Assembly: GCA_015060965.1 (NCBI GenBank)
Contig: SUXN01000026.1
Span: 1 to 41,184 of the forward strand
From: Bacteroidales bacterium
Lineage (GTDB): Bacteria > Bacteroidota > Bacteroidia > Bacteroidales > Bacteroidaceae
DNA: 41,184 nucleotides
Direction of reading: 5' to 3'
This document shows positions 1 to 41,184 of this stretch, piece after piece. A program made the position numbers and the translations under genes. The notes under the pieces are model-generated. The model had not been told where the DNA came from, made no database searches, and saw only the letters and a list, made by a program, of their open reading frames with translations. Within the stretch, counting starts at the first letter, position 1. Every line of letters begins with the position of its first letter.

Positions 1-37
1 CAGTCCAATCATCCGATTCTTGTACTCCAAACTACTG

Positions 38-65
38 AAAAAAGCCCCTTCATCGGGGCTTTTTT
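38..65 (+). terminator. Rho-independent terminator of a gene left of the window
   Basis: A six-base-pair GC stem (AGCCCC at 43-48, GGGGCT at 55-60) with a six-base loop is followed by a T run (60-65) and preceded by an A run (38-43). It can work in both directions. The gene it ends lies outside the window. Confidence 0.85.
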
Positions 66-121
66 CGTTCCTTTGCACCATAATGAAAAAACAGTAACGG
101 AAAAAAGAGTCCGCACGTTCC

Positions 122-150
122 TTGATTTTAGAATTATTTGCTTACCTTTG
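122..150 (+). promoter_or_regulatory. Bacteroidota-type promoter
   Basis: TTG at 122-124 and TACCTTTG at 143-150 are separated by 18 bases. This fits the Bacteroidota sigma-ABfr consensus (TTG, 19-21 bases, TAnnTTTG). Transcription would start near 157, leaving about 350 transcribed bases before the first start codon at 505. Confidence 0.7.
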
Positions 151-156
151 CGATTG

Positions 157-390
157 CTTACCGAAGGGTAGCATAGATTTTATTTATCGAGAAGTGTAAT
201 GCTTCATTCTCTGAAAGCGAATCTGGTAAATTTACAGGACGAGAATAAGCCGACTCTTCACGCAGATTGTTGCTATATACTGGCCCGTGGGCGTTTCGTA
301 TATATCTGCTGCGTGTCCGTTGCTTGTTTTAGTCCGAGGGCTTTACCAGAGCCTGCTTTCAAAAGACAAGTTTATGGGGCACGCTTTTTT
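157..390 (+). ncRNA. Structured RNA candidate (independent ncRNA or 5' leader)
   Basis: This promoter-led stretch has no convincing reading frame but folds strongly. TACC/GGTA closes a small hairpin at the 5' end. TATATAC (274-280) pairs with GTATATA (298-304), extended by 259-267 with 304-315. GCGTGTCC (311-318) pairs with GGGCACGC (377-384), with inner pairing of 323-330 to 361-370 and GGCT/AGCC, and six Ts follow at 385-390, so it looks like a terminator. The arm 311-315 can pair with either partner, so the two stems exclude each other. A promoter followed by a terminator resembles the Bacteroidales-1/6S-like class of RNA. I cannot confirm membership. It could equally be an attenuator for the gene at 505. 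Confidence 0.45.
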
Positions 391-416
391 GTGTATATGC
401 TCCTGCTAAACAGATG

Positions 417-484
417 AGGTATAGCGTTGGGAACAACGGGTTGTCTATACCAATGATTAACGAAAGCCGACCGTGGCAACCGCG
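417..484 (+). promoter_or_regulatory. Hairpins in the leader just upstream of the BspA-like gene
   Basis: GGTATAG (418-424) pairs with CTATACC (445-451) and encloses a perfect CGTTG-GGAA-CAACG hairpin (425-438). A second hairpin, CGTGG-CAA-CCGCG, lies at 472-484, twenty bases before the ATG at 505. These would be in the same transcript if the upstream hairpin at 311-390 is read through. The function is unknown; translational control of the surface protein is possible. Confidence 0.4.
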
Positions 485-504
485 AGGCACACAAAAGTAC
501 TGCA

Positions 505-3500
505 ATGAAGAAAGGAGAACTAATCGGACAAACATTGCTGGCAATAATGCTGCTATGCTGTAACACAAGACTATTTGCTGAGACACACGAAGGAATGTGT
601 GGTGAAAATGTAAACTGGACGCTTGACACTGAAACTGGAGCACTCAACATCTTTAGCGATGCAGAGACCAATGTGAGAATGTACGACTATGGAGATAATA
701 ACTCCAGCAACAAGGCACCCTGGGCGAATTACCGCGACAGCATCACATCGGTAACAATGAGTGACAACATCCTCAATGTGGGAACTCACGCTTTTAATCA
801 ATGCAGAAAATTAGAGACCATCAAGCTCCCGGCCAATCTTGTTTCTATCGAAGAACGCGCATTTATGGATTGCAGAATGTTGAAGAGAGTCGAAGTACCC
901 GCTGGCTTCAAGTCTTTTCATGCTGATGCATTCTACTGTTGCGAGGCCTTGGCAGAAGTTAATTTTCCCGAGGGTTTGGAGATGATTGCTAAGCGAGCTT
1001 TCTGGGGCTGTAACAGCTTGACCGAGATTTCTATTCCAGGCACTGTAAAGACGTTGGGCGACTTGATATTCTACAGCTGCTATAGAATAGAAAAGGCTGT
1101 TTTGGGCGAAGGCATTACAGAATTAGGCGAAAGTATGTTCCACGGCTGTTCTGCACTTGTAGACCTGACACTGCCAAGCACACTGACAAACATCTCCTAT
1201 GGAGCTTTCAACTGTTGCTTCGCCTTGGCAGAGGTTAACCTTCCAGCCTCTATCAACGCTATTTACGACGAGGCATTCCATCGATGCACCGGTATCAAAG
1301 AGATTGTCATTCCTGCAAGTGTCGAATATCTCGGTGGCTTTTCCCAGTGCAATAATTTGGAGAAGGTTATTTTTAATGGAGAAAGCAAGCTCAAGACCGT
1401 TGGTGAATTGGCTTTTTATCAATGCTTTAAGCTTTCGACCATAACACTCCCCGCCGGAGTGACAAGCGTAGAGCAACAGGCCTTCGAAGATTGCGATGCT
1501 TTGATTGGCCTGAACATCCCCGATGGAATAACAACCATCAGCAAGCAGGTATTCTATAAATGTGACAACCTGAAGGACATCGTACTCCACTCGGGCATAA
1601 CATCAATCGGTGACGGTGCTTTCCAGGAATGCCGTTCATTGGAGACTCTTGTAGTGCCCGCAAACGTCACATATATCGGAACTACCGCGTTTATGTCCTG
1701 CGAGAGTCTGAAAAACGTCAACATCCCCAGTGGAGTCACAACTATTTATAACTCTACATTCCAGAATTGCAAGAGCCTCCCCACCATAGCATTGCACGAC
1801 AATATTACAAAAATAAGCAATAGTGCCTTTGCCTATTGTGAGACACTGGACAATATTACCATCCCCGCTTCCGTGTCAGAGATCGAAGAGCGTGCATTCT
1901 ACGGATGCTCCAATCTGAAGAGCATCGAGATACCCTCGGGCATCACAGAACTCTCTTCTTATATCTTCTGTCAATGCACATCACTTGCAGAGGTTAAGCT
2001 TCCCTCTTCTCTACAGGAGATTAAGGTTAATGCATTCAACCAGTGTACGGCACTTGTCAATACCGATTTCTTACCTGAGAACTTGACAAAAATTAACTCT
2101 CGTGCATTCTACTATTGCAAAGGACTGACAAGCATCTACATTCCGGCAAGCGTGACAACAATAGGTACCGAAGCATTCTATGGTTGTACAGGACTGACAG
2201 TTGCCGACATACCCCAAACGGTGGTTTCTATGGGTAACACAGTGTTTGGCGGTTGCACAAGTCTCGTGAGCTATACCGTGCCTTCATGTGTGACAAAGAT
2301 TAACGCTTATGAATTCCAGAATTGTACTTCGCTTGTATCTGTCACACTCCCCGAAACAATCACAGAAATAGGTAACTATGCATTCGATGGTTGCACATCT
2401 CTTTCCTCCATCAATATACCCAATGGTGTGACAAAACTCGGGGAACATTCGTTTGATGAGTGTAAAAGCCTTACAACCATAACGTTGCCTGAAAGTATAA
2501 CCACCTTAGGTATGGGGGTGTTTTATGGATGTACAGCCTTGGAGAGCGCCGACCTTTCGGCTTGCACCCTTACAATACTACCCAATTCATCGGTAGGTGA
2601 GATGAACGGCATATTTCAGGGTTGCAGTAACCTGAAAGAGGTAAAGATGCCAAAGGGTGGTGTCACCTTGCTCAGTGGAACATTCAAGGATTGTACTGCA
2701 CTGACCGGAGTGGTGTTGCCCGAAGGTGTAAAGACTGTGGGACACTCATGTTTCTTGAATTGTACTGCGCTGCAGAGTGTCACACTTCCCGAAGGACTTG
2801 AGACGATAGGCTATCAGGCTTTCAGAAGTTGCAAGGCACTTGACAATGTTGTTTTGCCCTCTACAATAACAGTATTGGACAAAGAGGTTTTCAGATATTG
2901 CAGCTCCCTGAGCAGCATAACTATCCCTGGCGGAGTGACAAGAATAGACGATATGACATTTGCAGAATGTACGAGTCTGAGCAGTGTGAGTGTACCGTCC
3001 GGTGTGACCTATTTGGGCAACTATGCGTTCGAGGACTGCCCGATGGCTTCATTCACTGCACCGGCCGAACTGAATACTATCGGTGGGCACACATTCGATG
3101 GCTGTACCAACTTGACCACCTTGACATTCCCTGCAAAGGTAGAGACAGTAGGGTCATATGCATTCCAGGATTGCAACAACCTGACCGACATCTATTGGTG
3201 CTCCAATCCCAACTTCCACGTGTATGCATTCATTCAGTGTAATGCACGCATACATCTGACACTCAATGATGCCGATGCCACCGATTTCGCCTGCAAAAAC
3301 GAGAATACCTATCACACGGTAAGCTATACAAGAGCACTGCCCACGGGAAAGTACGGCACCATCGTGCTCCCCTTCGTTCCCGATGCTGCGTGTATGGCCA
3401 ATTATACTTTCTATAAGCTGACATCGGCCGATGACGGTACGCTCACCTTTGATGAGGTGTCATTACCCCAATCCAACGCCCCCTATCTGTACAAACTGAA

Positions 3501-3912
3501 AAGTGGCGATGCCGTTCCCCTTGTATCCACTACAAGCGTAACCATCGGTGCTGCGATGGGTGAGTCTTCCACTATCGATGCTACATGGGCAATGATACCT
3601 TCATTCAGCAACGAGACCATTGATTGTGCGTCGGATGCCAGGAAGAACTACTATGCCTATAGCTCGGCCAACCATCAGCTGAACCAGATAACCGAAACAC
3701 TCACCGTAAAACCCTATCGCGCCTATTTCACCACAGAGGTAAGCAGCGTGGCGAAAGTAAGGGTGCGCACTCGCAACGGTGAGGAGACGATAATCGATGC
3801 AGCCGAGATAGACGGACTCACCCCCGAGGTGTACTACGACCTCAATGGACGCCGTGTGGCACATCCCGAGAAAGGTATCTACATCGTAAATGGGAAGAAA
3901 CGTATTTTATAA
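505..3912 (+). CDS. BspA-like leucine-rich-repeat surface protein (LRR_5)
   Basis: A 1135-residue secreted protein. The N-terminus has a signal peptide with likely cleavage after LFA near residue 25. A short entry domain follows (about residues 30-85), then roughly 35 tandem LRR_5 repeats of about 23 residues to about residue 930, each built like xxIxIPxxVTxIGxxAFxxCxxL. A non-repeat C-terminal domain ends in YDLNGRRV...GIYIVNGKKRIL, the tail common on Bacteroidales surface and secreted proteins. BspA-like proteins act in adhesion or matrix binding in other species; the ligand here cannot be read. No strong Shine-Dalgarno precedes the ATG, as is usual in this phylum. A long structured leader lies upstream and a small peptide gene 18 bases downstream. 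The family call is firm and the role is inferred. Confidence 0.9.
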   Translation: MKKGELIGQTLLAIMLLCCNTRLFAETHEGMCGENVNWTLDTETGALNIFSDAETNVRMYDYGDNNSSNKAPWANYRDSITSVTMSDNILNVGTHAFNQCRKLETIKLPANLVSIEERAFMDCRMLKRVEVPAGFKSFHADAFYCCEALAEVNFPEGLEMIAKRAFWGCNSLTEISIPGTVKTLGDLIFYSCYRIEKAVLGEGITELGESMFHGCSALVDLTLPSTLTNISYGAFNCCFALAEVNLPASINAIYDEAFHRCTGIKEIVIPASVEYLGGFSQCNNLEKVIFNGESKLKTVGELAFYQCFKLSTITLPAGVTSVEQQAFEDCDALIGLNIPDGITTISKQVFYKCDNLKDIVLHSGITSIGDGAFQECRSLETLVVPANVTYIGTTAFMSCESLKNVNIPSGVTTIYNSTFQNCKSLPTIALHDNITKISNSAFAYCETLDNITIPASVSEIEERAFYGCSNLKSIEIPSGITELSSYIFCQCTSLAEVKLPSSLQEIKVNAFNQCTALVNTDFLPENLTKINSRAFYYCKGLTSIYIPASVTTIGTEAFYGCTGLTVADIPQTVVSMGNTVFGGCTSLVSYTVPSCVTKINAYEFQNCTSLVSVTLPETITEIGNYAFDGCTSLSSINIPNGVTKLGEHSFDECKSLTTITLPESITTLGMGVFYGCTALESADLSACTLTILPNSSVGEMNGIFQGCSNLKEVKMPKGGVTLLSGTFKDCTALTGVVLPEGVKTVGHSCFLNCTALQSVTLPEGLETIGYQAFRSCKALDNVVLPSTITVLDKEVFRYCSSLSSITIPGGVTRIDDMTFAECTSLSSVSVPSGVTYLGNYAFEDCPMASFTAPAELNTIGGHTFDGCTNLTTLTFPAKVETVGSYAFQDCNNLTDIYWCSNPNFHVYAFIQCNARIHLTLNDADATDFACKNENTYHTVSYTRALPTGKYGTIVLPFVPDAACMANYTFYKLTSADDGTLTFDEVSLPQSNAPYLYKLKSGDAVPLVSTTSVTIGAAMGESSTIDATWAMIPSFSNETIDCASDARKNYYAYSSANHQLNQITETLTVKPYRAYFTTEVSSVAKVRVRTRNGEETIIDAAEIDGLTPEVYYDLNGRRVAHPEKGIYIVNGKKRIL

Positions 3913-3930
3913 CACACAATACAGAAACGC

Positions 3931-4086
3931 ATGAAGACAAACTATATCAAACCGGATTTGGAGGTTGTTGATGTGGAAATGGCACAGATGATTGCCGCAT
4001 CACAAATCGAGATTGGCGAAAGCAAGGAGGAGGGTACCACCGATGTCAATGGTCACCGAGGAACATGGGGAAACTTATGGGACTAA
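3931..4086 (+). CDS. Small peptide of the MKxxYxxPxxEVV type, 51 residues
   Basis: The ATG at 3931 opens a 51-codon frame ending in TAA at 4084-4086, 18 bases after the BspA-like gene and probably cotranscribed with it. The peptide starts MKTNYIKPDLEVVDVEMAQM, continues through AAS at residues 22-24, and ends with a Gly/Trp-rich tail (RGTWGNLWD). Short peptides with a K-x-Y-x-x-P-x-x-E-V-V start and an A-x-S/G-S middle are, as I recall, common in Bacteroidales, often as strain-variable orphan genes of unknown function. The lack of a hydrophobic stretch argues against a classical signal peptide. A leader-plus-core arrangement is possible but unproven. Confidence 0.65.
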   Translation: MKTNYIKPDLEVVDVEMAQMIAASQIEIGESKEEGTTDVNGHRGTWGNLWD

Positions 4087-4171
4087 CAAATGGAAAACAA
4101 ACCGTAAGAGATTGAATATTAAGGTACTATCATCTCTCCCATATGAGGAGGGGGATTTGTTCGGACATAAT

Positions 4172-4226
4172 GCCATGCGCTGTTGTGGGACATTGTTGTG
4201 CCCTGCGGTAGCGCATGGCGTTTTTT
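4172..4226 (+). terminator. Terminator of the BspA-like/peptide unit
   Basis: A perfect ten-base-pair stem (GCCATGCGCT at 4172-4181, AGCGCATGGC at 4210-4219) is followed by T6 at 4221-4226. The 28-base loop can form a further GGGACA/TGTGCCC pairing. This is a strong intrinsic terminator for rightward transcription. Confidence 0.85.
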
Positions 4227-4260
4227 ATAAAAATACATTATCTACTAACCATATAAGGAG

Positions 4261-4312
4261 TATATAAATCATCGGTGTTCAAGCAGTTGCTTGAACACCG
4301 ATGATTTATATA
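4261..4312. terminator. Perfect 25-bp inverted repeat between convergent units
   Basis: Bases 4261-4285 and 4288-4312 are exact reverse complements with only GT between them. The core is AATCATCGGTGTTCAAGCA. The A/T-rich ends give a T-rich 3' flank on both strands, so it should end both the rightward unit and the leftward operon that stops at 4328. Confidence 0.8.
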
Positions 4313-4327
4313 TGTATTGAACGCGTG

Positions 4328-4966
4328 TTATCTCACGAACATGTTGTTCCCCTTTTCGAATGCAATAGTGGTCTTCCTGTCGTGGCCGGGGTAGACAACA
4401 GTCTCTTCGGGCAAGGTGAGAAGCTTTTCGCGGATTGCCATAATCAGCTGTCTGTGGTTGCTGTCGGGAAAATCTGTACGTCCTATGCTGCCTTTGAAAA
4501 GCGCATCGCCGCTGAACAGCATCTTTTCCTGTGGCAGGTGATAGGCAAGGCTGCCGGGCGAGTGTCCTGGGACTGCTATCGCCACAATACGGCTGTTGCC
4601 GAACAATATCTCGTCGCCGTCGTTGAGCACGCGTTCAATGGCCGGTATCTTCTCCTCGTAACGCAGACCGAACCTTGCCACACGCTCTTGGATATTCTCG
4701 GCCCAGGGCCAGTCGGCATCGTTGGCCTCTGTGCCAATTCCGAATGTCTCCTTGACGAAGGCATTGCCGAAGATGTGGTCAAAGTGCAAGTGAGTGTTCA
4801 GGTAGTGCATCAATGTGAGTCCGTTGGCGTTGATGAACTCCTTTATCTCCTCGCGCTCGCCGGGGAACAGTGCACCGCAGTCAATGAGTACAGCCTCCTT
4901 GGTCTCGTCCCAAAGAAGGTAGCAGTTTACCTGTATGGGGTTTACAACAAATATCTTCAGTTCCAT
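4328..4966 (-). CDS. Metallo-beta-lactamase-fold hydrolase (glyoxalase II-like)
   Basis: A 212-residue cytoplasmic metallo-hydrolase. The two-metal ligand set is complete: H59-x-H61-x-D63-H64 (THLHFDH), H135 (GHSPGS), D154 (SGDALF) and H195 (YPGHD). The family hydrolyses thioesters such as S-lactoylglutathione or related small substrates; the true substrate here is unknown. I start at MELKIF (4966) rather than the longer frame from 4996, because an AAGGA sequence lies just upstream and the longer start would overlap the end of rsmG (4977). It is the last gene of the leftward lipoprotein-rsmG-hydrolase operon and ends before the inverted-repeat terminator at 4261-4312. Confidence 0.85.
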   Translation of the reverse strand: MELKIFVVNPIQVNCYLLWDETKEAVLIDCGALFPGEREEIKEFINANGLTLMHYLNTHLHFDHIFGNAFVKETFGIGTEANDADWPWAENIQERVARFGLRYEEKIPAIERVLNDGDEILFGNSRIVAIAVPGHSPGSLAYHLPQEKMLFSGDALFKGSIGRTDFPDSNHRQLIMAIREKLLTLPEETVVYPGHDRKTTIAFEKGNNMFVR

Positions 4967-4976
4967 TTCTATTCCT

Positions 4977-5597
4977 TTATACCTGTACGTATACAACCTT
5001 CTTGTCCTTGAAAAACTCCTCCTGGAAGTAGTCGCTCACATCGACAATCTCGCGGCAGTTCTTGAAAGGCGCTGTCTCGGCTGTCATGTCTCCGCCCTTG
5101 AGGCAGATGATACCGTTGGGCAGCGCGTTGTTCTGCTCCTTTGATATGTTCTTGCGGCATATCTTTACAAGGTCGGGGAGCTGCATAACGGCACGGCTCA
5201 CCACAAATGAGTATTTCTCCTTTATCTCCTCGGCACGGCTGTGGCTGGTGCGCACGTTGGTGAGCCCGATGGCATTGGCTATCTCCGCGGCGACACGCAC
5301 CTTCTTGCCGATGCTGTCCACAAGGTGAAACTGCACCTCGGGGAACATTATCGCAAGCGGAATGCCGGGAAAACCGCCTCCACAGCCCATATCCATGATT
5401 GTGGTACCGGGCTTGAAGGTTATATATTTTGCTATGGCCAGCGAGTGCAGCACATGGTGAAGGTAAAGGTTCCCGATGTCCTTGCGTGATATCACGTTTA
5501 TTTTGCTGTTCCAGTCATAGTAAAGGTCGTAAAGGGCAGCGAACTGCTCTTTCTGTCTGGGGGTGATGTCGGGGAAGTATTTAAGTATGTTCTCCAT
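4977..5597 (-). CDS. rsmG: 16S rRNA (guanine527-N7)-methyltransferase
   Basis: A 206-residue Rossmann-fold methyltransferase that modifies G527 of 16S rRNA with S-adenosylmethionine. The SAM-binding loop is MDMGCGGGFPGIP (about residues 69-80), followed by the acidic strand HLVDSIGKK (91-99) and the RAEE and SRAV motifs typical of RsmG/GidB. The length is normal for the family. The start overlaps the stop of the lipoprotein gene by one base (TAATG), which indicates translational coupling. The next gene starts 10 bases downstream. Confidence 0.95.
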   Translation of the reverse strand: MENILKYFPDITPRQKEQFAALYDLYYDWNSKINVISRKDIGNLYLHHVLHSLAIAKYITFKPGTTIMDMGCGGGFPGIPLAIMFPEVQFHLVDSIGKKVRVAAEIANAIGLTNVRTSHSRAEEIKEKYSFVVSRAVMQLPDLVKICRKNISKEQNNALPNGIICLKGGDMTAETAPFKNCREIVDVSDYFQEEFFKDKKVVYVQV

Positions 5598-6430
5598 TAT
5601 CTGTATTCTTGTTTAAGTATATCCTGTAGCTTTTCGTATGGTATTTCTGCAATGATTTCGCCCACAGCATATGGAGCTATGTCATATTTGTTGTATATGA
5701 ATGTCAGGTTATCCTTTCCCATGACAACATTCTTCGAGATGTAGAGCTCCTTGTGGTCAAAGATTACCTCGTCAAGTTCCGCAACATCTTCCACATTCAG
5801 GAAACTGATTATTGACTGGGTTATAAGCTCAATGAGCGGTTCTTCGTAGCCGGGCTTCATTATCTCGCCGATGGTGACCTCGTGGCCGTCATTTGGGTCA
5901 AAAGTGAGGGTTGTGCAGTAGCTGTTGGGATGTGCTCCACCTGTGTACTCAAAGAAATTGATGGTGTAGTTCACGAACCCTTTGTAGCCATTGCTGCATT
6001 CGCTGCTCACCATGAACTCTTGGTTTAGCCAATGTGGCATGTCGTTGCTCTCCCTTATGTTGATATACTCCGGGCGCAGCTCCATATAATCGGTCTTGAG
6101 CTTGGCTATGTATCTGTTGCCGGCTTCGGTTATGCTCTTGCTCTCCTCGCCTGTGAGAATGTATGATATCTCTGCTATTGCCTTTTCTGTTGCAGCATTG
6201 TTATTCAGTACAATATTCTTCAATGCAACGTTGGCTGTCAGCTTTGGAGAGTCAGGGACATAGCTGTCGAGCAGTATTGTGTCATTTGCAAAGAAAGCAG
6301 TGTCGTTAGGCTGTTCAATGGCAGCCTCTGCTTTGTTCTCTTTGCCTGTACCTGTGGATGTTGTGCTGTTGTTGCAGGAATAAAGTGTAATAATTATTAA
6401 TGACAGTATGAATGTTCCGTACTTTTTCAT
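5597..6430 (-). CDS. Lipoprotein with DUF4163/DUF3298 (RsiV-like) domains
   Basis: A 277-residue predicted lipoprotein. The signal MKKYGTFILSLIIITLYSC has a lipobox ending at C19, followed by a Ser/Thr-rich linker. The C-terminal two-thirds contains YTGGAHPNSYCTTLTFD and GHEVTIGEI, the signature of the DUF3298/DUF4163 pair seen in PdaC and RsiV-type extracytoplasmic proteins. The role is unknown; the fold often binds cell-wall components. It is the first gene of the leftward operon with rsmG, under a near-perfect promoter at 6461-6491. Confidence 0.8.
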   Translation of the reverse strand: MKKYGTFILSLIIITLYSCNNSTTSTGTGKENKAEAAIEQPNDTAFFANDTILLDSYVPDSPKLTANVALKNIVLNNNAATEKAIAEISYILTGEESKSITEAGNRYIAKLKTDYMELRPEYINIRESNDMPHWLNQEFMVSSECSNGYKGFVNYTINFFEYTGGAHPNSYCTTLTFDPNDGHEVTIGEIMKPGYEEPLIELITQSIISFLNVEDVAELDEVIFDHKELYISKNVVMGKDNLTFIYNKYDIAPYAVGEIIAEIPYEKLQDILKQEYR

Positions 6431-6460
6431 GATTCAGTTGTTTATATGTTGACCAGGAAC

Positions 6461-6491
6461 CAAAGGTAGTGCTTTTGATAGGAATCAGCAA
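6461..6491 (-). promoter_or_regulatory. Promoter of the lipoprotein-rsmG-hydrolase operon
   Basis: On the minus strand, TTG (complement of 6489-6491), 20 bases and TACCTTTG (complement of 6461-6468) match the Bacteroidota consensus exactly. Transcription would start near 6455, about 25 bases before the ATG at 6430. Confidence 0.8.
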
Positions 6492-6597
6492 GAAAGTATC
6501 TCTTAATTTTCCAAAATAGGAGTCCTGTTGCTTCTCATTCCTCCCATCGGTGCACGGCGGCATTCCGGTTTATTGTTTAACCTCAAAATGTGTGTTT

Positions 6598-6807
6598 ATG
6601 AAAGTGTGTAGTATGATTGCCTTTGCAGGTGGGCTTGTGGTTGGTGGAGTAGTGGGCGGAGCAGTTGCGCTGATGTTCGCTCCCAAGAAAGGTGAGGATT
6701 TCCGTCGCGATGTCAAGGAGAAACTTGCCGATGTGAAGCGACAGTTCGCCGAGCAGGCAACAGTGTGCCATGAAGGCTATTGCAAACGCGAGGAGGTCGC
6801 CGAATAA
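6598..6807 (+). CDS. YtxH-like small membrane protein
   Basis: A 69-residue protein starting MKVCSMIAFAGG. One glycine-rich transmembrane helix (about residues 5-28, GGLVVGGVVGGAVALMFAP) is followed by PKKGEDFRRDVKEKL, the usual YtxH junction, and a charged amphipathic helix. I chose the ATG at 6598 over the GTG upstream because the hydrophobic segment then lies close to the N-terminus. YtxH proteins are linked to general stress, but their molecular role is unknown. The next gene starts 8 bases downstream. The order YtxH-like, holin-superfamily, small basic protein parallels the yqjD-yqjE-yqjK set of enterobacteria. Confidence 0.75.
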   Translation: MKVCSMIAFAGGLVVGGVVGGAVALMFAPKKGEDFRRDVKEKLADVKRQFAEQATVCHEGYCKREEVAE

Positions 6808-6815
6808 CTGTTTAT

Positions 6816-7175
6816 ATGGGCGTGATTGACGATTTTGACAATCTGTCGAAGGATGCGCAGGAGTACCTTAAAAGAAGAGTCGATGGGGTGAAGATGGACG
6901 TTATTGAGGAGTTGTCCGTGATGATGGGCAATGCTTTTGCTTCGTTGCTGCTTTTTCTGATTCTTTTTACGGCATTCCTGTTCATCCTTGTCGCAGCCGT
7001 TGCTGCACTGTCACAGCTTGTAGGTTTTGTAATAGCAATGGTTATTGCGGGTATTTTATTGCTTGTGGTCGCCTTTGTGGTGTACAGTCTGCGTGTGAGG
7101 ATTTTTACCGATGGCATAGTACGGCATCTTTGCCGTCTCATGTCTGTGAGAAAGGAGGCCGGTCATGGGGAGTGA
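6816..7175 (+). CDS. Holin-superfamily III (YqjE/PF07332-like) membrane protein
   Basis: A 119-residue inner-membrane protein. A charged amphipathic N-terminal helix (DDFDNLSKDAQEYLKRRVD, about residues 4-22) is followed by two long transmembrane helices (about 40-65 and 69-92), then a short basic tail. This is the architecture of the YqjE-like actinobacterial holin-superfamily proteins, which are not phage holins in most genomes. I start at MGVIDDF (6816), which leaves 8 bases after the YtxH gene. Its 3' end overlaps the next gene by 11 bases. Confidence 0.75.
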   Translation: MGVIDDFDNLSKDAQEYLKRRVDGVKMDVIEELSVMMGNAFASLLLFLILFTAFLFILVAAVAALSQLVGFVIAMVIAGILLLVVAFVVYSLRVRIFTDGIVRHLCRLMSVRKEAGHGE

Positions 7176-7371
7176 AAAGGATTTCATATCCTCTTTGAGT
7201 GAGTTGAGGGCCGCCAGTCGCAGGAACACAGAGAGGGTAAAGCTTTTGCGCAGTAAAATAAAGAGAGGTTACAATGTGTTGCTGCAGCAACTCTCGTTGT
7301 CTGCATTTTTAGTGCGCAAGTTCAAGGAATACACATCAAATTTATCCTTTTGGGATTATTTTGAAAAATAA
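7165..7371 (+). CDS. Small basic hypothetical protein (YqjK-like position)
   Basis: A 68-residue protein rich in Arg, Lys and Ser, with a helical N-terminal half (SLSELRAASRRNTERVKLLRS) and no signal or clear membrane helix. It overlaps the preceding membrane-protein gene (ATG within CATGGGGAGTGA), so the two are translationally coupled. Its place as third gene after a YtxH-like and a YqjE-like protein matches YqjK in enterobacteria, but I see no sequence motif that proves homology. Confidence 0.65.
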   Translation: MGSEKDFISSLSELRAASRRNTERVKLLRSKIKRGYNVLLQQLSLSAFLVRKFKEYTSNLSFWDYFEK

Positions 7372-7384
7372 AGTGTGAAATATT

Positions 7385-7414
7385 TTGTTAGCCTTTTGTG
7401 GCATCTTATCTTTG
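7385..7414 (+). promoter_or_regulatory. Promoter of rmuC
   Basis: TTG at 7385-7387, 19 bases, then TATCTTTG at 7407-7414, an exact match to the Bacteroidota consensus. The start would be near 7421, 25 bases before the rmuC ATG. Confidence 0.8.
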
Positions 7415-7445
7415 TGTGATAAATGTTGCAAATACCTGATAAAAT

Positions 7446-8777
7446 ATGACTACACTACTTATTATAATCTCGTCGCTTCTCCTTGTGGCGCTCATCGCTG
7501 TATCATTCTATTGCGTGAGGCTTTACGGCAAGAGTGTGGCACTTGAGAAGGAAAACCAACTGCTCGATTCCCGAATGCTGCAACTTGAGGACTCGCTCCG
7601 CAAGAGTGAAGATGATGCACGCACCCATCAGGCATTGCGCGAAGAGCAGTTTGTGAGGATTGCTGCCCTTGAGAGCGAGAACAGTGCCCTGAATGAGCGC
7701 CTTGAGGCACAGAAAGAGCAGTTCAGGACTTCGCTCGACCAGATGCGTCTGGAGTTCAAGAGCATGGCAACAGAAGTCATCGAGAAAAACAGCGAACAGT
7801 TCAACAGGCAGTCCCAGGAGAGGCTCGAGGCCATGCTGATGCCTTTTGACAAAGATCTCAAGCAGTTCCGCGAGAAAGTAGAGAGCTATTACGGCGAGGA
7901 GAGCAAGCAACGCTTCTCGTTGCAGGAGAACATAAAGAGCCTTGTCGAGGCCAACCGCCGCATAAGCGACGAGGCACTCAACCTCACCCGCGCCATAACA
8001 GGAACAAACAACAACAAGTTCCAGGGCGATTGGGGCGAGACAATCCTTGAACAGATTCTTGAAAACTCAGGGCTCATAGAGGGCGAGCAGTGGGAGCATC
8101 AGGTCACGTTGCGTGACGAGAAGGGCAGTGCGGCACTCAATGAAGAAACCAAGCGCGCCATGAAACCCGATGTCATTATACATTTCCCGGGAAAACGCGA
8201 TATAATAATAGACTCCAAGGTGTCGCTCAAGGCTTACATGGAGTATCTTGCTACCGATGATGAGACCTTGCGTGCCCTGCGCCTTAAAGAGCATGTGGCA
8301 AGTGTGCGCCGTCACATCGACGAGCTTGCCGGCAAGCGCTACGACAAATACAACATAAATTCACTCGATTACGTGATGTTGTTCATCCCCAACGAGCCTT
8401 CTTACTTTATGGCAATGGAGGCCGACAACGGGCTGTGGAACTATGCCTATAAAAAAGGTATAGTGCTTATATCACCGTCCAACCTCATTTCAACGCTCTT
8501 TGTCGTCAACTCTCTGTGGACCCGTGAGCGTCAGCAGCGCGATGTACAGCGCATTGTAGACACCGCAAATGCAATCTATGACAAGTTCGTGAACTTCACC
8601 GATAACTTCGGCAAGATTGAAACAGCCCTCATTAAAGCCCATGAGGCATACGACGAGGCTCTCAAGCAACTCAAGACCGGCAAAGGCAACATAAGCAAAC
8701 GTCTGGGCGAGCTCAAGGACATGGGCCTTCTCACAACCAACAAGCAACTCCCCGACAGGTTCGCCGGGGAGGAGTGA
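7446..8777 (+). CDS. rmuC: DNA recombination protein RmuC
   Basis: A 443-residue protein. It has an N-terminal membrane anchor (residues 3-25), a long coiled coil (about 28-180) and a C-terminal RmuC domain. Recognisable family blocks include GDWGETILEQILENSGL, PDVIIHFPGKRDIIIDSKVSL, NSLDYVMLFIPNEPSYFMA and GIVLISPSNLISTL. RmuC limits inversions between short inverted repeats in E. coli and has a restriction-endonuclease-like core. It sits directly upstream of a recombinase and an invertible segment, which may be coincidence. It has its own promoter. No clear terminator is visible in the 150 bases after it. Confidence 0.93.
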   Translation: MTTLLIIISSLLLVALIAVSFYCVRLYGKSVALEKENQLLDSRMLQLEDSLRKSEDDARTHQALREEQFVRIAALESENSALNERLEAQKEQFRTSLDQMRLEFKSMATEVIEKNSEQFNRQSQERLEAMLMPFDKDLKQFREKVESYYGEESKQRFSLQENIKSLVEANRRISDEALNLTRAITGTNNNKFQGDWGETILEQILENSGLIEGEQWEHQVTLRDEKGSAALNEETKRAMKPDVIIHFPGKRDIIIDSKVSLKAYMEYLATDDETLRALRLKEHVASVRRHIDELAGKRYDKYNINSLDYVMLFIPNEPSYFMAMEADNGLWNYAYKKGIVLISPSNLISTLFVVNSLWTRERQQRDVQRIVDTANAIYDKFVNFTDNFGKIETALIKAHEAYDEALKQLKTGKGNISKRLGELKDMGLLTTNKQLPDRFAGEE

Positions 8778-8927
8778 TGCCTGTCTTGTTTGTACAACCA
8801 GTTCGTTTAATGAAAAGATTGTTTATTATATAAAAATAGTACCTTATATAATAGATAAGGTGGTGCATAGTTTAAAAACAAATATGGAACTTTAGGGGTG
8901 AATGTATAACTAAAACCTATTTGTTCT
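8778..8927. other. Intergenic region; left edge of the AT-rich island
   Basis: Base composition shifts from moderate GC in rmuC to strongly AT-rich here. A hairpin CCTTAT...ATAAGG (about 8851-8870) lies mid-region. I found no exact Bacteroidota promoter, no att-like direct repeat shared with the right edge, and no copy of the 20-bp inverted repeat found at 10156. Confidence 0.5.
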
Positions 8928-10136
8928 ATGGCTACAATGAAAATTCAGTTCCGTCCATCGGTAGTTGATGGAGGGCTAGGGGTTATTTATTATCAGATAA
9001 TCCATAACGGCAAATCTTGTCTGTATAAGACGGAGTATCATCTCTATCCTGATGAGTGGGACTGTGACCGGTCAGAGGTTGTCTTGTCCGGGCGGAGTGA
9101 ATTTCGGATACATTATCTGTTGAAAATTAATTGTAATATTAAGCTTGACATTGAACGTTTTAATAGGATTATTGGTTTAATGGAACGCGACAAGCCTGAT
9201 TTTGCATCTGATGATGTTATATCCGTATTATTCCCAAAGAATCCGGAAAGTTACCTGTTTTTGTTTATGAGAAACGTAATTGCTGGCCTAAAAGATATTG
9301 GTAAGATACGTACCTCGGAAACATATACCTCTGCATTGAATAGTTTCAGGAAATTTCGGAACAATGAAGATATAGCATTCGATGATATTGATTCCGATGT
9401 TATGATTGCATATGAAGCATATCTAAAGGCCTGCGGTGTAAGTCCCAACAGCTCGTCTTTTTATATCCGTAATCTTAGAGCTGTGTATAACCGTGCTGTT
9501 GAAAAAGGATTGACATCCCAGCGCTTTCCATTCAAACATGTTTATACGGGAATTGAAAAAACTACCAAACGTGCAGTCTCTTTAAAAATAATTAAGCAGA
9601 TAAAGGATATGGATCTTTCGCATAATCCGGCCTCTGATTTTGCTCGTGATATGTTTCTCTTTTCGTTCTATACCCGTGGTATGTCTTTTGTCGATATGGC
9701 ATATTTGCAGAAAAAGAATCTGAATTCAGGTGTCTTGTCATATAGAAGACGGAAAACAGGACAACAATTGTATGTGAAGTGGGAAAGGTGTATGCAAGAA
9801 ATTGTAGATAAATATGATACCTCAGGCACAGATTACTTGTTACCTATCCTAAATACCAATAATCTCCTTCAGGCTAGGAAACAATATATATATGCTTTAC
9901 ATAAAGTTAATCGTTATTTAAAGAAAATTGGTGAAATATTTAACCTTTCAATTGTATTGACTTTATATGTAGCCCGTCATTCTTGGGCTACTATAGCAAG
10001 GAGTAAAAATGTGCCAGTTTCTGTAATTAGCGAAGCTATGGGACACGATTCGGAAACTACTACGCGTATATATCTTGCTTCGTTAGATACTAATGCTGTT
10101 GATAATGCTAATAGTTTGATACTTGAATCCCTGTGA
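8928..10136 (+). CDS. Tyrosine recombinase (probable DNA invertase)
   Basis: A 402-residue tyrosine recombinase. It has an N-terminal arm-binding domain of the Bacteroidota type (about residues 5-90), a SAM-like core-binding domain (about 110-205) and a catalytic domain (about 215-402). Catalytic residues visible are R250 (FYTRGMS), K276 (RRKTGQ), R350 (YVARHSW), H373 (MGHDS) and nucleophile Y382 (RIYLAS). The usual first histidine of the H-x-x-R box is Y347. Recombinases of this subgroup (the Tsr type of Bacteroides) invert DNA that controls surface functions. The gene is followed at once by a 434-bp segment with perfect 20-bp inverted repeats, which I infer to be its substrate. Confidence 0.92.
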   Translation: MATMKIQFRPSVVDGGLGVIYYQIIHNGKSCLYKTEYHLYPDEWDCDRSEVVLSGRSEFRIHYLLKINCNIKLDIERFNRIIGLMERDKPDFASDDVISVLFPKNPESYLFLFMRNVIAGLKDIGKIRTSETYTSALNSFRKFRNNEDIAFDDIDSDVMIAYEAYLKACGVSPNSSSFYIRNLRAVYNRAVEKGLTSQRFPFKHVYTGIEKTTKRAVSLKIIKQIKDMDLSHNPASDFARDMFLFSFYTRGMSFVDMAYLQKKNLNSGVLSYRRRKTGQQLYVKWERCMQEIVDKYDTSGTDYLLPILNTNNLLQARKQYIYALHKVNRYLKKIGEIFNLSIVLTLYVARHSWATIARSKNVPVSVISEAMGHDSETTTRIYLASLDTNAVDNANSLILESL

Positions 10137-10155
10137 ATTTGTAAATATGTTTAAC

Positions 10156-10175
10156 TCTCTTTGGAAGAGATGTGA
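10156..10175 (+). repeat. Left inverted repeat of the invertible segment
   Basis: TCTCTTTGGAAGAGATGTGA, an exact reverse complement of 10570-10589. The first 15 bases are themselves palindromic (TCTCTT-TGG-AAGAGA), as expected for two inverted recombinase half-sites. A flanking TAAC outside the repeat is shared with the right copy after one indel. Confidence 0.88.
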
Positions 10176-10278
10176 ACACAACTGCAATATTACAAAAAAA
10201 ATGTGTAAATAATAAAAATATCAATAAAAATATAAAAAAAACACGTATTAAATTGATGATTGGTATCAAACTTGAACG

Positions 10279-10309
10279 GAAATTTAACCAGACATCAACT
10301 AAAAGTCAA
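10279..10309 (-). promoter_or_regulatory. Leftward promoter candidate inside the invertible segment
   Basis: On the minus strand, TTG (complement of 10307-10309), 20 bases, TAAATTTC (complement of 10279-10286). It matches the Bacteroidota consensus except for the final base (C for G). In the present orientation it points toward the 3' end of the recombinase gene. Confidence 0.5.
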
Positions 10310-10569
10310 TTATGATTTTGTAAAATATTTTGCAAAAAATGAAGTTTTCGTTTTTACTTGCATTCTAAAACAACCACCTTCCTATTCTTGATTATATGAT
10401 CTGATACGTTTACCAACTAAAACAACAAAAGGTTTGGCTAACGATATAACAAATTAAGGGGGGTAAAAAGTTTTTGATTAATCTGATATTCATTTGAACA
10501 TCAATGTCAAAAGAGCCTAATACGATATTGAAATTTAAGAAACAAACACAATCTTAAATGATTTATAAA

Positions 10570-10589
10570 TCACATCTCTTCCAAAGAGA
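10570..10589 (-). repeat. Right inverted repeat of the invertible segment
   Basis: TCACATCTCTTCCAAAGAGA, the exact reverse complement of 10156-10175. It ends 21 bases before the ATG of the ATPase gene, so transcription into the operon must cross or start within the segment. Confidence 0.88.
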
Positions 10590-10610
10590 AGTTATTTCAA
10601 TAGAGTTGTT

Positions 10611-13289
10611 ATGGATAAGTATCAAATACAAAGTGGAGAATTTATCGCGATAGAGGTTCTGAAAATATCTTCAATACCTCATGTTTCAACATTGTCAGAA
10701 AATATTTCAACGGTTGAACAGAATCAAATAATTGTGTCATATGCTCAAAGTATGGCCAATTCTTTAACCGAAATATATCAACAATATAAAGAAAAATATA
10801 CACGTACGGGTATCAATCCGGATATGTCCTTGGATTTGACATGGATTACAGAGGCTGTTAAAAATCAGCCTTTTAGAGCAAAGATTAATTTGTATATATC
10901 GATAAGAGCAATAAATCAAAATTCATCTCTGGCGGAAAATAATGTTAGTGAAATTATAACGTTGATATCTTCAGCTCTTGATACGGATAAGTATGAATAT
11001 AAAAAAGTAGAATTGTCTTCATATTACACATCTTTGATACAAACAAATATGAGTAATGTTCAGGCAATAGTGAAAGAAGAACGTTTGGAAGATTTGCAAA
11101 ACCAATATTTCCCAGTATGTTATACGTTTGATAGATTCCCAACAGATTATCAGGATTTAAGTCGTATCGTAAGCATTTTGATCGCAAATCCGGATTGTGC
11201 AGTAAGTTTTCAACTGATTCCAACGTATTATACTCAAGAAGAACTTGTTGAGATTAATAGGTCTAATCAGACCTTAAATACCCTAAGTCGCGGTGTTACA
11301 GATCATCAAGTCGGAAATATGAGTATTAGTGCTGCTGATAAAGTTTCAGACTTGTATAGATATTATTTCGATAATAAAAGTAGGTCTTTATTTACTTATA
11401 ACATACTTATTTATGGTGGCGGTACAAGTTTAATGAGCGTGGCAACGAGAGTATTAGGACAATTGAATTCTACACAGAATATTTCGCCAAATCTTAAGTT
11501 TATCGAGATTCCTAACACAGAAGCGTTAAATAATGTGGAGATGTTGTATTCTCAACCTTGGGTTCTTAATGATTACATTATGAGCAAGGATAGGAACATG
11601 AATATCTGGAATAGTGGTATGGTTTCTAATGCGGTATACAGATTGCCCTATATTATCACTTCTGATGAAGCTGCAAATTTTTTCCGTTTGCCAATAGGAA
11701 GCGATAAGGTAAATGCAGGATTAGATGTCAATGAGACTGGCAAATCGAGCAAATCATATTCTCAAAACTTGATAAATGCAGGAGATATCAAATTTGGTGT
11801 ACTCAAATCATCCTCACAGAATGATTCTATCGGTTTAACACTAAAGGACTTGGCTAAACATATGCTTGTAGTTGGTACTCCTGGGTCTGGTAAAACAACT
11901 TTTTCTGTAGGATTGCTTGACAGACTATGGAAGGAGCATCGTATCCCATTCCTTGTTATAGAACCGGCCAAGAATGAATATAGGGCTTTGGTTCAAAGTA
12001 TACCTGAACTTCAGGTGTTTACACCTGGTAAGAATTTTATTTCTCCTTTTGTTTTTAATCCTTTTGTCCCACCAAAGAATGTAAAACTTGAAACATACAA
12101 ATCTACTTTAAAGACAGCGTTCGCTGCTGGAGTTTCAATGTCTTCACCTCTTGATAAGATTTTTGAAGATACAATAAATAATTGTTATTCGGATTTTAGA
12201 TGGTTGGATACATATACAGTAGCTGATAAAGGACGTAATTTCAATATAGCAGATTTTATTAAATGTTTTCAAGATACTTTTGATGAAATTGGATATACTG
12301 GTGATGCCAAAAATATTGGTCGTGCTGGTGTTGTGCGTTTAAAGAGCCTAGTGAATCTCTTCGATAATTATTTTTCTATACCAATAGAAGATTTGCTTAC
12401 AAAACCAACGATTATAGAGTTGGCTGCTATTGAGAATTCTGATCAAAAAGCTTTAATTATTGCTTTGTTGCTTTTGTCAATTCTTGCATATGTTAATGCA
12501 AACTATGTTGGTGAAGGAGGATTGAGAAACTTTATATTGTTAGAAGAAGCACATGTTCTGTTGGACTCTTCTAGTAGCGGTGGTGAGGGTGCAGCCAATC
12601 CTGCAGCTATAGCTCAGGGGCTTGTGAAAAGAATGCTTGCGGAGATACGTTCATATGGTGTGGGACTTGCCATTGCTGACCAATCACCTCGAAAGGTCGG
12701 AATTGATATTGTGGCTCTTACTGACATTAAAGTTGCTTTTCGACTCGTCGAGGCGCAAGACAAACAAATTTTGGCCGATTCTACAAGTATGTCAGATGTC
12801 CAGCTTGCTCGTTTGGCAAAGCTTAAGCCAGGAGAAGCTTTTTTGTTCTTTAACCGTTTGGATGAACCTGAGGAAATTCTTACTCCTAATTATCGTTTGG
12901 ATAATAATATCTCAATATCGCTCTCCGATGATGGAATAAAAGAACTGTCTACGTATTGGAAAGATAAACAGGATAAATTACGTCCGTACCCCGAATGTCA
13001 AATTTGTCCTTATTGTATGGCTTCTTGCGATTATAACCGTCGTGTTCTTGCGAAAGAGGTGGCAAGAAGAATTTTCAATAACCATATAAAATCGGGAGCT
13101 AAGGATATCGAGAAAGTTAGGTTCGTATTTTCAAGGATTCAGAATTTGATAATAAGTGAACTTAATGATGAAGTTTTTGATAGACCACTTTTATCTTGCG
13201 TTAAAGTACACTTGTGGAGAAAGATAAAATATGAGACTAGTATTGCAATCAGTGATGCTACAATTAAAAAATCTTTAATTAAAGAATAA
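10611..13289 (+). CDS. HerA/VirB4-like ATPase (DUF87 type)
   Basis: An 892-residue P-loop ATPase and first gene of the island operon. Residues 1 to about 400 form an N-terminal region I do not recognise. The ATPase core begins with Walker A GTPGSGKT (K428), followed by LVIEPAKNEYRALV and VFTPGKNFISPF, blocks typical of a DUF87/HerA branch. Walker B is LLEEAHVLLD (E645, E646), and IADQSPRKV and ARLAKLKPGEAFLFF follow. A cysteine cluster C796-x2-C799-x2-C802-x3-C806 sits after the core, with the spacing of a 4Fe-4S ferredoxin site, though zinc is also possible. HerA-family ATPases form hexameric DNA or protein pumps and occur in several defence and conjugation systems. No NurA or toxin partner is encoded beside it. 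Confidence 0.85.
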   Translation: MDKYQIQSGEFIAIEVLKISSIPHVSTLSENISTVEQNQIIVSYAQSMANSLTEIYQQYKEKYTRTGINPDMSLDLTWITEAVKNQPFRAKINLYISIRAINQNSSLAENNVSEIITLISSALDTDKYEYKKVELSSYYTSLIQTNMSNVQAIVKEERLEDLQNQYFPVCYTFDRFPTDYQDLSRIVSILIANPDCAVSFQLIPTYYTQEELVEINRSNQTLNTLSRGVTDHQVGNMSISAADKVSDLYRYYFDNKSRSLFTYNILIYGGGTSLMSVATRVLGQLNSTQNISPNLKFIEIPNTEALNNVEMLYSQPWVLNDYIMSKDRNMNIWNSGMVSNAVYRLPYIITSDEAANFFRLPIGSDKVNAGLDVNETGKSSKSYSQNLINAGDIKFGVLKSSSQNDSIGLTLKDLAKHMLVVGTPGSGKTTFSVGLLDRLWKEHRIPFLVIEPAKNEYRALVQSIPELQVFTPGKNFISPFVFNPFVPPKNVKLETYKSTLKTAFAAGVSMSSPLDKIFEDTINNCYSDFRWLDTYTVADKGRNFNIADFIKCFQDTFDEIGYTGDAKNIGRAGVVRLKSLVNLFDNYFSIPIEDLLTKPTIIELAAIENSDQKALIIALLLLSILAYVNANYVGEGGLRNFILLEEAHVLLDSSSSGGEGAANPAAIAQGLVKRMLAEIRSYGVGLAIADQSPRKVGIDIVALTDIKVAFRLVEAQDKQILADSTSMSDVQLARLAKLKPGEAFLFFNRLDEPEEILTPNYRLDNNISISLSDDGIKELSTYWKDKQDKLRPYPECQICPYCMASCDYNRRVLAKEVARRIFNNHIKSGAKDIEKVRFVFSRIQNLIISELNDEVFDRPLLSCVKVHLWRKIKYETSIAISDATIKKSLIKE

Positions 13290-13306
13290 ATAAAATACAA
13301 ATAGTC

Positions 13307-16033
13307 ATGTCGGAAGAATTTGAAGACGTTGGTAGTTTTGATGATACTTTTAACGATTCGTCAACAGATGTGGATACTGAACTTGAATCCGCAGAAATGG
13401 GAGATTCGGAGGATGATGCTGAGTTTGAAGAGGATGTTTCAGAGCAGGAGATAGAACAAGAAACAGAGGAAATAGAGGAAGCTGAATTAGCCGAGCAACA
13501 GGCTGAAGAAATGGCGAAACAGGAAGCTGAACTAGCTGAGCAACAGGCTGAGGAAATGGCAGAACAGGAATCTGAACTAGCTGAGCAACAGGCTGAGCAA
13601 GAAGCAGTACGGGCCGAACAGAAGGCAGAGCATGCAGAGGAAATTGCAGAACAAGAAGCAGAACATGCTGAGCAGGAAGCAGTACGGGCCGAACAGCGGG
13701 CAGAGCGTGCCGAGGAAATAGCAGAACAAGAAGCTGATTATGCTGAACAGGAAACAGCATGGGCCGAACTTGAGGCAGAACGTGCCGAGGAAATAGCAGA
13801 ACAGCAAGCCGAGCAACAGGCTGAACTCGAAGCAGAACAGCAAGCAGAGCTTGAAGCCGAGCAACAGGCAGAGCTTGAGGCCGAGCAACAGGCAGAGCTT
13901 GAGGCCGAGCAGCAGGCTGAACTTGAAGCAGAACAGCAAGCAGAGCTTGAAGCAGAGCAACAGGCAGAGCTTGAGGCCGAGCAGCAGGCTGAACTTGAAG
14001 CAGAGCAACAGGCTGAACTTGAAGCAGAGCAACAGGCTGAACTTGAAGCAGAGCAACAGGCTGAACTTGAAGCAGAACAGCAAGCAGAACTCGAGGCCGA
14101 GCAACAGGCTGAACTCGAAGCAGAACAGCAAGCAGAGCTTGAAGCCGAGCAACAGGCAGAGCTTGAGGCCGAGCAACAGGCAGAGCTTGAGGCCGAGCAG
14201 CAGGCTGAACTTGAGGCCGAGCAGCAAGCAGAGCTTGAAGCAGAGCAACAGGCAGAGCTTGAGGCCGAGCAGCAGGCTGAACTTGAAGCAGAGCAGCAAG
14301 CAGAACTCGAGGCCGAGCAACAGGCAGAACTTGAAGCCGAGCAACAGGCTGAACTCGAGGCAGAACAGCAAGCGGAGCTTGAGGCAGAGCAACAGGCAGA
14401 ATTAGAAGCCGAGCAGCAGGCTGAACTTGAAGCAGAGCGGCAAGCAGAACTCGAGGCCGAGCAACAGGCTGAACTTGAAGCAGAGCAACAGGCTGAACTC
14501 GAGGCAGAACAGCAAGCGGAGCAACAGGCAGAGCAACAGGCAGAATTAGAAGCCGAGCAGCAGGCTGAACTCGAGGCAGAACAGCAAGCAGAGCTTGAGG
14601 CAGAGCAACAGGCAGAATTAGAAGCCGAGCAGCAGGCTGAACTTGAAGCAGAGCGGCAAGCAGAACTCGAGGCCGAGCAACAGGCAGAGCTTGAGGCCGA
14701 GCAACAAGCTGAGCTTGAGGCAGAACAGCAAGCAGAACTCGAGGCAGAACAGCAAGCAGAGCAACAGGCAGAGCTTGAGGCCGAGCAACAAGCTGAGCTT
14801 GAAGAAGAACAGCAAGCAGAACTCGAGGCCGAGCAACAGGCAGAGCTTGAAGCAGAGCAACAAGCAGAACTCGAGGCAGAACAGCAAGCCGAGCAACAGG
14901 CAGAGCTTGAGGCCGAGCAACAAGCTGAGCTTGAGGCAGAACAGCAAGCAGAACTCGAGGCAGAACAGCAAGCAGAGCAACAGGCAGAGCTTGAGGCCGA
15001 GCAACAAGCTGAGCTTGAGGCAGAACAGCAAGCAGAACTCGAGGCCGAGCAACAGGCTGAGCTTGAAGCAGAACAACAGGCAGAACTCGAAGCAGAAAGT
15101 AAGATGTCTCCCTCAGAACTTTATGAAAAGGGTCAGTTAGAGATGAATGAAGCACAGCGTGAGGCAGAGGAGTGGGCCGATGAAAATGGTATGGAGCGTT
15201 GGAGTGACGGCACACTAAGAACAAAAGAAGAAGATCCTAGTCTTTCTGACTATAATGTAACGCTTGATGGTCATTCTTTGGATCTTGATAAAGATTCTTT
15301 AGAGGGAACAAAGATGATGATTGGTCATTATGAATATGATGATGCACAGTTTGCAAATGATGTTAAATGGGGGGAGGATTATAAAGCAGCAACAGATGGT
15401 CTCTACTCTGACAATATGTCTGATATAAATGAGTCTATGGCAGGTATTAAATCTGCAAATGCAGAATATAAAGAGAATCAAGCTGAAACAGAAAAGATGG
15501 CAGACTATATGCACTGGCAAAGGGATTCATATATCGAAGAATATAATCCAAATGCTTCTGAACCAGAAATAGCGTCAAAGTGGCAAAGCGAGTTTGAGGC
15601 AGAACAACAGACTGAACTCAAGGACGAAAGTCGGATGTCTCCATCGGAACTTTACGAAAAAGGTCAGTTAGAGATGAACGAAGCACAGCGTGAGGCTGAG
15701 GAATGGGCCGATAAAAATGGAATGGAACGATGGAGCGATGGAACTTTAAGGGAAAACTATATGGAAAGTATAAAAGATGCTGAAGCTGCAAATCAATTTG
15801 AAATGGAAGCTGGGCAAAGGGCCGCACTCGAGGCAGATGTACAAGCTCAAGCGGATGCTCTGAATAAAGAGTACGTAGGTTTAATGGATAGAAAACAGGC
15901 TGCATTTGACAGCGCCGTTGATGCTACTAATATAGAAGATCGCGACCGTTTTGCTAATATCCAAAGCGATATAGGAATAGAAATGGAGCAGGTAAGGAGT
16001 AAAATTATTGAGAACAAAAATAGACTCAAATAG
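13307..16033 (+). CDS. Giant acidic octapeptide-repeat protein
   Basis: A 908-residue, extremely acidic protein of unknown function. Residues 1-60 are Asp/Glu-rich. Residues about 60-165 are irregular Ala/Glu/Gln helix. Residues about 165-600 are about fifty tandem copies of AEQQAELE, with occasional half units (EQQA). The period is eight, not seven, so a classic coiled coil is not ideal; a long single helix or unusual coil is more likely. A 40-residue module beginning MSPSELYEKGQLEMNEAQ and ending near ERWSDGTLR occurs at about 600-640 and again at about 777-817. The C-terminus is a Lys/Glu-rich helix ending ENKNRLK. There is no signal peptide or membrane helix. It follows the ATPase gene by 17 bases. 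A cytoplasmic scaffold or spacer is a guess. Confidence 0.8.
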   Translation: MSEEFEDVGSFDDTFNDSSTDVDTELESAEMGDSEDDAEFEEDVSEQEIEQETEEIEEAELAEQQAEEMAKQEAELAEQQAEEMAEQESELAEQQAEQEAVRAEQKAEHAEEIAEQEAEHAEQEAVRAEQRAERAEEIAEQEADYAEQETAWAELEAERAEEIAEQQAEQQAELEAEQQAELEAEQQAELEAEQQAELEAEQQAELEAEQQAELEAEQQAELEAEQQAELEAEQQAELEAEQQAELEAEQQAELEAEQQAELEAEQQAELEAEQQAELEAEQQAELEAEQQAELEAEQQAELEAEQQAELEAEQQAELEAEQQAELEAEQQAELEAEQQAELEAEQQAELEAEQQAELEAEQQAELEAEQQAELEAERQAELEAEQQAELEAEQQAELEAEQQAEQQAEQQAELEAEQQAELEAEQQAELEAEQQAELEAEQQAELEAERQAELEAEQQAELEAEQQAELEAEQQAELEAEQQAEQQAELEAEQQAELEEEQQAELEAEQQAELEAEQQAELEAEQQAEQQAELEAEQQAELEAEQQAELEAEQQAEQQAELEAEQQAELEAEQQAELEAEQQAELEAEQQAELEAESKMSPSELYEKGQLEMNEAQREAEEWADENGMERWSDGTLRTKEEDPSLSDYNVTLDGHSLDLDKDSLEGTKMMIGHYEYDDAQFANDVKWGEDYKAATDGLYSDNMSDINESMAGIKSANAEYKENQAETEKMADYMHWQRDSYIEEYNPNASEPEIASKWQSEFEAEQQTELKDESRMSPSELYEKGQLEMNEAQREAEEWADKNGMERWSDGTLRENYMESIKDAEAANQFEMEAGQRAALEADVQAQADALNKEYVGLMDRKQAAFDSAVDATNIEDRDRFANIQSDIGIEMEQVRSKIIENKNRLK
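13800..15100 (+). repeat. 24-bp tandem coding repeats
   Basis: About fifty in-frame units of 24 bp encode AEQQAELE. Units differ almost only at synonymous positions (GAA/GAG, GCA/GCC/GCT, CTT/CTC). Blocks of identical synonymous patterns recur, such as the 14400-14530 pattern at 14580-14660, as expected from unequal exchange. Several units are shortened by 12 bp. The array keeps other frames open on both strands. Confidence 0.92.
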
Positions 16034-16035
16034 TT

Positions 16036-16351
16036 ATGCCCGAATGATATGAAGATGAGTTTTATGGCAACCTGCAAATATACAACTAGCGAGAAGATGC
16101 AAAGCAACTATACAATGAAATCTATGTCGAATAAAGGAATACTATAGATGGCTGGAAGGAGGAGTATCGGCAATAACAAACAGATTGTAGAAATCTGTAA
16201 GAATAAAGCCTATTATTCTTCTTCTTAAAAGGAATGGAATAACTATGTCGATGAAAAAATAAGTGCTCAAAACGATATTTCAACTCGTTTCCATCAAATA
16301 CAATCAGAAATGAGGAATTTAGAAATAGAAATGGATAAAGGGAAAAAATGA
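16036..16351 (+). pseudogene. Decayed gene related to the C-terminus of the repeat protein
   Basis: From the ATG at 16036 a single frame reads YEDEFYGNLQIYN, then REDAKQLYNEIYVE, RNTIDGWKEEYRQ and QTDCRNL, with in-frame stops between the blocks. A frame change near 16200-16230 leads to an intact stretch (EWNNYVDEKISAQNDISTRF and onward, ending EIEMDKGKK) with TGA at 16349. The last block resembles the C-terminus of the repeat protein just upstream (RFANIQSDIGIEMEQVRSK). The composition is protein-like but no frame is open, so this is most likely a remnant of a second, related gene. The resemblance is judged by eye. Confidence 0.55.
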
Positions 16352-16376
16352 ATTGAAAATTTAAAATATAGAAATT

Positions 16377-17522
16377 ATGGGACTATTTCACAGAAATGAA
16401 AATGAAGTCAATTTTGCTGGTGGAAGCAAAAATGTAATGGAGTCGATTCAGCGTACAACAGATACCAATACGTTGATATATCTTGATTCTCGTGTAGATT
16501 TTAATACTAATTCTGTTATAACAGTCGCTCCAAACGAGCAAGTGATTTTTATTAAAAATGGCGAATTTTATGGAACATTGCCCCCTGGAAGACATGAGGT
16601 TAAGACAGAAAATTATCCTTTCTTGAGTAGATTACGTAATATGTTGACAGGCGGTGTTAGTACATTCTCTTGTCAAGTATATCATGTAAATACTTCTGAA
16701 CAGAATGTAAGTTGGGGTACCAGTAGCGCTATTGAAATTCAGGACTTCTTTTTAGGAGGAGGGATGATTGGAGTCCCCACCCTTATTCGTGGAGCAGGAG
16801 AGTTTCGTGTAAGATTTAACATACTTGAAGATGATGATGCAAGCAAACAAACTTTTATGAGATTGATGGGTGACAAGAGTACTTATACATCAAATGATTT
16901 GAGTATGTTGTTTAGGGCTCAAATATCTCAAGAAATAAGCGATGTCGTCGGTAAAACATTAGAAGAACGTTCAATGCATCGTTCAATCAATGCAATATCA
17001 AGTCAATTGAAGGATTTTTCTAAAGAATTGAAACCTGTATTTGATAGGTTGTTTGTAGATTATGGATTGGAACTTATTAATTTCTCTTTCTATAATTTGA
17101 CAATAGATGAAACCGAAGAACGTAAGAAATATCTTGATAGACTCATTGCGGCAGCACATGCAGGCAGTTATGACAAAGCTGTTCAGCAGGAGCTGTTGAA
17201 AGATGTGGCCGTAAATCCAGGTGCCGGCGGTATAGCAAGTGCTGGAGCTGGACTTGGAATGGGAATGGCGGCAGGTAATGCATTCTCACAGATGGCCACA
17301 ACTGCTTTTTCTACTTCACAGCAGCCTCAGGCCCCGCTGCAACCTATGGGTTTTGGTGGACAGAGCCGTTTTGGTGTAAATGGAGGACAACCACAACAAG
17401 CACAGCATCCTCAAAATGATCCAATGTCATCATTGAAGCAAATGAAGCAAATGCTTGAGGAAGGACTTATAACTCAGGAGATTTATGACGCAAAAGTAGC
17501 AGAGATTTTGAGTAGAATGTAA
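16377..17522 (+). CDS. SPFH-domain protein with SHOCT tail (YdjI-like, virion-core type)
   Basis: A 381-residue protein. The SPFH/band-7-like core spans about residues 40-265 (ITVAPNEQVIFIKNGEFYGT, PPGRHEV, EERSMHRSINAISSQL, YGLELINFSFYNL). A Gly/Ala/Gln-rich linker follows (about 280-350). The end is a SHOCT-type helical hairpin (KQMKQMLEEGLITQEIYDAKVAEIL). This matches the family often labelled virion core protein, represented by YdjI of Bacillus subtilis, which helps recruit a PspA-type protein to stressed membrane. There is no transmembrane helix, so it probably associates with membrane through other proteins. It is followed by a membrane-protein gene 16 bases away and then a zinc-ribbon gene, the same set of partners as in ydjGHI. 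No pspA-like gene is in the window. Confidence 0.8.
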   Translation: MGLFHRNENEVNFAGGSKNVMESIQRTTDTNTLIYLDSRVDFNTNSVITVAPNEQVIFIKNGEFYGTLPPGRHEVKTENYPFLSRLRNMLTGGVSTFSCQVYHVNTSEQNVSWGTSSAIEIQDFFLGGGMIGVPTLIRGAGEFRVRFNILEDDDASKQTFMRLMGDKSTYTSNDLSMLFRAQISQEISDVVGKTLEERSMHRSINAISSQLKDFSKELKPVFDRLFVDYGLELINFSFYNLTIDETEERKKYLDRLIAAAHAGSYDKAVQQELLKDVAVNPGAGGIASAGAGLGMGMAAGNAFSQMATTAFSTSQQPQAPLQPMGFGGQSRFGVNGGQPQQAQHPQNDPMSSLKQMKQMLEEGLITQEIYDAKVAEILSRM

Positions 17523-17538
17523 TTAAAACAATATTACT

Positions 17539-18222
17539 ATGAAAAAAGCAATATTAATAACCAGTTTGGCATTAGTTTTTTTAGCATTATTTAATGGATT
17601 ATTCTTTTTTATTGGAGGTACAGAGCATTCTGAAGCAAATTGGGTTAGTTATGGGTTTATTCATGTTGCCTACGCATGTATTCTATTAACACCGCTTTTC
17701 TGTAGGTCAGGGAAGAAACTTGAGGTCTTGTCATATAGCTTATACTTGAGGGCTTTCTTTTATTTCTTTACAGAACTTGTAATAGGTGTTATCTGTATAT
17801 GGATTGATCCTGAAAATTCAAAATGGCCATTAATTATTCAAGGTGTTTTATTGGCGATATTCTTGGTCCTTCAGATAATGAGTGTTTTAGCAAATGATAG
17901 TACTGCTGAAACTATTCAAAAGCAAAAAACAGAATCTATGCTAATACAAGATATGGCGCAAAGAATTAGGGTTGGTATGAGAGAGATCTCTGATTCTAGT
18001 GTGAAAAAGTTAGTAGAACGATGCTATGATGCTATAAATAATAGTTCAATACAGAGCTTTCCTGAAGCAGCGGATGTAGAACTAGAACTCCGTCAAGCAG
18101 TTGATACGCTATGTACTGCGATTGAGAAAAATAATAAAGAATATATAATAAATGCTGCTAAATCTATAGACAGTATTGTAAAAGAACGCAATGCAATTAT
18201 TAGAAAATGTAGAATCAATTAA
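17539..18222 (+). CDS. Four-helix membrane protein (YdjH-like position)
   Basis: A 227-residue integral membrane protein. Hydrophobic segments lie at about residues 4-26, 37-57, 68-90 and 98-121. A cytoplasmic helical tail follows (about 122-227), with QDMAQRIRVGMREISDSSVKK and a Glu/Lys-rich end. I see no catalytic motif. It lies between the SPFH and zinc-ribbon genes, as YdjH does in B. subtilis, and gene order is the main reason for the comparison. The tail could be an interaction arm for the SPFH protein. Confidence 0.65.
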   Translation: MKKAILITSLALVFLALFNGLFFFIGGTEHSEANWVSYGFIHVAYACILLTPLFCRSGKKLEVLSYSLYLRAFFYFFTELVIGVICIWIDPENSKWPLIIQGVLLAIFLVLQIMSVLANDSTAETIQKQKTESMLIQDMAQRIRVGMREISDSSVKKLVERCYDAINNSSIQSFPEAADVELELRQAVDTLCTAIEKNNKEYIINAAKSIDSIVKERNAIIRKCRIN

Positions 18223-18244
18223 TTAACAATTAAAATTAATCAAT

Positions 18245-19330
18245 ATGGCAGATTCATTAGAATTACAGCAAGTTATTTGTCCTAGTTGTAAACAAGTAAT
18301 CAGTTCTTTTAGTCCATTTGCGGCTGAAGTAGAATGTCCTTATTGTCATAATAAGGCGTTTAATCCGCTTATCACTGCAAAGAAAGTCCCAGTTCCAGAA
18401 CGCTTGATTGTTTTTAAGACAGACGAGAATAATTTCGAGCAAGCGATGGTTGCTAATTTGGTGGAGCGTGATTATGTTCCTACGGACATTTTTAGTTGTA
18501 TTAATCCAGAGAATGTTATAAAGGCATATTTACCAATGTTCCTGTATGAAGGCAGATATCAATCCTCTTGGTCTTGTAAGGTTGCATATGAAGCAACAGA
18601 AGTACGTGCTACTTCTGATGGTAAAGGTGTAAAAAATAAGACTGTAAAGAAATTTGCTCCACATACTGGTACATCTCAGGGAAACTTTGCGTTTCTATGT
18701 TTAGCGTACGAAGGAAAAGATATCCCTGATGAACTTCGCACTTTTAGTACGCAATTCCCATATAATACAATGGCTTCTATGGAGTATGATCCTAATTTGC
18801 TAGGATTGGATTCTGAAGATAACCTTTTGACTCTTCCAATGGATGCTGATACTGACCTTATTTGGAATAAATATGGAGATAGTCTTGTAAACGAAATTGC
18901 TATTGATAATGCTAAGCAGCAATTGTCTGGAGAAGAGATTCAAGATTTCAAAGCAAGTAATAGTTATGATCTCAAACATAACGGAAGATATGTTTTGGCG
19001 CCATTCTGGTTCGTTTATTATACCTATAATAACGAAAAACATTATTTCATTATGGATGGTTTGGGAGAGAATTCAGCGATGTCTACTCCAATAAACAAAG
19101 AGGAGGTTGCGTTTGTTGAAGGTAAGGAACGAATTGCAAAAATTGTTTCTTGGTTGTGGATTTTGGCTATTATCTTGATGTTTGTAGCTGGGTTTACCGC
19201 TGGACTTTTAACATTGGGCTTATGGCTTGTTGCTAAGATTGTTGTGAGAAAGGTTATGAACAACCAGATTCAAGCCCGTTTGGATGCTTCTCGTGAAGCA
19301 AGACGTGTAGCTGCATCAAGATTATCATAA
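18245..19330 (+). CDS. Zinc-ribbon membrane protein (YdjG-like)
   Basis: A 361-residue protein. It starts with a TFIIB-type zinc ribbon (C12-x2-C15, C31-x2-C34: CPSCKQ...CPYCHN). A long soluble region follows (about 45-295), with YLPMFLYEGRYQSSWSC and YVLAPFWFVYYTYNNEKHYF. Then come two closely spaced transmembrane helices (about 302-336) and a basic C-terminal tail (ARLDASREARRVAASRLS). Proteins of this architecture are often mis-labelled as primosomal helicases because of the ribbon; there is no helicase motif here. YdjG of B. subtilis has the same plan. The intergenic gaps of 22 and 11 bases place it in the same operon as its neighbours. Confidence 0.75.
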   Translation: MADSLELQQVICPSCKQVISSFSPFAAEVECPYCHNKAFNPLITAKKVPVPERLIVFKTDENNFEQAMVANLVERDYVPTDIFSCINPENVIKAYLPMFLYEGRYQSSWSCKVAYEATEVRATSDGKGVKNKTVKKFAPHTGTSQGNFAFLCLAYEGKDIPDELRTFSTQFPYNTMASMEYDPNLLGLDSEDNLLTLPMDADTDLIWNKYGDSLVNEIAIDNAKQQLSGEEIQDFKASNSYDLKHNGRYVLAPFWFVYYTYNNEKHYFIMDGLGENSAMSTPINKEEVAFVEGKERIAKIVSWLWILAIILMFVAGFTAGLLTLGLWLVAKIVVRKVMNNQIQARLDASREARRVAASRLS

Positions 19331-19341
19331 TATAATTTTAT

Positions 19342-19581
19342 ATGGAAAACCAAAAACAAACGAATGGACTAGGAACTGCTGGATTTGTTTTAGCACTTAT
19401 TTCCTTAATTTTTTGTTGGCTACCTTTAGTGAATGGGATTCTTTGGCTAATTGGATTGACGTTTTCGTTAATAGGTGTCTTTAGACAACCTAAAGGACTT
19501 GCAATTACAGGATTGGTCTTATCTGTTATTGTCTTATTTATTATGATTTTTTTATTAACAGTGGTTTTGCAAACTATGTAA
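19342..19581 (+). CDS. DUF4190-type two-helix membrane protein
   Basis: A 79-residue protein with two transmembrane helices (about 13-37 and 51-76) joined by a short loop with FRQPKGLAITGLVLS. The motif GTAGFVLALISLIF...GLTFSLIGVFRQPKGLAITGL is characteristic of DUF4190. The function is unknown. It is the last gene of the island operon, 11 bases after the zinc-ribbon gene and 38 bases before the terminator. Confidence 0.75.
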   Translation: MENQKQTNGLGTAGFVLALISLIFCWLPLVNGILWLIGLTFSLIGVFRQPKGLAITGLVLSVIVLFIMIFLLTVVLQTM

Positions 19582-19619
19582 AGCTCGATTTGTAATGATT
19601 TGATTAATAATGTAATTAT

Positions 19620-19654
19620 GAGGGTGCCCAAAAAGAAATGGGCACCCTCTTTCT
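19620..19654 (+). terminator. Terminator of the island operon
   Basis: An 11-bp perfect stem (GAGGGTGCCCA at 19620-19630, TGGGCACCCTC at 19639-19649) with an eight-base A-rich loop, followed by TTTCT. It closes the operon that begins at 10611. Confidence 0.9.
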
Positions 19655-19848
19655 GTAAAAAATGAAATATCACTGAATGATTGTGCTTAAGTTGTAATTT
19701 TTAGAATTTGTGAATCATCATTTTAGAACATTGATTGATTTTGATAATTGTTAGTTCTGTGCTATTTAACAAAAAATAATCCAATTTTTGATGCATTGCC
19801 GTGAAAGGTTGCTATATTCGCAGTGTAACAAATAAATATTTAAAGTAT
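19655..19848. other. Intergenic region; right edge of the AT-rich island
   Basis: AT-rich, no gene. A weak promoter-like match for the next gene is TTG near 19788 with TATATTCG about 22 bases later (two bases longer than ideal and one mismatch). I saw no direct repeat matching 8778-8927, so there is no sign that the island is an integrated element with att sites. Confidence 0.45.
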
Positions 19849-20505
19849 ATGAGATATTTTAGAACTATCATGTGCAGTCTCTCTTTGTTGGCTGCCGTGT
19901 CGTGTGGTAACGGTGATAAGCAGTCTGCATGTGAAGCTGACTGTGACAAGGAGGCTGTTGAATGTGCCGAGCAGGCGGGTGAGAATGCTGTCATTGAGAA
20001 TATAATGTCGCGTCGTAGCATACGCAAGTATAAGAACGAACCTGTTGCACGTGAGGTGATGGAGGAGATTGCTCTATGTGGCATCAATGCTCCCAACGGA
20101 CAGAACAAGCAGTCGTGGGAGGTGCGTATTGTCGACAATCCGGAGTTCCAAAATGAGATAAAGGCTGTGATGGCTGCTGCCGGCGGTGAACGTGCTGCCG
20201 GATGTTTCTACAATGCTCCTGTGTGGGTGTTCATAGCACGCGACAATGGCTATGATTTCTCTACTATCGATTGTGGCCTGCTTGCCGAGAATATGATGCT
20301 GTCGGCTCATTCTCTTGGTGTAGGTTCTGTATGTCTCGGTAGCCCGGTGCGTTTCATTCTTACAAGCCCCGATAAAGACAAAGTGCTTTCAAAGCTCGGT
20401 TTCAGCGAGGGGTATGAGCTCTGTCTGTGCATCGGTTTCGGCTATCCTGACGAGGCACCGAAGGCGAAGCCTCGTGATATCAATAAGGTGAAATTTGTAG
20501 ACTGA
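19849..20505 (+). CDS. Nitroreductase-family protein with lipoprotein signal
   Basis: A 218-residue FMN-dependent oxidoreductase-like protein. The nitroreductase domain starts with ENIMSRRSIRKYKNEPV, has APNGQNKQSWEVRIV, and ends with a glycine-rich CIGFGYPDEAP block. Unusually it begins with a lipoprotein-like signal (MRYFRTIMCSLSLLAAVSC) followed by an acidic segment with further cysteines (SACEADCDKEAVEC). I start at the ATG at 19849 because the signal then sits at the N-terminus. If exported, it would act outside the cytoplasm, where FMN loading needs explanation. The physiological substrate is unknown. It may be cotranscribed with the flavodoxin-fold gene downstream. Confidence 0.85.
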   Translation: MRYFRTIMCSLSLLAAVSCGNGDKQSACEADCDKEAVECAEQAGENAVIENIMSRRSIRKYKNEPVAREVMEEIALCGINAPNGQNKQSWEVRIVDNPEFQNEIKAVMAAAGGERAAGCFYNAPVWVFIARDNGYDFSTIDCGLLAENMMLSAHSLGVGSVCLGSPVRFILTSPDKDKVLSKLGFSEGYELCLCIGFGYPDEAPKAKPRDINKVKFVD

Positions 20506-20520
20506 AAATTTGCGCAAATG

Positions 20521-20610
20521 CATTGATGCAGGAGATTTCTCCCTGCGGTCGAAATGACAAAAGACACGAAGTTGCAGAGATGATTTCGTGTTGTATGAAT
20601 GAACAATACC
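20521..20610. repeat. Probable dispersed intergenic repeat fragment
   Basis: GGAGATTTCTCCCTGCGGTC followed by GAAATGAC (about 20531-20558) is of a type found between genes in many Bacteroidota, recognisable by its junk translations HFDRREKS and SFRPQGEIS. It contains GGAGA-TT-TCTCC, and the adjacent ACACGAA...TTCGTGT forms a second hairpin. It lies between the nitroreductase and flavodoxin-fold genes. Confidence 0.5.
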
Positions 20611-20639
20611 GGCTTGTAAAATCAGCAAATAAATAATAT

Positions 20640-21254
20640 ATGAAAGTCCTGCTTATTAACGGTAGCCCGCGCAAGGCGGGAAATACATTCCGTGCATTGA
20701 CGGAGGTTGCGAATACGCTTGAGTCGTTGGGCGTTGAGAGTGAGATTGTACATATTGGGCCTGTTGCGGTGCAGGGGTGTATTGCCTGTTTCCGTTGCAA
20801 GGGCTTGGGAAGGTGTATCTTCAATGATACTCCTTACGTTACAGTCCGTGAGAAGATTGAGAGTGCCGATGGCTTGATTGTAGGCTCGCCGGTGTACTAT
20901 GCAGGCCCCAACGGCTCGCTCTGTGCGTTGCTCGACAGGCTTTTCTTCTCGAGCAAGCAACATCTGCAGTATAAGCCGGCCGCGGCTGTTGCTGTGTGCC
21001 GCAGGGGTGGTGCGAGTGCAACCTTTGACCGCCTGAACAAATATTTTACCATAAGCAATATGCCTGTTGTGCCGTCACAGTACTGGAATAGCGTGCATGG
21101 CCTTATGCCTGGCGACGTGGAGCAGGATGCCGAGGGCTTGCAGACTATGCGTACTCTTGCCCGTAACATGGCATGGATGCTCAAGGCTCTCAATGCCCCA
21201 GGCGTCGAGCGCCCCGAACGCGAAGAGCCGATCTCTACAAGTTTTGTGAGATAG
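20640..21254 (+). CDS. Flavodoxin-fold NAD(P)H-dependent oxidoreductase
   Basis: A 204-residue cytoplasmic flavoprotein. The FMN phosphate loop is LLINGSPRKAGNTF (about residues 4-17), and SPVYYAGPNGSL (about 82-93) is the second flavin-contact block. Four cysteines near CIACFRCKGLGRC (about 46-59) resemble the motif of iron-sulfur flavoprotein relatives, where they may ligate a cluster. The natural substrate is unknown. It faces the BspA-like gene on the other strand with only 17 bases between the stops. Confidence 0.85.
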   Translation: MKVLLINGSPRKAGNTFRALTEVANTLESLGVESEIVHIGPVAVQGCIACFRCKGLGRCIFNDTPYVTVREKIESADGLIVGSPVYYAGPNGSLCALLDRLFFSSKQHLQYKPAAAVAVCRRGGASATFDRLNKYFTISNMPVVPSQYWNSVHGLMPGDVEQDAEGLQTMRTLARNMAWMLKALNAPGVERPEREEPISTSFVR

Positions 21255-21271
21255 TAATTGATAGGTGGTTC

Positions 21272-22771
21272 CTATTGATATAATGTGGCTTTACCGTTGC
21301 GGATGTATATACCGCCTTTGAGCATCTGCTTCACTTGGCGTCCCTGAAGGTCGTATATGGGTGAATGTGTGTTCTCGTCATCGTCTGCGATGGGAGTAAT
21401 GTCACTGCTGTTGCCGAAGTCCTTCTCAACTATGTTTGTGAAGTTGCACCAGTAGGGTGATGCCTCGTAAATCTCTTTTGTACCTGTCGGCACGTAAAGG
21501 ATGGCGGTGTCATATATGCCGTCGAATGTGTGTTCCTCAATTGATGCCGGTCTTTTGCTGTGGGAGTATATGTTGCCAATCTCCTTGCACTCGAAGAATG
21601 CTCCGTCGCCAATGGATTTCATCCCAGCGGGTATTGTGACGCTTTGGAGCCTGTTGCATTGGTAGAAGGCGTATTTGCCGATGGTTGCCGTATTCTGCGG
21701 AATGATTATGCCTGTAAGCCCTGTGCATTTGAAGAATGCAAATTCTTCGATGTCTCTGATGCTTTCGGGCATTATTATGTTGGTCGGTTCAGCGCAGTTG
21801 TAGAATGCCCATTTGCCAATTGATGTTACGCCGTCGGGTATTACAGTGTTCTTGCAGCCGTGGACAAGCCTGTTGTCTGCGGCTGCGATTATTGCACAGC
21901 CTTTGCCGTGGTATGAACTGTTGCCTCCCTCTACAGTTATTGATGTGAAGCCTGAGCAACCGTCGAATGCAGATTCTCCTATGGCAGTTACGCTGTATGG
22001 TATCTTTATACTGGAGAGGCTGCTGCAGCCCTCAAAAGCCAGCGCGCCTATTCTTGTCAGTCCGTCGGGGAAAAATATTTCCGGCAGCAGGCTGCATCCC
22101 ATGAATGCGCAGTCGCTGATACGGTCAAGTCCTTTTCCTAATGTGGCGCTTCCCAACTTTGTACAGAACTCGAAAGCTGAATTGCCTATCGAGGTGATGT
22201 TGTCGGGTATGGTTATGCTTGTGAGTGAACCGCAAAGCCTGAATGCACCGTCGGGAATAGAGGTTATGCCGGTGCCTATCTCAATCTGTTTTATTCCGGA
22301 ACTCTCGAAAGCGCTTTTGCCAAGGGCTGTTACGCTGTCGGGGATTCTTATGCCTTCGAGGCTGCTGCATCCATGGAATGCGTAATTGCCGATGCTTGTT
22401 ATGTTCTCCGGTAGCTTTATCTCCTTGAGTCCGCTGCAACCATAGAATGTGTAGTCTTCAATAGTCGGGATTGTCGTCGGTATTGTTATACCGGTGAGTC
22501 CAGTACATCCCCAAAAAGTTTCGGGTCTTATTCTTGTCACCGTGTATATGCCCCCATTGTGTTCGATGTAGCCAGGGATTATGATGTCTCCTGTGTAGGT
22601 ATCGCTTATTCCGCCAAATGTGACCTCGACTCTCTTTTTGCTTTCTGAAAGGATGTTGTAATATATATTGTCAACCTTGAAGTCATAGGCAATGCTGCTG
22701 AGGACGCTGCAAGAGAGCAGAAGGGTCATCAGTAGTCTTGATAAGGTCCTATTCTTGAGGGTTGCAATCAT
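21272..22771 (-). CDS. BspA-like leucine-rich-repeat surface protein (LRR_5)
   Basis: A 499-residue secreted protein. Its signal peptide has likely cleavage after SIA near residue 28. Then comes a short entry domain (DFKVDNIYYNILSESKKRVEV), about 14 LRR_5 repeats of the form SITIPxxVTSIGxxAFxxC (about 75-430) and the tail YDLQGRQVKQML...GIYIRNGKATLYQ. It has the same architecture as the 1135-residue protein at 505 but is shorter, and the repeat register is interrupted by an insertion around residues 270-300 (GGNSSYHGKGCAII), a common feature of the family. A surface-adhesion role is inferred from the family. Confidence 0.9.
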   Translation of the reverse strand: MIATLKNRTLSRLLMTLLLSCSVLSSIAYDFKVDNIYYNILSESKKRVEVTFGGISDTYTGDIIIPGYIEHNGGIYTVTRIRPETFWGCTGLTGITIPTTIPTIEDYTFYGCSGLKEIKLPENITSIGNYAFHGCSSLEGIRIPDSVTALGKSAFESSGIKQIEIGTGITSIPDGAFRLCGSLTSITIPDNITSIGNSAFEFCTKLGSATLGKGLDRISDCAFMGCSLLPEIFFPDGLTRIGALAFEGCSSLSSIKIPYSVTAIGESAFDGCSGFTSITVEGGNSSYHGKGCAIIAAADNRLVHGCKNTVIPDGVTSIGKWAFYNCAEPTNIIMPESIRDIEEFAFFKCTGLTGIIIPQNTATIGKYAFYQCNRLQSVTIPAGMKSIGDGAFFECKEIGNIYSHSKRPASIEEHTFDGIYDTAILYVPTGTKEIYEASPYWCNFTNIVEKDFGNSSDITPIADDDENTHSPIYDLQGRQVKQMLKGGIYIRNGKATLYQ

Positions 22772-22802
22772 AAGGCAGGCAATGGCTTGCTTTTATCTTT
22801 TT

Positions 22803-22832
22803 CAAATGTAAAAATAGGTCAAATTTATATAA
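22803..22832 (-). promoter_or_regulatory. Promoter of the second BspA-like gene
   Basis: On the minus strand, TACATTTG (complement of 22803-22810) is an exact -7 element. TTA (complement of 22830-22832) lies 19 bases upstream in the place of TTG. Transcription would start near 22797, about 25 bases before the ATG at 22771. A second exact -7 match, TAAATTTG, lies at 22820-22827 but lacks a suitable upstream element. Confidence 0.6.
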
Positions 22833-22857
22833 CCGCAATATGTATATGGAAAAAAAG

Positions 22858-22895
22858 AAAGTGAATAAAACGCACTTCCGCATTTTATTCACTTT
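22858..22895 (-). terminator. Terminator of the hexosaminidase gene
   Basis: A 13-bp perfect stem (AAAGTGAATAAAA at 22858-22870, TTTTATTCACTTT at 22883-22895) around a 12-base loop. It lies 26 bases past the hexosaminidase stop on the minus strand, with a T-rich stretch (complement of 22851-22860) following. Confidence 0.75.
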
Positions 22896-22921
22896 CGATA
22901 ATGGTTTGTCAGTTCGCTGTT

Positions 22922-25240
22922 TTAGTTGATCTCCAACTCGTCAACAAAGATGAAAGCGGGGTATCCCTTACCACCATGCCAGTCGGGCATGTCGCGGTCA
23001 GAGAGTGCCTTTACCTTTACGTAGCGTGTCTTTACAGGCTCGAACTCAACCTTGTGCTCATATATCTTGTTCTCGTCCTCGGCTGTGAGGTCGGGGTATG
23101 TCTGGTCGAACACGTCGGTGAAGTTCTCACCGTCGTTTGAAACAGAAACAGTGATGCCCAATACGTCGAACACCCAGTCGCCTTTGTCAACGCTTGTATT
23201 GAACTTGACGCTGCTGATCTCCTCCTCGTTCTTGAGGTCGATGACAGCCTCGAGGTCGGTAGTGCAGAAACCTAACCAACGGCCTGTACGGTAATTGGGG
23301 TTGCCCTTGAGGCCGTCGACGAGTGTGATGTCACCCTTGAATGTGTAGTTTCTGTGGATGGGCTGCAGAAGCTTGATAGGCTTTGCTGTAGCCTTGCTGA
23401 AAGTGATCTCCTCGCTGAAAAGACGTGTCTCGCCGCGCTCGCCGATACCCTTTGCCTTTAGAGTGCAGCTCTGCTTGATCTCAATGGGAGCCTCGTACTT
23501 TGCCGAAGCTGTTGTAGGTTCGCTGCCGTCGAGTGTGTAGTATACAGGTGTGTTGTCAAGGGTCTTGAGGCTTACAACGATTGCACCTTTCTCAACGTCG
23601 GTGCTGAACTCCTCCTCTATGTCGAGGATGTGCTTTGCATAGTTGTACTGTTTCTTGTCATAGAGCTTGATGAGCGGCAACAGACGCTGTTTGAAGTCGT
23701 TGAAATCCTTGTTCTCGGGCTTGCACCACTGTACCTCGCAGAGGGCTGCCATACGTGGCAACTCCATATACTCTACGTGGCTGTATGTGGGAACATACTC
23801 AGTCCAGAGGTTTGCCTGAACACCGATGATGTGCTTCTGCACATCAACTGAAAGTGTGTCGTTGATAGGCTCGAAAGAGTATACCTTCTCTACAGGTACG
23901 TAACCGCCGATAGCCAAAGGCTCGTCGTCGGTGTACTTTGTCTGGTAATAGTCGAAATACATGAATGTTGTTGGTGACATGATACAGTCGTGACCTTGCT
24001 TCGCAGCCTCAATGCCACCCTCGACACCGCGCCAAGAGTGAACGGTTGCATTAGGCGCAAGGCCTCCCTCAAGAATCTCGTCCCAACCGATGATCTGGCG
24101 TCCCTTGCTGTTGAGGAACTTCTCGGCATGGTTGATTACGAAACTCTGCAAGTACATCTCGGCGGTGTGCTTGTCATCACCCTTGATACCGAGAGCCTTG
24201 ATGCGGGCCTGGCATTTGGGGCACTTCTCCCACTGTGTCTTTGGACATTCGTCGCCACCGATGTGGATGTACTCCGATGGGAACACTTCGATAACCTCGC
24301 TCAATACATCCTCGATGAATGAGAGGGTTGCATCGTTACCGGCACAGAGCACGTTGTCCGATACACCCCACATCTTCCATACCTCGTATGGGCCTCCAGT
24401 ACAGCCGTACTGTGGATAAGCTGCAAGGGCTGCCTGCATGTGGCCGGGGAGGTCAATCTCGGGGATTACAGTGATGTGACGCTCTGCTGCATAGGCAACA
24501 ATCTCGCGGCACTCTTCCTGTGTATAGAAGAAAGGACCGTAGTGCTTGCCGTCGTACTCCGGACTGTTCTTTCCTATTACAGTTTCGTCGCGCTGCGCAG
24601 CGATAGTTGTGAGCTCAGGGTATTTCTTGATCTCGATGCGCCAGCCCTGGTCATCGGTGAGGTGCCAGTGGAAGCGGTTGAGGTTGTGTAGCGCAAGCAT
24701 ATCTACAAAGCGCTTGATAGAGTCTGTTGTGAAGAAGTGACGTGACACGTCAAGGTGTGCACCACGGTAAGAGAAACGTGGATAGTCGTTGATTGTCACA
24801 GCAGGCAACCCAATCTTTCCACCCTCGGTGATGGGGAGTGCCTTGCGCAGTGTCTGCATACCATAGAATACTCCGGCAGGTGATGCACCGGTGATGTTCA
24901 CGCCTTTGGCGTCGACTGTGAGGCTGTAGCCTTCGGCATTCTCTCCTGCCTCGCCTACTGCGAGTGTGATGGCTCCCTCTGCAGCCACGTCTGTCACTGT
25001 AAGCTCAAAGTTGGTCTTCTCCTTGATGTACTCTGCAAGCAACTCGGCATTGCGCTTCATCTCGGCATCACCGCTGTAGACGATGCAAGTGCTGTTGTCA
25101 AGAACAAAGCCGTCACCGGCCTCTTCAATAATCTCCTGTGGGAGCGGAACAACCTGATACTTTGCTGTCGGCAACTCGGGGTTTGTGCAAGAGAGTAGGG
25201 CCGAACAGATGAACAGTGCTCCTAAAAAAATCTTTTTCAT
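22922..25240 (-). CDS. Beta-N-acetylhexosaminidase, GH20, lipoprotein
   Basis: A 772-residue surface or periplasmic lipoprotein (lipobox ALLSC, C18) that removes terminal N-acetylhexosamines from glycans such as mucin or chitin fragments. The domains run as GH20b (about 25-150), the GH20 catalytic barrel (about 155-500) with RFHWHLTDDQGWRIEIK and the catalytic pair D330-E331 in HIGGDEC, a chitobiase-type C-terminal domain (PVYYTLDGSEPTT), and an F5/8 type C-like beta domain (about 630-770) with WVFDVLGITVSVSNDGENFT. The length and order are standard for Bacteroidales GH20 enzymes. It is divergent from glyA. A TATTTTTG element at 25310-25317 (minus strand) may be its promoter. Confidence 0.93.
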   Translation of the reverse strand: MKKIFLGALFICSALLSCTNPELPTAKYQVVPLPQEIIEEAGDGFVLDNSTCIVYSGDAEMKRNAELLAEYIKEKTNFELTVTDVAAEGAITLAVGEAGENAEGYSLTVDAKGVNITGASPAGVFYGMQTLRKALPITEGGKIGLPAVTINDYPRFSYRGAHLDVSRHFFTTDSIKRFVDMLALHNLNRFHWHLTDDQGWRIEIKKYPELTTIAAQRDETVIGKNSPEYDGKHYGPFFYTQEECREIVAYAAERHITVIPEIDLPGHMQAALAAYPQYGCTGGPYEVWKMWGVSDNVLCAGNDATLSFIEDVLSEVIEVFPSEYIHIGGDECPKTQWEKCPKCQARIKALGIKGDDKHTAEMYLQSFVINHAEKFLNSKGRQIIGWDEILEGGLAPNATVHSWRGVEGGIEAAKQGHDCIMSPTTFMYFDYYQTKYTDDEPLAIGGYVPVEKVYSFEPINDTLSVDVQKHIIGVQANLWTEYVPTYSHVEYMELPRMAALCEVQWCKPENKDFNDFKQRLLPLIKLYDKKQYNYAKHILDIEEEFSTDVEKGAIVVSLKTLDNTPVYYTLDGSEPTTASAKYEAPIEIKQSCTLKAKGIGERGETRLFSEEITFSKATAKPIKLLQPIHRNYTFKGDITLVDGLKGNPNYRTGRWLGFCTTDLEAVIDLKNEEEISSVKFNTSVDKGDWVFDVLGITVSVSNDGENFTDVFDQTYPDLTAEDENKIYEHKVEFEPVKTRYVKVKALSDRDMPDWHGGKGYPAFIFVDELEIN

Positions 25241-25309
25241 ACTGTTTGTTTATGGTTAGTAATTATTTGATATGATTCCTTCGTATAGTCTATAAAATAC
25301 CAAACTACA

Positions 25310-25357
25310 CAAAAATAGGATAAATTAATTTAAATAAAAAACATTTTTGTACCTTTG
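25310..25357. promoter_or_regulatory. Divergent -7 elements for the hexosaminidase and glyA
   Basis: Plus strand: TACCTTTG at 25350-25357, an exact -7 element, 50 bases before the glyA ATG at 25407, with no clear TTG upstream. Minus strand: TATTTTTG (complement of 25310-25317), also exact, 70 bases before the hexosaminidase ATG. The two promoters would overlap in the AT-rich stretch 25318-25349. Confidence 0.6.
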
Positions 25358-25406
25358 TTGTGACAGAGATGTACAGATAACTAAGAGAATTTAAAATCTA
25401 TTGACT

Positions 25407-26687
25407 ATGAAACGTGACAGACATATTTTTCAGCTTATCGAGACGGAGTACCGTCGTCAGTTAAAGGGTATCGAACTCATTGCGTCGGAGAACTTTGTGA
25501 GTAACGAGGTGATGCAGGCTATGGGCTCTGTGTTGACAAACAAATATGCCGAGGGTTACCCCGGCAAGCGCTATTATGGCGGTTGTGAGGTGGTTGACAT
25601 CGTGGAGGATATTGCGCGCGAGCGTCTGAAAGAGCTTTATGATGCCGAGTGGGTCAATGTGCAGCCTCATTCGGGAGCACAGGCCAATGCGGCAGTGTTC
25701 CTGGCAGTGCTCAATCCCGGTGACAAGTTTATGGGTCTTAACCTTGCGCACGGAGGTCACCTCTCGCACGGTTCGGCAGTGAACACGTCGGGCCTCATTT
25801 ACACTCCTTGCGAGTATAATGTGAACGCCGAGACAGGCCGTGTCGATTATGACCAGATGGAGGAGGTTGCACTGCGCGAGAAACCCAAGATGATTATAGG
25901 TGGCGGCTCGGCCTATTCGCGCGAGTGGGACTACAAGCGTATGCGTGAGATTGCCGACAAGGTCGGTGCAATACTCATGGTGGATATGGCACACCCCGCT
26001 GGTCTCATTGCGGCAGGGTTGCTTGATAATCCTGTGAAGTATGCCCACATTGTGACTTCTACCACACACAAGACCCTGCGTGGTCCCCGTGGCGGTGTCA
26101 TCATTCTGGGCAAGGATTTCCCCAACCCGTGGGGCAAGACAACTCCGAAGGGCGAGGTGAAGATGATGTCGCAGCTGCTCGACTCGGCTGTGTTCCCCGG
26201 TATCCAGGGCGGCCCGCTCGAGCACGTCATTGCTGCAAAGGCTGTTGCATTCGGCGAGGCTCTGCAACCTGAGTTCAAGGAGTATCAGGCGCAGGTGAAG
26301 CTTAATGCGGCTACTCTTGCCCAGGAGCTCATGGACCGTGGATTCGGCATTGTTTCCGGCGGAACAGACAACCACTCTATGCTTGTCGATCTGAGAAGCA
26401 AATATCCCGACCTCACCGGTAAGGTGGCCGAGAAGGCGCTTGTGGCAGCCGATATTACTGCAAACAAGAATATGGTGCCGTTTGATACACGCAGTGCATT
26501 CCAGACATCAGGTATCCGCTTGGGTACCCCGGCAATCACCACACGTGGCGTAAAGGAGGATATGATGCCTTTCATTGCCGAAATGATTGAGACAGTGCTG
26601 AATTCTCCCGAGGACGAGAAGGTGATTGCAGCAGTGCGCGCAAAGGTGAATGAGACAATGGCGGAGTTCCCGTTGTTTGCATATTGA
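25407..26687 (+). CDS. glyA: Serine hydroxymethyltransferase
   Basis: A 426-residue PLP enzyme that interconverts serine and glycine with tetrahydrofolate and so supplies one-carbon units. Diagnostic blocks are [10 protein letters not shown] (about 23-32), [16 protein letters not shown] (45-59), [10 protein letters not shown], the PLP contact VDMAH (D193) and the Schiff-base lysine K222 in [15 protein letters not shown] start at ATG 25407; the in-frame TTG two codons upstream is unlikely. It faces the outer-membrane protein gene and shares a bidirectional terminator with it. Confidence 0.96.
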
Positions 26688-26706
26688 TTAATCCTGAATA
26701 ATACAA

Positions 26707-26742
26707 AATAAATGCGGCAGAGCAACCTCTGCCGCATTTATT
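26707..26742. terminator. Bidirectional terminator between glyA and the convergent operon
   Basis: A perfect 16-bp stem (AATAAATGCGGCAGAG at 26707-26722, CTCTGCCGCATTTATT at 26727-26742) with loop CAAC. A/T-rich flanks on both sides make it suitable for both directions. Confidence 0.9.
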
Positions 26743-26761
26743 GTATACCGTTTGTTTGTCC

Positions 26762-27454
26762 TTAGAATATCATTCCCACCGAGAAACTCAAGATATTGTC
26801 CTTACGTTTAGTCTTAAACTCCTTGTTTACTTTCGGGGCGCGGATGAATTCCGATGCATCGGTAAGTCCCAGATCGTATACAAAGTCAAAGAATACGTTG
26901 TAAATCTTTACGCCAAGGCCGAACTCCCAATAGTAAGTCTTCTTTTCAAGGACCTCTTCAAGATCGTCATACGCGAAATGCTTGAAAAGCTGTTCGTCAT
27001 GTGCGGTGAAGACGAATTTTGTCTTCGGACCGGTAAAGAAACTCATACCGTATTTCTCCTGCTTTATGAACTCGTATCCGAAGAGTAGCGGTACCTGCAC
27101 GCAATAGGTCTTGAGGGTGTATTCCGGGATGTTGGGTTCTATGTCGGAAACACTGCTCTGACGTGTGTCGGTGAAGTCAAAACTATGGCGTGTGATTCCA
27201 AAAGCCGCCTCGGTCTGTATGTAGTACCTTCCACGTGAGAGGCGTAGGAATGGGGCGAGCGTGTATCCGATCTTGTTGCTCTGGATGGTGTTCTCGTTAA
27301 AGGTGTAACCCTCTATCTCGAAGGTGGGGTCATTGTAGGTGATAGCCTGGAAACCGACCTTCACTCCTGCGTTGAGTCTTATCCGCCTCTTGCTCTCCTG
27401 GGCATTGGTGCACAAGGGGAGCAGAAGAAATAGGTATATAATGAGATTACGCAT
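26762..27454 (-). CDS. Outer-membrane beta-barrel protein (porin family)
   Basis: A 230-residue exported protein. The signal peptide MRNLIIYLFLLLPLCTNAQ is cleaved after NAQ or NA (about residue 18). The mature part alternates polar and aromatic strands (GVKVGFQAITY, RYYIQTEAAFGI, YYWEFGLGVKIYNVFFDFVYDLGL) and ends in a phenylalanine (SFSVGMIF), the usual barrel assembly signal. I start at 27454 because the longer frame from 27574 would overlap the flavin reductase gene and lack a signal at its N-terminus. The family is the PorT-like/OMP_b-brl group. The role is unknown. It is the last gene of the pyrB operon by position. Confidence 0.75.
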   Translation of the reverse strand: MRNLIIYLFLLLPLCTNAQESKRRIRLNAGVKVGFQAITYNDPTFEIEGYTFNENTIQSNKIGYTLAPFLRLSRGRYYIQTEAAFGITRHSFDFTDTRQSSVSDIEPNIPEYTLKTYCVQVPLLFGYEFIKQEKYGMSFFTGPKTKFVFTAHDEQLFKHFAYDDLEEVLEKKTYYWEFGLGVKIYNVFFDFVYDLGLTDASEFIRAPKVNKEFKTKRKDNILSFSVGMIF

Positions 27455-27468
27455 CCTGTTATGGCTTC

Positions 27469-28035
27469 TTATTTGTTCTTCTTTACACTCCAACCGAACT
27501 TGCCGATGAATTCTCCCAGATGGAAATACTTTCCGTGGGTGTATACCAACGGGTCGGCGGCAGCAAGATTCCATTCTCCGGTCTCGGGATTGAGATAACG
27601 GTCGTCGGCCTGTACGTTGACAACCTCGGCAAGGAACATGTCATGTGAGCCCAATGGGATGACCTGCTTGACGCGGCATTCGATGCTTAAAGGTGATTCC
27701 ATGATGATGGGGGCTTTCACAACCTTTGAAGGGCCGTATGTGAGCCCGGTCTCCTTGGCCTTGTCATAGTCCGCTCCCGAGCGTACACCGCACCAGTCGG
27801 TTGCACGTGCCATGCTTGCTGTAGTCAGGTTTATAACAAATTCCCCGCTCTCTTTGATTATGGGGTAGGAGTGTCTTTCGGGGCGCACCGATATATAGCA
27901 CATCGCAGGGTTGGTACATGTTGTACCCACCCACGACACGGTGAGCATGTTGTAATTCTCGGGCGAGCTGCCACAGGTTATAAGTACGGCAGGCAGCGGG
28001 TATATCATCGTGCCCGGCTTCCAGTCAATCTTCAT
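27469..28035 (-). CDS. Flavin reductase family protein (FMN-binding split barrel)
   Basis: A 188-residue cytoplasmic protein of the flavin reductase-like/DIM6 family. Typical blocks are PAVLITCGS, NMLTVSWVGTTCTNPAMCYI, RHSYPIIKESGEFVINL and CRVKQVIPLGSHDMFLAEVV. Members bind FMN and transfer electrons from NAD(P)H; the partner is unknown. It starts one base after the pyrI stop and ends 14 bases before the outer-membrane protein gene, so it is very probably in the pyrB-pyrI transcript. Confidence 0.85.
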   Translation of the reverse strand: MKIDWKPGTMIYPLPAVLITCGSSPENYNMLTVSWVGTTCTNPAMCYISVRPERHSYPIIKESGEFVINLTTASMARATDWCGVRSGADYDKAKETGLTYGPSKVVKAPIIMESPLSIECRVKQVIPLGSHDMFLAEVVNVQADDRYLNPETGEWNLAAADPLVYTHGKYFHLGEFIGKFGWSVKKNK

Positions 28036-28036
28036 G

Positions 28037-28501
28037 TTAAAGCAACTCTACGTTGTTGATGTTGACCTCCTTCTCGCAATAACGGCATTTGAGAGTGCCC
28101 TCCTCGCGGTTCGACACGTAGAAGTGTGTTGCCATTGGCTCGTTGTTCGTTACACAGTTGAGGTTGTTGCACTTGATTATGTCATGCAACTCATCGGGGA
28201 GTTTCAACTCACGTTTCTCTACCACCTTGTAGTCACGTATGGTGTTGATGACAACATTGGGGGCTACTACAGAAATCTTGCTCAGATCGTCCTCTGTGAA
28301 GAAACAGTCGGCAATCTTGATGAGTCCTTTTTTGCCTATCTTCTTGCTGTCGAGGTTGTAGCCTATCGTTACATTGCTTTTCATAGCCGGAATGTCAAGC
28401 AGTGTCACTACTGCAAAGAGTTTGTCGGCGGGTATATGGTCAATTACGGTGCCGTTGCAGAGCGCTGATACCTGCATGGCGTGTTTGTTGTTCTCGTTCA
28501 T
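28037..28501 (-). CDS. pyrI: Aspartate carbamoyltransferase regulatory chain
   Basis: A 154-residue regulatory subunit that binds nucleotide effectors and joins catalytic PyrB trimers. The N-terminal allosteric domain includes [12 protein letters not shown]. The C-terminal zinc domain has CNNLNC and CRYC (four cysteines, about residues 110-142). The length is normal. The gene follows pyrB by 15 bases. Confidence 0.95.
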
Positions 28502-28516
28502 GGTTTCTTTTATCCT

Positions 28517-29431
28517 TTAGATTTTAATGTCAAGTACATCGCAGATAAGTGCCTCGCGCACATAAAGCCCGTTCTGAGCCTGCTGGAAATAGTATGCCTT
28601 GGGGTTCTCGTCGACATCGTGCGCAATCTCGTTGACGCGTGGCAGCGGATGCAGGATGCGCAGGTTCTCCTTTGTGTTGGCAAGCATTGAGTTTGTCAGA
28701 CGGTAGCAGTTCTTCACCTTCTCATATTCCATGAGGTCGCTGAAGCGCTCACGCTGTACGCGGGTCATGTAGATGATGTCGGCCGATGCAATCACGTCCT
28801 CGTTGAACTCTGTTGTCTCGGTGAACGGGATGTTGTTCTCGCGGCAGAAGATGCGGTACTCCTCGGGCATGTGCAACTCCTCGGGTGCGATGAAGTGGAA
28901 TGTCGGCTTGAAGTGGCGCATGGCGTGCAACAGCGAGTGTACCGTGCGTCCGTACTTGAGGTCGCCTACGAGGTGTATGTTGAGACCTTCGAGAGTGCCC
29001 TGGGTCTTCAGGATAGAGTAGAGGTCAAGCATTGTCTGGGACGGGTGTTGGTTGGCTCCGTCACCGGCGTTGATGACAGGGACGGGTGATACCTCGCTTG
29101 CATAGCGTGCTGCGCCTTCGAGGCGGTGGCGCATCACAATGACGTCGGCGTAGCTTGATACCATCATTATGGTGTCCTTGAGGGTCTCGCCTTTGCTTGA
29201 CGAACTTGTTGCAGCGTCGCTGAAGCCGATTACGCGTGCGCCAAGACGGTTGGCAGCAGTCTCAAAACTGAGGCGTGTACGGGTCGACGGCTCAAAGAAG
29301 AGAGAGCCGACAACACGGCCGTCAAGGATTTTGCTGTTTGGGTTCTGCTCGAATTTCTCGGCTGTCTCCAGCAATGAGAGTATCTTGTCACGGCTGAGAT
29401 CATTGATGGATACTAAACTTCTACTTTTCAT
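28517..29431 (-). CDS. pyrB: Aspartate carbamoyltransferase catalytic chain
   Basis: A 304-residue enzyme that condenses carbamoyl phosphate and aspartate in the first committed step of pyrimidine synthesis. The carbamoyl-phosphate loop is [13 protein letters not shown] (S49 to R53), and [27 protein letters not shown] and HPLPRVNEI are the other signature blocks. I start at MKSRSL (29431), which gives the usual length and lies 83 bases after the predicted transcription start. It is the first gene of a pyrB-pyrI-flavin reductase-outer-membrane protein operon. Confidence 0.97.
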
Positions 29432-29519
29432 AGTCCAATATGTTTTCCTTGTTTTGAATGGCGCAACACAGCGCAGACCTGTTTTTGCCTGCATCGCATA
29501 TGTCGTTGGCCTGTTTTCG

Positions 29520-29550
29520 CAAAGGTAATTGAAAGTTGCCGTTCTGACAA
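29520..29550 (-). promoter_or_regulatory. Promoter of the pyrB operon
   Basis: On the minus strand, TTG (complement of 29548-29550), 20 bases, TACCTTTG (complement of 29520-29527), an exact consensus. Transcription would start near 29514 with an 83-base leader before the pyrB ATG. I saw no clear attenuator in the leader. Confidence 0.85.
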
Positions 29551-29595
29551 TATCCGAAGCTTATTTATTTTAAAAAAATAAAGCACGCGTAAAGG

Positions 29596-29628
29596 TTGCC
29601 TTTAATTGAAATATTTGTATTAATTTTG
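29596..29628 (+). promoter_or_regulatory. Promoter candidate of the PBP1A gene
   Basis: TAATTTTG at 29621-29628 is an exact -7 element. TTG at 29596-29598 lies 22 bases upstream, slightly longer than usual. Transcription would start near 29635, giving a leader of about 93 bases before the ATG at 29728. Confidence 0.6.
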
Positions 29629-29727
29629 CAGGAAATTAGGCGTGTTGCGTGGGTGGCGCCCGTTTGCGGCGTTGGCAGAGTTTACTGCGCGACTTCCGGC
29701 CTTGACAAACACTTTAAAACGACACTT

Positions 29728-32121
29728 ATGCTGAAAAAGATAATTATTGGGCTTTGGGTGGCCTTTCTGACCGGTTTGTTGGCTATATTCCTTTTCTTCT
29801 TTGCAGTAGCAAAAGGATGGATTGGTTATGTGCCCGACATGAAGGAACTTGCCGACCCGGAATATAAATTCGCATCACAGGTGCTTTCGGCCGATGGCGT
29901 TGAATTGGGTACATGGTCATTGAGTCAGGAGAACCGTGTTTATGTTGAGTATGATTCTATCTCGCCCAATCTTATCCGTGCGCTTATAGCAACCGAGGAT
30001 GTGCGCTTTGCACAACATTCGGGTATAGATGCCAAGTCGCTTGTACGTGCGGTGGTGAAGACAGTTCTGTTGAGACAGTCGGGTTCCGGTGGTGGCAGTA
30101 CCATTACCCAACAGCTTGCCAAGCTGTTGTATACCGAGGTAGCCGGCAGCAAGATGGGCCGTGTTACACAGAAACCTATCGAGTGGGTGATTGCTGTGCA
30201 GCTCGAGCGCCAATATACAAAGGAGGAGATCATAAGCCTCTATCTCAATAAATATGACTTCGGAAACAATGCGGTGGGCATCAAGAGTGCGGCGAATGTC
30301 TATTTCGGTAAGTTGCCGAGCCAACTTGCCATAGAAGAGGCTGCAACCCTTGTGGGAATGTGCAAGAACTCGTCGCTTTACAACCCCCGCCGTCGTCCCG
30401 AGAAGACAAGAGATCGCCGTAACGTGGTACTTATGCAGATGGAGAAGGCCGGTTACATAACAGCCGAAGAAAAAGACTCCTTGTCGGCTTTGCCGTTGGT
30501 GCTCGACTATCACTCGGCTGACCACAAATCGGGTCTGGCTACCTATTTCCGCGAATATCTTCGTCTTTATCTGACAGCAAAAGAGCCAGACAAATCCGAT
30601 TATCGTGGTTGGCAGATGCAGAAGTATTATGAGGACTCACTCAATTGGGAGCAGGATCCTCTCTTCGGATGGTGTAACAAGAACAAGAAGCCTGACGGCG
30701 ACTATTACAACCTTTACACTGATGGTCTGAAAATATATACAACCATTGACTCAAGGATGCAGAGGTATCTTGAGGAGGCTGTGGAGCAGCAGATGGTAGG
30801 TGACCTTCAGCCCAAGTTCTTCAAGGCCAAGAAGGGTAAGAAGACAGCGCCTTTCACCGAGAAACTGAAAGTGTCGGAGGTGGAGGCTATCATGAACCGT
30901 GCTATGAAGCAGAGCGACCGTTACCGAACAATGAAGAAGAGCGGTTTCAGCGAAGAGGAGATTGTGGAGGCTTTCAATACTCCTGTGGAGATGGATATCT
31001 TTACATATGACGGGCGCAAGGATACCGTGATGACTCCAATGGACTCGCTCAAGTACTATAAGTTCTTCCTGCGTACAGGTGTCGTTTCGATGGATCCATT
31101 GACCGGTGAGGTCAAGGCTTATGTGGGTGGAACAAACTACAACCAGTTCAAGTATGATATGGCCGGAGTAGGCCGTCGTCAGGTGGGTTCTACAATCAAG
31201 CCTTTCCTCTATTCATTGGCAATGGAGCATGGTTTCTCTCCATGTGACGAGACACAGAATGTCAAGCAGACAATCATTACGGAGAGTGGCCAGGTGTGGA
31301 GCCCCCGAAATGCATCCAAACAGAGAATCGGTGAAACTGTGACGCTCCGTTGGGGATTGCAGACATCGAACAACTGGATATCGGCTTACCTTATGAGCAA
31401 GCTCAGTCCATATTCATTGAAGAAACTAATCCACCAGTTTGGTCTCTTGAACAAGGATATACAGCCTGTTCCATCGCTCTGTCTCGGTCCCTGCGAGGCA
31501 TCGGTGATGGAGATGGTGAGTGCATATACGGCATTTGTGGGAAAGGGTATACGCACTTCGCCTCTTATGGTGACAAGAATAGAGGACAGTGCAGGCAATG
31601 TGCTTGCTACATTCGTTGCACGTAAGAATGAGGTCATAAGCGAGGAGAGCTCGTATAAAATGATTGAGATGCTGCGCGCGGTCATCAACGAGGGTACCGG
31701 AACCCGCGTGAGACGTAACCATAAGATTCATGCCGATATGGGTGGTAAGACCGGTACGACAAACGACAATGCCGATGGCTGGTTCATGGGCTTTACTCCC
31801 TCACTTGTTACAGGATGTTGGGTAGGTGGCGAGGAGCGTGACATCCACTTTGACCGTATGGCCGATGGACAGGGTGCATCAATGGCTCTGCCTATCTGGG
31901 GCATTTATATGAATAAGGTGTATGCCGACAAGAACCTCCCTTATTCGCAGGAGGAGAAGTTCGATATCCCGGAGGATTTCGATCCTTGCAAGAGTCTGCT
32001 GTTGCAGAAAGAAGAGGAAGAGGCGCTTGAACCGATAGGTTTGCCAAGCGTTGAGGCTGCTGAAGAAGGCGAAGCAAGTGAGGAAGAAGAGGAGGATGGC
32101 TTTGCCGATTTCTTCAATTAA
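29728..32121 (+). CDS. Class A penicillin-binding protein (PBP1A-like)
   Basis: A 797-residue bifunctional peptidoglycan synthase anchored by one N-terminal helix (about residues 5-30). The GT51 glycosyltransferase domain has catalytic E90 in ATEDVRFAQHSGID, then GGGSTITQQLAK and YTKEEIISLYLNK. The transpeptidase domain has S488 and K491 (GSTIKPF), SNN and K674 in GGKTGTTND. A stretch of about 150 residues between the domains contains DGLKIYTTIDSRMQ. The C-terminus is strongly acidic (GEASEEEEEDGFADFF), as in several Bacteroidota homologues. I start at ATG 29728, where the membrane anchor becomes N-terminal. kdsB follows 22 bases downstream. Confidence 0.95.
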   Translation: MLKKIIIGLWVAFLTGLLAIFLFFFAVAKGWIGYVPDMKELADPEYKFASQVLSADGVELGTWSLSQENRVYVEYDSISPNLIRALIATEDVRFAQHSGIDAKSLVRAVVKTVLLRQSGSGGGSTITQQLAKLLYTEVAGSKMGRVTQKPIEWVIAVQLERQYTKEEIISLYLNKYDFGNNAVGIKSAANVYFGKLPSQLAIEEAATLVGMCKNSSLYNPRRRPEKTRDRRNVVLMQMEKAGYITAEEKDSLSALPLVLDYHSADHKSGLATYFREYLRLYLTAKEPDKSDYRGWQMQKYYEDSLNWEQDPLFGWCNKNKKPDGDYYNLYTDGLKIYTTIDSRMQRYLEEAVEQQMVGDLQPKFFKAKKGKKTAPFTEKLKVSEVEAIMNRAMKQSDRYRTMKKSGFSEEEIVEAFNTPVEMDIFTYDGRKDTVMTPMDSLKYYKFFLRTGVVSMDPLTGEVKAYVGGTNYNQFKYDMAGVGRRQVGSTIKPFLYSLAMEHGFSPCDETQNVKQTIITESGQVWSPRNASKQRIGETVTLRWGLQTSNNWISAYLMSKLSPYSLKKLIHQFGLLNKDIQPVPSLCLGPCEASVMEMVSAYTAFVGKGIRTSPLMVTRIEDSAGNVLATFVARKNEVISEESSYKMIEMLRAVINEGTGTRVRRNHKIHADMGGKTGTTNDNADGWFMGFTPSLVTGCWVGGEERDIHFDRMADGQGASMALPIWGIYMNKVYADKNLPYSQEEKFDIPEDFDPCKSLLLQKEEEEALEPIGLPSVEAAEEGEASEEEEEDGFADFFN

Positions 32122-32143
32122 GACCAATAAAACACAACAGAAT

Positions 32144-32911
32144 ATGAAATTTGTAGGAATTATCCCCGCGCGTTATGCGTCGACACGTTTTCCCGGCAAG
32201 CCTTTGGCTATGCTTGGCGGCAAACCTGTAATCCAGCGCGTGTATGAGCAGGTGAAAGACTGCTTTGACGATTTGTATGTCGCAACCGACGATGAACGTA
32301 TCTTTGACGCTGTGAAGGCGTTCGGCGGCAACGTGGTTATGACATCCGAGGATTGCAAGAACGGTACAGAGCGTTGTCTCGATGCATACAAGCGTCTTGG
32401 CTTGGACTGTGATGTCATTGTGAATATACAGGGTGATGAACCGTTCATCCAGCCAAAGCAGGTGAATGCGCTTATCGGTTGTTTTGATGCCGAAGGTGTT
32501 GACGTTGCAACTCTGGTGAAGCCTTTTGAGGTTGCCGACGGCATTGAGCGTCTTGAGTGTCCTAACTCGCCTAAAGTTGTTTTGGACGAGAAAGGCTTTG
32601 CGCTTTATTTCAGCCGCTCTGTAGTGCCTTATCTGCGTGGCGTGGAGCGTGAGAAGTGGCTCGAGAACCATACATTCTACAAGCATCTCGGGATATATGC
32701 CTACCGTGCGGATATTCTTGAGGAGCTGACAGTACTCCCACAGTCTCCAATGGAGAAGGCTGAGTCGCTTGAGCAGTTGAGATGGCTTGAGAACGGTTAT
32801 AGAATCAAAGTGGGTGTTACCGATATTGAGACAATCGGTATCGATACTCCCGAGGACCTTGAGCGTGCGAAAGTGTTCGCATCTTCTATCGGCTTTTCTT
32901 GGAACGATTAA
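32144..32911 (+). CDS. kdsB: 3-deoxy-manno-octulosonate cytidylyltransferase
   Basis: A 255-residue cytoplasmic enzyme that makes CMP-Kdo for lipopolysaccharide core synthesis. The nucleotide loop is IIPARYASTRFPGKPL (about residues 6-21). TSEDCKNGTERC, VNIQGDEPFI and YKHLGIYAYR are the other family blocks. The start at MKFVGIIPAR fits the family. It lies 22 bases after the PBP1A gene and 10 bases before the next gene, so the three are probably cotranscribed. Confidence 0.96.
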   Translation: MKFVGIIPARYASTRFPGKPLAMLGGKPVIQRVYEQVKDCFDDLYVATDDERIFDAVKAFGGNVVMTSEDCKNGTERCLDAYKRLGLDCDVIVNIQGDEPFIQPKQVNALIGCFDAEGVDVATLVKPFEVADGIERLECPNSPKVVLDEKGFALYFSRSVVPYLRGVEREKWLENHTFYKHLGIYAYRADILEELTVLPQSPMEKAESLEQLRWLENGYRIKVGVTDIETIGIDTPEDLERAKVFASSIGFSWND

Positions 32912-32921
32912 AGAGCACCCT

Positions 32922-34190
32922 GTGAACAAAGCCCCAGAGATTAGACCGGTAAGTGTTTCCGATTTGACATTGCCCCACAAGAGGGTGATGCCGAACGGTG
33001 TGCCTTTGTACGGACTGACGGGGATGCGCAAGGGAGTTGTCCGCCTGGATATCCTGTTCAAAGGTGGTTATGGCGTGCAGGACAAGCCTCTTCAGGCGAT
33101 GTTCGTGAACCGTATGCTCCGTGAAGGGGCTGGCGGTCTTTCGGCCGATGATATTTCAAGGAAACTCGATTACTATGGGGCGTGGGTGGATATGTATTCC
33201 TCGCAAGGGTGCAACCACTTGACTCTGTATACGATGTCGAAGCATTTCCTGCCGCTTGTGGAGTTGCTTGAGACATTGATAAAAAGGCCCGATTTTCCCG
33301 TTGATAATCTTGATACGGTAAAAAGGACGAACAAATCCTATTTTATGGTCAACAGCCATAAGGTGGATGTGGTGTCGCAGCGCTATTTCGAGAATTCGCT
33401 GTGGGGTGAGGGACATCCTCTGGCACACATTGTATGTCCCGAGGATTATGATGCAATCACACGTGAGGACCTGCTTGACTATTATGCCAAGGTGTACAAC
33501 AGCCGTAACTGCTCTGTTTTTGTTGCAGGAGAGTTCGATGATGTGATGCTGGGTGCTTTGCAGGATAAATTCGGTAAGGAGGAGTGGGGCACCGGTTCCT
33601 TGTTGCCTGATGTGGTTGTGGCTCCGCCTTGCTCGCTTTATGGCAGACGTAAAGTGACTGTCGAAGGAGCGATGCAGAGTTGTGTGAAGATTGGTTTCAT
33701 GTCAATGGATTCGTCTCATCCCGACTATTGTGTGTTCCGTTTCCTTACTGTGCTTTTGGGCGGTTACTTCGGCAGCCGCCTTATGAGCAATGTTCGCGAA
33801 GAGAACGGATATACATATCATATTGAGGCTGAAATGGATGCCTATGGACATCGTAACGCATTCATGGTAACCTCGGAGACTGACAATGTCAATGTGGAAC
33901 CTCTTGTCAAAGAGGTCTACAAAGAGCTTCGCAGGCTTGTTGATGAACAGATCCCCGAGGCGGAGGTTGAGCTTGTACGCAATTATATACTTGGCGAGTT
34001 GTGCCGCGAATATGAGGAGCGGTTCGCAAAATCGGAGGTCTTTATAAACGCTTGGTTGTCAGGGGAATCATTCGAGTCCGTTAACAAATATCTTGAAACG
34101 GTGAGAACGGTCACAGTTGCTGACCTGCAGCGTGTTGCCAAGGATGTGCTCGACCGCGATGAAATGATAGAGATTGTGGTGGGGGAGTGA
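32922..34190 (+). CDS. M16-like peptidase homologue without the zinc motif
   Basis: A 422-residue protein with the two-lobe M16 (insulinase/processing peptidase) pattern. The family start is MPNGVPLYGL, with LDILFKGGYG, SQGCNHLTLYTMSKHFLPLVELL, RNCSVFVAGEFD and the C-terminal lobe block FGSRLMSNVREENGYTYHIE. The zinc-binding H-x-x-E-H is absent; its place holds NRMLREGAGG. Such proteins are normally the non-catalytic partner of an active M16 subunit, and the C-terminal R...Y pair typical of these partners (SRLMSNVREENGYTY) is present. No active partner is in the window. I use GTG 32922, 10 bases after kdsB, because the alternative ATG start lies inside kdsB. Confidence 0.8.
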   Translation: MNKAPEIRPVSVSDLTLPHKRVMPNGVPLYGLTGMRKGVVRLDILFKGGYGVQDKPLQAMFVNRMLREGAGGLSADDISRKLDYYGAWVDMYSSQGCNHLTLYTMSKHFLPLVELLETLIKRPDFPVDNLDTVKRTNKSYFMVNSHKVDVVSQRYFENSLWGEGHPLAHIVCPEDYDAITREDLLDYYAKVYNSRNCSVFVAGEFDDVMLGALQDKFGKEEWGTGSLLPDVVVAPPCSLYGRRKVTVEGAMQSCVKIGFMSMDSSHPDYCVFRFLTVLLGGYFGSRLMSNVREENGYTYHIEAEMDAYGHRNAFMVTSETDNVNVEPLVKEVYKELRRLVDEQIPEAEVELVRNYILGELCREYEERFAKSEVFINAWLSGESFESVNKYLETVRTVTVADLQRVAKDVLDRDEMIEIVVGE

Positions 34191-34262
34191 CCGGCCTGTG
34201 GTTTCTTTTAATTGAGGATTGTGTCCTGTTTTTAAAATTTTTCTAAAATAAATACAACATAA

Positions 34263-34293
34263 TTGTTGTTTCTCAACTTTGTTATTATCTTTG
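34263..34293 (+). promoter_or_regulatory. Promoter of the MORN-repeat gene
   Basis: TTG at 34263-34265, 20 bases, TATCTTTG at 34286-34293, an exact consensus. Transcription would start near 34300, 65 bases before the ATG at 34365. Confidence 0.85.
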
Positions 34294-34364
34294 TATTTGA
34301 TGCGGAAGGTATGTGTGGGTCCCTTTTTGCTTGCAGATGAAACCTTTTTCCGCAGGATTAAGAT

Positions 34365-35585
34365 ATGACAAAAAAAACAATTTCAATTTTTATATTATCC
34401 CTTGCGCTTGGCGGTTCAGTCCAGGCCCAATCATTCGTTGATGCTGTTAAAGACGGTCTTTCGCCACTTACCAATCTTGTGAACAGCGACAAGCAGGAAC
34501 TGCCTGCCGATTCAGTTGCGAAAAAGAATACTCCAAAGAAGAATGTCCAGGCCTTGACCCTCAAGGACGGTACCGTGTATGTGGGTGAAATGAAGGGCAA
34601 GCGTCCTCATGGCCAGGGTAAGGCAATATACAAGAACGGTGACATATACGAGGGTGGCTTTGTAAAAGGCTTGCGTAACGGCCAGGGTGAGTACCGTTTC
34701 AAGGACGGTGAGCGATATGTAGGCGACTTCAAGGACGGTCACCAGCATGGCGAGGGTGTATATACATTCTCCGACGGTCGCAAGTACACTGGAAAGTGGG
34801 AGAGTGACTTCCAGCACGGCTACGGACGTATGGATTATCCCAATGGTGATTTTTATGTAGGCTTCTGGGTCGAGGATGAACGCTCAGGCTCGGGAAGCTA
34901 TTTTTTTGCTGAAGGAGCATCGTATGTCGGAGAGTGGAAGAATGACAAACGGAATGGTATGGGTACTTTCGTGTGGCCCGACAATAGCAGATATATTGGT
35001 GCCTGGGTCGACGGAAAGCGTTCCGGACATGGAGTGTACACTGCTGCCGACAGCACGGAATATGACGGCGCATGGCTGAACAATCTTTACGACGGCAACG
35101 GAACATTGAGTTATGCCAATGGTGACAAATACGTGGGTATGTTCAAGGCCGGTGAATTCAACGGACACGGTAAATATACATATGCCGACGGATCTTTTTA
35201 TGCAGGTGACTTCAAGGATGGTGTCCGTGAGGGATACGGCAAGATGCTCTTTCCAGGCGGTGCTGTGTACGAGGGTGGCTGGAAAGGTGACCTGCGTAGC
35301 GGCAAGGGAAAATATATCTGGGGCAACGGTGACGTCTATGAAGGCGATTGGGAGGATGACACCATGAACGGTACCGGAATAATGCGCAAGAGCAATGGTA
35401 TCAAATACAAAGGCGGTTTCCTTGACGGTCTTGAGCATGGTGTAGGTGTTGCCGAGGACAAGAGCGGTACGCGTTATGAGGGAACATTCGAGAACGGAAT
35501 GAGACATGGTAAGTTCATTGTCAAGGACAAGGACGGGAAAGTTGTCCGTGAGTGTGTCTACAATTCTGGAAATGCAGAACAATAA
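34365..35585 (+). CDS. Secreted MORN-repeat protein
   Basis: A 406-residue exported protein. The signal peptide MTKKTISIFILSLALGGSVQA is cleaved near residue 21, and a spacer to about residue 60 follows. Then come about 14 MORN repeats of about 23 residues (for example YVGEMKGKRPHGQGKAIY and YEGGFVKGLRNGQGEYRF) to about residue 390. MORN repeats form elongated beta-meander surfaces that bind lipids or proteins. The role in bacteria is unknown. It is followed at 19 bases by a YhcH-family gene, so they may share a transcript. Confidence 0.9.
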   Translation: MTKKTISIFILSLALGGSVQAQSFVDAVKDGLSPLTNLVNSDKQELPADSVAKKNTPKKNVQALTLKDGTVYVGEMKGKRPHGQGKAIYKNGDIYEGGFVKGLRNGQGEYRFKDGERYVGDFKDGHQHGEGVYTFSDGRKYTGKWESDFQHGYGRMDYPNGDFYVGFWVEDERSGSGSYFFAEGASYVGEWKNDKRNGMGTFVWPDNSRYIGAWVDGKRSGHGVYTAADSTEYDGAWLNNLYDGNGTLSYANGDKYVGMFKAGEFNGHGKYTYADGSFYAGDFKDGVREGYGKMLFPGGAVYEGGWKGDLRSGKGKYIWGNGDVYEGDWEDDTMNGTGIMRKSNGIKYKGGFLDGLEHGVGVAEDKSGTRYEGTFENGMRHGKFIVKDKDGKVVRECVYNSGNAEQ

Positions 35586-35604
35586 CAAATAAAACAATAC
35601 GGCT

Positions 35605-36051
35605 ATGATTTTGGATTCATTGAAGAATTTGGATTGTTACAAAGAACTAAATCCTAACTTCGCAAAAGCGATAGAGTTTTTGAAGAGCAGTGACCTTGCC
35701 AATCTGCCATTGGGCCGCAACGAGATATGCGGTGACCTGGTGTATGCAAACGTGATGGAGGTCAAGCCCAAGACCAAGGAAGAGGCTTGCATTGAGATTC
35801 ACCGTCGTTATATCGATATCCAGGTGCCTATCTCCGGTAATGAGGTTATGGGTTATACTCCTCTTTGTGAGCTTCCCGAGCCCGATTATGTCGAGAGTGA
35901 TGATTATGCCCTTTATCCTGCGACAATTGCAGCAAGGGACTATTTCAATGTGAAGAACGACCAGTTTGTTATTTTCTTCCCACAGGACGGCCATGCACCG
36001 GCAATAACTCCTGTAGCTGTGAAGAAAGTGGTTGTGAAAGTCGCAATCTGA
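35605..36051 (+). CDS. YhcH/YjgK/YiaL family protein (DUF386)
   Basis: A 148-residue cupin-fold protein of the YhcH/YjgK/YiaL family (also the beta subunit of evolved beta-galactosidase). The signature is EIHRRYIDIQVPISGNEVMG (about residues 67-86) with FFPQDGHAPAI (about 127-137), whose histidine and carboxylate residues form the putative metal or sugar site. Members take part in sialic acid or other sugar handling; the substrate here is unknown. It lies between the MORN gene and glgB, which suggests a carbohydrate link but does not prove one. Confidence 0.85.
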   Translation: MILDSLKNLDCYKELNPNFAKAIEFLKSSDLANLPLGRNEICGDLVYANVMEVKPKTKEEACIEIHRRYIDIQVPISGNEVMGYTPLCELPEPDYVESDDYALYPATIAARDYFNVKNDQFVIFFPQDGHAPAITPVAVKKVVVKVAI

Positions 36052-36107
36052 CTTGCCGAACAAAAGAAAACATATAATTAACTATAACGCCTCAAAATTT
36101 TACAATT

Positions 36108-38114
36108 ATGCTGAAACTTGTAGAACGCGATGCTTATCTGGCTCCCTACAACCTTAGTATTGAAGGACGCCATCGCTATTTTCTCCAGAGAGAGAAAGAG
36201 TTTACAAAGAACGGCCGACAGACTCTGTCGAGCTTCGCTTCGGGTTATCTTTATTTTGGTCTGCACAGGACATCTACCGGCTGGGTCTTCCGTGAGTGGG
36301 CTCCCAATGCAACGAAGATTGTCCTCATAGGTGACTTCTCAAATTGGGAAGAGCGTCCCGAGTATGAGCTGAAGCAGCTTGCAGGTGGTGTATGGGAGCG
36401 TAGATTGCCCAAAAAGGCACTTGCTCACGGCCAGCACTATAAGATGAAAGTCTATTGGAAGGGCGGTTGTGGCGAGCGTATCCCGGCTTGGGTGCGCAGA
36501 GTGGTGCAGGACGAGGCTACAAAGATATTCAGTGCCCAGGTATGGGCTCCCGAGGAGGAGTACCAGTTCAAGCACAAGAAGTTCACTCCAAAGCGTACTC
36601 CGTTGCTCATCTATGAGTGCCACATAGGTATGGCACAGGAAGAGGAAAAGGTGGGTACTTACCGCGAGTTCCGCGAGAAGGTACTCCCACGTATCGCCGC
36701 CGACGGTTACAACTGCATACAGATAATGGCTATCCAGGAGCACCCGTATTACGGTAGCTTCGGTTACCATGTTTCAAGTTTCTTTGCCGCGTCTTCACGC
36801 TTCGGTACTCCCGAGGAGCTGAAGGAACTTATCGATGCGGCTCACGGAATGGGTATTGCTGTGATTATGGACCTTGTACACTCTCATGCAGTAAAGAATG
36901 AGAACGAGGGCCTCGGTCTGCTCGACGGTGACCCTGCACAGTATTTCTATGGTGACGACAAGCGCATACACAGCGCATGGGATTCACTCTGCTTCGACTA
37001 CGGCAAGAACGAGGTTGTACACTTCCTGCTCTCCAACTGCAAGTATTGGCTTGAGGAGTTCAAGTTCGACGGTTTCCGTTTCGACGGTGTGACTTCAATG
37101 ATATACTACAGCCACGGTTTGGGTGAGGCTTTCTGCGGTTACGGCGACTATTACAATTTAGGTCAGAACGGCGATGCTATCTGTTACCTTACACTTGCCA
37201 ACCGCCTTATCCACGAGGTTAATCCCAAGGCAATAACAATTGCCGAGGAGGTGTCGGGTATGCCGGGTCTTGCTGCTCCCATTGAGGACGGCGGTTACGG
37301 CTTCGACTACCGTATGGCGATGAATATCCCCGATTTCTGGATCAAGATCATCAAGGAGCGCAAGGACGAGGACTGGAAACCATCGGAGATTTTCTGGGAG
37401 CTCACCAACCGTCGTAAGGACGAGAAGACAATCTCATATGCCGAGAGTCATGACCAGGCACTTGTGGGTGACAAGACGATCATTTTCCGTCTTATCGACT
37501 CCGATATGTACTGGCACTTCAACCGCGGTGACGAGACATATATGGTATCACGCGGTATCGCATTGCACAAGATGATCCGTCTGATGACACTATCTACCAT
37601 CAATGGCGGTTACCTCAACTTCATGGGTAACGAGTTCGGACATCCCGAGTGGATTGACTTCCCGCGCGAGGGTAACGGTTGGAGCCACAAGTATGCACGC
37701 CGCCAGTGGAGCCTGGTAGATAATCCAAACTACAACTACACTCTCCTGGGTGAGTTCGACAAGGCGATGATTGAGCTTATAGGTGATGTGCGCAACTTCC
37801 AGAACCGTCCTGTTCAGGAGATATGGCACAACGACGGCGACCAGGTGCTTGCTTTCTCACGTAAGGACCTAATCTTCGTGTTCAACTTCAGCCACAACCG
37901 CTCGTTCACCGATTACGGCTTGCTGGTTCCCGAGGGTTCATACAATATAGTCCTCAATACCGACAATGCACGCTTTGGCGGTAATGCCCTTGTCGATGAG
38001 ACACAGACCCATTTTACACAGTATGACAGGTTGCACGCACGTCGCAAGAAGGGCTGGCTCATGCTCTATCTGCCTGCACGTACAGCACTCGTGCTCAAGA
38101 AGAATAAGGAATAA
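36108..38114 (+). CDS. glgB: 1,4-alpha-glucan branching enzyme
   Basis: A 668-residue GH13 enzyme that introduces alpha-1,6 branches into glycogen. It has an N-terminal carbohydrate-binding module (about 55-150, GWVFREWAPNATKIVLIGDFSNW). The catalytic barrel contains VIMDLVHSHA, FDGFRFDGVTSM (nucleophile D), TIAEEVSGMPG (acid/base E) and SYAESHDQALVGDK (third acid). A C-terminal all-beta domain ends the protein. The sequence style (FRFDGVTSMIYYSHG) and length match the eukaryotic-type branching enzymes seen in Bacteroidota rather than the longer E. coli GlgB. A membrane-protein gene overlaps its stop by one base (TAATG). Confidence 0.93.
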   Translation: MLKLVERDAYLAPYNLSIEGRHRYFLQREKEFTKNGRQTLSSFASGYLYFGLHRTSTGWVFREWAPNATKIVLIGDFSNWEERPEYELKQLAGGVWERRLPKKALAHGQHYKMKVYWKGGCGERIPAWVRRVVQDEATKIFSAQVWAPEEEYQFKHKKFTPKRTPLLIYECHIGMAQEEEKVGTYREFREKVLPRIAADGYNCIQIMAIQEHPYYGSFGYHVSSFFAASSRFGTPEELKELIDAAHGMGIAVIMDLVHSHAVKNENEGLGLLDGDPAQYFYGDDKRIHSAWDSLCFDYGKNEVVHFLLSNCKYWLEEFKFDGFRFDGVTSMIYYSHGLGEAFCGYGDYYNLGQNGDAICYLTLANRLIHEVNPKAITIAEEVSGMPGLAAPIEDGGYGFDYRMAMNIPDFWIKIIKERKDEDWKPSEIFWELTNRRKDEKTISYAESHDQALVGDKTIIFRLIDSDMYWHFNRGDETYMVSRGIALHKMIRLMTLSTINGGYLNFMGNEFGHPEWIDFPREGNGWSHKYARRQWSLVDNPNYNYTLLGEFDKAMIELIGDVRNFQNRPVQEIWHNDGDQVLAFSRKDLIFVFNFSHNRSFTDYGLLVPEGSYNIVLNTDNARFGGNALVDETQTHFTQYDRLHARRKKGWLMLYLPARTALVLKKNKE

Positions 38115-39262
38115 TGAGGGGTAATGAAGAAAAACGCTTGCAAAGGGTAGTGGCATCAATCTGTGCCACTCTCTTTGCTGCGTTTGCTTTTTGCTTTGTA
38201 GCTGTATATCAGGCACCGCTCATTGAGGTGCTTTATAACCATGTAGCCACAGGCAAACTCGATTTCAACGGTTATATTGTAGGCGGAGTAATATCGGCGG
38301 TACTTACAATCCTTGCCCTTTGGCTGAACCGCTTCGCAAAGTTCCAGCGCGAGTGGACCGCAATGGCTTATCTGCCGTCGACACTGCTGTTGGCCTTTGT
38401 GACGGATATTGACCGCACGCTTTACATTGGCGAGAGGTCATATATCGGGTGGATCGTGATTTTCATTGTCGGGATGTTGCTTTATGCAATATTCTCGTTT
38501 GTCCTCCAACGTGTGCTCTTTGAGAAAATCAAGAACATGGCAATGAGTGCCAACAGGATAATATGGAGAAATCTTATCCTTTTTGTTATTCTCTTTTGCT
38601 TGGCCGGAACGTTGTCCAATGGCGAGGAGAACCTCAAGAGAGAGGCTCTTGTGGCAGTGCGTTACAGTAAAGGTGATGTAGACGGAGCTCTTGCTGTAGG
38701 ACGCAAATCGCTTGACGCATCGCCGCAGCTCACAGCAATGCGTGCATATATCCTTGCTGCCGACAACAAGCTGGGTGAACGTATGTTCGAGTTCCCGCAG
38801 TATTACGGCTCAAAAGGTCTCTTGCCATCACAGGTGCAGGATTCACCGCTGTTGGCCGATAGCGTGTATTCACTTATAGGTGCTGCCCCAAGCAGTAATG
38901 AGGCACCAATGCAGTATCTGAAGCGCGTTGCAGATGTTGATTCTTTAGGCAGTGTGGCAAAGGATTATTATTTGTCGGGACTTCTGCTCGACAGACAGCT
39001 TGTCGAGTTCAAGGACGAACTTGCAAGATTGTGCGGCAGTTATAATCCCGACAGCCTGCCCAAACATTACCGTGAGGCCCTGTTGCTTTGCTCGGAGTTT
39101 ACCGATGATTATTCTCTCGAGCTCGAGAGCGACACATTGCAGAAGATGTTCGGCAGGCTCCGCGAGGTGGAACGCAAATATGACGATGCGCTGGTGCGCA
39201 ACAATTATGTGCGTAAGGAGTTCGGTAAGACTTATTGGTGGTATTTCCTCTACGGCAGATAA
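38114..39262 (+). CDS. Membrane protein with TPR-like tail (DUF6057-like)
   Basis: A 382-residue membrane protein. Hydrophobic segments lie at about residues 12-33, 52-72, 84-98, 108-134 and 148-165. A soluble, helix-rich region follows (about 170-382) with short repeat-like helices (ALAVGRKSLDASPQLTAMRAYIL, YYLSGLLLDRQL, HYREALLLCSEF) that suggest TPR-type packing. The arrangement resembles DUF6057 proteins of Bacteroidales, but I offer the name with caution. Its ATG overlaps the glgB stop codon, so the two are translationally coupled. No catalytic motif is seen. Confidence 0.7.
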   Translation: MRGNEEKRLQRVVASICATLFAAFAFCFVAVYQAPLIEVLYNHVATGKLDFNGYIVGGVISAVLTILALWLNRFAKFQREWTAMAYLPSTLLLAFVTDIDRTLYIGERSYIGWIVIFIVGMLLYAIFSFVLQRVLFEKIKNMAMSANRIIWRNLILFVILFCLAGTLSNGEENLKREALVAVRYSKGDVDGALAVGRKSLDASPQLTAMRAYILAADNKLGERMFEFPQYYGSKGLLPSQVQDSPLLADSVYSLIGAAPSSNEAPMQYLKRVADVDSLGSVAKDYYLSGLLLDRQLVEFKDELARLCGSYNPDSLPKHYREALLLCSEFTDDYSLELESDTLQKMFGRLREVERKYDDALVRNNYVRKEFGKTYWWYFLYGR

Positions 39263-39295
39263 TGATTAAGCACCTGAAGGGCTGCAAAGTATCAT

Positions 39296-39322
39296 AAAAA
39301 GGCAACTGTTGTTGCCTTTTTT
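39296..39322 (+). terminator. Terminator of the glgB unit
   Basis: GGCAAC (39301-39306), loop TGTT and GTTGCC (39311-39316), with A5 before and T6 after (39317-39322), so the stem can extend to 11 bp. It is a compact, strong intrinsic terminator. Confidence 0.9.
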
Positions 39323-39375
39323 ATTTGCTATTGTTCTTTTTGTGGCTTTGCATTATATGTTTTCTGCTTTTTTTC

Positions 39376-39383
39376 TAATTTTG
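39376..39383 (+). promoter_or_regulatory. -7 element of the MFS transporter gene
   Basis: TAATTTTG is an exact Bacteroidota -7 element, 24 bases before the ATG at 39407. No TTG occurs at the usual 19-21 bases; the nearest (39348-39350) is 25 bases away. Confidence 0.5.
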
Positions 39384-39406
39384 CGTTGAACAAATGATTT
39401 GTCACT

Positions 39407-40618
39407 ATGGATGCAGCTGTTAAAGATAGGCTTTTTACAAGAAGCTATATATATATGTGTCTGGCGAATTTCCTTACTGCGTTTTCGTTCTTCTTGCTTG
39501 TGCCTACACTTCCTTTCTATCTTGTGGACAACTTCGGGCTTGAGCCCGATATTGTGGGGCTTGTGCTCTCCTGCTATGTCTTGGCAGTGCTGTGTATTCG
39601 TCCGTTCGCAGGTTTTGTGGCCGATGTGTTTCCGCGAAAGAAGGTGTACCTTATATCATATGTCCTGTTCGCACTCTCGTTTGTGGGGTATCTGTTTGTC
39701 TATTCCGAGATACTCTTCTTTATCTTGCTGCGTGTGGTGCACGGCTTCGCGTTCGGTGCACTCAACACAACGGGTAACACCTTGGTGATTGATATCATGC
39801 CGTCATCGCGCCGTGGTGAAGGACTGGGGTATTTTGGGGTGACAAATAACCTTGCTATGGCTTTCGGTCCCATGACAGGTTTGTTCCTTATCGAATGCGG
39901 CAGTTATAACCAATTGTTCTTTGCCGCTTTGCTCACAGCCTGCATCGGTTTGCTGTTTGCCTCAATCGTCAAAGTGAAGTGGCGTCAGCCTATCGAGAAA
40001 ATCGGTAAGGTGTTCTCTATCGACCGCTTTATTCTGCTTGAGGGTATTCCGGCATCATTGGCATTCTTCATGCTTGCAATACCATACGGCATGACATCGA
40101 GCTATATTGCAATATATGCTGCCGAGGTTGGTATAACCGAAGGGGTGGGGTTTTTCTTTACAGTCCAGGGTGCAGGACTTATCGTGTCGCGTCTCATTTC
40201 GGGCAAGAGGGTAGATAAAGGGTATATAACGCAGACAATTTCGCGCGGTATCGTCATTGCGCTTGTGGGAGTCATAGGAGAGGCCTTGTTGGCAACGGTA
40301 TGTGGCTTTAACTTCACTGCAGGATTTGCGTTATATTTCCTCTCGGCATTCCTCATCGGTTACGGCTTTGGAACGATATTCCCGGCCTTCAATACCTTGT
40401 TCATCAATATGGCACCGCACTCACGTCGTGCCACTGCCAATGCTACATATCTCACCGGTTGGGATGTGGGTATCGGTGCCGGAATGTTGTTGGGCGGTGC
40501 ATTGTCGGTGAACGGCTATTCAGGCAGTTTTACATTCAGTGCAATACTGGTTTTTGCAGCACTGATATATTTTGTGCTATTTGTTTCTAGACATTTTATG
40601 AGGCACAGGCTCAGGTGA
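39407..40618 (+). CDS. Major facilitator superfamily transporter
   Basis: A 403-residue inner-membrane transporter with twelve predicted helices. MFS signatures are the loop 2-3 motif GFVADVFPRKKVYL (about residues 67-80) and the helix 5 region VTNNLAMAFGPMTGLF. The central loop is at about 185-200. The second half repeats the pattern with SGKRVDKGYITQ and ANATYLTGWDVGIGAGMLLGG. The closest style is the multidrug/arabinose efflux group. The substrate cannot be told from sequence. It is a single gene with no clear terminator in the following 240 bases. Confidence 0.9.
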   Translation: MDAAVKDRLFTRSYIYMCLANFLTAFSFFLLVPTLPFYLVDNFGLEPDIVGLVLSCYVLAVLCIRPFAGFVADVFPRKKVYLISYVLFALSFVGYLFVYSEILFFILLRVVHGFAFGALNTTGNTLVIDIMPSSRRGEGLGYFGVTNNLAMAFGPMTGLFLIECGSYNQLFFAALLTACIGLLFASIVKVKWRQPIEKIGKVFSIDRFILLEGIPASLAFFMLAIPYGMTSSYIAIYAAEVGITEGVGFFFTVQGAGLIVSRLISGKRVDKGYITQTISRGIVIALVGVIGEALLATVCGFNFTAGFALYFLSAFLIGYGFGTIFPAFNTLFINMAPHSRRATANATYLTGWDVGIGAGMLLGGALSVNGYSGSFTFSAILVFAALIYFVLFVSRHFMRHRLR

Positions 40619-40749
40619 TGGTTTTGCATATTTGAATATTTATACAAGATTCAGCCGTGTGAAGGTTTTGTGTTAGTTGTTTTTAGTTGTATAAAAAGAA
40701 TAGATTGTTGAAATTATTGACTTTTTTGCATTATTTTTTAAGTTTATTG
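40619..40749. other. AT-rich intergenic stretch
   Basis: Strongly T-rich, with no reading frame and no clear terminator for the MFS gene. It leads into the promoter at 40750-40780. Confidence 0.4.
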
Positions 40750-40780
40750 TTGCTTCTTAATTTTTTAATGGATATATTTG
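40750..40780 (+). promoter_or_regulatory. Promoter in front of the structured elements
   Basis: TTG at 40750-40752, 20 bases, TATATTTG at 40773-40780, an exact Bacteroidota consensus. No start codon with a credible gene follows inside the window, so the transcript from about 40787 is either non-coding or a long leader. Confidence 0.7.
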
Positions 40781-40859
40781 CCTATGCTTTGTTAAAGGCA
40801 CAATGATAGTATAGTTTTTTCTTAGTTGTTTAGTAAATGTTGGAAGTATCTCTTTGTGA

Positions 40860-40903
40860 AAAGGGGTACTTCTTTTTTATGCAAAAAAAAGAAGTACCCC
40901 TTT
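40860..40903. terminator. Perfect 19-bp hairpin
   Basis: AAAGGGGTACTTCTTTTTT (40860-40878) pairs with 40885-40903 around a six-base loop. The A/T half lies at the loop side and only TTT follows, so it is a poor classic terminator. The right arm, AAAAAAGAAGTACCCCTTT, recurs at 40997-41015, which marks the start of each tandem unit. Confidence 0.55.
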
Positions 40904-41100
40904 AGACGACACTTGCAGCAATAGGTCAAGCGCAGTGTGGCTGTAAGTCACACCGCTTGGGTTGCGAACAGCAAGTGGAGTCAAAAGGACCATTGCAAAA
41001 AAGAAGTACCCCTTTCGGTAAAGCGCACAGCGATTGGTCACGCGATGCACTGTGCGGTGCTGCCGCGTGGGTCGCTGAAAAGTGGTTCACCTGCAAACTA
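40885..41100 (+). ncRNA. Two tandem covarying structured elements
   Basis: Two units of about 112 bases start with AAAAAAGAAGTACCCCTTT (40885 and 40997). Unit 1 folds as CACTTGC (40910-40916) with GCAAGTG (40971-40977), GCAA (40918-40921) with TTGC (40962-40965), CAAGCG (40927-40932) with CGCTTG (40954-40959), and GTGTG with CACAC. Unit 2 folds as CAGCGA (41028-41033) with TCGCTG (41072-41077) and CACGCG (41039-41044) with CGCGTG (41064-41069). The loops (T/A)GGT and GG between the stems are conserved while stem bases change in pairs, so selection on structure is likely. A promoter lies just upstream. Whether it acts as RNA or as a DNA repeat is open. Confidence 0.55.
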
Positions 41101-41184
41101 TAGGGGAAATATCTTTTTAACACAGACAAAACATTAAACAATCTCTTATATTCTTTTATACAACTTACCCTTAATCTGCAGTCA

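Follow-up and report, generated by a model that had tools for sequence, protein, structure and literature searches.

A putative recombinase-flipped promoter switch in front of a HerA-type ATPase operon in Bacteroidales

Analysis of a 41 184-nucleotide stretch of Bacteroidales DNA (the window) led us to a locus that is very probably a promoter switch, flipped by a tyrosine recombinase, for an operon headed by a HerA-type ATPase gene. We assign it to the recombinase-linked promoter switches of Bacteroidales because of its inverted repeats, the layout found in relatives, the rule followed by the spacers of the repeat cores and the promoter box that relatives carry at a fixed place. On these grounds we infer that the window copy inverts and that the segment acts as a promoter on which the operon depends. 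Switches of this kind are already known; what is new here is the HerA-operon cargo. The literature that we searched, subscription papers lying mostly outside its scope, contained no account of a HerA-SPFH operon under phase variation, and in PMC7159879 the terms band-7, HerA and SPFH appear only in the reference list.

The initial annotation had placed the segment among the inverting promoters of Bacteroidales, and published parallels support this (PMC4747536, PMC12118408). In Bacteroides fragilis, the invertible promoter IVp-I, with the -7 consensus TAnnTTTG, lies directly downstream of the gene for Tsr19 (BF2766), so that the order is as in the window: tyrosine recombinase, invertible promoter, operon (PMC4747536). 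The differences are that the Tsr19 cargo is an extracellular polysaccharide operon, that Tsr19 also inverts a distant second promoter and that its inversion was shown experimentally, the likeness drawn here being one of layout. Palindromic repeats were described beside tyrosine invertases and CPS or S-layer operons of Bacteroides and Parabacteroides (PMC12118408); these too are 17-20 bp long, with an internal palindrome, a variable middle and the recombinase upstream, and they bound segments of about 290-345 bp, but their core is GTTAC-GTAAC rather than TCTCTT-nnn-AAGAGA and their cargo is different. Invertases near invertons have also been described in gut genomes.

The features of the locus are listed in Table 1.

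Table 1. Coordinates of the predicted switch and of the operon downstream of it
Feature	Position	Strand	Basis or remark
Tyrosine recombinase (DNA invertase), 402 aa	8928..10136	+	Pfam domains
Left inverted repeat	10156..10175	+	Core 10156-10170
Putative invertible promoter segment, 434 bp	10156..10589	.	Inverted repeats, layout in relatives, spacer match
-7-like box TAATATTG	10185..10192	-	TAnnTTTG with one mismatch, 37 nt inside left end, faces away from operon
Right inverted repeat	10570..10589	-	Core 10575-10589
HerA/DUF87 ATPase, 892 aa	10611..13289	+	Pfam; Walker A GTPGSGKTT and LLEEAH invariant in 10/10 aligned relatives
Acidic protein, 908 aa	13307..16033	+	Long QQAELEAE-type tandem repeat
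SPFH protein, 381 aa	16377..17522	+	Band_7_1 66.5 bits (cut-off 24); weak C-terminal SHOCT match
Predicted membrane protein, 227 aa	17539..18222	+	N-terminal half hydrophobic by eye
Zinc-ribbon-like protein, 361 aa	18245..19330	+	CxxC...CxxC start, hydrophobic C-terminal part
Small membrane-like protein, 79 aa	19342..19581	+	Weak DUF4190 match

What the initial annotation said of the immediate anatomy was confirmed throughout: a recombinase gene less than 20 bases from a 434-bp gene-free segment, perfect 20-bp inverted repeats with a palindromic core, and 21 bases between the right repeat and the first gene of the operon. The two arms are complementary at 20 of 20 positions and enclose 394 nt; 19 bases lie between the recombinase stop codon and the left arm, another 21 between the right arm and the start codon (ATG) of the operon, and no stop-free stretch of the segment exceeds 52 codons. 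The longest perfect inverted repeat found in each of 300 dinucleotide shuffles of 8928-11000 measured 9-15 bp. Each arm contains the palindromic core TCTCTT-TGG-AAGAGA, the 3-bp spacer TGG being identical in both. The GC content of the segment is 26%, against 46% for the window. As to a terminator role for the repeats, no terminator-like site was found. The recombinase has the Pfam domains Phage_int_SAM_5 (4e-20), Phage_integrase (8e-8) and Arm-DNA-bind_5 (1.5e-4), together with the sequences ARHSWA and GHDSETTTRIY, which we take to be catalytic motifs. Within its own 2.59-Mb genome, neither the 20-bp arm nor the core TCTCTTnnnAAGAGA has a copy outside these two sites, and the three further recombinase matches are only 24-27% identical to the window recombinase; the recombinase and its repeat pair therefore look dedicated.

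Relatives of the recombinase at E<=1e-30 are present in 95 of 201 genomes drawn from the family, and we fetched 100 stretches from the listed recombinase matches, comprising the top ones and a distant group from lower ranks. An inverted repeat (score of at least 14, span of 120-900, within the next 1 kb) was found downstream of 58 of the 95 recombinases with at least 300 nt of downstream sequence, against 3 of 97 upstream flanks and 0-1.5% in the shuffled null. The remaining 37 had no repeat by this rule, two of them (L064 and L087) showing a 12-nt repeat below the threshold. Five recombinases lay less than 300 nt before a contig end, and an invertible segment could cause contig ends near recombinases. 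For the counts of orientation and segments, the top-scoring repeats of L059 and L068 were swapped for lower-scoring ones containing the core, and for non-redundant counts the near-copies L082, L085, L100 and L101 were removed. When the core alone was searched, with no repeat demanded, two palindromic cores 120-900 bp apart were found in 43 of 97 loci and in none of 98 upstream flanks. After removal of near-copies, both cores shared the same 3-bp spacer, in inverted sense, in 40 of 41 loci; there were 26 different spacers among these loci, and re-pairing of cores between loci gave a mean of 2.1 matches and a maximum of 9 in 5000 permutations. The single exception, L154, is probably a wrong core pair. 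For strand exchange in the spacer, such identity within a locus would be needed; duplication of an arm could produce this identity initially, though presumably not its upkeep while loci diverge. Going by the literature searched, the explicit spacer rule is new for this recombinase family, and it may be implicit in published degenerate repeat consensuses like GCTACTYRGNRAGTAGC. With a promoter box at a fixed place in addition, these comparisons lend the switch anatomy proposed for the window the support of its relatives. Perhaps two switches exist within one of the loci, L055: a further inverted repeat (36 nt; two cores in tandem, spacer TGG) lies about 1.95-2.19 kb downstream of the recombinase and precedes a DUF3575 gene, while the spacer of the first repeat is GAT.

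Of 120 segment ends, 42 have an exact TAnnTTTG box at a distance of 34-41 nt, as compared to a mean of 1.1 and a maximum of 5 in 200 shuffles; none of the control stretches to the right of the segments has one (58 of 60 being long enough). Among the 60 segments, with boxes sought 26-60 nt from the end, 39 had the box directed towards the recombinase (OFF), 8 towards the cargo (ON), 2 in both directions, and 11 had no exact box; without the four near-copies these numbers become 35, 8, 2 and 11 (n=56). The window segment is one of the 11; its one-mismatch box, at 37 nt, lies where the family usually has it but has no good TTTG about 20 nt upstream, and its promoter is possibly weak. The left ends of the window segment and of L057 can be aligned over 76 nt with 74% identity; the aligned stretch contains the promoter box, which is exact in L057. 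The initial annotation had suggested a possible OFF state from the best promoter match; the leftward direction of the -7-like box agrees with this, while a generic sigma-70 scan of 10050-10700 was of no use, giving 5 sites against 3.9 +/- 2.0 in shuffles. Since that scan does not settle the matter, orientation is argued here from the -7 box of Bacteroidales and from the relatives, and the assembly probably shows the OFF state. A proposed search of relatives for the opposite orientation succeeded in part: both directions occur across the family, but homologous segment interiors were seen in the same orientation only, and among the relatives, with one genome per species, no single locus was found in both orientations.

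In the mechanism that we propose, the recombinase would bind the palindromic cores in both arms, and strand exchange in the TGG spacer would invert the segment. The promoter, located just inside one end, would face left in the OFF state, as assembled, and would face right in the ON state, reading through the right arm and on into the HerA operon. The population would thus be mixed, with a minority of cells expressing a complex of HerA-type ATPase, SPFH, membrane and zinc-ribbon proteins. An alternative is a frozen switch: repeats and recombinase would be left over from a switch that once worked, its promoter having decayed since, and the operon would be either silent or driven in another way. 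The mismatch in the window box, its weak upstream element and the length of the segment (434 bp, while about 170-300 bp is typical of relatives and most are shorter) would fit such a decay; we nevertheless consider it improbable, for the arms still match perfectly, the recombinase frame is intact and all six operon frames are open. Still less probable is an integrase role of the recombinase in a mobile island, in which the repeats would serve attachment or binding instead of inversion. The region does have the composition of an island, its GC content, leaving the repeat gene aside, being 34% at 8928-13300 and 36% at 16377-19581 while the flanks have 47-49%, and no recombinase was found beside rmuC in the other 25 members of the genus with an rmuC match. 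But the repeats are inverted and lie between the recombinase and the cargo, not at the ends of the island, and the same form, with its promoter box, recurs beside relatives that have unrelated cargo.

With a recombinase-flipped promoter remaining the preferred reading, the origin of the locus can be considered. The same gene set, with variations, is found in three other loci, L007 (Prevotella), L010 and L156, and a partial set in Bacillota loci, namely L008, L013 and L014 as well as L009, L011 and L012, whose sequences stop short of the SPFH gene; identity of the HerA proteins is 45-71%. The operon is patchy and rare: a full-length HerA relative (E<=1e-120) is present in 2 of 393 genomes of the order, its own included, and 3 other genomes out of 44 of the genus have HerA matches, which are only partial (29-36%). 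A pattern scan of viral contigs found no HerA, phage records gave two partial matches (26-28%) and plasmids one (32%). In the stretches examined, none of the nine relatives of the operon has a recombinase of this family, nor was a core pair or a perfect repeat of more than 12 bp found upstream of them (up to 3 kb examined; 1.1 kb for L013 and 2.3 kb for L012), which indicates that the operon does not need the switch. Considering these switchless relatives and the low GC content of the island, the recombinase, the switch and the operon look like one acquired block here, the operon seemingly travelling without the switch elsewhere. A search of the genus for an uninterrupted version of the locus found rmuC conserved together with the gene upstream of it; within 1.5 kb there was no trace of the downstream neighbour, so that no boundary of the insertion emerged. 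Three observations may be added. On either side of the island (505-3912 and 21272-22771) there are large proteins with BspA-like leucine-rich repeats, as judged by eye. The record of L010 is titled Paenibacillus, its neighbouring genes resemble SusC/SusD-type genes of Bacteroidales by eye, and it is probably a misplaced contig. Upstream of the Prevotella operon, L007 encodes at 6376-7218 a KilA-N protein that matches the PADLOC candidate PDC-S22 (4e-131).

To see what the switches of relatives precede, cargo labels were derived from similarity searches seeded with annotated proteins for 62 loci, i.e. the 60 segments plus L064 and L087, both added solely for this count. The labels were UpxY-type in 20 cases, DUF3575/DUF3868 fimbria-like in 11, restriction-modification in 8, dynamin-like in 2, Zorya in 1 and HerA (the window) in 1, with 14 others and 5 loci too short; these rows are not independent, L079, L082 and L085 being near-copies and L066 and L069 related. 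All 11 defence-like cases belong to recombinases that share 50% identity or more with that of the window (28 in number); the 33 below 50% have none. In a tree of 48 full-length recombinases (out of 62 rows, those matching only from residue 61 or later being omitted), the defence label needs at least five changes on well-supported branches, the window being counted as defence by assumption. The window recombinase belongs there to a clade of five with a support of 100/99, the other members being L055, L056 and L057, which all precede DUF3575/DUF3868 genes, and L058, which meets a contig end. As its closest clade precedes fimbria-like genes, the window switch was probably taken from, or is shared with, a fimbria-type locus, and for the same reason the switch alone is no proof of a defence cargo. 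Thus the initial claim of a non-surface cargo holds for the HerA operon but not as something unique, since relatives precede not just capsule and fimbria-like genes but restriction-modification, Zorya and dynamin-like genes as well. L064, where genes for ZorA (5e-239) and ZorB (3e-82) lie behind a switch with the spacer GCC, is possibly a phase-variable Zorya system. Within the genus of the window, the switch of L062 (2405-9293) is followed by a membrane protein of the DUF445 type and by large proteins without an assignment. The recombinase genes of L079 (962-2148) and L087 (934-2120) are 95.5% identical at the DNA level while their repeats and downstream genes are different; here, switch and cargo were exchanged beside a nearly identical recombinase.

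The operon itself was initially described as a seven-gene island. We count six genes downstream of the switch, and seven only if the recombinase is included; the interval 16034-16376, which separates the SPFH gene from the repeat gene, has no intact gene, its broken reading frames being perhaps a gene remnant. The gene of the acidic protein contains a tandem repeat (13808-15096, 17.7 copies of a 72-bp period), and GC content reaches 56% at 13501-15000 against 34-39% around. The PADLOC match of this protein to Type I specificity subunits (6.6e-38) and the NCBIfam adhesin matches were rejected as low-complexity artefacts, there being no such Pfam match. In the zinc-ribbon-like protein, cysteines C12, C15, C31 and C34 are invariant in 3 of 3 sequences. 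Most likely, judging from its predicted proteins, the operon specifies an ATPase assembly that is anchored in the membrane and built on an SPFH scaffold.

As for its function, a protective role in general seems rather probable to us, with phage attack and envelope attack undecided as its target, and we rate envelope stress and anti-phage defence about equally. One tentative reading makes the cargo a Psp-like envelope-stress module comparable to pspA-ydjGHI of Bacillus subtilis, with the HerA-type ATPase in place of PspA. The published ydj operon encodes, besides PspA, an SPFH (band-7) protein, a membrane protein with a zinc ribbon and a membrane anchor, YdjG and YdjH anchoring the SPFH protein YdjI and PspA (PMC8581546, PMC11237479). 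The window operon likewise combines SPFH, membrane and zinc-ribbon proteins, and its Band_7_1 domain is also found in B. subtilis. But pspA-ydjGHI has PspA and no HerA ATPase, and it is regulated by stress, not by inversion (same sources); moreover, PspA had no match among the six operon proteins (Pfam, E up to 0.1), the likeness of the membrane and zinc-ribbon proteins to YdjH and YdjG is one of description only, and the spread of the operon is patchy. The other reading, an anti-phage operon switched for bet-hedging, may also be right, at somewhat less than an even chance. Like the HerA/FtsK ATPases of defence systems, the window ATPase has a DUF87/HerA core, with weak matches to solved HerA chains, and the operon gives weak PADLOC matches to HerA and Mad8 (1e-13 and weaker); the restriction-modification, dynamin-like and Zorya genes behind related switches and the KilA-N protein of L007 point in the same direction. 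Against it stand the fimbria-like genes switched by the nearest recombinase clade and the lack of a complete match to any known defence system. The ATPase matches are all far below curated cut-offs (37.2 bits against 800 for HerA_antiphage, NCBIfam NF042943; 77.6 against 600 for the CedD DNA importer ATPase, NCBIfam NF053655), and no nuclease partner was recognised in the operon by Pfam. At this point we may only speculate that the operon is a protective system so far undescribed that moves horizontally and was, in this lineage, placed behind a switch borrowed from a fimbria-type surface locus and used by the population as a hedge, a proposal that we regard as possible rather than probable.

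If our reading of the locus is right, a poorly known ATPase/SPFH operon becomes linked to phase variation, and one recombinase family would serve both surface and defence genes. The rule for the spacers, by which each locus has a private 3-bp address matched within it, would provide a simple means to find such switches in assemblies and also predicts which sites are able to recombine. For the window, the prediction is that cells with a flipped segment would express the operon and differ in their sensitivity to phage or to envelope stress.
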